Source of the DNA: Terebella lapidaria
Taxonomy: Eukaryota > Annelida > Polychaeta > Terebellida > Terebellidae
Direction of reading: 5' to 3'
NCBI GenBank assembly: GCA_949152475.1
Contig: OX424560.1
Span: 18,415,106-18,479,105 of the forward strand
DNA length: 64,000 bases
Made by a program: the position numbers and the translations under genes. Of this stretch, positions 1 to 64,000 are shown piece by piece (the first letter of the stretch is position 1; each line of letters opens with the position of its first letter). Under the pieces are notes generated by a model that saw nothing but the letters and a program-made list of their open reading frames with translations, was not told the DNA's origin and did not search any database.

Positions 1-2286
1 GAACCTTCTACGTTTATACTTATATCACTCGAAATATACTAGTATAGTTTGACATCTCACGTTACCGTAATCAGTCCTAAACGTTACGGTAATCACAGCT
101 GCCAAACTTGATGACGTTACGGTAATCCAGTGACATTTTTTCTCAGACAAAATAAACGTGCATGCCGTAAGTTGAGACAAACATCCAACTCGCTGAATAT
201 TAAACAATGTCCAAACTCCCATATGAATGCTGCAAGTGTACAAAACAAATCGTGATTTCTCTGGAAATGGACATGGACGAAACGAAGCGACTGGCCTCCC
301 GCCATGTTTTTGATTACCGTAACGCGCGTTACGGTAATCGTTTCGACCGGGGGTTCCTACAGTACATTGCCGTATGTGGAATAAACGCTTTTTTTCCCGC
401 TTAAACTCATATTTCGTTACCTCGGCCAAGGTTATGTTTCCGGTCGCGTTTGTTAATCTTAATCCAAAAAAAATATGGACATATTTGGACGAAAGAAATT
501 TTCTTAAAATCATAACACCAATTTTGCATTAAATCGCTACAACAAGTTCTTGGCTAAGGTTCACAGTCTCGTTCAAGAATAAGACTTCAAATCTTCTGTA
601 ACGATTGTAGTTTATTTCGATCCACAAGAAAAGATTACGAGATTCGGTGGCTCATGTAATTCTAGACGAAACAACAAACGTTGAACGATGTGGATTGTTT
701 TATACTACATGAATAACTGTGCAATAATATGTGGCAAACATGCAAAATTCTAATAATTCTGAGAGGTAATTAGTTGTGCAAATTTATGCCATGATACACT
801 GACTGCATGTATGTTAATTTTTCCAGATACAAATTTCGAAGGATGTGGATTATTTTCTACATGAATAATTGTACAATAATCTCAATCGATCAATAAATCA
901 TTTATTCCGAATTGTAACTCAAATATACAAATAATACAAACAAACATGAGACAAAATGGAAGCAATTCGTGGACAACACTAAAGAAAAATAGTTTCTGCA
1001 CAAAAGTGGAGCCCATAAATCAAAATAAACTCGCTGAGAAAACAAACATATATAAGCACAGGCCTGGAACCACACAGTAATACACATACACACTAGTATA
1101 TGTGGGTCACTGTGAGGTCCTAGACACATGGAGACAACTAGGTGAACAACAATAAACTTAGATGGTACTAAAACTATTAAATAAATACAATATATATACA
1201 TATCGGAAATATAGTGAATATCGGGATAACTATAGGGAGCTGTTTTGACATCATCAGGTAGAGAAGTCCAAATACAAATTTCACCAGGGTTCTGATTTAC
1301 CAAGAATCTGAACTGAATTTCCCCAACTAAATTTGGAATTATCCCACTAACTTCAATGCTAAATGCTAACCTTGGTCGATTTAGATTCTCTATGAAATAG
1401 GGCCCTGGTGTACAGTATTGAACTCGAGTTCATGTATCAGTAAAACACGCTTTTTCGCCGTACATTGGGGGTAAATTCCCAACGTTTTCATTTCTTGAGA
1501 TAAAATACTGACATGTGGTTAATAATTACGACTTGATGTCCAATTAGGACACACACAATTTCAAGTTGACATGATGATCCAAAACAAAACTACGGCCAAA
1601 ATTGATACATTAAATGGGCTTTAACAACTTCATATCAGTGTTAGACACTATCCACAATGATACCAGTGTGAAGTTCGATGTACATTTTAAGTGGACTTTT
1701 CTTCATCCCTTCAGGTCTTTATCAGATATTCAATGGTATTGGTGATATGTCATTAGACAGAAGCAGATTTACCAAAACAAAAGATATATTTACAATGATA
1801 AATAGAGAAACAATAACATTAAGACATATCTCAATAAATGTATACAACAAGTTTTACTTTGTAATGATGGCTAACATGTCATGAGTTTATTGCTGTTATG
1901 TGCGACTCTGTACAACTTTCAATGTTTCACACCTGAAAGTTTTGCCATTCTTCAAGGATCGACTGTAAACTGGATCCTCTAACCCCAGAAATTAGGGTTC
2001 CTTTGCCAACTGTACTGGGGATGGCTGAGAACTGATGGATACAACTCCTATCATAGACCAAAAGATCAATATAATTTGTCACAGAATTTTGGTAAAAGAC
2101 GAAAAGCAGATATACTAGATATATTTGGCTCAAGTCACATATTAACTTCAGAGCTAGTTTTCTAACAATGGTAGAAATATCTCGCTCAATCGGTTTAACC
2201 AAATCGATTTTATTTGCAAGACTAGATAGTGGAAATAATCGAGCAATTCCAGGTCTTTCTGGGTGAACAGGATTCTGCAAGGGTTA
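1..2286. other. Intergenic DNA with 3' flank of TRPA-like gene 1
   Basis: I see no convincing coding region. The left 340 bases hold several copies of GTTACGGTAATC, annotated separately. The stretch from about 500 to 1900 is AT-rich with no recognised element. On the minus strand an AATAAA lies near 1887 to 1892, about 400 bases past the stop codon of gene 1, and is a candidate poly(A) signal. The open frames here are short and lack family features. Confidence 0.6.
60..339. repeat. Cluster of GTTACGGTAATC repeats with a 28-bp perfect palindrome
   Basis: The 12-mer GTTACGGTAATC occurs near 85 and 117, a one-base variant (GTTACCGTAATC) near 61, and two copies face each other at 312-339. There they form a perfect palindrome whose half is GATTACCGTAACGC. 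Repetition plus palindromy suggests a protein-binding site or the terminus of a small repeat element. I do not recognise the family. Confidence 0.6.
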
Positions 2287-3775
2287 CTAATCTCCGTTTT
2301 GTTTCCGGTCAGACAGGGGATTGCTTTCTGGATTGGTATTGGCTGTACCCTCACTGCAGCAGGATTTTTTAAAATGTAGACGAATCCATTCCATGGTCAC
2401 TTGACATTCCATACTCAAATCCACTGACGATTCAAATGCATAAACTCTGCTGTTAGTTTGAAGCTCCTGGATGTCACCAACTGCCAGACCGACAAGGATG
2501 TTCATGATGGCAATGTTCATGATCCCAATGAACAAGACAAAGATTATGTTGGTGAGAACCACAAACTGGGCCTGCTCCGAAACGTTCTCTGCGAAAAATA
2601 TGGCACTGAAATCCAACTCGCCAATAGTAAACGATAACGACCTCATAATGGAGGTACCTAGGTTACTGAATGATTCCTGGTTGTGCAAAAGGCTGTTAAA
2701 CGTTAAGGCCATGATGAAAATGAAGAAACCAAATACAGGTAAGAAGATAATAATCGACCTCATAACATGAAAGATGATGATGAATCGACGCCTGAACCAA
2801 CCAAATGGACCTACCCACAATTTGGTCAGCATCCAGGCAGCATTAATCCAACCTAGACACATAACCATGACACCAAATTGATAAATTTCTGGCGAAAAAT
2901 TGTGCATGCCAATAACAGAGACTGCGAGACTGCCGAGTGTTACCACGATATCTGCATAGTTACTCGCTTGTTTCCAGTAATGTACTCGCTTGGCAATCAT
3001 TTGAATGCCCTCGAAAATCATGAGGAGGATGGACGAAACCAACATTGTCCACTGGGCCAACTTCTGAAAAGAGACTGGGATTTCAGTGATCATCTCAGTT
3101 GACATATTTTTTGACACATTTCCAAATTGTGGGTCCTTAAAATGGGAAGCGACGTTGAACGTGAGCGAACCAACTAGAACGAAGTAAATTAGAAGACATG
3201 GGATAGCGAAGAACCACACGTCATGTCTCCAGCAACTTGCCAGATACGCCTTGGTATAGAAGTGTTCTATTACGGGTAAATACGCTTTTTTACATATTGC
3301 CTCCAGCAAACGAGTTTGATGTTTTGTTTGGATTCCTTTAGTAGAGAATGGCTGTTTTTCATACAGGAGTTTGAAGTCACTTGGACGTTGTTTTTTGGCA
3401 ACACTTTGTAAAGTTTTCTCATTGCATGGTTCATCTTCAGTGTCACCATCTGAGGTTGTGACTTCATTCATGCATTCGTTTGCCATGTCGTTATACAAGA
3501 CATCGAGGACCCCTAGCACACTATCTACCTTGGACTTCACAGAAGCATCATCATCAGAATCTGGTTGGTAGGTTGTTTGGTGAGCAAAAGTGGGTTTGAT
3601 GAGGAATTCTAAGGCAACTTTTGTTTTATTTGGAGAGTCTTTCAATATTGTACACACGGTCTGAATGTTCATTTCTCTCTTCTCGTGAGCGTCACCACCC
3701 AGGAGTTGAGGTTTGGAACCAAGTAAACATACGAGGGTCTGTGTATCAGCGTACGTCAAGTGTTCCAAACAGTCT
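2287..3775 (-). CDS. TRPA-like cation channel without ankyrin repeats (gene 1), exon 2
   Basis: This last exon encodes most of a 515-residue plasma-membrane channel. Residues about 20-190 are cytoplasmic, with a helical, possibly death-fold-like stretch at 20-80 and an acidic linker. Six membrane helices follow, roughly S1 206-226, S2 260-280, S3 294-310, S4 317-336, S5 351-379 and S6 424-449. The pore segment TIGELDF is at 403-409. The S6 exit reads MNILVGLAVGDI, close to the MNLLIGLAVGDI of vertebrate TRPA1, which points to the TRPA family. The splice acceptor is a T-rich tract ending TTGTAG at 3776, and the exon starts in phase 2. An in-frame ATG at 3798 lies inside the intron and is not the real start. 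TRPA channels normally carry a dozen or more ankyrin repeats before S1; none is present here. Whether it forms channels alone or with gene 2 is unknown. Confidence 0.8.
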
Positions 3776-4350
3776 CTACAATAAAAAAAACATGACAATA
3801 CAACCAGAGATTGTTGACCGTCACACTACAGAAATTTTGATTCCACCAAAGGTTTCTTCCCAGGCACAAGCTAGCCAGGCAGGCAATTGTGTCTATCATG
3901 ATAACTGCACGATATAAACTATAACTAGTACTTTCATATTTACCACTACAACTATATTTTCAAACAGTTTTCCTTGGTTCTATTACTCAATATACATGTA
4001 CATGAGATCGAGAAAAGTGGAGTCAGTTTGTATGCCAACAACAACATACCGTGTTGGCCAAACAAGTGTTGATGGCCTCTCAAATATTATACTCGTTCAT
4101 TCCCAGGTGAAGTGACTTTCTCATTTTCACAGAATGGTAGAATTAACATTGAATTTAGCCCAGGAACTTGGAATTCTCGACATGATAACTGTCATACAAA
4201 GTAATGTACTAATGATTCCACTTGTGGAGAACATTTGTGACTACAATCAGATCAGACAGATAGGCTGATTTCACTTCTCGGAACCACAAGTACACTCTGA
4301 CTATCGTGATATATTTTCCTTGTTGTGCTCAGTAATCATATCTAGCCTAC
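3776..4350 (-). other. Intron 1 of TRPA-like gene 1
   Basis: It starts GTAGGC and ends in a T-rich tract plus TTGTAG, matching metazoan splice consensus. It interrupts a codon in phase 2. No repeat or RNA gene is seen inside. Confidence 0.6.
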
Positions 4351-4409
4351 CGAATTTTTGATTCCAGATTTTCTTGTCTGGCTCCGTCTTGTCCCTCGGC
4401 GATGTCCAT
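4351..4409 (-). CDS. TRPA-like gene 1, exon 1 (start exon)
   Basis: The exon begins with ATG at 4409 in a good context (CAACAATGG), with an in-frame TGA 13 codons upstream. It encodes 19 codons plus two bases (MDIAEGQDGARQENLESKI, then CG) and ends at a GTAGGC donor starting at 4350. Joining CG to the A at 3775 restores an arginine codon and keeps the frame, giving a 1548-nt coding sequence including the stop. The intron (3776-4350) is 575 bases. The model is inferred from sequence only. Confidence 0.65.
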
Positions 4410-5290
4410 TGTTGAATGCTTTTGAACTGACTCTCCGGTAACCACTCACTCCTTTTGAACAGTAATAATTATAATACTAAGCACATTGCATTAGTACATT
4501 CAAACTTGTGGTATCACCATTTCCTGAAGTGTTGATAAATCTATCTGCTATCAAACGAAGAGATTATAAAGTGTTTACCTCCACGACCTCACATTTATAC
4601 ACACGTATACACGAGACAGATCTAGTCGTATAATGCATGTATAGACATACAGACAAAAAATCTTGTGTGGTAAAAAGTATTACCACTTGTCCACGTAACC
4701 ACCGATCAGTTGGACGACAGGTGCACACACAGATATGTCGGTGGGAGCTTTTGTGAGGGGGAGGGAGGGGGTATTGCTGAAATCACCATGCCGTATCGGG
4801 CCCAAGTACCATACACTGCGCCTGAATACTACTCGTCCACTAAATGAATGCCATTTAATCCGTCTGTCACCTTTTTAATCCTTATTGAATATAGGAGAAG
4901 GCGCAGTGTATGATACTTGGGCCAAGTATCGTATTCCAGGAATGTAATCAGGTGAATTCTTTTTCTTTTTCCTTGAGGTAAAATGATTCACTTTCGTTTT
5001 CAGAACTGTACACAACTGCAGAACTAAACATGTATATGTATGTCAAATGCAACGATGTCGACTATAATAGAAAGAAATAGTACAGGGGTCGGCCCAAGTC
5101 ATTACCCGGTCTGTGATAATCACACACTTCAGTACAACAGCCGTAACCATGAGGCCAAATGTTATTTTGTTGAATTCGAGCAGCCCGTTGGGGCTCAACT
5201 GGGTACCGGGCTGTCAAGATGGTTATGGACCATGTCCGTATTCCCATATTAGGAGATATGCGAGATATATATGCTCGTACATATACATGC
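4410..5290. other. Upstream flank of gene 1
   Basis: No coding region is supported apart from the start exon of gene 1 just to the left. The stretch holds the small hairpin element at 4799-4923. The promoter of gene 1 should be here, but I see no convincing core element. Confidence 0.5.
4799..4923. mobile_element. Small hairpin MITE-like element
   Basis: Arms of 25 bases at 4799-4823 and 4899-4923 are near-perfect inverted repeats beginning GGCCCAAGTA and ending CACTGCGCCT, with a 75-base loop. Size and structure fit a miniature inverted-repeat element. No clear target duplication is visible. Confidence 0.5.
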
Positions 5291-5292
5291 TA

Positions 5293-5870
5293 AACGAGAC
5301 AATCAGAGATTGCAGACCCTCGCCCTTCAGATTCAGTCACTAAAAGCTGATAACCTTTGTATTTTCAACGTGGGCGATAATCGGGAATTTTGGTCATACG
5401 ACAATTGGTCATATATCAAATGGTCGGTAATTAGCCATAGAAAAATACAAAAATCATGGGAGAATTAATCATTAATAAAAGTAGAGTTCCTGCGATGTCC
5501 CTATTTTGACCACATTCTCGACCACGGCATGAATTCTTGACACTGACCTTCCAAACTTTGCATGCTCACCCAGATTTATACTGCGTAAAATATTCTATTG
5601 AATATCTTCAGTGGTTTCTGAATTATTAATACTTACCCAGATTTATACTGCGTAAAATATTCTATTGAATATCTTCAGTGGTTTCTGAATTATTAATACT
5701 TGTAATATTATGAATTGGTAATTCCAGCTGAAATTTTTAGGGAAAACTAATCATGAATATAAGCGAAGTTATTGCACCTTTTCGATTTTGACCTCCTCTG
5801 TGACCTTGACCTCGTAGTTCAATATTGAACTGTAAAATTTCACCGTGATGTTTAACGTGTTGAACTGTTA
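5293..5870 (+). repeat. Dispersed repeat family R1, copy 1
   Basis: The block begins AACGAGACAATCAGAG, contains GGGCGATAAT, GGTCGGTAATT and GAAAAATACAAAAAT, and ends around GAACTGTAAAATTTCAC. The same modules recur in order at 23039-23640, so this is a copy of a noncoding interspersed repeat of about 580 bp. It contains the 67-bp tandem duplication at 5568-5701. Confidence 0.6.
5568..5701. repeat. 67-bp tandem duplication, two copies
   Basis: Two adjacent, apparently identical 67-bp copies (5568-5634 and 5635-5701) start ACCCAGATTTATACTG. The lack of divergence indicates a recent local duplication inside the R1 repeat. Confidence 0.85.
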
Positions 5871-5873
5871 AAA

Positions 5874-6164
5874 TTGTCCATCATGTATAACATAAACAAT
5901 GATTCTGCTCCGGAATATCTGAAATGTAATTTTACCCCTAATTCTTCAGGTCATGCAACTAGATCCAACATAGCTTCTTTTGCCATACCTCGTGTGAATA
6001 GTTTTGGTGCATCCTCATTCATGTATTCTGCCACCCTTTTGTGGAATAATCTCCCATTATCAATTCGAAGGTCTCCATCCAAACAATCATTCAAAAAGCT
6101 AGTCAAAGATTATATTTTTAATAACCTAATTGGTGCTAGTCAAGCCTTATATGTATATTATTAG
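5874..6164 (+). pseudogene. LINE reverse-transcriptase ORF, C-terminal fragment
   Basis: The roughly 95 residues match the usual C-terminal tail of non-LTR retrotransposon ORF2 proteins: a basic/serine stretch, then FGASSFMYSATLLWNNLP, then SFKKLVKDYIF, equivalent to the common 'SF....LWN.LP..IR....SFK..LK..LF' tail. The catalytic reverse transcriptase part is missing, as in typical 5'-truncated copies. Assignment to a LINE clade is not possible from this fragment. Confidence 0.65.
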
Positions 6165-6245
6165 GTTTTGTACTCTTATTTGTAATTTTTGTTTTTATTT
6201 ATTTTTATTTCCAATTTTGTACTTGTACTTAATTCTTGTATCAGT

Positions 6246-6271
6246 TATTATTATTATTATTATTATTATTA

Positions 6272-6323
<52 letters not shown>
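6246..6323. repeat. (TTA)n microsatellite
   Basis: About 78 bases of TTA/ATT trinucleotide with one small interruption, lying in the LINE 3' region. Likely length-polymorphic. Confidence 0.9.
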
Positions 6324-6649
6324 GAGTATTAGTATTTATTATTTTTACAACTATTAGATTACTATATTTGTTATCATTTACTAGTCGATGTGTTCTTGCT
6401 AGCCTGTCGTCCATCTTAAGAGGACCACAATGGAAATAAGTGCCTTTTTGGCTGCTTTTTTGTTCTATCCTCGGCAATATTTTACTACATGTACGTGTTT
6501 TTACCTGTATATTTTATTGCCAAATAAAAATCAATCAATCAATCAATCTATTATCAAGGCACATTTCATGAACGAAAACGGTTCAAACAGATTGATAACT
6601 GGCTTCACACTATGGTCTCGAATCTCAGAACACTCACAAGTCATGAAAT

Positions 6650-7290
6650 CGTGACCCCCAAATCTTCGACCTTGGGCGATAATTGAGTTCTGGTCTTAAG
6701 ACGATCGGTTGTACGCCATACGATCGGGAATTGGCCAAAGAAAAATACAAAAATAGGCTGAAAATTTAATATTGATTAGAAACGGAGTTATAGCCAATTA
6801 TGTGATTTTCTTTTTTCGGTTGCCATGGTAACCGTTTCATCCGATTTTGGCAAAATTTGAGAGGGTCTGAGCCACTACCATAGCACTCCAGCCCTATAAA
6901 TTTCAGATCGATTGGACCGTTTGCCTTTGAGTTATGAGAGCAGACATTTGCACTGAAACGTCGCTGGCCAAATATAACCGAAATCGTGACCCCCAATTTT
7001 TCGACATCGGGCGATAATGGAGCGTTTTCGTCTTACGTCCATCGGTCGTACACCATACGATCGGGAATTGGCCAAAGAAAACTCCAAAAATAGTTGGAAA
7101 AATTAATATCAAGTAGAACCGGAGGTAGAGCCAATTATGTGATTTTCACTTTTTCCGTAGCCATGGCAAGCGTTTTCATCCGATTTTGACCAAATTTGAG
7201 GAGGACCGAGCCACTGCCGCTTCATCCCTATGAATTTCACACCGATCGGACCATTTGTTTCCGAGTTACGGGGGGCGAGGGTAACAATAG
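6650..7290 (+). repeat. Tandem pair of an R1-related repeat
   Basis: Two diverged copies, about 6650-6985 and 6986-7290, share the ordered modules GTGACCCCCAA, GGGCGATAAT, CATACGATCGGGAATTGGCC, AAAGAAAA and GCCAATTATGTGATTTTC. They resemble the R1 repeat but carry different ends. No ORF is supported. Confidence 0.6.
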
Positions 7291-8754
7291 ATTATACTGA
7301 TTTACACATTTTTCAAAAAAATATTCCAATCATCTGATTCTATAGCCCGGGCTTTACATGAGAGTAAAGTTAGTTCTAAGCCTTTGCCATCATATCACAG
7401 ATAATAATCGCCCTGCAGTGTTGTACTGATATTGCTAAACAGAACATTTAAGGTGCGGTATGAGCGCATTAGTGAGCTATGGTATATTTAAGTTGGTGCT
7501 AGGGGCCTATCTAACCAATGAGGGGGTTAGATCCCCATGGTGAAAGTCAAATACCGCACCGTGGTCAACAGGAAACCAGCCAGACATGAGTAGTAGCATA
7601 TAGCTGGTTTTCATTGCACATTAAACCATACCTGCATTGTTCTCGCAGGTGTTCAATCAATGCTGTATGTTGGTTAATCACCTGCCGGTCACGACCCCCT
7701 GTTCCTCGGGGTTTCTCTATTTCTTAGTATTTTTCTCAAGCATAGCATTATACTGGAACGAAGCTATCACGTTGTTGCCATATAATGAATATATAACATC
7801 ATATCTTACCAATATATTGTGATAACAATACAACCATCTATATCGAGATAAACGTCTCGTTAAATCGAAATGTTTTTCTCGTATTATCGAGATATTTCCC
7901 CATGCGTACATCCTTAACCTTCACTATTTGATCAGTATCACTCTGCATGCAAATAACAGGGTATGCATGCTTGTAATATTATTTGCAAATTATATTCATG
8001 ATTATTGGCCTTCATCAACGTTCTAATCATTATAAGGTGACGATCATCTCGATATAACGAGTTAATTACCCCGATATTACGAGAAAAAATAATGATATAA
8101 TATCGTGATAATTTTTTTTCATGTGTCCTAAATCAGGCACCGTAGAACCAACGAGCTCTGCAAATACGTAGACCTGAGCAATGAGAGGAAATGAATATTG
8201 CTCACATATCATCAAGTGTGCAAGGCTGCGAGCCCAAGAATGGCGTATAAATGATTGATATCATTGCAGGAATCAAACACTATTTGACGATCACATGCCG
8301 AAGATGAACTGGATTTGGTTAACAAACATTCATATGGTTGGGTATATTTTAAAAAAAAAAACGAAAAACACGCTAATATTGTCGCTCGTGAGATCATCAC
8401 GATTAACTTACCTAAAACATCTTACGGGTGGCGTGCATGTAAACACATCAATCTTAGCGAATTAATGTTGTGGATTCCCTGAATGTTCCTCTGCGTGACA
8501 GCGTGGGTCACCTGTACTCAATGACTGGCCAGTAGCGATGCATCTGTATTTTAACCGTTCTGAATCGACTGATGTTTTCGCAACTACCGTTAAAATGAAT
8601 AATGGCTTGCTTTTGCTGGCATACTTGTACTTGGCGAAAGTGCAAGGTGCCCGCACGGGCCAAGTACAAGTATTGGCATCCCACTACAATAAGATCCTGC
8701 ATTGGTGGCAATGATAGCGAATATATATATTAAAAAAACAGGTCCACAAAATAC
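7291..8754. other. Noncoding DNA, no gene recognised
   Basis: AT-rich sequence with short ORFs only. From about 7840 to 8110, segments such as 'tctcgttaaatcga' and 'tcgatataacgag' recur in both orientations, suggesting a degraded inverted-repeat element, but I cannot define ends. No RNA gene or conserved domain is seen. Confidence 0.5.
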
Positions 8755-8829
8755 CTCCATATACGGTGGCTGATATGTGACATCTAAATTTTTTTTGCAG
8801 GACACCAATTTAAAAAAATAGCAAAATAT

Positions 8830-9800
8830 TCTATTCATGAATAAAACTATTCTATTCGCGAATAAAACATTCTATTCACGAATAAAACATTCTATTCGCG
8901 AATAAAACATTCTATTCATGAATAAAACGTTCTATTCGTGAATAAAACATTCTATTCATGAATAAAACGTTCTATTCGCGAATAAAATGTTCTATTCGCG
9001 AATAAAACGTTCTATTCGCGAATAAAACGTTCTATTCGCGAATAAAACATTCTATTCGCGAATAAAACGTTCTATTCGCGAATAAAACGTTCTATTTGCG
9101 AATAAAACATTCTATTCATGAATAAAACGTTCTATTCGCGAATAAAACATTTTATTCACGAATAAAACATTCTATTCGCGAATAAAACGTTCTATTCGCG
9201 AATAAAACGTTCTATTTGCGAATAAAACATTCTATTCGTGAATAAAACGTTCTATTCGCGAATAAAACGTTCTAATCGCGAATAAAACATTTTATTCACG
9301 AATAAAAGTTCTATTCGCGAATAAAACATTTTATTCACGAATAAAAGTTCTATTCGCGAATAAAACGTTCTATTCGCGAATAAAACGTTCTATTCGCGAA
9401 TAAAACGTTCTATTTGCGAATAAAACGTTCTATTCGCGAATAAAATGTTCTATTCGCGAATAAAACATTTTATTCATGAATAAAACGTTCTATTCGCGAA
9501 TAATACATTCTATTCACAAATAAAACGTTCAATTCGCGAATAAAACGTTCTATTTGCGAATAAAACATTCTATTCGTGAATAAAATATTCTATTCGCGAA
9601 TAAAACATTCTATTCACGAATAAAACTATTCTATTTGCGAATAAAACATTCTATTCACGAATAAATCTATTCTATTTGCGAATAAAACATTCTATTCACA
9701 AATAAAACATTCTATTCACGAATAGAACATTCTATCCACGAATAAAACATTCTATTCACGAATAAAACGTTCTATTCGCGAATAAAACGTTCTATTCACC
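8830..9800. repeat. Left satellite array, unit AAAACGTTCTATTCGCGAAT
   Basis: About 48 tandem copies of a 20-bp unit whose core ATTCGCGAAT is itself a perfect palindrome. Differences between units are nearly all at the CpG positions (CGCG becomes CGTG, CACG, CATG or TGCG; ACGTT becomes ACATT), the pattern expected from decay of methylated CpG. Confidence 0.9.
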
Positions 9801-9889
9801 AATAATACTCAATAAGTTACAGTTGCTATGAGTAACAAAAGCTTCTATACATCACAGTGACACATCGACATGCTGGGACCATTCAACAA

Positions 9890-10400
9890 ATAGAATGTTT
9901 TATTCGTGAATAGAACGTTTTATTCGTGAATAGAATGTTTTGTTCGCGAATAGAACGTTTTATTCGCGAATAGAACGTTTTATTCACGAATAGAATGTTT
10001 TATTCGCGAATAGAACGTTTTATTCGTGAATAGAACGTTTTATTCGCGAATAGAATGTTTTATTCGCAAATAGAACGTTTTATTCGCGAATAGAACGTTT
10101 TATTCGTGAATAGAATGTTTTATTCACGAATAGAACATTTTATTTGTGAATAGAATGTTTTATTCGCGAATAGAACGTTCTATTCGTGAATAGAATGTTT
10201 AATTCACGAATAGAATGTTTTATTCACGAATAGAACGTTTTATTCGCGAATAGAACGTTTTATTCACGAATAGAACGTTTTATTCACGAATAGAATGTTT
10301 TATTCGTGAATAGAATGTTTTATTCGCGAATAGAACGATTTATTCGTGAATAGAATGTTTTATTCGCGAATAGAATAGTTTTATTCACGAATAGAATATT
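9890..10400. repeat. Right satellite array, inverted
   Basis: About 26 copies of the same 20-bp unit in opposite orientation (AATAGAACGTTTTATTCGCG). Together with the left array it makes a long, imperfect hairpin-forming inverted repeat. Confidence 0.9.
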
Positions 10401-13400
10401 TTGCTATTTTTTTAAATTGGTGTCCTGCAAAAAAAATTTAGATGTCACATATCAGCCACCGTATCCATATAACATGATTAGCGAGATCAATACCTTGGAA
10501 CAAAATAATATCAGATTCGTGCAAATTCGCTGTGCAAACTTTTTAAAATGTCCCTCGAGTGACCGTACGATTCAAATCAAGTGTTTTCTGGCGTGCATCG
10601 ACACACAAGCAAGGTGCTTGTTAACAAAATTTCTATTGTTTTGTTTTCTAGCCAAACATTACAAATTTGCCTTTGCCTGATCAACAAATGAACACACAAC
10701 ACATTTTTGGGCAGAAAACAGTGATGTACTACACATTTCCCGGACATTTTTCACCTGGTGTTATCCATCTTTAATAAAACTTAACACGCTGTTTAAATAA
10801 ATTCAAATTATGATAGGACATGATGGGAAATGTCTAAGTTGTTCACACGAGATACTATATCGTTTGTACGAAATAAGTACAATTACGGCATTGCAACAGT
10901 TATCAGGATTTCTTTTATTTGTTCTGCCTGATTCAAATCATGATTTGAATCATACCCTCAAAACCATGATTTTTTAATCATATCATAAAAAAACATTACA
11001 TTTTGATTTCGATAAAATATTGAATATGTTTTGGATGAATACGCTGTGGACGAGAATTATCCATTAGTACTTAATTCAAAGGTATTGGGTTATTTTACAA
11101 ATGTCCGGTTTCACATGCACGATTCAGTCTGCATGATCGGACTACTACGCCTTTCCCCCTCTCAAATGAACACCTGTTTCATATAGTACCTCGTTCAAAT
11201 GGCTTAGCACTTCGTGCGAACGACTGGGTACTTCATTCAAATGGCTTACTACTTGTGCGAAGGCTTTAGTACTTCGTGTAACGGTAAATGACCTAGTACT
11301 TCGTCCAACTACCTAGTACTTCGTGCAAAGGACTCAATACCAAAAATTACTAATTTTAGACTGTGGCGGCCATTTTCTTAAAAACTGTCTGACCACTTTT
11401 GAGATTTTTGTTTCAAAAGATTCTTCTCTTATACCTGTGTGAAGTGTATAAGTTTCATTGCCCTTTTGAATTTTTGAAGGGTCGACGAAAGAAAAGTTTT
11501 TCATTCCAAATCAAGTCATTATTCGTTTTGAGTGATTTCTTGCAAAAAATAGAGCTTGAATATTGGCACATTCAAATATGAAATCGTATATTGTGGTTTC
11601 AGTGGTGACCTTGAATTTGGCCTCCAATGACATTGAAATGTCAAATCTGCCTTTTTTGACAAAAAAAAACAGTCAATTTCGAAGTCGACGGCGTTTTTCT
11701 CGAAACTGTTCAGACAAATTTGAGATTTTTGTTCCAAAAGATTCCATTTATGTACCTTAACGTCATGTATAAGGTTTTCGACAGGCTGGCGAAATTTTTT
11801 CTTCGTCCCAACTCAAGCCACTAAAGATTCGTGTTGAATGATTTTCTGGAGAAAAAAATAACAAAATTGTTTCCCCTTTGAAAAATTTGTTGAACTTCAT
11901 AAGGGGAGTTGTATGGAGTAAACTGCTAGAACACTTCAAGATAGAACTTAAATACTGACACATTCAAATGGAAAGTCATATACAGTGTATGGCGAATTTA
12001 TAGGTGACCTTGAATTTGATCTTTATTGACCTTGAAAGGTCAAAATGGCATTTTTGGTGGCAAAAGCTGTGGTTTAACACTAAACATTCCTCCGGTAACC
12101 TTTCTTCACCCTTGTCTGTGAAACTTATCGTCAGGAAACCGGAAACATTGATTTCATACTCACGGACCCTGGAGCCGGATCAACCAGTTTATACATACGA
12201 ACCAATAGGAAGCCATCTCAGCCAGAGCAAATTGGAAAAACCGGCGTAATAACCATAGAGAACTTGACTGTATTATCAGGATACCATTTTCATCGAAATA
12301 CTAGGAGCACATATGCCCAACGACCTGTATGTGACTGCTTATCAACATCATACCAATAAGCTGTCCATCAATTCGATGAAGTCTTCTCCTTAAATTTAAG
12401 TCTTGATCAACGGACTATGATCTTTTGATCAAGCAAGCCGAAAAATACACATATATGTCATTTGTATGTTAACATATTCATGTAATTGTAAATGAATCGC
12501 CGTATTTGTATCCTTTCGGTGGGTAATATAATAGGTCATATGAAAAAAAATATTTTATTTTTTTGTGTGTTGATAAAAGTTATGGACTTCGTGTCCAATG
12601 AGTTACAAGTGTTGCGATATAACCGCACCTGCCTTCACATGTCTCGTACATTGTTGGGAACGTAAAAACGTCATGTGTGCCGATACATTTTGGAGTTCAA
12701 CATTGCACCAGCCATACACCTTAGATCAGCGACAAGAGGTAATGACGCGCTATGCATCACGATAGTAAACAACACTAATTTTGATAATCAGGTGTTCTAG
12801 TTTAGTTACAAGTGAATCGTACGGTGGCCTCTATTTGACAAGGTTTTTTTTGTTCTCATCCCAGACGTGATGAGACAATAAAACACGTAAAATTAAACTA
12901 TAGTTTCACGAATTATATTACACATATCTGGCAAAGTTGTTGAGAGAATTTCCAACTCAGTCTTTTTCGCTTCGCTTTAATCCAGACGTAATAAATTTGT
13001 AATAAATAAGTTTGCATATATAGTTGTTTTTGGATCGTCAGGAATGAGAAGTGAGAAAAATGACAGAATTGATTTTGTTTTGTAAAAAAACCATCGGTAA
13101 TTTTATGTAGTTTAATTAGGGATTCAATTGGGTTATGATTAATTCGAGAAAACAGTAGGTCGAATTCAATGCTATTCGATTCAACTACACTAAAATATCA
13201 AGTGCCTTTGGTCTAAATTCTATACAAATAATTTAGGTTCCACCATTTCACTATTAATTTCCTGCTTTCCAGTTTGCACTCATTTCCCCTAATTTTGGCG
13301 GACTTAGATTGCATCCAGCGGCGAAAGGAATATTACGTCTGTAATAAAATGAAACAGATACCCTTGGGATAGATTGGAATTTCTTAACCAAAAATATTTC

Positions 13401-13643
13401 GGCAGATAGAAGCCACCGTAAAGTCGCGATGGGAAACGATATTATTATCACTGTTTTGATACACGGAAAATGTAGTGGATGTTTTTTATCCGACTTGACC
13501 CACTCATGAAAGCGTGTCCGATATATGTGTTTCTAAGTATTTCCGATGTTCTCGACAACTTGTGGTATATGCATTTCACAACTCACTTGACATGATTTGT
13601 TCTTGAGAACTGACGAGAGCTGTTTCCTCAAAACACCAGGACT

Positions 13644-13646
<3 letters not shown>

Positions 13647-13678
<32 letters not shown>

Positions 13679-13684
13679 GAGGGG
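13647..13684. repeat. (GA)n microsatellite with G-rich end
   Basis: About 14 GA dinucleotides followed by a G-rich tail. Purely a simple repeat; the short ORFs crossing it are not real genes. Confidence 0.9.
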
Positions 13685-13929
13685 GCGAAATTCGTCCTGA
13701 AAGCTCTCTTTTGTTGGAAAGTATGTGACCAAACTTCGTGAACATTATGATTCGTAGTGTTCATAACGGCGTCTAGCGCCGATATGCACGTTGTCAACGC
13801 GTTTGCGTTTAGCGTAACATTCTGCTTCCCGGTTTCATTGGCAACTGTATATATTCACAAGTCATAATTTTAGCGATGCTCAAATATCAATTATTAAATG
13901 TATAAACATTTCACAAGGGATCCAGACAC

Positions 13930-13991
13930 GGATAAATTGTGTTTGGTATTATCCCTCAGTGAATGGCAGATGACAGAAACACAATTTATCC
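13930..13991. repeat. 16-bp inverted repeat (hairpin)
   Basis: GGATAAATTGTGTTT at 13930-13944 faces its reverse complement at 13977-13991, separated by about 32 bases. A further single copy of ATAAATTGTGTTT lies near 14064. It could be a small hairpin or a degraded element end; function unknown. Confidence 0.5.
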
Positions 13992-14602
13992 CGTATATGG
14001 GATGAATAAATGATGATTTCTATTCGATTTTGTTTTGAACTGGGTGATTCATTTCTGGCCAAGAATAAATTGTGTTTTGACGTAAGTCTTTGCTTCTAGC
14101 ATCTATATTTTTTTTTAAAAGTTGTATTTTATGTTTGTTATTGACATCATCAAAATCTCGCTGTATCGGTGGTAATAGGTTGATATATGTATTTACATCG
14201 CGTATATATATTCAATAAAATCAAGGAGTGTATAAATTGAAAGACCATTTATTATTAATATTGTACAGAAAGTATACATTAACTGGGGGGAGTATAGAGT
14301 GTGTATACATATTTTGACACGACTGGCATATCATAAAATGTGATTTGAGTAGAACTGTATTTACAGTACCCTGTTCGATATATATGTTTACAACGTTTAC
14401 TTTACAATCATGCTAGGTGTGTTAAACGACAACAAACAATTGGTTCCCATTGTTTGCAACATTGGTTCAAACTGTTTTTACATATTCATACTTGAAATAG
14501 CAAAATTAACAACATTAGTCTTAACAAGAATTGATTTACACAAATAGAGCAGCATGAGGCTAATCACCATGATAGTGATGCAAAACCTTAACGAAATAAA
14601 AT

Positions 14603-17600
14603 CTACATGGTAGTTTCAGCCCTTGGGACTGTCTTGTACGAATTCGTACGTCGACCACTTTTCCCTTGCGTTAACCTCGTCTTAATATCCTTAAATAGGA
14701 TAGTAGTAGCTTGACACTCCATAGCCAGGTCTACCATGGAGTTGAAAGCAATAACCTCACTCTGGTCATTCAGTTCTCCAATGTCACCCACTGCCTTGCC
14801 AACGAGAAGATTCATCACCGAGATATTCATAATGCCTAGAAACGCCACAAATATCAGGAAAGTCAACGTGTAAAACTGTGGGAGCTCCATATCCTCATCC
14901 GGAAAGAATATGTCACCAAAGTCAAGCTCCCCGACAGTCATTGTCATCGTTTTAGCGATGGAGAAACCCAAATGGTGAAATGCATCTTGACTGTACACAA
15001 GGCAGCTGTAACTCAGTGCAAAGGCCAAGACAAATATCATGAACACAGGGAGAAAGATGCATACCGATCGCACCACTCGGAACAGCATTATCAACATCAA
15101 ACTGATATGTTTCAATCGTCCGAAGCTGACAGTGCTAAGAGTCCATGCTGCGTTGATCCAAGCTACCCACATAGCGAGGACGCCGATCTGATGCACCCAA
15201 ACCTGGTATCCTGAAATCAAGGCAACTACCGCAACAAACATACTGCCCAGACAAACAAGCAGGTCGACGTAGTTGCCCGGAGTACTCCAATAGTGCTTCC
15301 CTTTGGCGACCATTTGGAGGATCTCGAACGTCAGAATCAGCAATGTGGATATGATTAAAACATACTGGAAAAAGCTGGTGAACACGGGCACGCTTGATGT
15401 CAGGTTACCGTCCGTGTTGTTTGGATGTGCTAATTCAACTCGGTGACTTGCGACAAAGGAAGTCAGAGACAGCAGTAACGTTAAGTTCAGAATCAAATTT
15501 GTGAAGAAGAAATGGCGAATGTATGATTGCCAGCAAGCCATCAAGTAGTCTTGCGTGTACTTGTGTTGAATCAAGTCTAACAGCTGATGATCACCCATAA
15601 CTTTGAGTAAATTGTGTTCCCCGCTAAATGGAGTCCGCGTGTGAAGAAGATAATAGTCCTCAGGCTTGTTGCTAGTGGAGGTATTCTTCAAGAACGGTGC
15701 GAGGAACTGGCTAAGGATGGAGACCCTCTGCTGAGCGCATTGAATGGCTGTGTTACCGTCACTGTCTGTTTCAGTGAGAAACCAGTGGCACAGGTTCGTT
15801 TCGGGATTCAAGGTTTCACAGTCTGCTACAGTTTTTATCAAGAGTTGAAGTATGTTTTCACATACATCAGAAGTGTATGAAAGAAAAGTCCGTCCTAGTT
15901 CGTCTTTCTGACGCAACAGTTCGACGAGGTAGCCATGTTTGTGTGCTACAGAGAGCACGATCTTGACGCATCTGATGCTGTCGTATTTAGACTGACAAGC
16001 CTTGTGAATCACTGTCTGCTTGTCAGTACTCGTACAAAAGAGAATATCTCTGTCACAACCAGTTATATTGGCTTCTTTCAGTATGCAGTTGACCAGTGCA
16101 TCGTTCTTCTCTTCGAATGCATCAAGAAATGTTATGCTGAGAAGAGGTTTGATGCAGCCTGTATTCCTGGCAACATCCAAGAACATTTGTACAACTTGGT
16201 TCCCAAGATGACATGAACAGTCAAGCAGAATACTTCTCTTCATGTTGTCCTGATGGCAGATAATGTGTTCATAGGCATCAAACGCAAATTTGGAGTTGTC
16301 AAGTTTCTGAACATAAGACAGAAGTGTCTTCACAATACCCGGTTGTCTTTCAATGCAAGCAACGTGAAGCACATTTCTGCCATCATCATCAACAGCACTG
16401 AGAAACTCGAACAGGAGTCGTGTGCTGTGACCAGAACGGTCATTAATGTATGCAGCTTCCAGTATCGCTAGAATATCAACCACAGCGCCACGTAAACATG
16501 CCTCAATTATCACCGACTTCTTCATGATCTGCAGGTTGTGTTCGAAAAATGTTGGTTTCAGCGACAACAAGAGAGAAACGACACTGAAATGCTTACCGTC
16601 TACTGCCAAATCAAATGCACAAAGATCAGAGTGATCTTGCATGTTCACAACCTTGTGTAGGAAATGCAAACTGAACTTGTCTGCGAAAACTCTAACCACT
16701 TCACAATGTCCCCTTTTACAGGCCCAATGGAGTGGTGTCCAGTTGTTCGTGTGGTCTTGTTTCGTTGATATTCTACTGATTGAAGTATCGTCGAGCTTGT
16801 TCAACATAATTTGCACCACCTCCTCGTGACCATTTCGACAAGCAGAATGCAAGGCTGTATTGCCAAAAGTGTCAACCATCAAAAGCAGTTCGAAACGCGA
16901 ATTGTCATCTAGTTTATCCATGATGAATTGAACGGTTTCAACTTGGCCCATAGTGCAAGCCCAGTGTAGAGGGGTTTCACTTTTTGCATTCTGGATTGCA
17001 CAAAGGTCAGAGAATATGTCAAAACCGAAACTCTCCCCGATGACCTCAAGTGTACCCACATGGCCTTGACCACATGCCCAGTGGAGGGCTGTACTTCCAT
17101 CACTAGATTGACATCTGAACAGACGACTGACACAGTCACTACCCTTCACCTCTTGAAGATGTTTTGCTATTGCGGCAACAACCAGCGCCTGGTCACGTCC
17201 ACATGCCCAGTGAAGGGCAGTGTTACCAAAGACATCGTCCCTCATGAAGACCAGTTCTACGAAAAGTTCTGGCGTTAGAATAGCCGCGAACACGTCTATG
17301 ACCTCGTGGTAACCATAGGTACACGCCCAGTCAAAAGCTGTACTGTCGCCATTGGTCTTAGGCATGACCAGCTTCTCATTTGAAATGTCATTGCCATATA
17401 CACCATAATCTTTTGCGATGTCTGTATGACTTCTGTCAGAACCTGCATGGTCGGTCATCTGTTTGTTCTTTTGTATCAATAGTTTACGGACGACACTTGA
17501 TGACACACGGGCACATTTCTCAAGTAATATTTGGACCGTCTCCCGTTTCCCATAACGACAAGCCCAATGTAGGGCCGTACTGTCATATTCATCCTCTTTC

Positions 17601-18059
17601 AGCATGACCAACCTCACGAATATATTGACACCAAGTATATCGATGAGAGTGCTAACGACCTTTGTATCACCATATCTACATGCCCAGTGAAGGGCTGTGA
17701 CGCCATACTTATTTTTCACCAATGCCAGATCGCCAAAGGCTATGTTATTCACGGTACCCCCAACAAACTTAACCACTGGCGCATGGTTGAATCGACACCC
17801 CCAATGCAGTACTGTGTTTCCATATCGATCCTTGACACTCAAGAGCTCTCGCCAGGTATCGCGATCAAGACGCCTGTGTAGTTGGTCGAGGAAATCATGG
17901 AGCCCCAATCTAGCAGCCCAAGCGAGTATCGTCGCCCCCGACTTAACCTCTCGGGAATTTATTATCTTGTTCAGGGCATTGAACGACAAATTTCCAGCAC
18001 TTCCCAGACGTGTTCTGCCCTCGTAATGGCAATCTTGAAGGAACTGTTCACAGTGGTAC
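14603..18059 (-). CDS. TRPA-like cation channel with long ankyrin array (gene 2), last exon
   Basis: One 3.46-kb exon encodes about 1150 residues. Numbered from the in-frame ATG at 18073, residues about 46-810 hold some 17 ankyrin-type repeats, many reading GNTALHWACRYG, spaced about 45-55 residues apart rather than the canonical 33. Six membrane helices follow from about 855; the pore TVGELDF is at 1046-1052 and the S6 exit MNLLVGKAVGDI resembles TRPA1. The product should be a plasma-membrane cation channel, TRPA members being gated by heat, chemicals or mechanical force; the stimulus here is unknown. The ATG at 18073 lies in intron sequence: the exon starts at 18059 after TTTCAG, in phase 2, as in gene 1. 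The stop is at 14603. Confidence 0.85.
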
Positions 18060-18280
18060 CTGAAACATTGCAACTCAAATACTATACGAGCAGACCGGGC
18101 GGACCTACCACATCATACTCAACAAATTGGTTTGTGGACTTTTGTGTTAATATAATCTTCCATAGTCTTAATAGTCATACAATTCAGCTCATTGTTCGCT
18201 GCCACAAATAAACAACTGATATGTATTTCAATAACTACAAACATGACTACAAAACAATTATAAATCACCAGAATGTTTAC

Positions 18281-18324
18281 CGGATGTTGTGGAACTTCTG
18301 GAATTCTCGACAATCTCCTATGTT
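18281..18324 (-). CDS. TRPA-like gene 2, 44-bp internal exon
   Basis: Flanked by a clear acceptor (TATAATTTTTCAG) and a GTAAAC donor. It encodes NIGDCREFQKFHNI plus CG, which joins G at 18059 to give arginine and preserves frame. The phase-2 exit matches that of gene 1 exon 1 (also ...I-R), supporting homology of this splice junction. Confidence 0.6.
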
Positions 18325-18822
18325 CTGAAAAATTATAACATCAAGGGGCATTCATATTTAAAAAAAAAACCGCTACTCGGGTGTCCTTAATTAAGGGCGT
18401 GTAGCTTTCCAGCGTAATTTACATTACGAGCAATGTGTTTGGTAGAGTAATAAACTGGTGTACATGATCATCCTGATGAACCTTTCAGGCCAGATTCAGA
18501 AACGTGATACTGAATTATTTAGTCTATAATTGGTGCGGTGTCGGGTTGCTTTAATTACTAATAATTTTAACAGAAATATTAAGCTTCGTATAGGGCGATC
18601 TAACTATATATCGCGACCTGACGAGCAAATGATCATGACCAGAGTTTCATTGTCGAACATATAAGGGCAGTGTAATTAAAACTCCCAAGTTATTGTAATA
18701 TTACTGTTCTGATGAGAGAAAGAAATCATGAATATTCAGTATCTACATCGACTGATTAGTGTTGCGAGCTAATAGGTTCAAGGGTTTACATCAATAAACA
18801 GAGATCTTGTACATGTTCATAC

Positions 18823-18915
18823 CACATCTTGTGTCGGGCTCTCTAGCTCTTCGTAATCACTATTGTTTTTCTCGTCTAGACTGGCGGCGGACGAGCGGTA
18901 ATCGTCTTGTTTCTT
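18823..18915 (-). CDS. TRPA-like gene 2, 93-bp upstream exon
   Basis: Acceptor CGTGTTTCCAG precedes it and a GTATGA donor follows. It reads 31 codons without a stop (KKQDDYRSSAAS, then an acidic stretch ending SPTQDV). Both ends are phase 0, compatible with its neighbours. The polar, acidic composition suggests a disordered cytoplasmic N-terminus. Confidence 0.5.
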
Positions 18916-19010
18916 CTGGAAACACGAGCACAATTATAGTCTAAACGGAATCAAAGAAGGCATTTGATTAACCTATCGAATTTCTGTCTGGCAAAACTCC
19001 TGGTACCTAC

Positions 19011-19085
19011 TTTATTGCCCTTAACTGTGCTGTCATTTCCGGTGTCAGTGTCAGGTGTTTCCGCTGATAACGCCGGTTGTTCACC
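19011..19085 (-). CDS. TRPA-like gene 2, 75-bp upstream exon
   Basis: Acceptor ATTGACTTCCAG and donor GTAGGTACC bound 25 codons (GEQPALSAETPDTDTGNDST and onward), phase 0 at both ends, separated by a 95-bp intron from the 93-bp exon. It carries no ATG, so a start exon lies further right. A weak candidate is 19429-19373 (ATG, 19 codons, then GTAAAA, phase 0). Confidence 0.45.
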
Positions 19086-22000
19086 CTGGAAGTCAATACC
19101 TTGCTTTAGGTAATGCAACGTGAACAGTATTAAGTTGTGTTACGTGTTGAATAGTGGGGGTGTTCGGGGATTTTGGATCGTCTGTGGGCGATTCCTACAT
19201 GTCAGCGTTTGAATTTTTTGGATGTAAAATGGAAGTGATTCCAGGGTGATTTCAGTGCACGTTTGGTAATTTACGGACTGCCATTTCAAACACGAAACAC
19301 GTTTTGGTGGGGAACTGAGCTGGTGCGCGCATCATTGAGTATCGTCATCTTTCGGGGGAGAAAGTTTTTTACTGACGTTCGTATTTGCGGGGCACGGTAA
19401 CGAGTCACACAACGTGGCATAACTGTCATACTTAATCACATCCCGCGATACTATAGGCTTTAATCATCGGATATCAGCATCTTACTCGAGGGAGAGAACA
19501 AAGAATGATATTTTGTTCCTTATGCACCTTTGACAATTATGTCAGATTTGAACTACACAGACAAAAGGGGAACTATTTTCGTTTTACACGTTTGAAAAAA
19601 CAAGTCTGAATTCAAAAATGTATATCGGTTACTTGCAATTGAAATTGATTGGTGCCCCTTTCACGAAAATTTGATCTTGGTGTATCAGGGGTACGCGTTG
19701 AACTGAAAAGAATAGCATTCACAATATGTTGATATAGTGATTTGTTCCCGTGATTTGTTCTCGTAAATTTCTGCAGAGAGTCTTGGAAAATATATAGGTC
19801 AGTCAGTTAGTATGCACATGATCTGATGTGTGACGTCATTGACAGTTAGTCATGAACTCACTGACGATTTCTACAAAAAAATATAGAGTAGGTTTTGGTG
19901 AACAGATATGAATACAAACTGATTGTCCCATTTTGAAATGCATGTCTGCCAATGACGTCACACGTCTCATTTGCATATAAATTAGCTGTCAGATTTTGTT
20001 GTCAGATTCTGCTAATATGTCCATGATTTGAATACAAACTAATTGTCCCATTTTGAAATACATGTCTGTCAATGACGTCACGCGTCTCATTTGCATATGT
20101 CAAATTAGCTGTCAAACTTTGCAAATATGTTCATGTTCAAGGTTTCAAACTTTCAATGATTTCGATATGTTATGAAGACTTGTTCTGTCCAAATAGTGTT
20201 TTAAAGACATAAAAAGTACCAATACCCGATTATCGTGATTTATGCCTTCTAGGCTTCTGTAAGCTTACGCGAACGCGAGTCCTCTTTGGGAGGAAATGTC
20301 TTGGGGTATCGTTGGCTCCAACCATCATTATGATTTATGATGAAGATATTGGCTCTCCTTAAACATGTCCACATTTTCCGAGGCATCCAGACAGTTTATA
20401 CGCCATAAGGGATGCAAAGACGGTGAAAGCATTCAGGCCCAGACCTGACAAACTTCTCTCTCCGGTATTACGACGATATTGTCCGCATTACATGAGTAAA
20501 TGGAGACACTTGTTGCGGTGATTTCCGCCAAACAGTAATATATGTGAGGTACGTAATATGAAGCAATTGAAGTGGTGAACCATAGCTACCCATGATGAAA
20601 CGTTCTATGTATATGCAATGCCTCCAATCAAATGAGCCTAGGAAATGCAGGTTTAGGATACGGTTACTCATTCACGATTGCACAATATTTTGTTACCATG
20701 AATCTAGAAATATATCGTGATGTGGATGCTGATGTTCGGTCAGTCGATACTGCAATTCGTCCCAGATACACAAAAAGCACATTGAACACAGTATACGTTT
20801 GCGATGGACACAGGGAAAGATCACATTATGTATCAGGACATTTTTTCTCTGACTCAAAGTATATGGTGGGCAATCCTATCATTTCGTGTGAAACGATCAG
20901 ACACAATTAACACTATAGCAAATGCAGAGCATCACGACTGTGTCGGGAAAGATTATAGAATCGCTGCATATCGACCACAGCGATACGGATGTGCATCAAG
21001 AAGATGTTAACATAGATTATACATACATCATAATTCTGCAAGCTGCACCGTATTCTGAGATATATCGGGATGATAAGGTATTGACATGGCGTGCTCCTCA
21101 TAAAATAGGTTGTTGAGTGTCTGGGTACTCTCTGAGCTAAAGTTTTATGTTAAAATAGCTAATTCAGCGAAACGACTACCGTATGTTTTCAGAAAGAGAA
21201 ACAATATGGCACAGTTTTACCTCGTTCTCTGTAGGGTATTCGCCCACTGATGGATTTGTCTCAGCCATTTCACCTCAGGGAGCGATGTCCTTGTCTGTCA
21301 AATACACCAAGTGGGAGGCATCACCTGTAATCACATTTACTGTGCGTAAATTGTCTTCAATTTACACGATTACATGATTACATATGATCTGGAAAGTAGC
21401 ATATAAACTTTGACATATCCCTCGACCTTCATGCACCCACTTCGACAAAGGTTTTATGTTTCAATCCATGTCGCACTTTCGAATAGAGTAAAGATGGTGA
21501 ACCTACTGTAAGTCGAATTCTTTGACAAAGCTCAATCTTACTTTTCCGGGAAACTCAAATTACCCCGTATTGAACATAATCATTAATTACCAAAATTCCA
21601 AAAAATGTGAATGCAAAGAAACTTGATGCTAGTGTGGTATAGGTTGTTTCATCTGTATGAACCAAAACCTGGCAGAATCCCCTACATAGTTTGGGGTGGC
21701 AAGTCCTTTCTAGCATTTTATGTTGACTACTGCTTGGGATACCATGTCAACGTTTGTCGTATAATCATTGAGATGTTGGCATCCTCATCTCCAACTGCGG
21801 GTCCGAGAATTTCATGATTGAGGGAGTCTATATTCTAATCGCATAAAAAAATCAAGATATATGAAATCGACGTGACCTTGTATTAATGCCTTGCATAAAT
21901 TATACAATATGTGTCATGTCACAGTTTTTAAATGTAGTTCGAAATCTGTCTCTGATCAGCACCCGCTCTAATCGTGTTTCACATTGCAGACATGAAATAC

Positions 22001-23038
22001 AATATTGTGGAATGGGAGTGGGAATATAGAAGACCGTGTATGGTTCCTTTGTAATAAGCGAACCATAATTGAGGTCATTTCATCGCAACTGCGCAAGATC
22101 TGCCAGATACGAATATTACATCTCTGTGAATGAGGTCAGTACTGATTAATATATTTGTAATATTACCAAACTCACCACTTACCCAAGTCTATGTGGAGAA
22201 CGTGTACACGAGCCTCCCATCAGCGATGTGTGAGTTAGTCAGTGAATTGCGTAAAGGAGACTTATTCCAAATTGTTTACTCCTTGACGAACGCAAACGAA
22301 TAGTCGTTTAGGGGGCCAGACTTGATAACCACGTATATAATTTGTTTGTTTGTGAATGGAAGTTCGAAAGTGGGTAATGAACCTAAATGCTGAATGTCTC
22401 GTCCCTGGAGAGTTCAACATAATTGCCCACGGTGTCAAGACGGTCTGCCCATGGATCAGTTCCATATTGCTGATGAAATTTAATGGATTTCAAGTGAGTT
22501 GGTTGTTTGCTTGTCCCCTTCAAGCTGTGACATTGCCAGTGGCCAAAACTTGATAATTTACGCCTTTTACCAAACATAATATGACATTATTCATGATATA
22601 CAAATATACGTAATTGAAATTTTGTAAATTCAGGTTCTTTTTCAAGAATTCGTAAATAAGAACGTACTCAAATTTTTGGCCATTGGGTATTTGTACCTTG
22701 TGAAACATCTTCACAATCGTGGAACCCTTTGCACTAATTGTTGGCGTAATGGATGTTGAGCGTATCTTGTTTTCATGGCCATCAAATGTTTCTTGTACAA
22801 ATTTTAGCATCGACAAATATCTACCCTCTTCATATGCGCTGCTCTTTGACGCCTTCAACGCACAAGAACGTTCGCTGCAGAATATTGACACACATATAAA
22901 CAAATACTACTAATGTCTGTTGACTATATTCGCCAATTTAATGGCCCATACCAACTAAAATGAGACATAAAGTTAAAGTGGGACCACAACTTGTCTAATA
23001 CTCTTGAAAGGGATAATTTAATGGTGAAATCTTAGGTC
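19086..23038. other. Noncoding region upstream of gene 2
   Basis: No gene recognised apart from the possible start exon near 19400. It contains the CRE/octamer cluster at 19831-20096. ORFs of 60-127 codons here have no domain, no consistent splice signals and biased composition, and I do not support them. Confidence 0.5.
19831..20096. promoter_or_regulatory. Cluster of CRE (TGACGTCA) and octamer (ATTTGCAT) sites
   Basis: Perfect TGACGTCA palindromes lie at 19831-19838, 19953-19960 and 20073-20080. The last two are each followed, 8 bases on, by ATTTGCAT (19969-19976, 20089-20096). The pair sits in a 120-bp tandem duplication (units from 19910 and 20030). CRE binds CREB/ATF and the octamer binds POU-domain factors in animals. 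Being upstream of gene 2, this could be an enhancer, but it could equally be a repeat that happens to carry these words. Confidence 0.45.
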
Positions 23039-23640
23039 GAACGAGACAATCAGATATTGCATACTCTCGCACCTCAGACTAAACTACCAAAATTACAGAC
23101 GTAACCCTAACATGTTTGACCTTGGGGCGATAATAGGTAGATTTGGTTACGACCATCGGTGATGTATCAAATGGTCGGTAATTGGCCATAATGAAATACA
23201 AAAATGATATAGCAAAAAGTAATCATGAATAAAAGTACAATTATTACGATTTTTCGATTACTACCTTATTTTTGACCAGGACCTGAATTCCTAACGCAGA
23301 CCTTTCAAATTTCGCAAGCTGTCTCAGAACTATGCATCATACAAAATACCCAATATTGTTCTAATTTGATTTTAGAATTACTATTACTTGAAATATCACA
23401 AACCGGTGATTTCAGCTGATGACTTACATTTTCGACCTTGGAAATAAGTAGATAATTTTTGTTGTAGGATCATCGGTCACACAACAAATGATGAGGATTG
23501 GCCACAGAAAAATACAAAAATAATAGGGACGATTAATCATCGATATAAGGGAATTTGCAATTGTTCCCTTTTTACCTTTTCTGTGACCTTGACCTTATCG
23601 GTGGCTTTGAGCTGTAAAATTTCACAGTGTTGCTTCTATG
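23039..23640 (+). repeat. Dispersed repeat family R1, copy 2
   Basis: It starts AACGAGACAATCAGATATTG and follows the same module order as 5293-5870 (GGGCGATAAT, GGTCGGTAATTGGCC, AAATACAAAAAT, GACCTTGACCTT, GAGCTGTAAAATTTCACAGT), with an internal second GGTCAC..GGATTGGCC module near 23490. Same orientation as copy 1. No coding capacity. Confidence 0.6.
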
Positions 23641-24571
23641 ACCAAGGCACCTCTCCTGAACGAAATCAGTTCAGGAGATGGCCAAATGGGCCAATTTCGA
23701 CCGGGTAATTCATCAGGAGCCAATTTTAGGGGGAAATGGTTGGCTGAATGGGCCACATTTGACCTGATCATTGACCAGCAGCCAATTTTAGGGAATAGAA
23801 ATGGAAAAAAAGGAAGAAAATCGCGTCGCAGCATCACTTTTTCGGGGACCCTAATAACCAGAACAATAATATTTTTTGGCCTCGTCTGACCGATAGCTGG
23901 CTGCGAAGCAGTGCAAATATTTCAGTAAGCCCACATACTAACACAATGTAAGGTAGATATAATCTGGCCTTCGACCACTCAAGGTGACAATAGGCCGAGC
24001 TCAGTGTTGCTATAAGATACAGAATACGTTCCCTATATACTCAAATTAGAGACTTAAACTGCACCGTCATGGGCTCTGCCTCTCAATGACATTGCCATAC
24101 TAGATCTAATTGTCATTGAGTTCGATGACCCAATATCTCATCTGAGTTCAGTATTATACTTTGAATAGACATTACTAAGCTGTATCTACATGTACTGGTA
24201 TTCCTCATGCAGAGTCCAAATTTCAGAATCGGGTCCTTCAGGTTCACCATACAAAGTCGTCTGAGGTAAAATTCGAGATCACCAATAGATCCACCACATA
24301 TGCCTTTTAATATGCTCATAATACATTCCTAGGTTCTGCTTTCTAGCATTGAGTTTCAAAACTACATTTTTGCCTTTCGAGTGATTCAATGCACACAATT
24401 TGCACTTCACAAATGAAAGCTAAATTTAGATGTTCGCACAGAATAAAGAAATGATCACGCGGATTTCCATAGATTATCTCAGAAGTCATTTCGGGCCCGC
24501 TAAAAGGACAAAGAGGATTCAGTACAGGACAATATTGTTGTAACCTTTATTCTGGTGAATATACAGGAAAC
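23641..24571. other. Noncoding DNA between R1 copy 2 and LTR element A
   Basis: No gene or recognised repeat. A short inverted repeat built on 'tcctgaac/gttcagga' lies near 23653-23672. The region ends at the insertion site of the LTR retrotransposon. Confidence 0.5.
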
Positions 24572-24575
24572 TTCG

Positions 24576-25307
24576 TGTGAAGAATATCGTTCACGGCCGA
24601 TATTAAGCCGGTTTAACTGGGTCGTCGTGTGATACAATAAGCCGGCAGTTTCAATTTAACTGTTTATTGTGGTGATAAAGACTGATGATCAATCACGCAC
24701 AATCAGGGTCGCACTCTCACCTACGTCGGGTGATATCCCAGTCTATATTCTATATTCCTAATATAGTCCTTTATACAACTTGCACGTATATCCGATAGAT
24801 TATATATATTAATATCGACAGTCTCACAGGAACTTTTGTATATACGTCCTGCCACTGGGATTTACACTACACTTCTGCGCAGAAGACCGGGGCCGAGGGA
24901 CCATGTGGCTGTGTAATTTCCCGCCAAGTGTAAGCGGTGTTGTGATAGGTTGAATGTGTGGTGCAATGCGCTGATGTCACCGGGAAAGTGGGTTTCCCCG
25001 GCTCGTGTCAATACTTGGAATGCCTGTATGTGTGCACGTGATGTATGGAGTATGTGTGTCAAGTTCTATGTTTAGAAGTCAGTGCATGTGAAGGTCAAGG
25101 TCGAGTAAACGGGGCCGAGTGTACTGAGCTAGCGGGGCCGCAGGTGCGTGGTTTGACCTGTGTAAGTAACCATGACTACATGGAGTTTATGCTTGTGATC
25201 GTATAGTGTGTACTTGTCCTGTATGTAAGTCATGTAGAATGAATGTTTGTTGTGGAAATGTGTAGTGCGCGGGAGGGACGGGAGTAACAGTCGCTAAAAT
25301 TACTACA
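24576..25307 (-). repeat. Copy A 3' LTR
   Basis: 732 bp, apparently identical to the LTR at 37231-37962. In the minus-strand sense it carries TATAAA at 24775-24770 and AATAAA at 24668-24663. In this copy these would serve transcript end formation. Confidence 0.93.
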
Positions 25308-25309
25308 TA

Positions 25310-25320
25310 ACACCCCTTCA
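25310..25320 (-). promoter_or_regulatory. Copy A polypurine tract
   Basis: TGAAGGGGTGT in the minus sense, two bases before the 3' LTR, is where plus-strand DNA synthesis would be primed. It is short for a polypurine tract. The same 11-mer recurs three times near the start of pol. Confidence 0.6.
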
Positions 25321-25810
25321 TTAATCCTACGCCCTCGGGATTACCCTCCCCGGACCCTACCGTCGCCAAAAACTAAACAATAAAAAGCTAAAAAGTCCTA
25401 AAGGTCAAACCCAAAAGCACTCACACACACACGCCGCGCGACATGAGAAAACACTTCATACAATAAAAATTCCTAACCGTCAAAATAAACGTCAGCAGTC
25501 AGTCTGTCAGCAGTCTCTACGATGATACATATACAAATACATGCACAACAATGAATGGAATGTATGATATGGAATGATAAACAAAACTCCTCGACGTTTC
25601 AAAGCGAAACGGAACTATAACTTTAAGAGTCTACTGAACTGAAATAAAATGTAGATTAAATTTAACTAAAATTACATGTATAAAAACAAAAAGCCATGAC
25701 TAGGATATTAAATGTATATGTACACTATTTACAATATATATATGCCGTGACCAGAATTGTTTTGGTCACTCGGGGCCGCATCAAAGGGGCCGAACAGTTC
25801 GGGGTCGTAT

Positions 25811-28609
25811 TTACTTGTCCTCCCGTTCACGCCTGCTGGCGGGAGGAGGCGGGGCCGCTGGCGATGCCTGCCGCATCAGCTGTAGCTGTTCGTCCGGGGG
25901 TAGTCTGGGCAGGATGGACACGATCGTGGCCAACAACTCCCCCGGGATGGTCGGTGTGGTCGGGGTCGACGGAGCTTGTGCCTCCGATGGCGTCGGGGTC
26001 GAAGTCGCTCGAAGCCGAGTGATTTCCTGTCGTTGGTGGGCGACTTGGTCCTCCAACTGAGTCACACGGACTCGAAGCCGTAGATTCTCTTCGGACAGGG
26101 CGTCCGGGAACGTGGGCTGGTGGCGCTCATGCAGAGCACCCATCCCAAAGCCGACAGACAGGCCGTTATATTCTGCCTGCCTGATGTGGTGATCCAGGGC
26201 CGACAGGTACTCCCGACGAATCAGTCGCAAGTACTGGTGCGCTAAATCGTCAGCGCGGGCGAGTGACAGGGTCGGAAGGTGCTCCTCCGGTTCTGACGGC
26301 AGAAGCAAGGGGTCGGCATTATGGGCGGCCTGTTCGAGACGAGCCGTCCAAAAGTCCTCGTGGAATCCGAGGTAGTTCGGGAGCCGCTGGGCGTCCTCAT
26401 CCCGTAGGAAGTCTGTGAGGTCGGGATTCTGGCCGGGTAGTGCCTGCAGGCCGGGAAGCGAGCGGGTCGCCAAACGTCTGCCGTGTTGCCGCAGGAACTG
26501 GAAATCGGCCGCGAACTCGCCGGATCCATGAAGCGGCAGACGCTCGTCGAGGTCTCTGTGGAGTGACTCGAGCTGCTCTGGGTCGTCCACTTGGAGTCGG
26601 GGCCGGTCTCGATCGGTGCCGCGTGTCGGAACGGAACGCAGAGGTTCCACTTCCTCCGTGAGGTACGGCGGGAGCGGGACGGGTTCCACCATCCGTCGTG
26701 AAGGCTCCGGTGAAGATTCCGGGGTCGAAAACGGTGTCGGGGTCGCACGTACAGGAGATCCGGGTGCAATCTCCCTGAGTGGAGGTGGCCGATCCTCAAC
26801 TGGACTCTTCGGCTCGGGAGTCTCCTTGCCGGTTGATGACGATACCGGTGTGGTATTCAGGGGTCGACTTGGGAGTGGCGGATACTCCTCAGGTGGAGGG
26901 ACCAATCCCTCACGGACTCGGTAGTCCGTGACGTTAGAGGCCGTGGGTCGTTCCACAACCATCCGCCGGGGTATGATATCCGACGGCCGAGCTCTAGACG
27001 GGGTCGAAGATGTCACTGTGGTGACCGGTCGAGTTGTCGCTGGCGACACCACTGTCGCAAACGAAGCCGTCGTGACGACCGCCGAGGCCGAAACACCGGT
27101 GGTCGTTGTCGGGACCTCCTCCGCCGTGCTCACTGATGTCGTCTGGTAGTTTATGGGCCGAACGAAGAAGATCGTACTGGGTCGTCGAATTCGAACCCGC
27201 GTGTTCATGGTCTCGATGTCACTGACCATGCGGGTAAGCCGAATCTCGTCTGCCGGGGTCGAAGCACGATTGTACTCCAGTCGACGGAGTACCTGTTGCA
27301 CTTCCGGGGCCGAGTTGGGCGGATACTGCTCAAAGAGCTCTGGCGCCATGTGCCAGATGCCGAACGTCAGGACGGTGTTGACATCCCTCCTGAAGATCGG
27401 GATGTTGGCCGGAACTCTTGGGGGTCGATAATTCGGGTTCGGCTGCATGTCGACTCTGCAGCGCAGCGCGAACCTGACGAGCATGGGGCCGGATGCCGAT
27501 AGTCGTCCTTCCTGGTAGAAGGGGAACGACGTCACGTGTTGCGGGGTCGCTTGAGACAGATGCCGGAACATCTCCTCCTGGGCCAATGTCCGGAAGCCGT
27601 CGCGGGCCGGACACACGAAGTAGCGCAGGAACGGAAAATGATACGCTAGCACGTGCGCATCAAGACTCTGGGCCGTCCGAAAAGGTCCGCGTCGTGGCAC
27701 GGAGGACCACTGTCGTTCTCCTGCTCCCTCCTCTTCGCCGATGCAGAAGGGGCACTCGAATCGACCGTCTCCACGCTGTAGCGGGGCCAATGTGAGGAGG
27801 TTTCCCTCCGACAGGGTCGACTGCTCATCGAAGTTATGGATGTGGCCGTATCCAGCGCTCCGATTTCGCTTACTGAGTGGAACCTTGTTCCAGTCTATGG
27901 GCCGAGTTCCGTAGGGTGTCACGGGAGGTGGCACCAATTCCATTAACTCCGCCACTTGCCGACGGAAAGTCGAGGTCGGGGCCGTAATAGCAGATCCGCC
28001 GCTGGAGCGTGACGAACTGCTGGAGGTCGATCGGGCTCCCGCTCCATGCTTCTTCTTGAAAGAAGTATAAGTTCTCTTGTTTGGAGAACGGGAGGCCGCA
28101 GGTCGTGCTACCGCTGAACCGGAAGCGGGTGAAGTCGGGGCCGGAGCGATCGGGGCGATCACCTGATTTGCTGGGTCGGGTTGGCGGCTCGCGGTGGCGA
28201 CTCGTTGAGCTTCTTGGGCCGCTTGTCGTGCCTCAATCGCACGCTGGACGATACTTCCGCCCTCCTCGAGTCGGCGGAAGCGTTCGGGGTCGATATTGAA
28301 GATATCATCCGGAGTCGGGCTCGGTGTATGGCGCTCTCCTCGTTGCGCCAGCTTGCTCCGGGCCGTTTTGGGTCGCGCTCCCTTTTCTGATCCGCTTGCC
28401 GTGTCACTGAGCGTGACTGGATCGCGCTGTTCAGGCTGCGAGTCGGGGCCGGACGAAACTTCGTTGTCGGGGACGACTATAGGATGATCCGATTCATCCC
28501 CGGTGTCGATTACTTGGACAGTGATGTTATCGCCGTCCAACTTAACTGTGCGGGGCCGATTGTCACCTGGGTCGCTATTTTCCCGGTCGTCTCCGGGTTT
28601 GTCAGCCAT
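25811..28609 (-). CDS. ORF3 of copy A, unknown accessory protein (932 aa)
   Basis: I do not recognise a family. The ATG at 28609 opens 932 uninterrupted codons downstream of pol, the position where some gypsy elements carry env, but there is no signal peptide or membrane segment. The N-terminus (1-110) is acidic, 175-210 is basic/serine-rich, and 286-357 holds Cys286, Cys289, His319, His324, Cys333 and His350, a C2H2-like arrangement with long spacing. A Pro/Thr/Ser-rich middle and a C-terminal coiled coil (about 838-875) follow. It differs from copy B at about four residues (position 12, the DNE-V-SSG site, TAR-S-KL and YP-P-LPS). A nucleic-acid-binding role is inference. It is probably expressed from a spliced or internal transcript. 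Confidence 0.8.
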   Translation of the reverse strand: MADKPGDDRENSDPGDNRPRTVKLDGDNITVQVIDTGDESDHPIVVPDNEVSSGPDSQPEQRDPVTLSDTASGSEKGARPKTARSKLAQRGERHTPSPTPDDIFNIDPERFRRLEEGGSIVQRAIEARQAAQEAQRVATASRQPDPANQVIAPIAPAPTSPASGSAVARPAASRSPNKRTYTSFKKKHGAGARSTSSSSSRSSGGSAITAPTSTFRRQVAELMELVPPPVTPYGTRPIDWNKVPLSKRNRSAGYGHIHNFDEQSTLSEGNLLTLAPLQRGDGRFECPFCIGEEEGAGERQWSSVPRRGPFRTAQSLDAHVLAYHFPFLRYFVCPARDGFRTLAQEEMFRHLSQATPQHVTSFPFYQEGRLSASGPMLVRFALRCRVDMQPNPNYRPPRVPANIPIFRRDVNTVLTFGIWHMAPELFEQYPPNSAPEVQQVLRRLEYNRASTPADEIRLTRMVSDIETMNTRVRIRRPSTIFFVRPINYQTTSVSTAEEVPTTTTGVSASAVVTTASFATVVSPATTRPVTTVTSSTPSRARPSDIIPRRMVVERPTASNVTDYRVREGLVPPPEEYPPLPSRPLNTTPVSSSTGKETPEPKSPVEDRPPPLREIAPGSPVRATPTPFSTPESSPEPSRRMVEPVPLPPYLTEEVEPLRSVPTRGTDRDRPRLQVDDPEQLESLHRDLDERLPLHGSGEFAADFQFLRQHGRRLATRSLPGLQALPGQNPDLTDFLRDEDAQRLPNYLGFHEDFWTARLEQAAHNADPLLLPSEPEEHLPTLSLARADDLAHQYLRLIRREYLSALDHHIRQAEYNGLSVGFGMGALHERHQPTFPDALSEENLRLRVRVTQLEDQVAHQRQEITRLRATSTPTPSEAQAPSTPTTPTIPGELLATIVSILPRLPPDEQLQLMRQASPAAPPPPASRREREDK

Positions 28610-30057
28610 GCTGACGGGCCGAAATCAAGCCGAAGTACTTCCCAAGTACTGACTAGGCTGGCTGTAACAAAGTCTGGATTTCTTCAAAACCAGCCTAGTT
28701 CAAATGCCGATAATACAAGCCGAATTAACTCCAAAGTCTTGTGACCAGGATTTCAATGATATCACAGTCTATAGGCCGATAAATATTGTTCGATTAGCAC
28801 AGTTTCTATAACAATAGTCTGTATCTCAATAGCCGAAACTTCTGACAATAGTCCTTCTCCTCCAAAGTCTCAGGCACAAGTGACCTGATTGCCGCTAATC
28901 TTCAATGCCGTACACAAAGATGCTGACAGCATCTCGATTCTTAGAACTGGGCCGGGGGGCGCTCTCTATATGTATAGAAAACGTCTTTACGCTATGTATC
29001 ATTGTTCCAAGCGTACACACAGCAAGGCGGGGCCGTCGTCAAGGAAACGCGGAGCGATCCTTCTCTGACCTCTTGGGTCAGTCCATTACGACAGTAGGGG
29101 TGTCCTCACACTGTCCAGATTTCCGTATGTCCATCTGCCGTCCCCTGGATAACTCGTGCCGAATCATTGTCTATTTATACTAGTCGACTGTTCAGATTAC
29201 TGGGCTCTTTTTGCCCGACGACTCACTATTGTAATTATTAGGGGCGACTTCATGTAGGTGCTGTAAACAGCTAAAATGTTTATTAGCGCTCGTGCGTGCC
29301 TTGTGAACTCATCAGTCCATCATTCCTTCTCCCACAAGTTAGCGCACAATAAACTACGGGGTCGAGTTGCTGTTTCACAGACGACACACAGTTATTAAAG
29401 GCTGAGATATGAATATCAATCACTCACAGGGGCGGACATCGTTCCATTCATTTTCAGCCAGTTCACAGGACGACGGGGCCGCAAATATTGTAGGGGTCGA
29501 AATTGCAATGATCTGGGTCGGTCACACCGCGGCGCTTTGAATATTTTGGGTGATGAATTTGGTGACAGGCCGCATCTTGGCATGATAGCTATGTAGTGAC
29601 TGGTTCACGTACCACTGGGCCGTTCCTCCGAATATTACATGGAGTGAGTAGAGGCTCTGTCGACGCATACTCCAGAACGAATCACACTATCACCTCTTCG
29701 ACAACTAAGTGGCCTTACTCACGGTGTGACTGGTTATTATCCTCTTCGGCTGGCACATGGATTGAAGCTTTACATGATAATCTTAGTCATTGCGTAACAT
29801 ACGCCTTGATCAATGGTACATGTTATACGGGGTCGAAACACATATCATCATGCAACCAATTTTTCACCAGCATCATAATTATAATATCATATCTAGTGTG
29901 TATATATCGAATTTGCCTCACTGACATCTTGTACATGTTAAATGCATATATTGTTATTGTAATATAATATATTATTATTGGGAAAGACATGATATCATAG
30001 TCCATTAGACATGCATAATTCATCATCAATGACATCAATCAGATAACAAGGCCGGGG
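28610..30057 (-). other. Copy A spacer between pol and ORF3
   Basis: About 1.45 kb without a supported ORF, part of the element and near-identical in copy B. It still carries the element-wide motif (seen on the plus strand as GGGTCG or GGGCCG), for example near 29035 and 29475. It could contain the splice acceptor or internal promoter for ORF3. Confidence 0.7.
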
Positions 30058-33000
30058 TTATCTGTAGCGGGCCGGTCTGCGTGCGTGGCGTCTGGGTCGA
30101 TTTGGTCGTGCAGGCGGGGGCGTAGCCTCGCTTGTCTCGGGGTCGGAAGATACCACAGGCTTTTGCCTGCGTGTCTTGCGTGCCGGTTTTGGAGTGTCGG
30201 AACTTGATCTACGTGATCTTTTCCGTTGCCGATGTCGACTTGAGCCGGATGAGGTCGGAGATCGCGATTGACGATCCTGGGTCGTTTGCGAATCAGACTC
30301 TGCTGTTTGGTCTGAATCAGTATGCCGATCTTGGACTGTTACCTCCCAAGGGTAATAGAACTCCTTGAGAAGTCCCATGGGGTCGGGTGACTGTTCTGGG
30401 TCGGACTTGCTTGACGACGACGTGGGTCGTACAGGGTCGGAGTAGATGTGGGCCGCTTGGTTGTCACCTTCGTATGGCTTGAGCACATCCAGATGAACAA
30501 CACGAGTGTTCCGAGGGTTGGAAACCAGGGCGATTCGGTAATCAACCTCGGTTACACGGTCGATGATCCTCCAGGGACCAGTCCAGGGCCGAGCGAACTT
30601 ATTATTCTGCGTGAGTGGCAGATAATAATACCGGACCAGTTCGCCTGGTTGAAACTGGGGTCGTGGTTTCGCGTGGGCGTCATAACCCATCTTTTGCCGA
30701 ATTGCCGCTTTCTCGAGATGGTCTTGTGCGAAACCGTGGGCCGTTCTGATGGCTTGCCGCAAATACTCCACATACTCCGGACCACACGGAGGTAGAGGCT
30801 CAGGGTCGTAGGTCGGAAACATGAGGTCGACTGGCAAGTTACACTCGTGTCCATACACCATCAGATGCGGGGTGCATCCCGTGGACGAGTGTACTGAGGT
30901 TCGATAGGCCATTAACACATATGGCAAGTGCAAGTCCCAATCGTTTGCACGATCGCTGACGAACGCACTCAGCATGTTGAGCAATGTCCTGTTGAATCGC
31001 TCAACCTGGCCGTCGCTCTGGGGTCGGTATGGGGTCGTACGAATCTTCTTAGCGCCCAGTAGACGCACAACATGCCGGAACAGGGACGACTCAAACTCAG
31101 TACCTTGATCGCTATGGACCGCTTTGGGGACACCGTGGTAGACTATCCACCGATTCACCAGGGTGTCGGCAACATTTTTGGCCGTATGTCGCCGTAGCGG
31201 AAAAGCGTCAGTGTACTTCGTGAAGTAGTCCGACACGACTAGCACATACCGATAGCCTCTTCCCGTGACCTTGTGGGTGTCGAGGATGTCCATCGCTATT
31301 CTGTCGAACGGCGCTCCTGTCGGTAGCTGTGTCAGGGGCGATCTTTTTGGGGCCGGTTTACCCTTGCGGGTCACACATTGCGGGCAGCGGGCACACCAGC
31401 GGGCGACGTCCAGCGCCAAGCCAGGCCAGTAGAATCGGCGCCTGACTCTCTCGATGGTACGCTGTATGCCGAGATGTCCGACAATCTTGAGGTCGTGTAG
31501 TTGGTGCAGAACTTGTGTCCTGAGTGCTACGGGGAGCACGGTTTGCACCACGGGCCGTCCAGCAGGGTCGGGTTTTATATGTCGAACTAGCACACCGTCT
31601 TGTAGCGCCAGGAGGTTCCAGCGGGAAACAAGTGTCTTTACCTCCTCTCCTTGGCGGGCGACTTCTCGTGAGTCGGGCTTGGTGCCGGCTAGTATCCATT
31701 GCCGCACTTTTCCGACGCTGGGGTCGGCTTGCTGTGCCGCGACAATGTCCTGGGTCGAATAGTCCGAAAGCCACTTTTGTCCATCAAGTGTGGCGTCCAA
31801 AGCACGGACTCGAACAACTTGGCGTGCCGAAACTAGCTGGGGCAAGACCGGTGATGTTATCGAATCACTGTCCAGGAGGTCTGCCCTTGTCTGGGTCGGA
31901 ACAACAGTTATCCGACGAACTGGAAGTTCTCCGGAACTTGTTTCTGGGTCGGTCGGAGGTGTGACGAGTCGTCCGGGACAGTCTTGGTGTTTGCAACTGT
32001 GGCACCGTGACAAGCCGTCGGCGTTACCGTGTAATTTTCCGGGTCGATGCTCTATCCGAAAGTCATACTGCTGTAGCTTGGCGAGCCACCTAGCGAGCAT
32101 GCCGTCGGCGTCGCTGTAGTTTTTCAGCCACCTTAGCGAGCTATGGTCGGTTCGGAGGAGGAATTTCCTACCCCAGAGGTAGTGCCGATAGTGTTGCACC
32201 ATCTCAACTACTGCCAGTAGTTCCCGATAGGTGGTGCAATAGTTCCGCTGGGTCCGGGACAGGGTCTTGCTGGCGAACCCGATGGGGATCTCCTTCCCGT
32301 CAACCCTTTGTGAGAGGGCTCCTCCCACAGCAAAGCCGCTTGCATCCGTATCGAGGATGAAGTAGTCCTCCGGATTCTGGGTCGGATGAGCGAGCTTGGG
32401 CGCCTTGATGAGGGCGTCGCGGAGTCGCTGGAAAGCTCGTCGCTGGGCCGGTCCCCAAGTGAAGTGGCATTCACCTCGGGTAAGCGCTACGAGAGGTTCA
32501 GCGATCTCAGCGTAGTCCTTGATGAATCGCCTGTGGTAGTTGGCGAAACCAAGGAAAGCCCTGACGTCGGTGATCTCGCACGGGGTCGGCCATTCTCTGA
32601 TGGCTTTGACTTTGTTGGGGTCGACTCGGATTCCTTGGCCGCTCACTATGAACCCTAAGTACAAGATTTCCCGTTGAAATAACTCACACTTCTTGGGCTG
32701 AAGTTTCAGGCCTGCCGATCTGATTCGATCCAGGACCGCTTCCAGGTTTGCGAGTGCCTGATCGAATGTTCTGCCGTAAGCTATCACGTCGTCGAGATAG
32801 CACATACACCGGGTCCACAAGTAACCACGGAGTATGGTCTCCATAAGCCGTTCGAAGGTTGCCGGGGCGTTGCTAAGGCCGAATGGCATGACCTTAAACT
32901 GATAGAGTCCCTTCCTTGTGGCGAAGGCAGTCTTCGGTCTGTCGCTGGGGTCGACTTCAACCTGCCAGTAGCCAGAGGCCAGGTCTAGGGCCGAGAAGTA

Positions 33001-34632
33001 GTTGGCGCCTGCCAGGGCGTCATGAGTATCCTGAATGTTGGGCAAGGGATACGAATCCTTGCGGGTGACGTCATTCAGGAGCCGATAGTCGACACAGAAG
33101 CGTACCTGTCCGTTCTTCTTCCGCACGAGCACTACCTGTGCGCTCCAGGGCGAATCGGACGGCTCAATACACCCCAAGCGGAGCATCTTGTCGATCTCCT
33201 CGTCGATGATGCTTTGCTGTGCCTGAGGGACGCGTCGCTGTCGTTGTCGAATTGGGGCCGAGTTGCCGGTGTCGATTCTATGCTGGACGACTTGGGTCCG
33301 TCCCAGTTGGCCGTCTGGGTGCATAAATGTGTCCTGGTATTGGTGAACCAGGTTGGCGCAACGCCGATGCTGTTCCGGCGCTAGTCCGGCGCGATCCACC
33401 ATTTCTTGTAGATGTGGCGGTAGGTCGCGGTAGTGACTGGCGTCTACCGTGGCCGGGTCGGGCTCCTCTCCGGGTCGTGGCAGAGCTCCGACGACACTTT
33501 CGACAGGGCTTGCTATGGCGACAGGGTCGGAACGGGTGAGCGTAATGCCGGTATCTGCTGGATTGACTACCGACACCTTTACGCACTGCCGATTCAGGGT
33601 CGTAAGTGTTCTCCCCATGATGAGGTCGGTTTCCTCGGGAAAGGTCGTAAGTGGCTGGACTATCCTCGGGTGTTGTCGAACTCGAACTCGGGAAGTCGGG
33701 ACCAGCTCCACTATTGCTTCGCTGCGTGCGGGGACGGTGACAGCTCGTCGCACGGCCATTCTGACAACATTGGCCTCAATGTCTTTATGTGCGAACAGGA
33801 TTTCTTTGTGTACCTGTATCGTTCCTTCACCGTAATTCACTACAGCGTGAGCTTGCCGAAAAAAGTTCATGCCGAGAATCATGTCGTCATGTATGTCAGC
33901 CACACAAAAGGTTACGACCATATGGTTAGTTCCGACCTGTATTGAGAGGTCGATCAGTCCATCGATCGGGCTTGGCTGTCCGGTGACGTCACGAATAATA
34001 GCCGAAGTAGACCGCAAATGTCGCTGGTCAGCGGGGACGTGACGTAGCTGATCGCGTCGGAGCAGGGAGATCTGCGCTCCGGAGTCGAGTACAGCCTTTA
34101 TCGTCTTGTTTCCGACGTGTACCGGCAACTTCCAGCATTTGTGATTGGTGGCGCTGGAGTTGTTGATGACAGCCGGAATTTCGGGGTCGTCTAGCGGTGG
34201 CCGGAAGAGTGTGTGCAGAGGCGGCAGTTTGGATTCCGGTCCACTCGGAAAAGCGTAGAATCCTCCGTCGTCGGAGATCCACTCGATCTCGGACATGCTG
34301 TCCGTTCCGGTGCCGTTGGCGGTCGGGGGTGACACCCCTTCAGGACGACGGTCTCCACGTGGTGGTCGCTGTGGCCGCGGTGCGGACACCCCTTCATGAA
34401 AAGAGGCCGATTTCGGGGTCGGAGCTTGACATTTTGTACACACCCCTTCAAGGAGCTGAGGTGTGGGCTGGGCCGGCTGCGGGGTCGTTATTGGTGTCGT
34501 TACCGGTACAGTAGTCGTGACAACCGCAGATGTGGAGCGGGGAACGTTGTCCTGTTGTCTGGAAGGTCCTTGCTCCTCAGCACCTTCCCCTACTGGTTTG
34601 ACGACGGGGTCGGAGGTGTTGGTGGGGCCGGT
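30058..34632 (-). CDS. pol: Pol polyprotein of copy A (protease, RT, RNase H, integrase)
   Basis: The open frame lies -1 relative to gag and overlaps its end by about 43 nt, with no ATG before the domain region, so expression by -1 frameshifting is likely. From the GTG at 34443 it spans 1461 residues. It contains aspartic protease LDSGA (about 119), reverse transcriptase YLDDV (about 549), RNase H TDAS (about 699), an integrase HHCC zinc site (about 980-1021), a DD35E core (D about 1051, D1112, E1148) and a GPY/F-like FARPWTGPWRI segment. All catalytic residues are present and there is no stop or frameshift inside. It differs from copy B at four residues (GQP/S, PDP/S, QKM/L, RSR/H). The C-terminus is low-complexity and basic, not a chromodomain. 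Confidence 0.93.
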   Translation of the reverse strand, partial: TGPTNTSDPVVKPVGEGAEEQGPSRQQDNVPRSTSAVVTTTVPVTTPITTPQPAQPTPQLLEGVCTKCQAPTPKSASFHEGVSAPRPQRPPRGDRRPEGVSPPTANGTGTDSMSEIEWISDDGGFYAFPSGPESKLPPLHTLFRPPLDDPEIPAVINNSSATNHKCWKLPVHVGNKTIKAVLDSGAQISLLRRDQLRHVPADQRHLRSTSAIIRDVTGQPSPIDGLIDLSIQVGTNHMVVTFCVADIHDDMILGMNFFRQAHAVVNYGEGTIQVHKEILFAHKDIEANVVRMAVRRAVTVPARSEAIVELVPTSRVRVRQHPRIVQPLTTFPEETDLIMGRTLTTLNRQCVKVSVVNPADTGITLTRSDPVAIASPVESVVGALPRPGEEPDPATVDASHYRDLPPHLQEMVDRAGLAPEQHRRCANLVHQYQDTFMHPDGQLGRTQVVQHRIDTGNSAPIRQRQRRVPQAQQSIIDEEIDKMLRLGCIEPSDSPWSAQVVLVRKKNGQVRFCVDYRLLNDVTRKDSYPLPNIQDTHDALAGANYFSALDLASGYWQVEVDPSDRPKTAFATRKGLYQFKVMPFGLSNAPATFERLMETILRGYLWTRCMCYLDDVIAYGRTFDQALANLEAVLDRIRSAGLKLQPKKCELFQREILYLGFIVSGQGIRVDPNKVKAIREWPTPCEITDVRAFLGFANYHRRFIKDYAEIAEPLVALTRGECHFTWGPAQRRAFQRLRDALIKAPKLAHPTQNPEDYFILDTDASGFAVGGALSQRVDGKEIPIGFASKTLSRTQRNYCTTYRELLAVVEMVQHYRHYLWGRKFLLRTDHSSLRWLKNYSDADGMLARWLAKLQQYDFRIEHRPGKLHGNADGLSRCHSCKHQDCPGRLVTPPTDPETSSGELPVRRITVVPTQTRADLLDSDSITSPVLPQLVSARQVVRVRALDATLDGQKWLSDYSTQDIVAAQQADPSVGKVRQWILAGTKPDSREVARQGEEVKTLVSRWNLLALQDGVLVRHIKPDPAGRPVVQTVLPVALRTQVLHQLHDLKIVGHLGIQRTIERVRRRFYWPGLALDVARWCARCPQCVTRKGKPAPKRSPLTQLPTGAPFDRIAMDILDTHKVTGRGYRYVLVVSDYFTKYTDAFPLRRHTAKNVADTLVNRWIVYHGVPKAVHSDQGTEFESSLFRHVVRLLGAKKIRTTPYRPQSDGQVERFNRTLLNMLSAFVSDRANDWDLHLPYVLMAYRTSVHSSTGCTPHLMVYGHECNLPVDLMFPTYDPEPLPPCGPEYVEYLRQAIRTAHGFAQDHLEKAAIRQKMGYDAHAKPRPQFQPGELVRYYYLPLTQNNKFARPWTGPWRIIDRVTEVDYRIALVSNPRNTRVVHLDVLKPYEGDNQAAHIYSDPVRPTSSSSKSDPEQSPDPMGLLKEFYYPWEVTVQDRHTDSDQTAESDSQTTQDRQSRSPTSSGSSRHRQRKRSRRSSSDTPKPARKTRRQKPVVSSDPETSEATPPPARPNRPRRHARRPARYR
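34332..34450 (-). repeat. Copy A: three TGAAGGGGTGT boxes spaced 54 nt
   Basis: Copies at 34450-34440, 34396-34386 and 34342-34332 (minus sense) repeat the 11-mer that forms the polypurine tract next to the 3' LTR. The phase is constant, encoding EGV each time. Confidence 0.8.
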
Positions 34633-37166
34633 TTAGTTTGGTTACCGGTTTGGTTAGGTACTGACAACACTTGAGCTGTCCTTCTGTCAGTACCGGGACC
34701 ATTGGGCCGAAATGCTAGCGGTTTCATGCCGTTACGTACTAGCACATCCTTAAGCCGAAAGCATCGCATCCAGCGATGGCCGGGCTTCTTGCAAAAGAAG
34801 CACACCATGGGTCGTCCGGGTTGCGGGGGTCGATCACCTTTCATCGGGGCCGTTGTTCGTAGGACAGAGAAGATAGCCGTTTCCTCGCACAGTCCATTCT
34901 CGTCACTAAGGACGCACTGGAAGGCTTCGGCCACCCACTCGCGTGAGCTGGTTGGCACTGAGTGTTCGTCGCAACCTTGTAGGCCGGTAGTGTCACTGTC
35001 CGCGGGGTCGTAGTAGGCCGCAATTTGCTCTGGGGTTAGTGTTTCCCCCTGAGTGACTTGTCCCATGGCACAGGACAGTTCCTCATTGACAGGGTCGTCT
35101 TCCGCGTATCCGCTTGCGGAAATGTCAGCACGTCGTGTGCCTCGATGTCGATCTCTGGCTGTCCTCTGTTGACGACTCTCTACCTTGAGAACGGCCGTAA
35201 GTGCCTCACTGTAACTGTTAAAAGTGAGGGCACACAGTTTATCGGCAATGGGGTCGGGTTGGCCGTTCACGAATTGCGCAATTACAGTTCGTTGCCGCGA
35301 TGTTGGCGTAACGTCGTCGAACACTTGCTCCGCCAGGGCCTGGAGTCGCTCCATGTAGTGTTCCGCGTCCTCTTTTCGTTCCCGCTTGAGGAACGGGAAA
35401 TCGTCCCGTTTGGACTGTCGACGGGGCTCGGGTTCCCAGCCCTCTAGGAGTTGGCGACGGAACTCTCCCCAGGGAGTTGCGACCGGGATATTGAGAGCTA
35501 GCGCTTCAGCGCGGCCGCGTAGCGTGCTCCGGAAGGTCGTCGTCTTGTTGAGGTCGGAGTAAGTAAAGGCCGCAGCGAATTGTTCGAAACTCCGAACGTA
35601 TTGAGTGAGATTGCCCTCCTTAAAGGTCGCACGCCATTGAGCCATTTTAGCCGTAGCCAACGTTTGGGGCTCAGACGTGAGTCTCTGTGGCGTGGGCGTG
35701 TCAACACTCACCGCAACTGGTGTAGTCGCTGTAGTGGCCGTCGGGGTCGGAACAGCCGAAGTCGCCGGAGCCGTCGTATCTGGGCCGATCGGGGTCGCGT
35801 TAGCGGGGGCGGTCGGTGCTGTCGTCGCGGAGACGGCGAGCGATGCGGCGGGTGGTGCCGTCGTGTGGCTGGGGTCGTGTGGTGCTTGTGCAGCGGGGGC
35901 CGGTTGACTGTATGGAGGCGTCACCCATGGTATCCCGACTGAGGGTGGGAATACAGCCGGTGGTGGATATCGGTATACCGATCCATCCGGGCATACACCA
36001 TGGTACACTAATCCGGGTTGTGTACCATGATAGCCGGTGTCAGCGATCACGCTGGGAACGCCACCATATCCAGGCGGTGGGTTCGCGTAGCCGACATGCG
36101 GTGAATAGTATCCGACAGCTACTCCATTTGGAACACCGCTTGTTGCGCCAGGGTATCCGACTGGCGGTACACCATATCCGTTGGTGTTTCCGACTGATTG
36201 TGAGATCGGAGGTCCGATCATTTGCACAACACTTTCTGCCGGAGCAGACACAACTTGATCTTGCGACGGATCGAAGCGCGGTTGTTCTCCGGTAGTCGGC
36301 GATGGTCGGTGCGTGGTCGGCGCGGGAGCGCGTGTGTCGGAAGTCGGCGTGTCGGGGTCGCAGAGTCGGCGACTTGATGTCGAGGGTGCTTGTCGGGGTC
36401 GCGCTTGTCGCATAGTGGCGCGAGGTTCCGCCATTGTGTCGCTGGGTCGTTGTTGTCGTAGCGGCGTCGCGATCCGGGTAGCGGTCGTCATCAGGATGTC
36501 TTCGGATGTCGCTCCCGTCTGGCTGGGTCGTGTGTACTCTACCACCGTAGGCTCGGTCGGTATGCGTGAGTACATTTCTGGCGCGGGGCCGTGTTGTCTC
36601 GGCGTCATGGACGGCGCCAGGGGTCGATTGGCCGAATAAGCGTTCGGCGGGGTCGATTCCGGAACATTGTCAGACTGACAAACCCACTGTCGTATCCGAG
36701 AGTTACTTGGTGGGTGCGTAACCATTGACGTGTCTATGGTTACCGGCCGAACGTCCACTGCTAATTGTTCTGGGTCGATATCACAATCTACGCTCGCTCT
36801 TTGACGTGAGCGCGTATAGTTTCTGTCGGCAAAGTCACTTTTCTGGGTCGCTCTAGCCGGCGTGGCCGAGTACGCTCTAGCGTGCGCACGCAGAATGTCA
36901 CTTACTGTATGTGACGGGTCGAGCGGGTCTTCGTCTAGGAACTCCTGCACCAGGTCGGTAGGCGGCGAAAACGATCTCAGGGACGAATGGTCGCCAATGG
37001 AGTCGAAAAGGCCGGACGGTTGTTGCTCCTGCGACAGTGGAACTGTATCGCTCATGGCAACTGAGCGAGGGCCGGAAGGTCGGAAGGCCGGATTCGGATT
37101 GATCGTCACTTCATCATCCGTAGGGTCGAGTGGCTCACTGCGGGAGGCTCCCGGGGCTAATGCCAT
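34590..37166 (-). CDS. gag: Gag of copy A
   Basis: 858 residues from the ATG at 37166. The N-terminal half is disordered, with a Gly/Tyr/Pro-rich stretch (about residues 310-410) and a Thr/Ala/Pro-rich stretch before the capsid. The capsid-like retrotransposon gag domain runs from about 508 (MAQWRATFKEGNL) to 680. A CCHC zinc knuckle CFFCKKPGHRWMRC (about 789-802) would bind genomic RNA during packaging. It differs from copy B at only two residues near the start (A5/V, S10/G). The leader from the LTR to the ATG is only about 64 nt, unusually short. The protein is longer than typical gypsy Gag (about 300-500 residues) because of the disordered N-terminus. Confidence 0.9.
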   Translation of the reverse strand: MALAPGASRSEPLDPTDDEVTINPNPAFRPSGPRSVAMSDTVPLSQEQQPSGLFDSIGDHSSLRSFSPPTDLVQEFLDEDPLDPSHTVSDILRAHARAYSATPARATQKSDFADRNYTRSRQRASVDCDIDPEQLAVDVRPVTIDTSMVTHPPSNSRIRQWVCQSDNVPESTPPNAYSANRPLAPSMTPRQHGPAPEMYSRIPTEPTVVEYTRPSQTGATSEDILMTTATRIATPLRQQRPSDTMAEPRATMRQARPRQAPSTSSRRLCDPDTPTSDTRAPAPTTHRPSPTTGEQPRFDPSQDQVVSAPAESVVQMIGPPISQSVGNTNGYGVPPVGYPGATSGVPNGVAVGYYSPHVGYANPPPGYGGVPSVIADTGYHGTQPGLVYHGVCPDGSVYRYPPPAVFPPSVGIPWVTPPYSQPAPAAQAPHDPSHTTAPPAASLAVSATTAPTAPANATPIGPDTTAPATSAVPTPTATTATTPVAVSVDTPTPQRLTSEPQTLATAKMAQWRATFKEGNLTQYVRSFEQFAAAFTYSDLNKTTTFRSTLRGRAEALALNIPVATPWGEFRRQLLEGWEPEPRRQSKRDDFPFLKRERKEDAEHYMERLQALAEQVFDDVTPTSRQRTVIAQFVNGQPDPIADKLCALTFNSYSEALTAVLKVESRQQRTARDRHRGTRRADISASGYAEDDPVNEELSCAMGQVTQGETLTPEQIAAYYDPADSDTTGLQGCDEHSVPTSSREWVAEAFQCVLSDENGLCEETAIFSVLRTTAPMKGDRPPQPGRPMVCFFCKKPGHRWMRCFRLKDVLVRNGMKPLAFRPNGPGTDRRTAQVLSVPNQTGNQTKPAPPTPPTPSSNQ

Positions 37167-37211
37167 CAATGCCGGTCAGGTCTGGGTCGATAATCCGAGA
37201 CTAGCTCAGAT

Positions 37212-37230
37212 CCTGGTCGAACGGCGCCAA
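37212..37230 (-). other. Copy A primer-binding site
   Basis: Immediately after the 5' LTR, the minus sense reads T then TGGCGCCGTTCGACCAGG. The first seven bases (TGGCGCC) equal those of lysine-tRNA primer sites in other retroelements, but the rest does not fit that tRNA, so the primer is unassigned. Confidence 0.65.
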
Positions 37231-37962
37231 TGTGAAGAATATCGTTCACGGCCGATATTAAGCCGGTTTAACTGGGTCGTCGTGTGATACAATAAGCCGG
37301 CAGTTTCAATTTAACTGTTTATTGTGGTGATAAAGACTGATGATCAATCACGCACAATCAGGGTCGCACTCTCACCTACGTCGGGTGATATCCCAGTCTA
37401 TATTCTATATTCCTAATATAGTCCTTTATACAACTTGCACGTATATCCGATAGATTATATATATTAATATCGACAGTCTCACAGGAACTTTTGTATATAC
37501 GTCCTGCCACTGGGATTTACACTACACTTCTGCGCAGAAGACCGGGGCCGAGGGACCATGTGGCTGTGTAATTTCCCGCCAAGTGTAAGCGGTGTTGTGA
37601 TAGGTTGAATGTGTGGTGCAATGCGCTGATGTCACCGGGAAAGTGGGTTTCCCCGGCTCGTGTCAATACTTGGAATGCCTGTATGTGTGCACGTGATGTA
37701 TGGAGTATGTGTGTCAAGTTCTATGTTTAGAAGTCAGTGCATGTGAAGGTCAAGGTCGAGTAAACGGGGCCGAGTGTACTGAGCTAGCGGGGCCGCAGGT
37801 GCGTGGTTTGACCTGTGTAAGTAACCATGACTACATGGAGTTTATGCTTGTGATCGTATAGTGTGTACTTGTCCTGTATGTAAGTCATGTAGAATGAATG
37901 TTTGTTGTGGAAATGTGTAGTGCGCGGGAGGGACGGGAGTAACAGTCGCTAAAATTACTACA
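37231..37962 (-). repeat. Copy A 5' LTR with promoter
   Basis: 732 bp. In the minus sense TATAAA is at 37430-37425 and AATAAA at 37323-37318, placing U3, R and U5 in the normal order with transcription starting about 25-30 nt past the TATA box. No difference from the 3' LTR was found by eye. Confidence 0.92.
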
Positions 37963-37966
37963 TTCG

Positions 37967-40900
37967 TCAAGGCAATGGCAAATCCGGTTGGACAGTCGAA
38001 CGAGAAACCACAATGACTGGTCTACTCGTACAAACACGGCCGGTGAAGTGATGGAAACGAAACAATGCGAGTTGGTAAACTGATCGTCATGTATCATGGT
38101 CTCTCGTTGCTGGGAATTGACAGGACCGGATACATTTTATTGTCTCAAAGGACTCGAGCAAAACAAGAAAAAAGAGTTTCTATCATTGTATGTAACCAGC
38201 ATGAAGAGTCAGAAAACAGAGGTTCTTTCATCATATGTAAATAACATAAAAGGTCTGATATTTCATCTGAAACTAAATCAGTTGAGTCACGGTATCGTGT
38301 GACTATCATAATGTTCACTAACGGAATTTACTTTCAGTACGAACTAAGAATGTTGTCTGAATCAATATCTTCTTGCAGAAAGATCTCCTTGTTAAAAGGT
38401 AGGTTTGTTCCATTCTGTTTTTCTCACGTATACATTACATGCACCAACCACGTATTGACGTCAAGATTCAATTGAAGATTTGTGACTGCGAAATGACATC
38501 AGATACATCATTCATCCCATATCCCCATGACATACGTGCCCCTCACAGTGCACTCGTGTATATTTCCCATAGATAGTTACCAGACACCAATGTACCGTAT
38601 TGCCTCATTGTATCCATTAACTCTGCTGCGCTGTCTTGCCCATGAGACCTTGACACCATCCGGAAGATTCGCGAAAACAGTGAAAATGCAGCTTACTGCG
38701 GGCGATATGACATTAGAGCTCAAGCACATCATCAGGACCACGACAGCTGGATGTATCTTACACAACGTCACCCCCCTCCCACACACCCCCAAAAAAGAAA
38801 AATGCTACCATTTCCTCCCCACATGATTCCAATGCATTTCCCGAATATTATAATATTATGATCCTACTTCATTCATATTTCTAATAAGTAAACATTTATT
38901 TTGAACTCAAAGAAACAAAAATGCCTGCTGAAACGTTTTTGATCCTCAATAAAATATCCTTGAAAATATTGGAAACTATGAGGAATATCTGTATCTGACA
39001 TCGAGATATAGCCTAACACATGCCTAATGGGCAAAGGACCTGTTCTCAGTGGAAGCACTTTATGCCTTTCACCTTCTATAAATGATTTGAAAGCATTGAA
39101 TGGCCAAATGCACTTAATCCTTTGATGGGATCCAAAACCAAGTGATATTTTAGGTCATATTTTGTTTCAACTACAGTGATCATGCATTTAGGGGTGTTAA
39201 GTAATGCTTGATAATTAGACCCAGGAGAGTTCTGGGATGCTGTATTAGGCACGCGAATTCCCCCAGCTTCTGGGGCCCTTGATCGGGACCCAGACCGCCG
39301 GCCGACAGGGGCTTACTTAAACTTGCTTAACAACATTTCAGAACTAGGCTTTCCCTTGAAATCCTACATTTGCCTGAATCAGCCATGCAAACACTCTTTA
39401 GTGTAATGAGAAATGGACCAAAGGAAACCTGTTAAAAAAAAACACCACTGGGCATGCATTGCCACTGGGGATGCATATCTTTTAGATTCTTGGGCCTCAG
39501 ACCCTCGGCAACTCGCTTTGCATCATTTTCCATATCTTGGCCCTCCTTCAGAACCCTCGATCCACCCCCAGATCAGGCACTCATAAACTCTCCAAGACCA
39601 TGAAATTGGTCGAAGGAGAGCCCTAGAACACACCATTGGGGATGCATAAACCGTCAGCGTCTGGGGCCATTGAGCGCGCCCCATACCCCCAGCCGACATG
39701 GGCTCGCTTCGCTCGCCGCTCTGTCGATTGAAGGTTCAAAATCCTATACCCGCCCCTGCTGTGGAATATTCAAAGTTTGCTATCAATTGGAGAGATTTCA
39801 TTTCAAGGACGAAGAAAACCCTCATTTGAGGTAGGTGTCTGAACGTTTACATGCCAAAACGGGCGTCGATAGGTTGACATGAAACCTCCATAAGAAACAC
39901 CGGACATAGGCATGCCCCCAACGCTCTAATGTCAATAATAAGCGACTCTTGCAAAAACGATTTTACTGAATGGCATTATTTAATTAGTTTTTTGTTCAAA
40001 TTTGACAGTATTAAGATCATTTATTGCGATACCAAGACCTGTATGTCTTCTTGTTGTGTATGCAAAAATTCCTGGTTAAAAATTCACATCCACCCTTCAA
40101 ATTTCGATACCTAATATCAGTTTCCAACAAAAATATATATATAGATAATCGATCCTTGATCACCGATCCTTATTAACTTGATCACCGTCTATCTTAGACC
40201 TTTAATGACTAACATATTGAAAATATACCGACATAGATCAGGTAACTTCATATTCATTATAACAAAGAACTGAATTTAATTGAATGAATATTGGGGTAGA
40301 AAATAAAATTCATGGGGCTACCCCCGAAATGTGTATACCAAGTATACACATAATGTATAATATGGAGAAAATGTAGTAAAAGATGTATTGTATTTGTATG
40401 GTTTACAAGTTAGGTTAACTGAGGGTAACCCAACAAAAACTTGCTTTCCAGAAGTAACCTAATTTCCTTCTCCAACTGAACATGATTGCTTTAACCTGGT
40501 TGATGCCGTTAGACATGTTTTGCGGGCATGAAATCTATTTGTTTCGACGTAAACAGATACACTATCAACCGAATAAGTATATGTCAAAGTAAAACTAATC
40601 ATGGTGTTAATAGATCTGGGTCAATGGCATTTTAGGCTACCGAACATATGGTTCAATTACCTTTCGTCGTTGCATCCATCGTCGTATGTTTATTGCAATA
40701 AGTATGTATTCTGTGAATCTGTCAAATCGACTAGGGCATTTGGGTCATCGATATTGTTCATGTGTTTTATTCGCGAATAGAGTGTTTCTTCCGCAAATAG
40801 AATAGTTATAATCATGAATGAAACGTTTGGTTCGTGATCACAATAAGTTTATCTACGAATTCCGGTACAATCTTCCAACAACAAGCAGAATGCTTTATAC

Positions 40901-41593
40901 TTCTGATGCATTCAAGTACCGCGCAGTGTGCGGTTGCGGTTTCTACCAGGCTCGGGTGAGAAGTGGCCATGTGACGCATCCGACATCTTGTATTTAACTA
41001 CTGTTGCCAGATATCTCCACTAACCTTGCCTTAACACCCTAACCCAAACGCTAAAAAGGATATTAATTATGAGAGACATGCTCAACTGACCCGCCTATTC
41101 CAGCACAAACAAACAAACTACAGTCCCTATTTTAACACCTAACTTGTGGTGTCAGGTATCAAAATACATGTAAATAGTGCTCAACGTCTTACCGTAAAAA
41201 GAATCATGCGCACCAGAATAAACCACAAGCAATGGCTACACAATATTGTCATTGATTTGGGTCAATAAAAGCATATTTCAAAATCATATTCTTAGTCCAT
41301 GGGACAGAGGGCGTCACCCTGCCACGAAAATGTATACAACGAAGTTCGTTGACATGTGCATGATGTGAATGGATTACAGTAGGCTGAAAAACAGTGCTCC
41401 GTACATTTGTATGCACTGGGGGCATACTTTGTGAATTAATGTACTTGCTCATGACATACACGTCACTACCCTTCTATTGTCTTCCCTCTGTTCCTCGCTT
41501 GATTGTGTTAGACAGCAACCGAACTCGACCTTGGTGAAGGTATTGAATTAATAAATGTTGATGTATGTGGGAACCATGAGGAGTGCAGCATGA
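37967..41593. other. Host DNA between mobile elements, no gene recognised
   Basis: Short ORFs only (up to 99 codons) without domain features. Two related GC-richer segments near 39230-39320 and 39620-39720 share 'ccagcttctggggccc/cagcgtctggggcca' and 'gccgaca.gggct', a degraded repeat. A stray fragment of the 20-bp satellite lies at 40762-40860. Confidence 0.5.
40762..40860. repeat. Degenerate fragment of the ATTCGCGAAT satellite
   Basis: GTTTTATTCGCGAATAGAGT, followed by diverged units (CCGCAAATAGAATAG, ATCATGAATGAAACG), matches the inverted satellite unit of the 8763-10462 element. It is probably a relic of another copy. Confidence 0.6.
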
Positions 41594-41596
41594 TTA

Positions 41597-42664
41597 GGGG
41601 CCGGTCATTATTTACTGGGTGGGGGGGGGGGGGGGGGGGGTTGGATGGTTTTTCCGAGAAATGTGTTTTCAAAGTTTGACCCCCCCCCCCCACCGATATC
41701 GAAAACCAATCTATGACCCCCCCCCCACCAAGATCCAAAATAAAAGTATGACCCCCCCAATCCCCATGTATGATTATAAGGCTATGCTTCACAATTGATG
41801 ACAATTATAATGCACCAGTATCATAATATATATGATACTTGAATGCTTTTTACGCTTCATTTACATTTCTATTGAAACAATTGTGACTTTTGTCGCAAAT
41901 TTATGATACTATAAGGTCAGTGAATTTTATGATTTGTGCTCTTCGTGTATCCACCATTCCTTCGCTTCAAGTGTGAATGCCATTACAACAATTATTACTT
42001 GTATGCATACTATATATGGGCACTTAATTATGACAGGTGTTTGAGGGCAAAACCAGACCCACTCAGGTTCCCTCAGTATATTGAACCCAAAAATTCTTCA
42101 AAATCACCTTAATAACAACAAAATTTTCTTAAAATCTCAGGTTCCCTCAGTACATTGTACCCCAAAATTCTTCAAAATCACCTTAATAACAACAAAATTT
42201 TCTTAAAATCTCAGGAGTCTGGTTTCGCCCTCATTTGAAATATGCTTCTAGAAGCCAATTGGCTCCTAAAAATTGGTTAATAGGAGCGAAATAGGAGCCT
42301 TTGGCTCCTGGATAAAATTATAAATTTTGAGCCCTGATGCACACGGATTGCGGCATCTCTCGATATTGGTGTTCCTGAATGGTACTCTGCGGGATTCGGT
42401 TTCAGTGAGATTATGGTTTTACTGAAAATCGCATACTCCAATCAGTCCATGTACTGATATTGAGTGGATTGTTTCCACCTAATTTTTTTAACTATTTTAC
42501 TATTCAGATTTTCTCAAAATAACTCAATTTCGAACTCCGACCCCCCCAGTCCCATCGAAAATAAAAGTATGACCCCCCAATTATGTTGAAAATGAAAGTG
42601 TGACCCCCCCCCCCCCCCAGTTTTTACCCCCCCCCCCCCCACCTGATAAATAAGGACCGGCGCC
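41597..42664. mobile_element. Poly-G/poly-C MITE with imperfect TIRs (PIF/Harbinger-like)
   Basis: TIRs of about 30 bases: left GGGGCCGGTCATTATTTA, right (reverse complement) GGCGCCGGTCCTTATTTA, both followed by GGTGGGGG. TTA flanks both ends (41594-41596, 42665-42667). A TTA target duplication with a G-rich TIR fits PIF/Harbinger, but no transposase is encoded. Near each end are homopolymers (20 G at 41621-41640; C tracts near 41690, 41715 and 42605-42650) and repeated 'AAAATAAAAGTATGACCCCC' modules. A 74-bp tandem duplication sits inside at 42065-42212. Confidence 0.6.
42065..42212. repeat. 74-bp tandem duplication, two copies
   Basis: Units at 42065-42138 and 42139-42212 start AGGTTCCCTCAGTAYATTG and differ at only a few bases. 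Confidence 0.85.
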
Positions 42665-42667
42665 TTA

Positions 42668-43418
42668 AAGGTTCACCGCCATTATTATACGCCTGGACAG
42701 TCTGTATGTCACGTTATTGTCCAAAAGAAGGATACCTTTGGAGGTCGTTAGATTATATTACACAGTTGAGTGTACAAATACTGATGAATGTATTTTCATG
42801 CCTGCCAACAACCCCGTCATTCATTCAGATACATGAACCTCTGTGTAGAATATATACATGTATACAAATGAAGCTGAAATTGCAGCAATTACATGATATG
42901 AATGAAAATTGGCATCACAAATTATTCGTCTCGGTTAACGTGATTCCACATAACGTACTGCATGTGTGAGTGGCAGTACGTGACAGGAAGTGTCACTCGT
43001 CTATCAAATGATTTAGGTTTTGCATGTTGCATTCCCTTGAGAGCTTCTCACCGGTCAAAGTTCTTTCCTGTGGCACAACTCGTTGAGTTATATGACTGTA
43101 GATAAAGATGGGAGTCATCTTTTGACGTTGTGGTATTGATATCTCTGAATGAAGAGATTAATGACTCAGTGACGTGACAAACGTGTTGATGACTATCTTA
43201 ACTGTGCCAACTCAATTACACATACTCGGATGGCGGATGCAATGTGTGGTGTGGGTTATGATTGTATATTGGTTATTGATCATTCTGTGTGACATCTCAC
43301 ACTGCGATTCATTTATGTGTGGCATTGTTGACAACGGCCTTGATTTTGTGTTCATCTTGGTGACAGTTGGTGAGCATGCCTGGTAATATGACCGTTTGTG
43401 TGTGTGATATGAGCAAGG
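42668..43418. other. Noncoding DNA, nothing recognised
   Basis: One 87-codon ORF and others without domains or codon signal. No repeat or RNA structure identified. Confidence 0.5.
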
Positions 43419-43426
43419 AGACGATT

Positions 43427-46096
43427 GTTGAACCCACAAATGTGAAAACGCCCACAAATGTGAAAACCCACAAATGTGAAAACAAATGTCGTAAATCACC
43501 CACAAATGTGAAAAAAATCATTACCCACAAATGTGATAAAAACTCTACCCACAAATGTGAAAAAACAATTCGACCACAAATGTGAAAACGGGTTTTGTCA
43601 TTTGCCCACAAATGTGAAAATCTCGAACAACATTATGTTTAATATCAAAAATGTCTTTTGAGGGTAACGCATTTTTGTTTTGATAATATATTGCATGGCG
43701 TTGCGTGCGTCGACCGTTATCGTTCTTGATACCTCTACATTTTTATCTTTACCATTTACGGTCGAATCTTTCTGAAAGTTTCCACCAAAATGCCTGAAAA
43801 TACTTTTTAGGTAGCCTTTCTCAAAATGGCGGCCATTTTGACTAAAAATGGCCGATTTCTGACTTGTGGCGGCCATTTTCACAAAAACGTTTTTGAAAAC
43901 ATTGTGTTTTGAAATTTTGGTTTCAATCGTCTGTCTGTTTGTGGCGGCCATTTTTTCGATGAGTTTCCTTTCCCATGATAAGTTCTCCTATGCCTTATAA
44001 CGGGACACATTATCCTTAATATCCCACCGAATATTGAGAAAAAAGACTAGGAACCAACATAGGAAAGAATATTTACTCATTTTTCCTGTGATATTGGGTT
44101 TGACGTTTTCGATGAGTCTTTGCCATGTTAAGTTCTCCTATGCTTTATAATGGGACACATTACCCTAATATCTCACTGCATATTGAGAATAGAGAATAGG
44201 AACCAATTGTGCACATGTAGGAAAGGATATATACTCATTTTCCCTGTGATATTGGGTTTGACCTTTGACGTAATTTCCAATGATCTACTTTACAGCTTGA
44301 GAATAAATTGTGGACATATAGGAAATGATGCATGCCTAATATTCTCAGAACCTCGAACTTAATTTTTGACCTAATTTTCAAGGTCAGAGCACATGCTAAT
44401 ATCTTGCTTATTATTGGCTTTACGGCTTAGGAATTAATTATGGACATATAGGAAATGATATATGCTGAATATTCTCACGACTTTGAACTTGACCTTTGAC
44501 CTCATTTTCACGGTCACAGGACAAAATGGCCAATATCTCAATTTTTATTGACTTTACAGCTTAGGAATCAATTGTGAACAAGATATACCCTGAATATTCT
44601 GATGACCTCGAATATGACCTATGACCTCATTTTCAAGGTCAGAGCACTTCGACTTAATTTAAATGTCTTATATCTCGCTTATTATCGACTTTACAACTTG
44701 AGAAGCAATTGTGGACAAACAGGACATGATACTGTAAAACGACTAATTTAGTTGGACGATTTATTTTGCGGATTTGGCGGTGGAGGAAAAACCGCCAAAT
44801 TAAATATTGTCCACCAAATTAACTAGATATATGAATGGAAATATATGTGGCTTTGAAACCGATAAGTTGAATCTCTGCCAGGAAGCGTGGGGATCACAAC
44901 CGCTAAATTTAATAGCCGCCAATATTAGTCTTCTTACAGTATATGCCGAATATTCTGAAATCGACCTTTGAGCTAATTATTAAGGTCAGATCATAAAATG
45001 GCTAATGCCTCACTTATCATCGACTTAACGCTTAGGATTTAGTTGTGAACATATAGGAAGCATATTTGCTGAATATTGCCATGACCTTGGATTTGACCTT
45101 CAACGCCGTTTTCAAGATCACAGAACAAAATTTCTAATATCTCGTTTAATATTGACTCTACAACTTAAGAATCAAATGGAATCTTCCTCGAATTTTGCTA
45201 AAAATGCCTAAAAATATTTCAAAATTTGTGTATTTTTACTGAGGTCAAAGTTAAAATCCAGGGTCTTGAATATATTTGACGTGTATCATTTCCTATATGT
45301 CCACAATTGATTCTCAGGAATCAGGATATAAAGTCATAAAGAAACCAGATATTAGCCATTTTGTCCTGTGATATTGACAATTAGGTCAAAGGTCAAACTC
45401 AAAGTCACGAAAATAATGAGCATATGTCCTTGCTTACGTGCGCACAAATGATTATCCAATCTCAATATCTAATCTCAATATTAAGTGAGATATTGAGTAT
45501 AATTGAGTCCCATCATAAAGCTTCGAAAAATTTAACATGGGAATGTCTCATTTCAACCAAGTTTGGGTCAAAATGACATATACATGTCACAAAGGTACAT
45601 AAAAGGGATCTTTGAGATAAAAATATAAAAACGCTTTGAACAGGTTTTGAGAAAATGGATGCCAAATTCATAGTATTTTTCGTCAAAATGGCCACCAGTT
45701 TGAAAAAAAAACATTTCCCTCTCAGGCATTTCGGTGCGAAATTTCAGAAAGATTCGGCGTTAAAGTTCAAAGATGAAAATGCAGATGTATGGCGGACGAC
45801 GGATGACAGACTCAACACCAGGCAGGTCATCGGAGCAAAGGTTCAGTGACCTAAAAAGACATTTATAAGGTTAAACCTAATGTTGTGTTAGATTTTCACA
45901 TTTGTGGTGCAATGACAAAAAACGTTCTCACATTTGTGGTTGAATTTTTTTTTTCACATTTGTGGGTGAAGATTTTCACATTTGTGGGTAATTGACAAAA
46001 ACCGTTTTCACATTTGTGGGTGATTCTTTACATTTGTGGGTGAATTACAAAATTTGTTTTCACATTTGTGGGCGTTTTCACATTTGTGGGTTCAAC
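43427..46096. mobile_element. 2.67-kb non-autonomous element armed with CACAAATGTG arrays
   Basis: Perfect 40-base TIRs begin GTTGAACCCACAAATGTG. They open into short arrays of (C)CCACAAATGTGAAAA, about 9 units on the left (43431-43620) and an inverted set on the right (45894-46092). Flanking octamers agacgatt (43419-43426) and agacgatc (46097-46104) match at 7 of 8, suggesting an 8-bp target duplication. The interior is noncoding and consists largely of diverged units of about 110 bases containing 'gaccttgacctttgacct', inverted on the right side. No transposase. Confidence 0.65.
44732..44939. mobile_element. 208-bp MITE nested in the 2.67-kb element
   Basis: TIRs CTGTAAAACGACTAAT and its near-complement ATTAGTCTTCTTACAG bound 208 bases, flanked by TA on both sides (44730-44731, 44940-44941). 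A TA target duplication suggests Tc1/mariner-type mobilisation. It interrupts the repeat units of the host element, so it inserted later. Confidence 0.65.
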
Positions 46097-46104
46097 AGAC
46101 GATC

Positions 46105-46625
46105 CTTGATATGAGCACGCTATCGTGAGACGTACTGTTGTGGTGTTAGCCGAAGTTTGTGTTCATCTCGTTATAATATATCCCAATGAATACATGTTTA
46201 CTCAATGTTCTGTATTGTTTTCCGATGTTATTTGTTGTTTGAAAGGATTTATAACGATTTTTAGCGTATAGAAAGTTTTGGTAAAATTCGGTTGTACGTC
46301 GGAAACTTCGGTTGTTGTTCAAACTACATCATTGGGACCAATTTACAACAATGTATAATGTGATGTGACACCTACTGATTAGTTTTCCATCATACAATTT
46401 ATTGTAGGTAACAATCGCAGTTTTAACTGTACAAGTTGAACATAGCGAAATTTGGAAGAAAAAAGAGCAAATGGTCAGTGAGATAAATCTGAGAGCGTCT
46501 GAGAAAACAGGATGAGAGGACTGGTCCACCACATCAATCGATGATCGGAGACCCTTACTGCTGGAGGACAAGCAACGATTGGAAGCCTGACCACGTTACC
46601 AACCAAAACAGTTTACAGACAGCCG
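46105..46625. other. Noncoding DNA
   Basis: No supported gene or repeat between the 2.67-kb element and the minisatellite. Confidence 0.5.
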
Positions 46626-47190
46626 ATGAGACATCACCTGCAACCGAGTCCAACCGAGGAACCGGATGAAGTCGAAGAACCGACCTCAGCTGACCAACCG
46701 AGTGTAGCCGAGGAGCCGACTGCAGCCAAGGAGCCGATTTCAGCTGAGCAACCGACTGCAGCCGAGGAACTGACCTCAGCTGAGCAACCGAGTGAAGCAG
46801 AGGAGCCGACTTCAGCTGAGCAACCGACTGCAGCCGAGAAGCCGATTTCAGCTGAGCAACCGACAGCAGCCGAGGAACTGACTTCAGCTGAGTCTCCAAC
46901 TGCAGCCGAGGAGCCGACTTCAGCTGAGTCACCAACTGCAGCCGAATAACCATGCAACCATTTGCAGCCGATGAGAAGACCTCAGCCTAGCAATCGACTG
47001 CAACCATGGAGCCAATGACTGACTGCAGCCGTAGAGCCATGTCGAGCCACGCAACCGACTGCAGCTGAGGATCCGAGCAACCGACTGCAACGGAAGAGCC
47101 AGTAACTGACTGCAGCTAAAGAGCCATGTCCAGCCGAGCAACCAACTGCAGCTGTGGATCCGAGCAACCAACTAAAGCCGAGGAGCCGAG
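46626..47190. repeat. 21/42-bp minisatellite (GCCGAGGAGCCGACTTCAGCT type)
   Basis: About 14 units of 21 bp at 46650-46946, decaying into looser copies to about 47190. The unit length is a multiple of three and the sequence lacks stops in several frames. It therefore yields a 107-codon plus-strand ORF of E-P-T-S-A-E-Q-P-T-A-A-E type and minus-strand ORFs of 107 and 132 codons. I see no gene structure around it, so I call a repeat, with a low-complexity protein exon as the alternative. Confidence 0.7.
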
Positions 47191-47670
47191 TTGATTTTTT
47201 TAAAAGTTGATTTTTTCATGAAACGTGGATCAAATGTGTTAGGTTAATATAATGGGTTAATACATATAAAGTGTCGGTCTTACCGGAACTTCACCAGTCG
47301 CCATAGTGCGATGACAGTGTATAATGTGTTTTTTTATACCAAGCCTTCATGATTTGCTTCAGCTTTCCATTTGCTCCAAGTGTCTGGCATCACCTGCCAT
47401 GGGGTATTAACAAAGAATAAAAAGATTGTTTCTTAGCATGAGATCACTGACGCCTCGCCCTATATTACAATAAATTTCGTCCTTGTGATTATGGCATGAG
47501 ATGGGGCTGGTCAGTTTCAATTAAATCGTTTCCGCACAAAATGATGAATGTTTTTGCAACCCTACCTGTTGTATATTTTTATGTATAGTTTTGCAACCAT
47601 CTTACTTGAAATCCCCTTGCATGGTCAATTTTGCACTTATTATCGGATTACTAATTGTTTTGTAACATCT
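47191..47670. other. Noncoding DNA left of LTR element B
   Basis: AT-rich, no gene. It ends with the target-site copy TATAC (47670-47674). Confidence 0.5.
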
Positions 47671-47674
47671 ATAC

Positions 47675-48410
47675 TGTAGTAATTTTAGCGACTGTTACTC
47701 CCGTCCCTCCCGCGCACTATACATTTCCACAACAAACATTCATTCTACATGACTTACATACAGGACAAGTACACACTATACGATCACAAGCATAAACTCC
47801 ATGTAGTCATGGTTACATACACAGGTCAAACCACGCACCTGCGGCCCCGCTAGCTCAGTACACTCGGCCCCGTTTACTCGACCTTGACCTTCACATGCAC
47901 TGACTTCTAAACATAGAACTTGACACACATACTCCATACATCACGTGCACACATACAGGCATTCCAAGTATTGACACGAGCCGGGGAAACCCACTTTCCC
48001 GGTGACATCAGCGCATTGCACCACACATTCAACCTATCACAACACCGCTTACACTTGGCGGGAAATTACACAGCCACATGGTCCCTCGGCCCCAGTATAC
48101 TGCGCAGAAGTGTAGTGTAAATCCCAGTGGCAGGACGTGTATACAAGAAGCTCCTGTGAGACTGTCGATATTAATATATATAATCTATCGGATATATGTG
48201 CAAGTTGTATAAAGGACTATACTAGGAGTATATAGAAACATAGACTGGGATATCACCCGACGTAGGTGAGAGTGCGACCCTGATTGTGCGTGATTGATCA
48301 TCAGTCTTTATCACCACAATAAACAGTTAAATTGAAACTGCCGGCTTATTGTATCACACGACGACCCAGTTAAACCGGCTTGATATCGGCCGTGAACGAT
48401 ATTCGTCACA
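47675..48410 (+). repeat. Copy B 5' LTR
   Basis: 736 bp, TGTAGTAATTTT at the start and GTCACA at the end. It contains five CGRCCC motifs (47842, 47865, 48087, 48275, 48362). The 66-codon ORF inside each LTR is a chance frame. Confidence 0.95.
48208..48323 (+). promoter_or_regulatory. Copy B LTR TATA box and poly(A) signal
   Basis: TATAAA at 48208-48213 and AATAAA at 48318-48323, 105 bases apart. This spacing gives an R region starting near 48238 and ending soon after 48335. The stretch just downstream of the TATA box differs most from copy A. Confidence 0.7.
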
Positions 48411-48429
48411 TTGGCGCCGTTCGACCAGG
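48411..48429 (+). other. Copy B primer-binding site
   Basis: One T followed by TGGCGCCGTTCGACCAGG directly after the LTR, identical to copy A. The priming tRNA is not identified. Confidence 0.65.
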
Positions 48430-48474
48430 ATCTGAGCTAGTCTCGGATTATCGACCCAGACCTGACCGGCATTG

Positions 48475-51051
48475 ATGGCATTGGTCCCGGGAGCCTCCCG
48501 CGGTGAGCCACTCGACCCTACGGATGATGAAGTGACGATCAATCCGAATCCGGCCTTCCGACCTTCCGGCCCTCGCTCAGTTGCCATGAGCGATACAGTT
48601 CCACTGTCGCAGGAGCAACAACCGTCCGGCCTTTTCGACTCCATTGGCGACCATTCGTCCCTGAGATCGTTTTCGCCGCCTACCGACCTGGTGCAGGAGT
48701 TCCTAGACGAAGACCCGCTCGACCCGTCACATACAGTAAGTGACATTCTGCGTGCGCACGCTAGAGCGTACTCGGCCACGCCGGCTAGAGCGACCCAGAA
48801 AAGTGACTTTGCCGACAGAAACTATACGCGCTCACGTCAAAGAGCGAGCGTAGATTGTGATATCGACCCAGAACAATTAGCAGTGGACGTTCGGCCGGTA
48901 ACCATAGACACGTCAATGGTTACGCACCCACCAAGTAACTCTCGGATACGACAGTGGGTTTGTCAGTCTGACAATGTTCCGGAATCGACCCCGCCGAACG
49001 CTTATTCGGCCAATCGACCCCTGGCGCCGTCCATGACGCCGAGACAACACGGCCCCGCGCCAGAAATGTACTCACGCATACCGACCGAGCCTACGGTGGT
49101 AGAGTACACACGACCCAGCCAGACGGGAGCGACATCCGAAGACATCCTGATGACGACCGCTACCCGGATCGCGACGCCGCTACGACAACAACGACCCAGC
49201 GACACAATGGCGGAACCTCGCGCCACCATGCGACAAGCGCGACCCCGACAAGCACCCTCGACATCAAGTCGCCGACTCTGCGACCCCGACACGCCGACTT
49301 CCGACACACGCGCTCCCGCGCCGACCACGCACCGACCATCGCCGACTACCGGAGAACAACCGCGCTTCGATCCGTCGCAAGATCAAGTTGTGTCTGCTCC
49401 GGCAGAAAGTGTTGTGCAAATGATCGGACCTCCGATCTCACAATCAGTCGGAAACACCAACGGATATGGTGTACCGCCAGTCGGATACCCTGGCGCAACA
49501 AGCGGTGTTCCAAATGGAGTAGCTGTCGGATACTATTCACCGCATGTCGGCTACGCGAACCCACCGCCTGGATATGGTGGCGTTCCCAGCGTGATCGCTG
49601 ACACCGGCTATCATGGTACACAACCCGGATTAGTGTACCATGGTGTATGCCCGGATGGATCGGTATACCGATATCCACCACCGGCTGTATTCCCACCCTC
49701 AGTCGGGATACCATGGGTGACGCCTCCATACAGTCAACCGGCCCCCGCTGCACAAGCACCACACGACCCCAGCCACACGACGGCACCACCCGCCGCATCG
49801 CTCGCCGTCTCCGCGACGACAGCACCGACCGCCCCCGCTAACGCGACCCCGATCGGCCCAGATACGACGGCTCCGGCGACTTCGGCTGTTCCGACCCCGA
49901 CGGCCACTACAGCGACTACACCAGTTGCGGTGAGTGTTGACACGCCCACGCCACAGAGACTCACGTCTGAGCCCCAAACGTTGGCTACGGCTAAAATGGC
50001 TCAATGGCGTGCGACCTTTAAGGAGGGCAATCTCACTCAATACGTTCGGAGTTTCGAACAATTCGCTGCGGCCTTTACTTACTCCGACCTCAACAAGACG
50101 ACGACCTTCCGGAGCACGCTACGCGGCCGCGCTGAAGCGCTAGCTCTCAATATCCCGGTCGCAACTCCCTGGGGAGAGTTCCGTCGCCAACTCCTAGAGG
50201 GCTGGGAACCCGAGCCCCGTCGACAGTCCAAACGGGACGATTTCCCGTTCCTCAAGCGGGAACGAAAAGAGGACGCGGAACACTACATGGAGCGACTCCA
50301 GGCTCTGGCGGAGCAAGTGTTCGATGACGTTACGCCAACGTCGCGGCAACGAACTGTAATTGCGCAATTCGTGAACGGCCAACCCGACCCCATTGCCGAT
50401 AAACTGTGTGCCCTCACTTTTAACAGTTACAGTGAGGCACTTACGGCCGTTCTCAAGGTAGAGAGTCGTCAACAGAGGACAGCCAGAGATCGACATCGAG
50501 GCACACGACGTGCTGACATTTCCGCAAGCGGATACGCGGAAGACGACCCTGTCAATGAGGAACTGTCCTGTGCCATGGGACAAGTCACTCAGGGGGAAAC
50601 ACTAACCCCAGAGCAAATTGCGGCCTACTACGACCCCGCGGACAGTGACACTACCGGCCTACAAGGTTGCGACGAACACTCAGTGCCAACCAGCTCACGC
50701 GAGTGGGTGGCTGAAGCCTTCCAGTGCGTCCTTAGTGACGAGAATGGACTGTGCGAGGAAACGGCTATCTTCTCTGTCCTACGAACAACGGCCCCGATGA
50801 AAGGTGATCGACCCCCGCAACCCGGACGACCCATGGTGTGCTTCTTTTGCAAGAAGCCCGGCCATCGCTGGATGCGATGCTTTCGGCTTAAGGATGTGCT
50901 AGTACGTAACGGCATGAAACCGCTAGCATTTCGGCCCAATGGTCCCGGTACTGACAGAAGGACAGCTCAAGTGTTGTCAGTACCTAACCAAACCGGTAAC
51001 CAAACTAAACCGGCCCCACCAACACCTCCGACCCCGTCGTCAAACCAGTAG
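48475..51051 (+). CDS. gag: Gag of copy B
   Basis: 858 residues from the ATG at 48475 (the preceding TTG is not needed as a start). Layout: charged N-terminus, R/P/T-rich stretch to about 280, Gly/Tyr/Pro-rich prion-like stretch about 310-410 (repeats such as VGYPG, PPPGYGG), Ala/Thr/Pro linker, capsid domain about 508-680, and CCHC knuckle at about 789-802 encoded near 50839. It should assemble into cytoplasmic particles and bind element RNA. It ends at TAG 51049-51051, shortly after the -1 pol frame opens at 51009. No TG-rich leader or second gag start was found. Confidence 0.92.
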   Translation: MALVPGASRGEPLDPTDDEVTINPNPAFRPSGPRSVAMSDTVPLSQEQQPSGLFDSIGDHSSLRSFSPPTDLVQEFLDEDPLDPSHTVSDILRAHARAYSATPARATQKSDFADRNYTRSRQRASVDCDIDPEQLAVDVRPVTIDTSMVTHPPSNSRIRQWVCQSDNVPESTPPNAYSANRPLAPSMTPRQHGPAPEMYSRIPTEPTVVEYTRPSQTGATSEDILMTTATRIATPLRQQRPSDTMAEPRATMRQARPRQAPSTSSRRLCDPDTPTSDTRAPAPTTHRPSPTTGEQPRFDPSQDQVVSAPAESVVQMIGPPISQSVGNTNGYGVPPVGYPGATSGVPNGVAVGYYSPHVGYANPPPGYGGVPSVIADTGYHGTQPGLVYHGVCPDGSVYRYPPPAVFPPSVGIPWVTPPYSQPAPAAQAPHDPSHTTAPPAASLAVSATTAPTAPANATPIGPDTTAPATSAVPTPTATTATTPVAVSVDTPTPQRLTSEPQTLATAKMAQWRATFKEGNLTQYVRSFEQFAAAFTYSDLNKTTTFRSTLRGRAEALALNIPVATPWGEFRRQLLEGWEPEPRRQSKRDDFPFLKRERKEDAEHYMERLQALAEQVFDDVTPTSRQRTVIAQFVNGQPDPIADKLCALTFNSYSEALTAVLKVESRQQRTARDRHRGTRRADISASGYAEDDPVNEELSCAMGQVTQGETLTPEQIAAYYDPADSDTTGLQGCDEHSVPTSSREWVAEAFQCVLSDENGLCEETAIFSVLRTTAPMKGDRPPQPGRPMVCFFCKKPGHRWMRCFRLKDVLVRNGMKPLAFRPNGPGTDRRTAQVLSVPNQTGNQTKPAPPTPPTPSSNQ

Positions 51052-54000
51052 GGGAAGGTGCTGAGGAGCAAGGACCTTCCAGACAACAGGACAACGTTCC
51101 CCGCTCCACATCTGCGGTTGTCACGACTACTGTACCGGTAACGACACCAATAACGACCCCGCAGCCGGCCCAGCCCACACCTCAGCTCCTTGAAGGGGTG
51201 TGTACAAAATGTCAAGCTCCGACCCCGAAATCGGCCTCTTTTCATGAAGGGGTGTCCGCACCGCGGCCACAGCGACCACCACGTGGAGACCGTCGTCCTG
51301 AAGGGGTGTCACCCCCGACCGCCAACGGCACCGGAACGGACAGCATGTCCGAGATCGAGTGGATCTCCGACGACGGAGGATTCTACGCTTTTCCGAGTGG
51401 ACCGGAATCCAAACTGCCGCCTCTGCACACACTCTTCCGGCCACCGCTAGACGACCCCGAAATTCCGGCTGTCATCAACAACTCCAGCGCCACCAATCAC
51501 AAATGCTGGAAGTTGCCGGTACACGTCGGAAACAAGACGATAAAGGCTGTACTCGACTCCGGAGCGCAGATCTCCCTGCTCCGACGCGATCAGCTACGTC
51601 ACGTCCCCGCTGACCAGCGACATTTGCGGTCTACTTCGGCTATTATTCGTGACGTCACCGGACAGTCAAGCCCGATCGATGGACTGATCGACCTCTCAAT
51701 ACAGGTCGGAACTAACCATATGGTCGTAACCTTTTGTGTGGCTGACATACATGACGACATGATTCTCGGCATGAACTTTTTTCGGCAAGCTCACGCTGTA
51801 GTGAATTACGGTGAAGGGACGATACAGGTACACAAAGAAATCCTGTTCGCACATAAAGACATTGAGGCCAATGTTGTCAGAATGGCCGTGCGACGAGCTG
51901 TCACCGTCCCCGCACGCAGCGAAGCAATAGTGGAGCTGGTCCCGACTTCCCGAGTTCGAGTTCGACAACACCCGAGGATAGTCCAGCCACTTACGACCTT
52001 TCCCGAGGAAACCGACCTCATCATGGGGAGAACACTTACGACCCTGAATCGGCAGTGCGTAAAGGTGTCGGTAGTCAATCCAGCAGATACCGGCATTACG
52101 CTCACCCGTTCCGACCCTGTCGCCATAGCAAGCCCTGTCGAAAGTGTCGTCGGAGCCCTGCCACGACCCGGAGAGGAGCCCGACTCGGCCACGGTAGACG
52201 CCAGTCACTACCGCGACCTACCGCCACATCTACAAGAAATGGTGGATCGCGCCGGACTAGCGCCGGAACAGCATCGGCGTTGCGCCAACCTGGTTCACCA
52301 ATACCAGGACACATTTATGCACCCAGACGGCCAACTGGGACGGACCCAAGTCGTCCAGCATAGAATCGACACCGGCAACTCGGCCCCAATTCGACAACGA
52401 CAGCGACGCGTCCCTCAGGCGCAGCAAAGCATCATCGACGAGGAGATCGACAAGATGCTCCGCTTGGGGTGTATTGAGCCGTCCGATTCGCCCTGGAGCG
52501 CACAGGTAGTGCTCGTGCGGAAGAAGAACGGACAGGTACGCTTCTGTGTCGACTATCGGCTCCTGAATGACGTCACCCGCAAGGATTCGTATCCCTTGCC
52601 CAACATTCAGGATACTCATGACGCCCTGGCAGGCGCCAACTACTTCTCGGCCCTAGACCTGGCCTCTGGCTACTGGCAGGTTGAAGTCGACCCCAGCGAC
52701 AGACCGAAGACTGCCTTCGCCACAAGGAAGGGACTCTATCAGTTTAAGGTCATGCCATTCGGCCTTAGCAACGCCCCGGCAACCTTCGAACGGCTTATGG
52801 AGACCATACTCCGTGGTTACTTGTGGACCCGGTGTATGTGCTATCTCGACGACGTGATAGCTTACGGCAGAACATTCGACCAGGCACTCGCAAACCTGGA
52901 AGCGGTCCTGGATCGAATCAGATCGGCAGGCCTGAAACTTCAGCCCAAGAAGTGTGAGTTATTTCAACGGGAAATCTTGTACTTAGGGTTCATAGTGAGC
53001 GGCCAAGGAATCCGAGTCGACCCCAACAAAGTCAAAGCCATCAGAGAATGGCCGACCCCGTGCGAGATCACCGACGTCAGGGCTTTCCTTGGTTTCGCCA
53101 ACTACCACAGGCGATTCATCAAGGACTACGCTGAGATCGCTGAACCTCTCGTAGCGCTTACCCGAGGTGAATGCCACTTCACTTGGGGACCGGCCCAGCG
53201 ACGAGCTTTCCAGCGACTCCGCGACGCCCTCATCAAGGCGCCCAAGCTCGCTCATCCGACCCAGAATCCGGAGGACTACTTCATCCTCGATACGGATGCA
53301 AGCGGCTTTGCTGTGGGAGGAGCCCTCTCACAAAGGGTTGACGGGAAGGAGATCCCCATCGGGTTCGCCAGCAAGACCCTGTCCCGGACCCAGCGGAACT
53401 ATTGCACCACCTATCGGGAACTACTGGCAGTAGTTGAGATGGTGCAACACTATCGGCACTACCTCTGGGGTAGGAAATTCCTCCTCCGAACCGACCATAG
53501 CTCGCTAAGGTGGCTGAAAAACTACAGCGACGCCGACGGCATGCTCGCTAGGTGGCTCGCCAAGCTACAGCAGTATGACTTTCGGATAGAGCATCGACCC
53601 GGAAAATTACACGGTAACGCCGACGGCTTGTCACGGTGCCACAGTTGCAAACACCAAGACTGTCCCGGACGACTCGTCACACCTCCGACCGACCCAGAAA
53701 CAAGTTCCGGAGAACTTCCAGTTCGTCGGATAACTGTTGTTCCGACCCAGACAAGGGCAGACCTCCTGGACAGTGATTCGATAACATCACCGGTCTTGCC
53801 CCAGCTAGTTTCGGCACGCCAAGTTGTTCGAGTCCGTGCTTTGGACGCCACACTTGATGGACAAAAGTGGCTTTCGGACTATTCGACCCAGGACATTGTC
53901 GCGGCACAGCAAGCCGACCCCAGCGTCGGAAAAGTGCGGCAATGGATACTAGCCGGCACCAAGCCCGACTCACGAGAAGTCGCCCGCCAAGGAGAGGAGG

Positions 54001-55583
54001 TAAAGACACTTGTTTCCCGCTGGAACCTCCTGGCGCTACAAGACGGTGTGCTAGTTCGACATATAAAACCCGACCCTGCTGGACGGCCCGTGGTGCAAAC
54101 CGTGCTCCCCGTAGCACTCAGGACACAAGTTCTGCACCAACTACACGACCTCAAGATTGTCGGACATCTCGGCATACAGCGTACCATCGAGAGAGTCAGG
54201 CGCCGATTCTACTGGCCCGGCTTGGCGCTGGACGTCGCCCGCTGGTGTGCCCGCTGCCCGCAATGTGTGACCCGCAAGGGTAAACCGGCCCCAAAAAGAT
54301 CGCCCCTGACACAGCTACCGACAGGAGCGCCGTTCGACAGAATAGCGATGGACATCCTCGACACCCACAAGGTCACGGGAAGAGGCTATCGGTATGTGCT
54401 AGTCGTGTCGGACTACTTCACGAAGTACACTGACGCTTTTCCGCTACGGCGACATACGGCCAAAAATGTTGCCGACACCCTGGTGAATCGGTGGATAGTC
54501 TACCACGGTGTCCCCAAAGCGGTCCATAGCGATCAAGGTACTGAGTTTGAGTCGTCCCTGTTCCGGCATGTTGTGCGTCTACTGGGCGCTAAGAAGATTC
54601 GTACGACCCCATACCGACCCCAGAGCGACGGCCAGGTTGAGCGATTCAACAGGACATTGCTCAACATGCTGAGTGCGTTCGTCAGCGATCGTGCAAACGA
54701 TTGGGACTTGCACTTGCCATATGTGTTAATGGCCTATCGAACCTCAGTACACTCGTCCACGGGATGCACCCCGCATCTGATGGTGTATGGACACGAGTGT
54801 AACTTGCCAGTCGACCTCATGTTTCCGACCTACGACCCTGAGCCTCTACCTCCGTGTGGTCCGGAGTATGTGGAGTATTTGCGGCAAGCCATCAGAACGG
54901 CCCACGGTTTCGCCCAAGACCATCTCGAGAAAGCGGCAATTCGGCAAAAGTTGGGTTATGACGCCCACGCGAAACCACGACCCCAGTTTCAACCAGGCGA
55001 ACTGGTCCGGTATTATTATCTGCCACTCACGCAGAATAATAAGTTCGCTCGGCCCTGGACTGGTCCCTGGAGGATCATCGACCGTGTAACCGAGGTTGAT
55101 TACCGAATCGCCCTGGTTTCCAACCCTCGGAACACTCGTGTTGTTCATCTGGATGTGCTCAAGCCATACGAAGGTGACAACCAAGCGGCCCACATCTACT
55201 CCGACCCTGTACGACCCACGTCGTCGTCAAGCAAGTCCGACCCAGAACAGTCACCCGACCCCATGGGACTTCTCAAGGAGTTCTATTACCCTTGGGAGGT
55301 AACAGTCCAAGATCGGCATACTGATTCAGACCAAACAGCAGAGTCTGATTCGCAAACGACCCAGGATCGTCAATCGCGATCTCCGACCTCATCCGGCTCA
55401 AGTCGACATCGGCAACGGAAAAGATCACACAGATCAAGTTCCGACACTCCAAAACCGGCACGCAAGACACGCAGGCAAAAGCCTGTGGTATCTTCCGACC
55501 CCGAGACAAGCGAGGCTACGCCCCCGCCTGCACGACCAAATCGACCCAGACGCCACGCACGCAGACCGGCCCGCTACAGATAA
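51009..55583 (+). CDS. pol: Pol polyprotein of copy B
   Basis: Open in the -1 frame from 51009 (after TAA at 51006) to the stop at 55583. The first ATG is only at 51344, so translation most likely arrives by frameshift from gag in the 43-nt overlap. No canonical X-XXY-YYZ heptamer is evident; the closest is A-AAC-CAG before the gag stop. Encoded landmarks: protease LDSGA near 51552, RT YLDD near 52842, RNase H DTDAS near 53290, integrase zinc site 54136-54265, DD35E acidic residues near 54349, 54531 and 54639. The RT palm, RNase H and integrase are complete, so the copy could be active. Lineage within Ty3/gypsy is not assigned; no chromodomain is present. Confidence 0.95.
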   Translation, partial: TGPTNTSDPVVKPVGEGAEEQGPSRQQDNVPRSTSAVVTTTVPVTTPITTPQPAQPTPQLLEGVCTKCQAPTPKSASFHEGVSAPRPQRPPRGDRRPEGVSPPTANGTGTDSMSEIEWISDDGGFYAFPSGPESKLPPLHTLFRPPLDDPEIPAVINNSSATNHKCWKLPVHVGNKTIKAVLDSGAQISLLRRDQLRHVPADQRHLRSTSAIIRDVTGQSSPIDGLIDLSIQVGTNHMVVTFCVADIHDDMILGMNFFRQAHAVVNYGEGTIQVHKEILFAHKDIEANVVRMAVRRAVTVPARSEAIVELVPTSRVRVRQHPRIVQPLTTFPEETDLIMGRTLTTLNRQCVKVSVVNPADTGITLTRSDPVAIASPVESVVGALPRPGEEPDSATVDASHYRDLPPHLQEMVDRAGLAPEQHRRCANLVHQYQDTFMHPDGQLGRTQVVQHRIDTGNSAPIRQRQRRVPQAQQSIIDEEIDKMLRLGCIEPSDSPWSAQVVLVRKKNGQVRFCVDYRLLNDVTRKDSYPLPNIQDTHDALAGANYFSALDLASGYWQVEVDPSDRPKTAFATRKGLYQFKVMPFGLSNAPATFERLMETILRGYLWTRCMCYLDDVIAYGRTFDQALANLEAVLDRIRSAGLKLQPKKCELFQREILYLGFIVSGQGIRVDPNKVKAIREWPTPCEITDVRAFLGFANYHRRFIKDYAEIAEPLVALTRGECHFTWGPAQRRAFQRLRDALIKAPKLAHPTQNPEDYFILDTDASGFAVGGALSQRVDGKEIPIGFASKTLSRTQRNYCTTYRELLAVVEMVQHYRHYLWGRKFLLRTDHSSLRWLKNYSDADGMLARWLAKLQQYDFRIEHRPGKLHGNADGLSRCHSCKHQDCPGRLVTPPTDPETSSGELPVRRITVVPTQTRADLLDSDSITSPVLPQLVSARQVVRVRALDATLDGQKWLSDYSTQDIVAAQQADPSVGKVRQWILAGTKPDSREVARQGEEVKTLVSRWNLLALQDGVLVRHIKPDPAGRPVVQTVLPVALRTQVLHQLHDLKIVGHLGIQRTIERVRRRFYWPGLALDVARWCARCPQCVTRKGKPAPKRSPLTQLPTGAPFDRIAMDILDTHKVTGRGYRYVLVVSDYFTKYTDAFPLRRHTAKNVADTLVNRWIVYHGVPKAVHSDQGTEFESSLFRHVVRLLGAKKIRTTPYRPQSDGQVERFNRTLLNMLSAFVSDRANDWDLHLPYVLMAYRTSVHSSTGCTPHLMVYGHECNLPVDLMFPTYDPEPLPPCGPEYVEYLRQAIRTAHGFAQDHLEKAAIRQKLGYDAHAKPRPQFQPGELVRYYYLPLTQNNKFARPWTGPWRIIDRVTEVDYRIALVSNPRNTRVVHLDVLKPYEGDNQAAHIYSDPVRPTSSSSKSDPEQSPDPMGLLKEFYYPWEVTVQDRHTDSDQTAESDSQTTQDRQSRSPTSSGSSRHRQRKRSHRSSSDTPKPARKTRRQKPVVSSDPETSEATPPPARPNRPRRHARRPARYR
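51191..51309 (+). repeat. Copy B: three TGAAGGGGTGT boxes spaced 54 nt
   Basis: Exact copies at 51191-51201, 51245-51255 and 51299-51309, the same 11-mer as the polypurine tract at 60325-60335. In pol they encode EGV in an 18-residue period (EGVCTK, EGVSAP, EGVSPP); the intervening codons are unrelated. Confidence 0.85.
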
Positions 55584-57031
55584 CCCCGGCCTTGTTATCT
55601 GATTGATATCATTGATGATGAATTATGCATGTCTAATGGACTATGATATCATGTCTTTCCCAATAATAATATATTATATTACAATAACAATATATGCATT
55701 TAACATGTACAAGATGTCAGTGAGGCAAACTCGATATATACACACTAGATATGATATTATAATTATGATGCTGGTGAAAAATTGGTTGCATTATGATATG
55801 TGTTTCGACCCCGTATAACATGTACCATTGATCAAAGCGTATGTTACGCAATGACTAAGATTATCATGTAAAGCTTCCATCCATGTGCCAGCCGAAGAGG
55901 ATAATAACCAGTCACACCGTGAGTAAGGCCACTTAGTTGTCGAAGAGGTGATAGTGTGATTCGTTCTGGAGTATGCGTCGACAGAGCCTCTACTCACTCC
56001 ATGTAATATTCGGAGGAACGGCCCAGTGGTACGTGAACCAGTCACTACATAGCTATCATGCCAAGATGCGGCCTGTCATCAAATTCATCACCCAAAATAT
56101 TCAAAGCGCCGCGGTGTGACCGACCCAGATCATTGCAATTTCGACCCCTACAATATTTGCGGCCCCGTCGTCCTGTGAACTGGCTGAAAATGAATGGAAC
56201 GATGTCCGCCCCTGTGAGTGATTGATATTCATATCTCAGCCTTTAATAACTGTGTGTCGTCTGTGAAACAGCAACTCGACCCCGTAGTTTATTGTGCGCT
56301 AACTTGTGGGAGAAGGAATGATGGACTGATGAGTTCACAAGGCACGCACGAGCGCTAATAAACATTTCAGCTGTTTACAGCACCTACATGAAGTCGCCCC
56401 TAATAATTACAATAGTGAGTCGTCGGGCAAAAAGAGCCCAGTAATCTGAACAGTCGACTAGTATAAATAGACAATGATTCGGCACGAGTTATCCAGGGGA
56501 CGGCAGATGGACATACGGAAATCTGGACAGTGTGAGGACACCCCTACTGTCGTAATGGACTGACCCAAGAGGTCAGAGAAGGATCGCCCCGCGTTTCCTT
56601 GACGACGGCCCCGCCTTGCTGTGTGTACGCTTGGAACAATGATACATAGCGTAAAGACGTTTTCTATACATATAGAGAGCGCCCCCCGGCCCAGTTCTAA
56701 GAATCGAGATGCTGTCAGCATCTTTGTGTACGGCATTGAAGATTAGCGGCAATCAGGTCACTTGTGCCTGAGACTTTGGAGGAGAAGGACTATTGTCAGA
56801 AGTTTCGGCTATTGTAATACAGACTATTGTTATAGAAACTGTGCTAATCGAACAATATTTATCGGCCTATAGACTGTGATATCATTGAAATCCTGGTCAC
56901 AAGACTTTGGAGTTAATTCGGCTTGTATTATCGGCATTTGAACTAGGCTGGTTTTGAAGAAATCTAGACTTTGTTACAGCCAGCCTAGTCAGTACTTGGG
57001 AAGTACTTCGGCTTGATTTCGGCCCGTCAGC
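55584..57031 (+). other. Copy B spacer between pol and ORF3
   Basis: 1448 nt without a supported ORF, AT-rich at the left (55600-55800). It still holds about nine CGRCCC motifs (for example near 55806, 56014, 56111, 56133, 56163, 56279 and 56604). A pyrimidine-poor TGTTACAGCCAGCCTAG near 56975 could be a splice acceptor for ORF3 mRNA. Confidence 0.7.
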
Positions 57032-59830
57032 ATGGCTGACAAACCCGGAGACGACCGGGAAAATGGCGACCCAGGTGACAATCGGCCCCGCACAGTTAAG
57101 TTGGACGGCGATAACATCACCGTCCAAGTGATCGACACCGGGGATGAATCGGATCATCCTATAGTCGTCCCCGACAACGAAGGTTCGTCCGGCCCCGACT
57201 CGCAGCCTGAACAGCGCGATCCAGTCACGCTCAGTGACACGGCAAGTGGATCGGAAAAGGGAGCGCGACCCAAAACGGCCCGGAACAAGCTGGCGCAACG
57301 AGGAGAGCGCCATACACCGAGCCCGACTCCGGATGATATCTTCAATATCGACCCCGAACGCTTCCGCCGACTCGAGGAGGGCGGAAGTATCGTCCAGCGT
57401 GCGATTGAGGCACGACAAGCGGCCCAAGAAGCTCAACGAGTCGCCACCGCGAGCCGCCAACCCGACCCAGCAAATCAGGTGATCGCCCCGATCGCTCCGG
57501 CCCCGACTTCACCCGCTTCCGGTTCAGCGGTAGCACGACCCGCGGCCTCCCGTTCTCCAAACAAGAGAACTTATACTTCTTTCAAGAAGAAGCATGGAGC
57601 GGGAGCCCGATCGACCTCCAGCAGTTCGTCACGCTCCAGCGGCGGATCTGCTATTACGGCCCCGACCTCGACTTTCCGTCGGCAAGTGGCGGAATTAATG
57701 GAATTGGTGCCACCTCCCGTGACACCCTACGGAACTCGGCCCATAGACTGGAACAAGGTTCCACTCAGTAAGCGAAATCGGAGCGCTGGATACGGCCACA
57801 TCCATAACTTCGATGAGCAGTCGACCCTGTCGGAGGGAAACCTCCTCACATTGGCCCCGCTACAGCGTGGAGACGGTCGATTCGAGTGCCCCTTCTGCAT
57901 CGGCGAAGAGGAGGGAGCAGGAGAACGACAGTGGTCCTCCGTGCCACGACGCGGACCTTTTCGGACGGCCCAGAGTCTTGATGCGCACGTGCTAGCGTAT
58001 CATTTTCCGTTCCTGCGCTACTTCGTGTGTCCGGCCCGCGACGGCTTCCGGACATTGGCCCAGGAGGAGATGTTCCGGCATCTGTCTCAAGCGACCCCGC
58101 AACACGTGACGTCGTTCCCCTTCTACCAGGAAGGACGACTATCGGCATCCGGCCCCATGCTCGTCAGGTTCGCGCTACGCTGCAGAGTCGACATGCAGCC
58201 GAACCCGAATTATCGACCCCCAAGAGTTCCGGCCAACATCCCGATCTTCAGGAGGGATGTCAACACCGTCCTGACGTTCGGCATCTGGCACATGGCGCCA
58301 GAGCTCTTTGAGCAGTATCCGCCCAACTCGGCCCCGGAAGTGCAACAGGTACTCCGTCGACTGGAGTACAATCGTGCTTCGACCCCGGCAGACGAGATTC
58401 GGCTTACCCGCATGGTCAGTGACATCGAGACCATGAACACGCGGGTTCGAATTCGACGACCCAGTACGATCTTCTTCGTTCGGCCCATAAACTACCAGAC
58501 GACATCAGTGAGCACGGCGGAGGAGGTCCCGACAACGACCACCGGTGTTTCGGCCTCGGCGGTCGTCACGACGGCTTCGTTCGCGACAGTGGTGTCGCCA
58601 GCGACAACTCGACCGGTCACCACAGTGACATCTTCGACCCCGTCTAGAGCTCGGCCGTCGGATATCATACCCCGGCGGATGGTTGTGGAACGACCCACGG
58701 CCTCTAACGTCACGGACTACCGAGTCCGTGAGGGATTGGTCCCTCCACCTGAGGAGTATCCGCTACTCCCAAGTCGACCCCTGAATACCACACCGGTATC
58801 GTCATCAACCGGCAAGGAGACTCCCGAGCCGAAGAGTCCAGTTGAGGATCGGCCACCTCCACTCAGGGAGATTGCACCCGGATCTCCTGTACGTGCGACC
58901 CCGACACCGTTTTCGACCCCGGAATCTTCACCGGAGCCTTCACGACGGATGGTGGAACCCGTCCCGCTCCCGCCGTACCTCACGGAGGAAGTGGAACCTC
59001 TGCGTTCCGTTCCGACACGCGGCACCGATCGAGACCGGCCCCGACTCCAAGTGGACGACCCAGAGCAGCTCGAGTCACTCCACAGAGACCTCGACGAGCG
59101 TCTGCCGCTTCATGGATCCGGCGAGTTCGCGGCCGATTTCCAGTTCCTGCGGCAACACGGCAGACGTTTGGCGACCCGCTCGCTTCCCGGCCTGCAGGCA
59201 CTACCCGGCCAGAATCCCGACCTCACAGACTTCCTACGGGATGAGGACGCCCAGCGGCTCCCGAACTACCTCGGATTTCACGAGGACTTTTGGACGGCTC
59301 GTCTCGAACAGGCCGCCCATAATGCCGACCCCTTGCTTCTGCCGTCAGAACCGGAGGAGCACCTTCCGACCCTGTCACTCGCCCGCGCTGACGATTTAGC
59401 GCACCAGTACTTGCGACTGATTCGTCGGGAGTATCTGTCGGCCCTGGATCACCACATCAGGCAGGCAGAATATAACGGCCTGTCTGTCGGCTTTGGGATG
59501 GGTGCTCTGCACGAGCGCCACCAGCCCACGTTCCCGGACGCCCTGTCCGAAGAGAATCTACGGCTTCGAGTCCGTGTGACTCAGTTGGAGGACCAAGTCG
59601 CCCACCAACGACAGGAAATCACTCGGCTTCGAGCGACTTCGACCCCGACGCCATCGGAGGCACAAGCTCCGTCGACCCCGACCACACCGACCATCCCAGG
59701 GGAGTTGTTGGCCACGATCGTGTCCATCCTGCCCAGACTGCCCCCGGACGAACAACTACAGCTGATGCGGCAGGCATCGCCAGCGGCCCCGCCTCCTCCC
59801 GCCAGCAGGCGTGAACGGGAGGACAAGTGA
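57032..59830 (+). CDS. ORF3 of copy B, unknown accessory protein (932 aa)
   Basis: Family not recognised. Begins ATG at 57032 (MADKPGDD). Visible parts: acidic 1-110; alanine-rich amphipathic helix about 108-142; basic/serine patch 175-210; Cys/His cluster 286-357 (CPFC, then His319 and His324 in a 'LDAHVLAYH' segment, then FVCPARDGF and FRHL) reminiscent of C2H2 fingers; Thr/Val/Pro-rich linker about 470-680; conserved-looking helical segment about 690-830; coiled coil 838-875; proline-rich end. No signal peptide, membrane helix or furin-type site, so it is not an obvious envelope. Maintained intact in both copies, which suggests it matters to the element. A nuclear or RNA/DNA-binding role is plausible but unproven. 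Confidence 0.82.
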   Translation: MADKPGDDRENGDPGDNRPRTVKLDGDNITVQVIDTGDESDHPIVVPDNEGSSGPDSQPEQRDPVTLSDTASGSEKGARPKTARNKLAQRGERHTPSPTPDDIFNIDPERFRRLEEGGSIVQRAIEARQAAQEAQRVATASRQPDPANQVIAPIAPAPTSPASGSAVARPAASRSPNKRTYTSFKKKHGAGARSTSSSSSRSSGGSAITAPTSTFRRQVAELMELVPPPVTPYGTRPIDWNKVPLSKRNRSAGYGHIHNFDEQSTLSEGNLLTLAPLQRGDGRFECPFCIGEEEGAGERQWSSVPRRGPFRTAQSLDAHVLAYHFPFLRYFVCPARDGFRTLAQEEMFRHLSQATPQHVTSFPFYQEGRLSASGPMLVRFALRCRVDMQPNPNYRPPRVPANIPIFRRDVNTVLTFGIWHMAPELFEQYPPNSAPEVQQVLRRLEYNRASTPADEIRLTRMVSDIETMNTRVRIRRPSTIFFVRPINYQTTSVSTAEEVPTTTTGVSASAVVTTASFATVVSPATTRPVTTVTSSTPSRARPSDIIPRRMVVERPTASNVTDYRVREGLVPPPEEYPLLPSRPLNTTPVSSSTGKETPEPKSPVEDRPPPLREIAPGSPVRATPTPFSTPESSPEPSRRMVEPVPLPPYLTEEVEPLRSVPTRGTDRDRPRLQVDDPEQLESLHRDLDERLPLHGSGEFAADFQFLRQHGRRLATRSLPGLQALPGQNPDLTDFLRDEDAQRLPNYLGFHEDFWTARLEQAAHNADPLLLPSEPEEHLPTLSLARADDLAHQYLRLIRREYLSALDHHIRQAEYNGLSVGFGMGALHERHQPTFPDALSEENLRLRVRVTQLEDQVAHQRQEITRLRATSTPTPSEAQAPSTPTTPTIPGELLATIVSILPRLPPDEQLQLMRQASPAAPPPPASRREREDK

Positions 59831-60324
59831 AATTCGTCCCTGAACTGTTCGGCCCCTTGAACGCGGCCCCCACCGAGTGACCAAACAATTCTGGTCACGG
59901 CACATATATATTGTAAATAGTTGTACATATACATTTAATATCCTAGTCATGGCTTTTCGTTTTTATACATGTAATTTAGTTAAATTTAATCTACATTTTA
60001 TTTCAGTTCATTAGACTCTTAAAGTTATAGTTCCGTTTCGCTTTGAAACGTCGAGGAGTTTTGTTTATCATTCCATATCATACATTCCATTCATTGTTGT
60101 GCATGTATTTGTATATGTATCATCGTAGAGACTGCTGACGGACTGACTGCTGACGTTTATTTTGACAGTTAGGAATTTTTATTGTATGAAGTGTTTTCGC
60201 ATTTCGCGCGGCGTGTGTGTGTGAGTGCTTTTGGGTTTGACCTTTAGGACTTTTTAGCTTTTTATTGTTTAGTTTTTGGCGACGGTAGGGTCCGGGGAGG
60301 GTAATCCCGAGGGCGTAGGATTAA

Positions 60325-60335
60325 TGAAGGGGTGT
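60325..60335 (+). promoter_or_regulatory. Copy B polypurine tract
   Basis: AATGAAGGGGTGTTA directly precedes the 3' LTR (starts 60338), the expected place for plus-strand priming. Confidence 0.6.
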
Positions 60336-60337
60336 TA

Positions 60338-61073
60338 TGTAGTAATTTTAGCGACTGTTACTCCCGTCCCTCCCGCGCACTATACATTTCCACAACAAAC
60401 ATTCATTCTACATGACTTACATACAGGACAAGTACACACTATACGATCACAAGCATAAACTCCATGTAGTCATGGTTACATACACAGGTCAAACCACGCA
60501 CCTGCGGCCCCGCTAGCTCAGTACACTCGGCCCCGTTTACTCGACCTTGACCTTCACATGCACTGACTTCTAAACATAGAACTTGACACACATACTCCAT
60601 ACATCACGTGCACACATACAGGCATTCCAAGTATTGACACGAGCCGGGGAAACCCACTTTCCCGGTGACATCAGCGCATTGCACCACACATTCAACCTAT
60701 CACAACACCGCTTACACTTGGCGGGAAATTACACAGCCACATGGTCCCTCGGCCCCAGTATACTGCGCAGAAGTGTAGTGTAAATCCCAGTGGCAGGACG
60801 TGTATACAAGAAGCTCCTGTGAGACTGTCGATATTAATATATATAATCTATCGGATATATGTGCAAGTTGTATAAAGGACTATACTAGGAGTATATAGAA
60901 ACATAGACTGGGATATCACCCGACGTAGGTGAGAGTGCGACCCTGATTGTGCGTGATTGATCATCAGTCTTTATCACCACAATAAACAGTTAAATTGAAA
61001 CTGCCGGCTTATTGTATCACACGACGACCCAGTTAAACCGGCTTGATATCGGCCGTGAACGATATTCGTCACA
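60338..61073 (+). repeat. Copy B 3' LTR
   Basis: 736 bp, no difference from the 5' LTR detected by eye, including the variant block around the TATA box. It is followed directly by the target duplication TATAC. Confidence 0.95.
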
Positions 61074-61078
61074 TATAC

Positions 61079-62780
61079 TTTTTGGGGAACATCGAATCAC
61101 ACCGAATCAGCAAAAATTGGTGTTGCTGGCTACAATCATTATGCAAGTAATATATGTGTATACAATTTTACATACATAAACTGAACTATGAAAGAGTGAA
61201 TGTGTGTGCGTACAAAAGGCCTTCCATTTTCATGGTAAAAGGGAATATAAGTATCCTGGTATATAAGGGGAAAAAGCCTGTAATGTGTGTGTAAAGTGTG
61301 TAATGTCAAAGACCTTGGGTGACTATGGATAATATATCACACTTGAAGATCCGAGGTCAGTCGCAACCCTGAGACTACAAGAAATGAATAATATAATATA
61401 TGTATATTTTTTTGATAATAAAATTATGATAATACGAAACCTGTGACAAAAACAAAAATAGTGATACAGCAAAAAACACACAAAATAACTAGCTAACTTA
61501 GATGACTAGACGGATGACGACTGGCAAACCCGATGTGCTTCCTACCAGTAGGCTGCCAGAACTAAGAATCTGCATAATACAACCCTTACAATTATGCACG
61601 ATACAAAATCGTTGATACTGAGCAATGTCACATTGACTGTTGAGATCACTATTGGCTGCCAGAATTCACATTTTAAAATGTCCATCGCAAAAGCCAATTA
61701 GTCTACCCACGTCTTCAGCCATTTGAGTGCAAGGGATGATAATGCATGGGTCACTTCGGACAACCTCATAATGTCTTGAGTGAGAATCAAATTGGCGCTT
61801 TGAAAACACTTATGGAGGTTTCCACGTATTTTGCATGTATAATTGGCATTTGTGATAAAAGGACCTGTAATATTGAATAAACCTATTATATTTAGTGTTT
61901 CATATATGTATCGGCATAGTACAACCCTTTACAATTGTGCATTACACAAAGTCGTCGACAGTATAAAATGTCATATTGACTTGTTAAGATCACGTATCAA
62001 GTAGCATACCTTCAACACAGAGTTTGAAACCACGTGTATTTTTTGCTGTGTTCCACTGTTTCTCCACATGTTTTCATACATTCTGAAATATATATTTTGT
62101 CTAAAATGAGAATATGAAGTTCAGGAAAACATCAATGTTCTAGTAAATGAATGCAGATGAATATTGCTTATACAAATCGAACTGATGGCGCATTATAGGA
62201 TGTAATTTCTTACTTACATATACCTGTGTATCTGTGATCAATAATACACATGCACATTTTACAATTTCCTTCCATTTTTACACCACAATATTTTGACGAT
62301 GTCAACAAAAACCTGGAATGAGTTTCAGAATTGACACAAAGGCCAACCAAACATTTTAATCACAAGGCACACTGGCGTCTCCAGACTATAGAATGTTCTT
62401 GTTTCTAGGAATACTGTATACTGCGGTGGAATTAGTACATGACTGCCTAACAACTAATTCGAAAACAAATTAGAGATCCAAAAGAAACCGGGAGATAGCT
62501 GGTATTTGGTCGGGCTTTGTTTCTATTGCAAAATGTTGTATTTTACGTTTGTTATTGGAATCATCAAAAGTTGGCTGTATCGGTGGTAATAGATTGATAC
62601 TTACATCACATAAGTAACCAATCACAAGTCAAAAGGCTACTGAGTTGATGTTAATGTTGGCTCTCTACTAGATTTGGAGAATTATGTGAGTTACTGAACA
62701 ATTGATGCTAAGAGTCCGTCTTTGGAATGGATAAGTGATAAGAGAAACATGCTTTCGAGGTGAAATCTAATTGAAAACTT
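61079..62780. other. Noncoding host DNA, no gene recognised
   Basis: No supported ORF. A direct repeat of about 85 bases occurs at about 61565-61655 and 61905-61995 ('catartacaaccctt.acaatt.tgca', 'ttgactgttgagatcac'). At about 62525-62605 a 70-base stretch resembles 14115-14185, the 3' flank of TRPA-like gene 2. Confidence 0.5.
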
Positions 62781-62875
62781 TTCGGATTGAACGTTCGAAC
62801 ATGTGTAACAAAACCATGCAACTGCCGCGCTGAAACGTTCGTTAGGAACGGTCACGTGATCTACAAAGTCCACTT

Positions 62876-63115
62876 GCGAAGACACCGTTCGCGGAAGAAC
62901 CGTTCGCGGAAGCACGATTGCGGAAGCATCATCAGCGGAAGCATCGTTCGCGGAAGAACCGTTCGCGGAAGCACGATTGCGGAAGCATCGTCAGCGGAAG
63001 CATCAGTCGCGGAAGCACCGTTCGCGGAAGAGGAGCCTTCGCGGAAGAACCGTTCGCGGACGCAGTCTTCACCACGTGGAGAAGAGTGCGGAAGATACGT
63101 TCGCGGACGAAGATG
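62876..63115 (+). repeat. GCGGAAG / TTCGCGGAAG array upstream of the LTR promoter
   Basis: About 15 copies of GCGGA(A/C)G, mostly as CGTTCGCGGAAG at 15-18 bp spacing, end just before the TATA box. The position suggests an upstream activating or transcription-factor-binding array. The ORFs of 125 and 147 codons crossing it arise from the repeat. Confidence 0.75.
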
Positions 63116-63134
63116 CGCGCGCAGCCACCCTGGC

Positions 63135-63141
63135 TATATAA
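63135..63141 (+). promoter_or_regulatory. TATA box of the third LTR
   Basis: GCTATATAAGGG is a strong TATA match; transcription would start near 63165. Confidence 0.55.
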
Positions 63142-63701
63142 GGGAGAGCGGACGGCCGCTCTGAGAGCACTGCAACAGCGACATCGACCGTGGGGAGATC
63201 GTCACCGCCACAGCCAAGGGACTCGACGAACTCCGTGCGGACGACTCCTTCTTCAGGGCCTTAGAGTCAACCGGGATTTAGACCGACTACCTGGAGAAAC
63301 CATTCGACTAAGCGGGACGGGAAACTTCAACGGGAAGGGACAGAGAGACGCCGCCGGCTAAGAACTCTTTTTAGTTGTGCCCTCGTGCACTATTTATTTT
63401 TGAAATGTGATCATACAGTGCTCCATGTCTGAACTTCATATTTGTACGTCACGTGGGTGACCAGCCATACAATTGTAAGTTGATTTGATGTATATAAATC
63501 TTCAATTTATTTACATCTGAGTTGCTTCTTGCCTAAGTGAAGCCGGTGAGCTACGGAGTGATGATACACCAGCGTTGGGGGACACCAATTTAGTGACGGC
63601 TCTCGAATCACAACGAGCGGGAGTTACATAAAGTCTATACGATCAGAGAAACCAGGTTTTTTGGGCCACACCGAAAACAAGTCATTACCAAACGTCACAA
63701 C

Positions 63702-63719
63702 TTGGTGCCGTGACCAGGA
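63702..63719 (+). other. Primer-binding site of the third LTR element
   Basis: TTGGTGCCGTGACCAGGA follows the LTR end by two bases. TGGTGCC-type sites are used by several LTR element groups; the tRNA is not assigned. Confidence 0.5.
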
Positions 63720-63762
63720 TCCCCGAGGGTCTACTGCCAGGGAACGAACCTCAGCATCACTC

Positions 63763-64000
63763 ATGTCCGGCGAAAACGACGAAACTGCCCCAGGGAAGAC
63801 AGGAGGTGAAGAGGAAGACTCTTCGCGGACGGCCTCACTTGCGGACGAGGAAGACAGCGGTTCGCGGAAGCCGACCTTTGCGGAAGAGGGAGACGACCGT
63901 TCGCGGAAGACGTTCGCGGAAGACGACCGTTCGCGGAAGACGTTCGCGGACGACAACCGTTCGCGGAAGACGACCTTGGCGGAAGAGGCCGACGACCGTT
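63763..64000 (+). CDS. gag: Start of gag-like ORF of the third LTR element (cut by window end)
   Basis: ATG at 63763 opens a frame that runs off the window (at least 79 codons). It starts MSGENDETAPGKTGGEEEDS and becomes a charged repeat of RSRKTFAEDD type, encoded by tandem TTCGCGGAAGACG units. The location just downstream of an LTR and primer site suggests gag, but no capsid or zinc knuckle is within view, so the superfamily (gypsy or BEL/Pao) is unknown. The minus-strand ORF over the same repeats is a shadow. Confidence 0.5.
   Translation, partial: MSGENDETAPGKTGGEEEDSSRTASLADEEDSGSRKPTFAEEGDDRSRKTFAEDDRSRKTFADDNRSRKTTLAEEADDR

Follow-up and report, generated by a model that had tools for sequence, protein, structure and literature searches.

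A one-strand CGRCCC word dispersed along both copies of a Ty3/gypsy-type LTR element, with a possible role in RNA recognition

We have found that a Ty3/gypsy-type LTR element, present in two copies of opposite orientation in the analysed window (the whole stretch of 64,000 nucleotides), carries the short word CGRCCC throughout its length, about one per 110 bases from LTR to LTR. The word is strongly enriched, restricted to the sense strand, independent of the reading frame, and present in both copies. Our preferred reading, to which we give a probability of roughly one half, is that it forms a dispersed linear recognition code on the genomic RNA, probably read by the element's own Gag or ORF3.

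Results

The element and its proteins

The features of the element are collected in Table 1. The two LTRs of copy B are identical in sequence, and a TATAC target-site duplication is seen by eye on its flanks, while copy A has an identical pair of 732-bp LTRs and, also by eye, a CGAA duplication. The two copies differ by 89 substitutions and have 120 motif sites in common. In the leader, a putative primer-binding site starting with TGGCGCC can be recognised by eye. Judged by the LTR ends, the duplication, the order of the Pol domains and the features of Gag, the element is a Ty3/gypsy LTR retrotransposon, with the capsid as the weak part of this assignment.

Table 1. Positions of the element copies and of their parts in the window.
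Feature	Positions	Strand	Details
Copy B, Ty3/gypsy-type LTR element	47675..61073	+	121 sense CGRCCC, 0 antisense
Copy A, inverted	24576..37962	-	122 sense motifs, 0 antisense
5' LTR of copy B	47675..48410	+	736 bp, TG...CA, 5 motifs
Leader after 5' LTR	48411..48474	+	one motif, at 48452
ORF1, Gag-like	48472..51051	+	26 motifs in 52 encodable contexts
ORF2, Pol	51198..55583	+	35 motifs in 55 encodable contexts
Pol-ORF3 spacer, non-coding	55584..57031	+	1,448 bp, 9 motifs, 7 of 9 as CGRCCCHG
ORF3	57032..59830	+	932 aa, 36 motifs in 50 encodable contexts
3' LTR of copy B	60338..61073	+	736 bp, 5 motifs

Pol has the domain order protease, RT, RNase H and integrase (Pfam matches at residues 107-197, 440-600, 691-793, and 1045-1141), and over residues 400-1200 it shows 65-73% identity with the nine closest of the listed metagenomic relatives, a pseudoscorpion hit at 45% being left aside. 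The Gag-like ORF1 contains one CCHC knuckle (residues 790-803), and its residues 524-636 match residues 154-268 of a Pol relative, P0112, which lists PF03732 (Retrotrans_gag), at a BLAST E of 3e-5 among 120 proteins. For the same region, phmmer reports no match to P0112 and Pfam gives none; the capsid-like assignment is a weak one. No database relative of Gag appeared among ~8,000 scored candidates. ORF3 has one C2H2-like motif (C286, C289, H319, H324) and no strongly hydrophobic segment, the highest 19-residue hydropathy being 1.36. It matches no Pfam family above the cut-off, no NCBIfam family and no PDB chain, and it has no relatives among 7,993 scored candidates; a fold predicted for residues 226-489, without relatives, has a mean pLDDT of 29. 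The knuckle of Gag and the C2H2-like motif of ORF3 are thus two candidate readers that the element itself encodes.

Counts and placement of the word

The sense strand of copy B holds 76 CGACCC and 45 CGGCCC, in close agreement with the approximately 120 sites that the first-pass annotation had counted by hand. The antisense forms GGGTCG and GGGCCG, described there as nearly absent, are completely missing from the sense strand of both copies. The word is present in all six element parts examined, including the LTRs and the pol-ORF3 spacer as had been claimed, and is densest in ORF3 (12.9 per kb). In copy B, 97 of the 121 motifs lie inside ORFs, where all three codon phases are indeed used (25, 42, and 30 motifs in phases 0, 1, and 2, the three ORFs summed). 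On the other hand, the flanking host DNA had been called nearly motif-free, and this we have to correct: its 37.2 kb in the window contain three forward and four reverse CGRCCC against 5.8 and 4.6 expected, i.e., counts at the chance level and no avoidance.

The spacing of the motifs is random (CV 1.02) and so does not point to a geometric packaging lattice. The closest pairs are never less than 10 bases apart, which hints weakly at a footprint. A tandem-repeat origin of the word was rejected, since Tandem Repeats Finder detects no array within copy B.

Enrichment over shuffled sequences

In 300 dinucleotide shuffles of copy B, the word occurs 15.8±4.0 times on the forward strand (at most 28) and 6.4±2.5 times on the reverse one, compared with the 121 and 0 of the real sequence. 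Synonymous-codon shuffles (500 per ORF) give 7.8±2.5, 9.5±2.5, and 7.5±2.4 motifs for gag, pol, and ORF3, respectively, against 26, 35, and 36 observed; they never exceed 17 in any ORF, and their summed mean is 24.8 against 97. The word takes 97 of the 157 places that the proteins permit, where 24.2 would be expected. The usage is 30/38 for D-P or G-P contexts, 25/38 for R-P, and 42/81 for [SPTA][TA]x. In the non-coding parts, with one LTR counted, there are 19 motifs against 1.09 expected under a first-order Markov model. These controls rule out base composition as the cause, and the earlier argument against codon bias and against a repeated peptide as explanations is borne out by the excess over synonymous shuffles, the use of all phases and the share of permitted contexts. 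None of the three patterns that had been named as contrary to the idea, namely counts in the shuffle range, equal strands or a single codon phase, was found.

We have also ranked all hexamers against synonymous-codon shuffles. With the three ORFs pooled, CGACCC ranks first and CGGCCC second (z 12.1 and 7.9), while the largest z of any hexamer in 150 null shuffles is 5.8. No comparable word stands out in two host ORFs taken for comparison (top z 4.7, with null values up to 6.0). For gag alone, the top z belongs to CGACCC but is, at 6.1, below the largest null value of 6.5, and CGGCCC is outside the top four hexamers of gag alone and of pol alone.

Predicted accessibility and extended form

The accessibility of the word in the sense RNA was predicted by folding and compared with synonymous shuffles that keep the motifs fixed (n=80, and n=60 for a longer folding span). 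The CCC of the motif has a predicted unpaired probability of 0.654 against 0.588±0.014 (z +4.6, 0/80 shuffles reaching the observed value), and with the longer span 0.635 against 0.573±0.015 (z +4.1, 0/60). The 152 other CCC triplets, as control, give 0.467 against 0.467, with z -2.8 for the longer span. For the whole hexamer the gain is smaller, with z +2.7 (0/80) and +2.9 (0/60). The share of motifs in hairpin loops is close to that of control CCC (0.196 vs 0.202) and no flank pairing is seen, so that no display of the word in hairpins is predicted. By prediction, then, the word would be a linear single-stranded signal without a hairpin; this structure evidence fits the sense RNA and the complementary cDNA strand alike.

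The word extends to CGRCCCHG, with H a non-G base that favours C: the HG tail follows 70 of 116 motifs, compared with 46 of 182 other CCC triplets free of overlap with a motif. It also has weaker relatives, CGRCC[T/A]: the last core position shows an excess of both T and A (28 vs 7.2 and 26 vs 9.5 expected). Most of these sites are without the tail (present in 4/32 and 4/27), and their gain in predicted accessibility does not reach significance (z +1.4, 4/60 shuffles). The complement of RCCC, GGGY, occurs less often than expected (20 vs 44.0), with 100 GYCG vs 118.3. A depletion of GGGY rather than of GYCG is better explained by avoidance of pairing than by avoidance of antisense sites.

Relatives and spread of the word

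We have compared Pol with its relatives for motif-compatible residues. The best 40 of the 120 listed relatives have z values from -2.5 to +1.5, none reaching the +2.3 of this Pol. In the closest Pol among the relatives listed, 9 of 34 alignable motif sites are still encodable (6-12 of 29-34 for the ten compared), and the unused encodable contexts fare alike there (4/18). Searches of viral_contigs with Pol, as a single sequence and as an alignment, and with ORF3 returned no relatives, and a search of genome_contigs found a single match, ~300 bases long, at the end of a locus (L001) that has no excess of the motif. A triple-motif scan of viral_contigs yielded at least 120 stretches; among those listed, six have high density and strand bias, each with at least four motifs in just one 1-kb bin, and one of them is a single bin. 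A limited search of the open-access literature found no report of such an element-wide word. From the Pol comparisons, the word could be confined to this lineage.

Discussion

How the word may have arisen and be read

According to the preferred reading, in which Gag or ORF3 would recognise the RNA, the genomic RNA would bear CGRCCCHG about every 110 bases. Selection on synonymous codons and non-coding sequence, and less on amino-acid order, would keep the word frequent, and the same selection would hold it to the sense strand and unpaired. The candidate reader, either Gag through its CCHC knuckle or ORF3 with its C2H2-like motif, would bind along the whole RNA, which could then be taken as self and be coated or packaged. 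More tentatively, we suggest that the word is a near-exact, linear, family-specific RNA barcode laid over coding sequence, by which the element's own protein tells self from host; elements related to it might have words of their own.

A mutational or reverse-transcription bias making CGRCCC on one strand would equally put the word in every element part and every frame, but it seems very improbable to us. When pooled, the 11 one-step neighbours that differ at core positions 1-4 are somewhat short (55 vs ~68 expected), a pattern that conversion into the word would produce; the same shortage is also expected from competition under selection, and no neighbour is clearly depleted singly (z -1.5 to +1.5). 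Moreover, the word sits where codons permit while three long ORFs remain open. Only 3 of the 89 substitutions between the copies fall in motif cores (4.9 by chance), which means no measurable conservation beyond chance but also few differing sites, and the transitions (69/89) run in all four directions. Hence, of the first-pass proposal of a process acting on the RNA or a single DNA strand, single-strand recognition is favoured by the predicted accessibility, while the mutational part is disfavoured.

The sense-strand, frame-independent and accessibility evidence would fit a host RNA-binding protein equally well. The element would then have accumulated the word for the export or stability of its very long RNA, or to shield this RNA from small-RNA silencing or premature 3'-end formation. 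CCHG, the end of the extended word, is similar to CCNG, the consensus of the splicing factor SRSF2. We nevertheless hold a host reader to be unlikely: most host RNA-binding motifs are shorter than the 6-8 bases specified here, and the word is enriched neither in the host DNA of the window (only 37 kb) nor in the two host ORFs, so that a broad host pathway using it is not visible within these 37 kb. An m6A mark is set aside by reasoning only, as its context is DRACH and CGGCCC lacks the A. Pairing with a trans-acting RNA bearing GGGUCG would explain R, A or G being what a wobble-tolerant U accepts; however, the A over-represented at the last core C cannot pair with G, and the H position favours C rather than one pairing base for all sites, which makes such pairing very improbable.

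Another candidate is a double-stranded DNA site for ORF3 as a sequence-specific anti-silencing or chromatin factor. The additional protein with its C2H2-like motif speaks for it, as does a short word that is dense in the element while the host DNA of the window has it at chance level, and VANC21 is reported to bind a motif of 9 bases within its own family (PMC5735166). Such a VANC-like site is nonetheless quite improbable for a word that is dispersed, mostly coding, non-tandem and strictly of one orientation, with a predicted RNA accessibility not expected of double-stranded DNA and with GGGY, not the strict half GYCG, as the depleted complement. In addition, heavy DNA methylation is unlikely, as the host DNA of the window shows no depletion of CpG (observed/expected 0.94).

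Comparison with known systems

In human parechovirus 1, MS2 and hepatitis B virus, dispersed sites sharing a coat-protein recognition word are described; these packaging signals are degenerate and shown in stem-loops (PMC5431903, PMC6281560). The element RNA resembles them in bearing many copies (121) of one word, here with a putative packaging role, and in the accessibility of this word in the folded RNA, here by prediction only. It differs in that the word is near-exact, linear, and by prediction outside hairpins, and takes 97 of the 157 places open to it. The known dispersed signals are degenerate and hard to see, which is why it is still an open question how retroelement and viral RNAs are distinguished from cellular RNA over their length and not at one packaging site alone (PMC5431903). 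With ~120 exact core sites readable from the sequence, hypotheses of binding, packaging, export and silencing become directly testable.

The VANC motifs of VANDAL transposons in Arabidopsis are sites on double-stranded DNA and lie in tandem repeats that are non-coding (PMC5735166, PMC10398659). The element shares with them a short word of one mobile-element family and an element-encoded candidate reader, but its word is dispersed, single-strand, mostly coding, and randomly spaced. Chi and KOPS are likewise short, dense, strand-biased words spread through coding DNA; unlike the element word, they are bacterial, chromosome-wide and read on DNA, and we know of no such machinery in any LTR element. 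Compared with Ty3/gypsy LTR retrotransposons, the Gag-Pol-LTR anatomy is alike, and to it this element adds a 932-aa ORF3 without detected relatives and an element-wide word.

Enrichment of CGRCCC on one strand of the element

Within the window, AT-rich DNA surrounds two copies of one Ty3/gypsy-type element in opposite orientation. Because the LTRs are identical within each copy and each copy has its own short target-site duplication, A and B are separate recent insertions. Between the copies the LTRs are about 97.8% identical, and the two derive from slightly different sublineages. In all, 89 substitutions distinguish A from B (within ORFs, 27 synonymous and 10 nonsynonymous), and ~10 kb lies between them. 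For the ORF3 protein, relatives were sought and none was detected. Among host features, the two long ORFs have similar C-terminal multi-helix segments, and their likeness to TRP-type channels points to a probable animal host.

Features of the element and of the surrounding host DNA
Feature	Position	Strand	Description
Copy B	47675-61073	+	LTRs 736 bp, identical to each other; target-site duplication TATAC
Copy A	24576-37962	-	LTRs 732 bp, identical to each other; target-site duplication CGAA
ORF1			Gag-like; one CCHC knuckle
ORF2			Pol; protease, RT, RNase H, integrase
ORF3			932-aa protein; one C2H2-like motif
Host satellite	8829-10393		~78 copies of 20-bp TTCTATTCGCGAATAAAACG, inverted arrangement internally
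Host ORF	14603-18073	-	TRP-type-channel-like by eye; ankyrin repeats by Pfam
Host ORF	2287-3798	-	TRP-type-channel-like by eye; no Pfam match
Host tandem repeat	46642-46951		18-bp unit, inside open frame encoding T/S-A-E-P-like repeat
Host tandem repeat	62878-63064		15-bp unit GAAGCACCGTTCGCG

On the sense strand of copy B we have counted 121 CGRCCC and 0 of the complement GGGYCG, in line with the hand count of ~120 and essentially no antisense words in the first-pass annotation; dinucleotide shuffles (n=300) give 15.8±4.0 and 6.4±2.5. Copy A carries 122 and 0 on its own sense strand. The earlier claim that all codon phases are used, beyond codon bias, also holds: the three phases are all occupied, and every ORF has 3-5 times the motifs of its synonymous-codon shuffles. 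When hexamers are ranked over the three pooled ORFs, CGACCC comes first (z 12.1) and CGGCCC second (z 7.9), while the largest z of any hexamer in 150 null shuffles is 5.8; two host ORFs ranked as a control gave nothing comparable. Taken singly, pol (CGACCC z 7.7) and ORF3 (CGGCCC z 7.8, CGACCC z 7.3) exceed every null, but gag (CGACCC z 6.1) does not (null up to 6.5). In the non-coding parts of the element, where no codon argument is applicable, 19 motifs are found against 1.09 expected. Host DNA in the window is nearly motif-free, as previously remarked, but this scarcity calls for no explanation, since its 3 forward and 4 reverse motifs are at chance level (5.8 and 4.6 expected).

The motif extends to CGRCCC-H-G (H, non-G base). 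The HG tail follows 70/116 motifs and 46/182 other CCC triplets, and G occupies the eighth position at 14 of the 19 non-coding sites. CGRCCT occurs 3.9 times and CGRCCA 2.75 times as often as expected, and the tail is not a feature of either (only 4/32 and 4/27). The 11 one-step neighbours in the first four positions stay between z -1.5 and +1.5 (summed, 55 versus about 68). A general preference for C-runs is ruled out, as CCCC outside the motif is depleted in the ORFs (48472-59830; 26 versus 54.4 expected). In these ORFs, CGRC is enriched outside CGRCCC sites, TCGGC foremost (33 versus 12.3); these are possibly weaker sites.

Use of encodable contexts and relatives of Pol

The motif is written at 97 of the 157 places where the protein sequence permits it, against 24.2 expected if codons followed the usage of the element itself; the motif codons, being part of that usage, already inflate this figure. 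For D-P and G-P pairs, this is 30/38. The real proteins offer mildly more such contexts than their residue-shuffled versions do (z 2.0, 2.3, 1.6), so amino-acid order, too, may yield to the motif.

The closest Pol among the relatives listed, from a metagenome contig, is 73% identical over residues 400-1200, and 9 of 34 alignable motif sites are still encodable in it. Across ten relatives, this is 6 to 12 of 29 to 34. Unused contexts are kept no better (4/18). Of the 120 relatives listed, the first 40 all fall short of the excess of motif-compatible residues in this Pol. Since few sites are encodable and the excess is unmatched, motif positions are not conserved. If relatives carry the word, most copies would have to lie at other places. 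These comparisons speak against sites fixed long ago as a set, and allow a young lineage-specific code.

Predicted accessibility in RNA

We have compared the predicted local unpairing of the real sequence with that of shuffles in which the motif codons stay in place and only the remaining synonymous codons are exchanged. The motif CCC has a predicted unpaired probability of 0.654, versus 0.588±0.014 in shuffles (0/80 reach the real value), with z +2.7 for the whole hexamer, while 152 other CCC triplets are predicted to be as open as in shuffles. With a longer folding span, predicted z is +4.1 for the motif CCC and +2.9 for the hexamer (0/60 shuffles reach these), -2.8 for other CCC triplets and -6.0 for the RNA as a whole, the latter two being less open than shuffles. 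The initial test, with motifs alone fixed, agrees (predicted 0.522 versus 0.473±0.012; 60 shuffles, maximum 0.502). Weak CGRCC[AT] sites show a small predicted gain (z +1.4). The four-base complement GGGY is cut by more than half (20 versus 44.0 expected), with milder depletion of GYCG (100 versus 118.3). No flank-flank pairing around the motif exceeds chance (best z 2.6, 764 tests), and its hairpin-loop share equals that of control CCC, with no hairpin display. A linear word held open in RNA fits this prediction, which would apply equally to a single cDNA strand.

Candidate readers and known systems

Overall, for this one family with two near-identical copies, the evidence for selection acting at the single-strand level is good, and we consider it very improbable that the word arose through a mutational bias. 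As the word marks the element alone within the window, and the element encodes two candidate nucleic-acid-binding proteins, we favour an element-encoded reader, which would be Gag (CCHC) or ORF3 (C2H2-like). A host protein reading the word is a live rival to it, and so is a reader of double-stranded DNA.

For an element-encoded reader, the closest known mode of action is that of dispersed packaging signals; these are displayed in stem-loops (PMC5431903, PMC6281560), whereas the copy B motif, in the predicted folds, is not. A reader of double-stranded DNA would resemble VANC, the anti-silencing proteins of Arabidopsis VANDAL elements, and is the less likely of the two rivals. The VANC system offers the closest element-specific word that we have found, but its motifs have a non-coding tandem arrangement (PMC5735166), unlike CGRCCC in this element.
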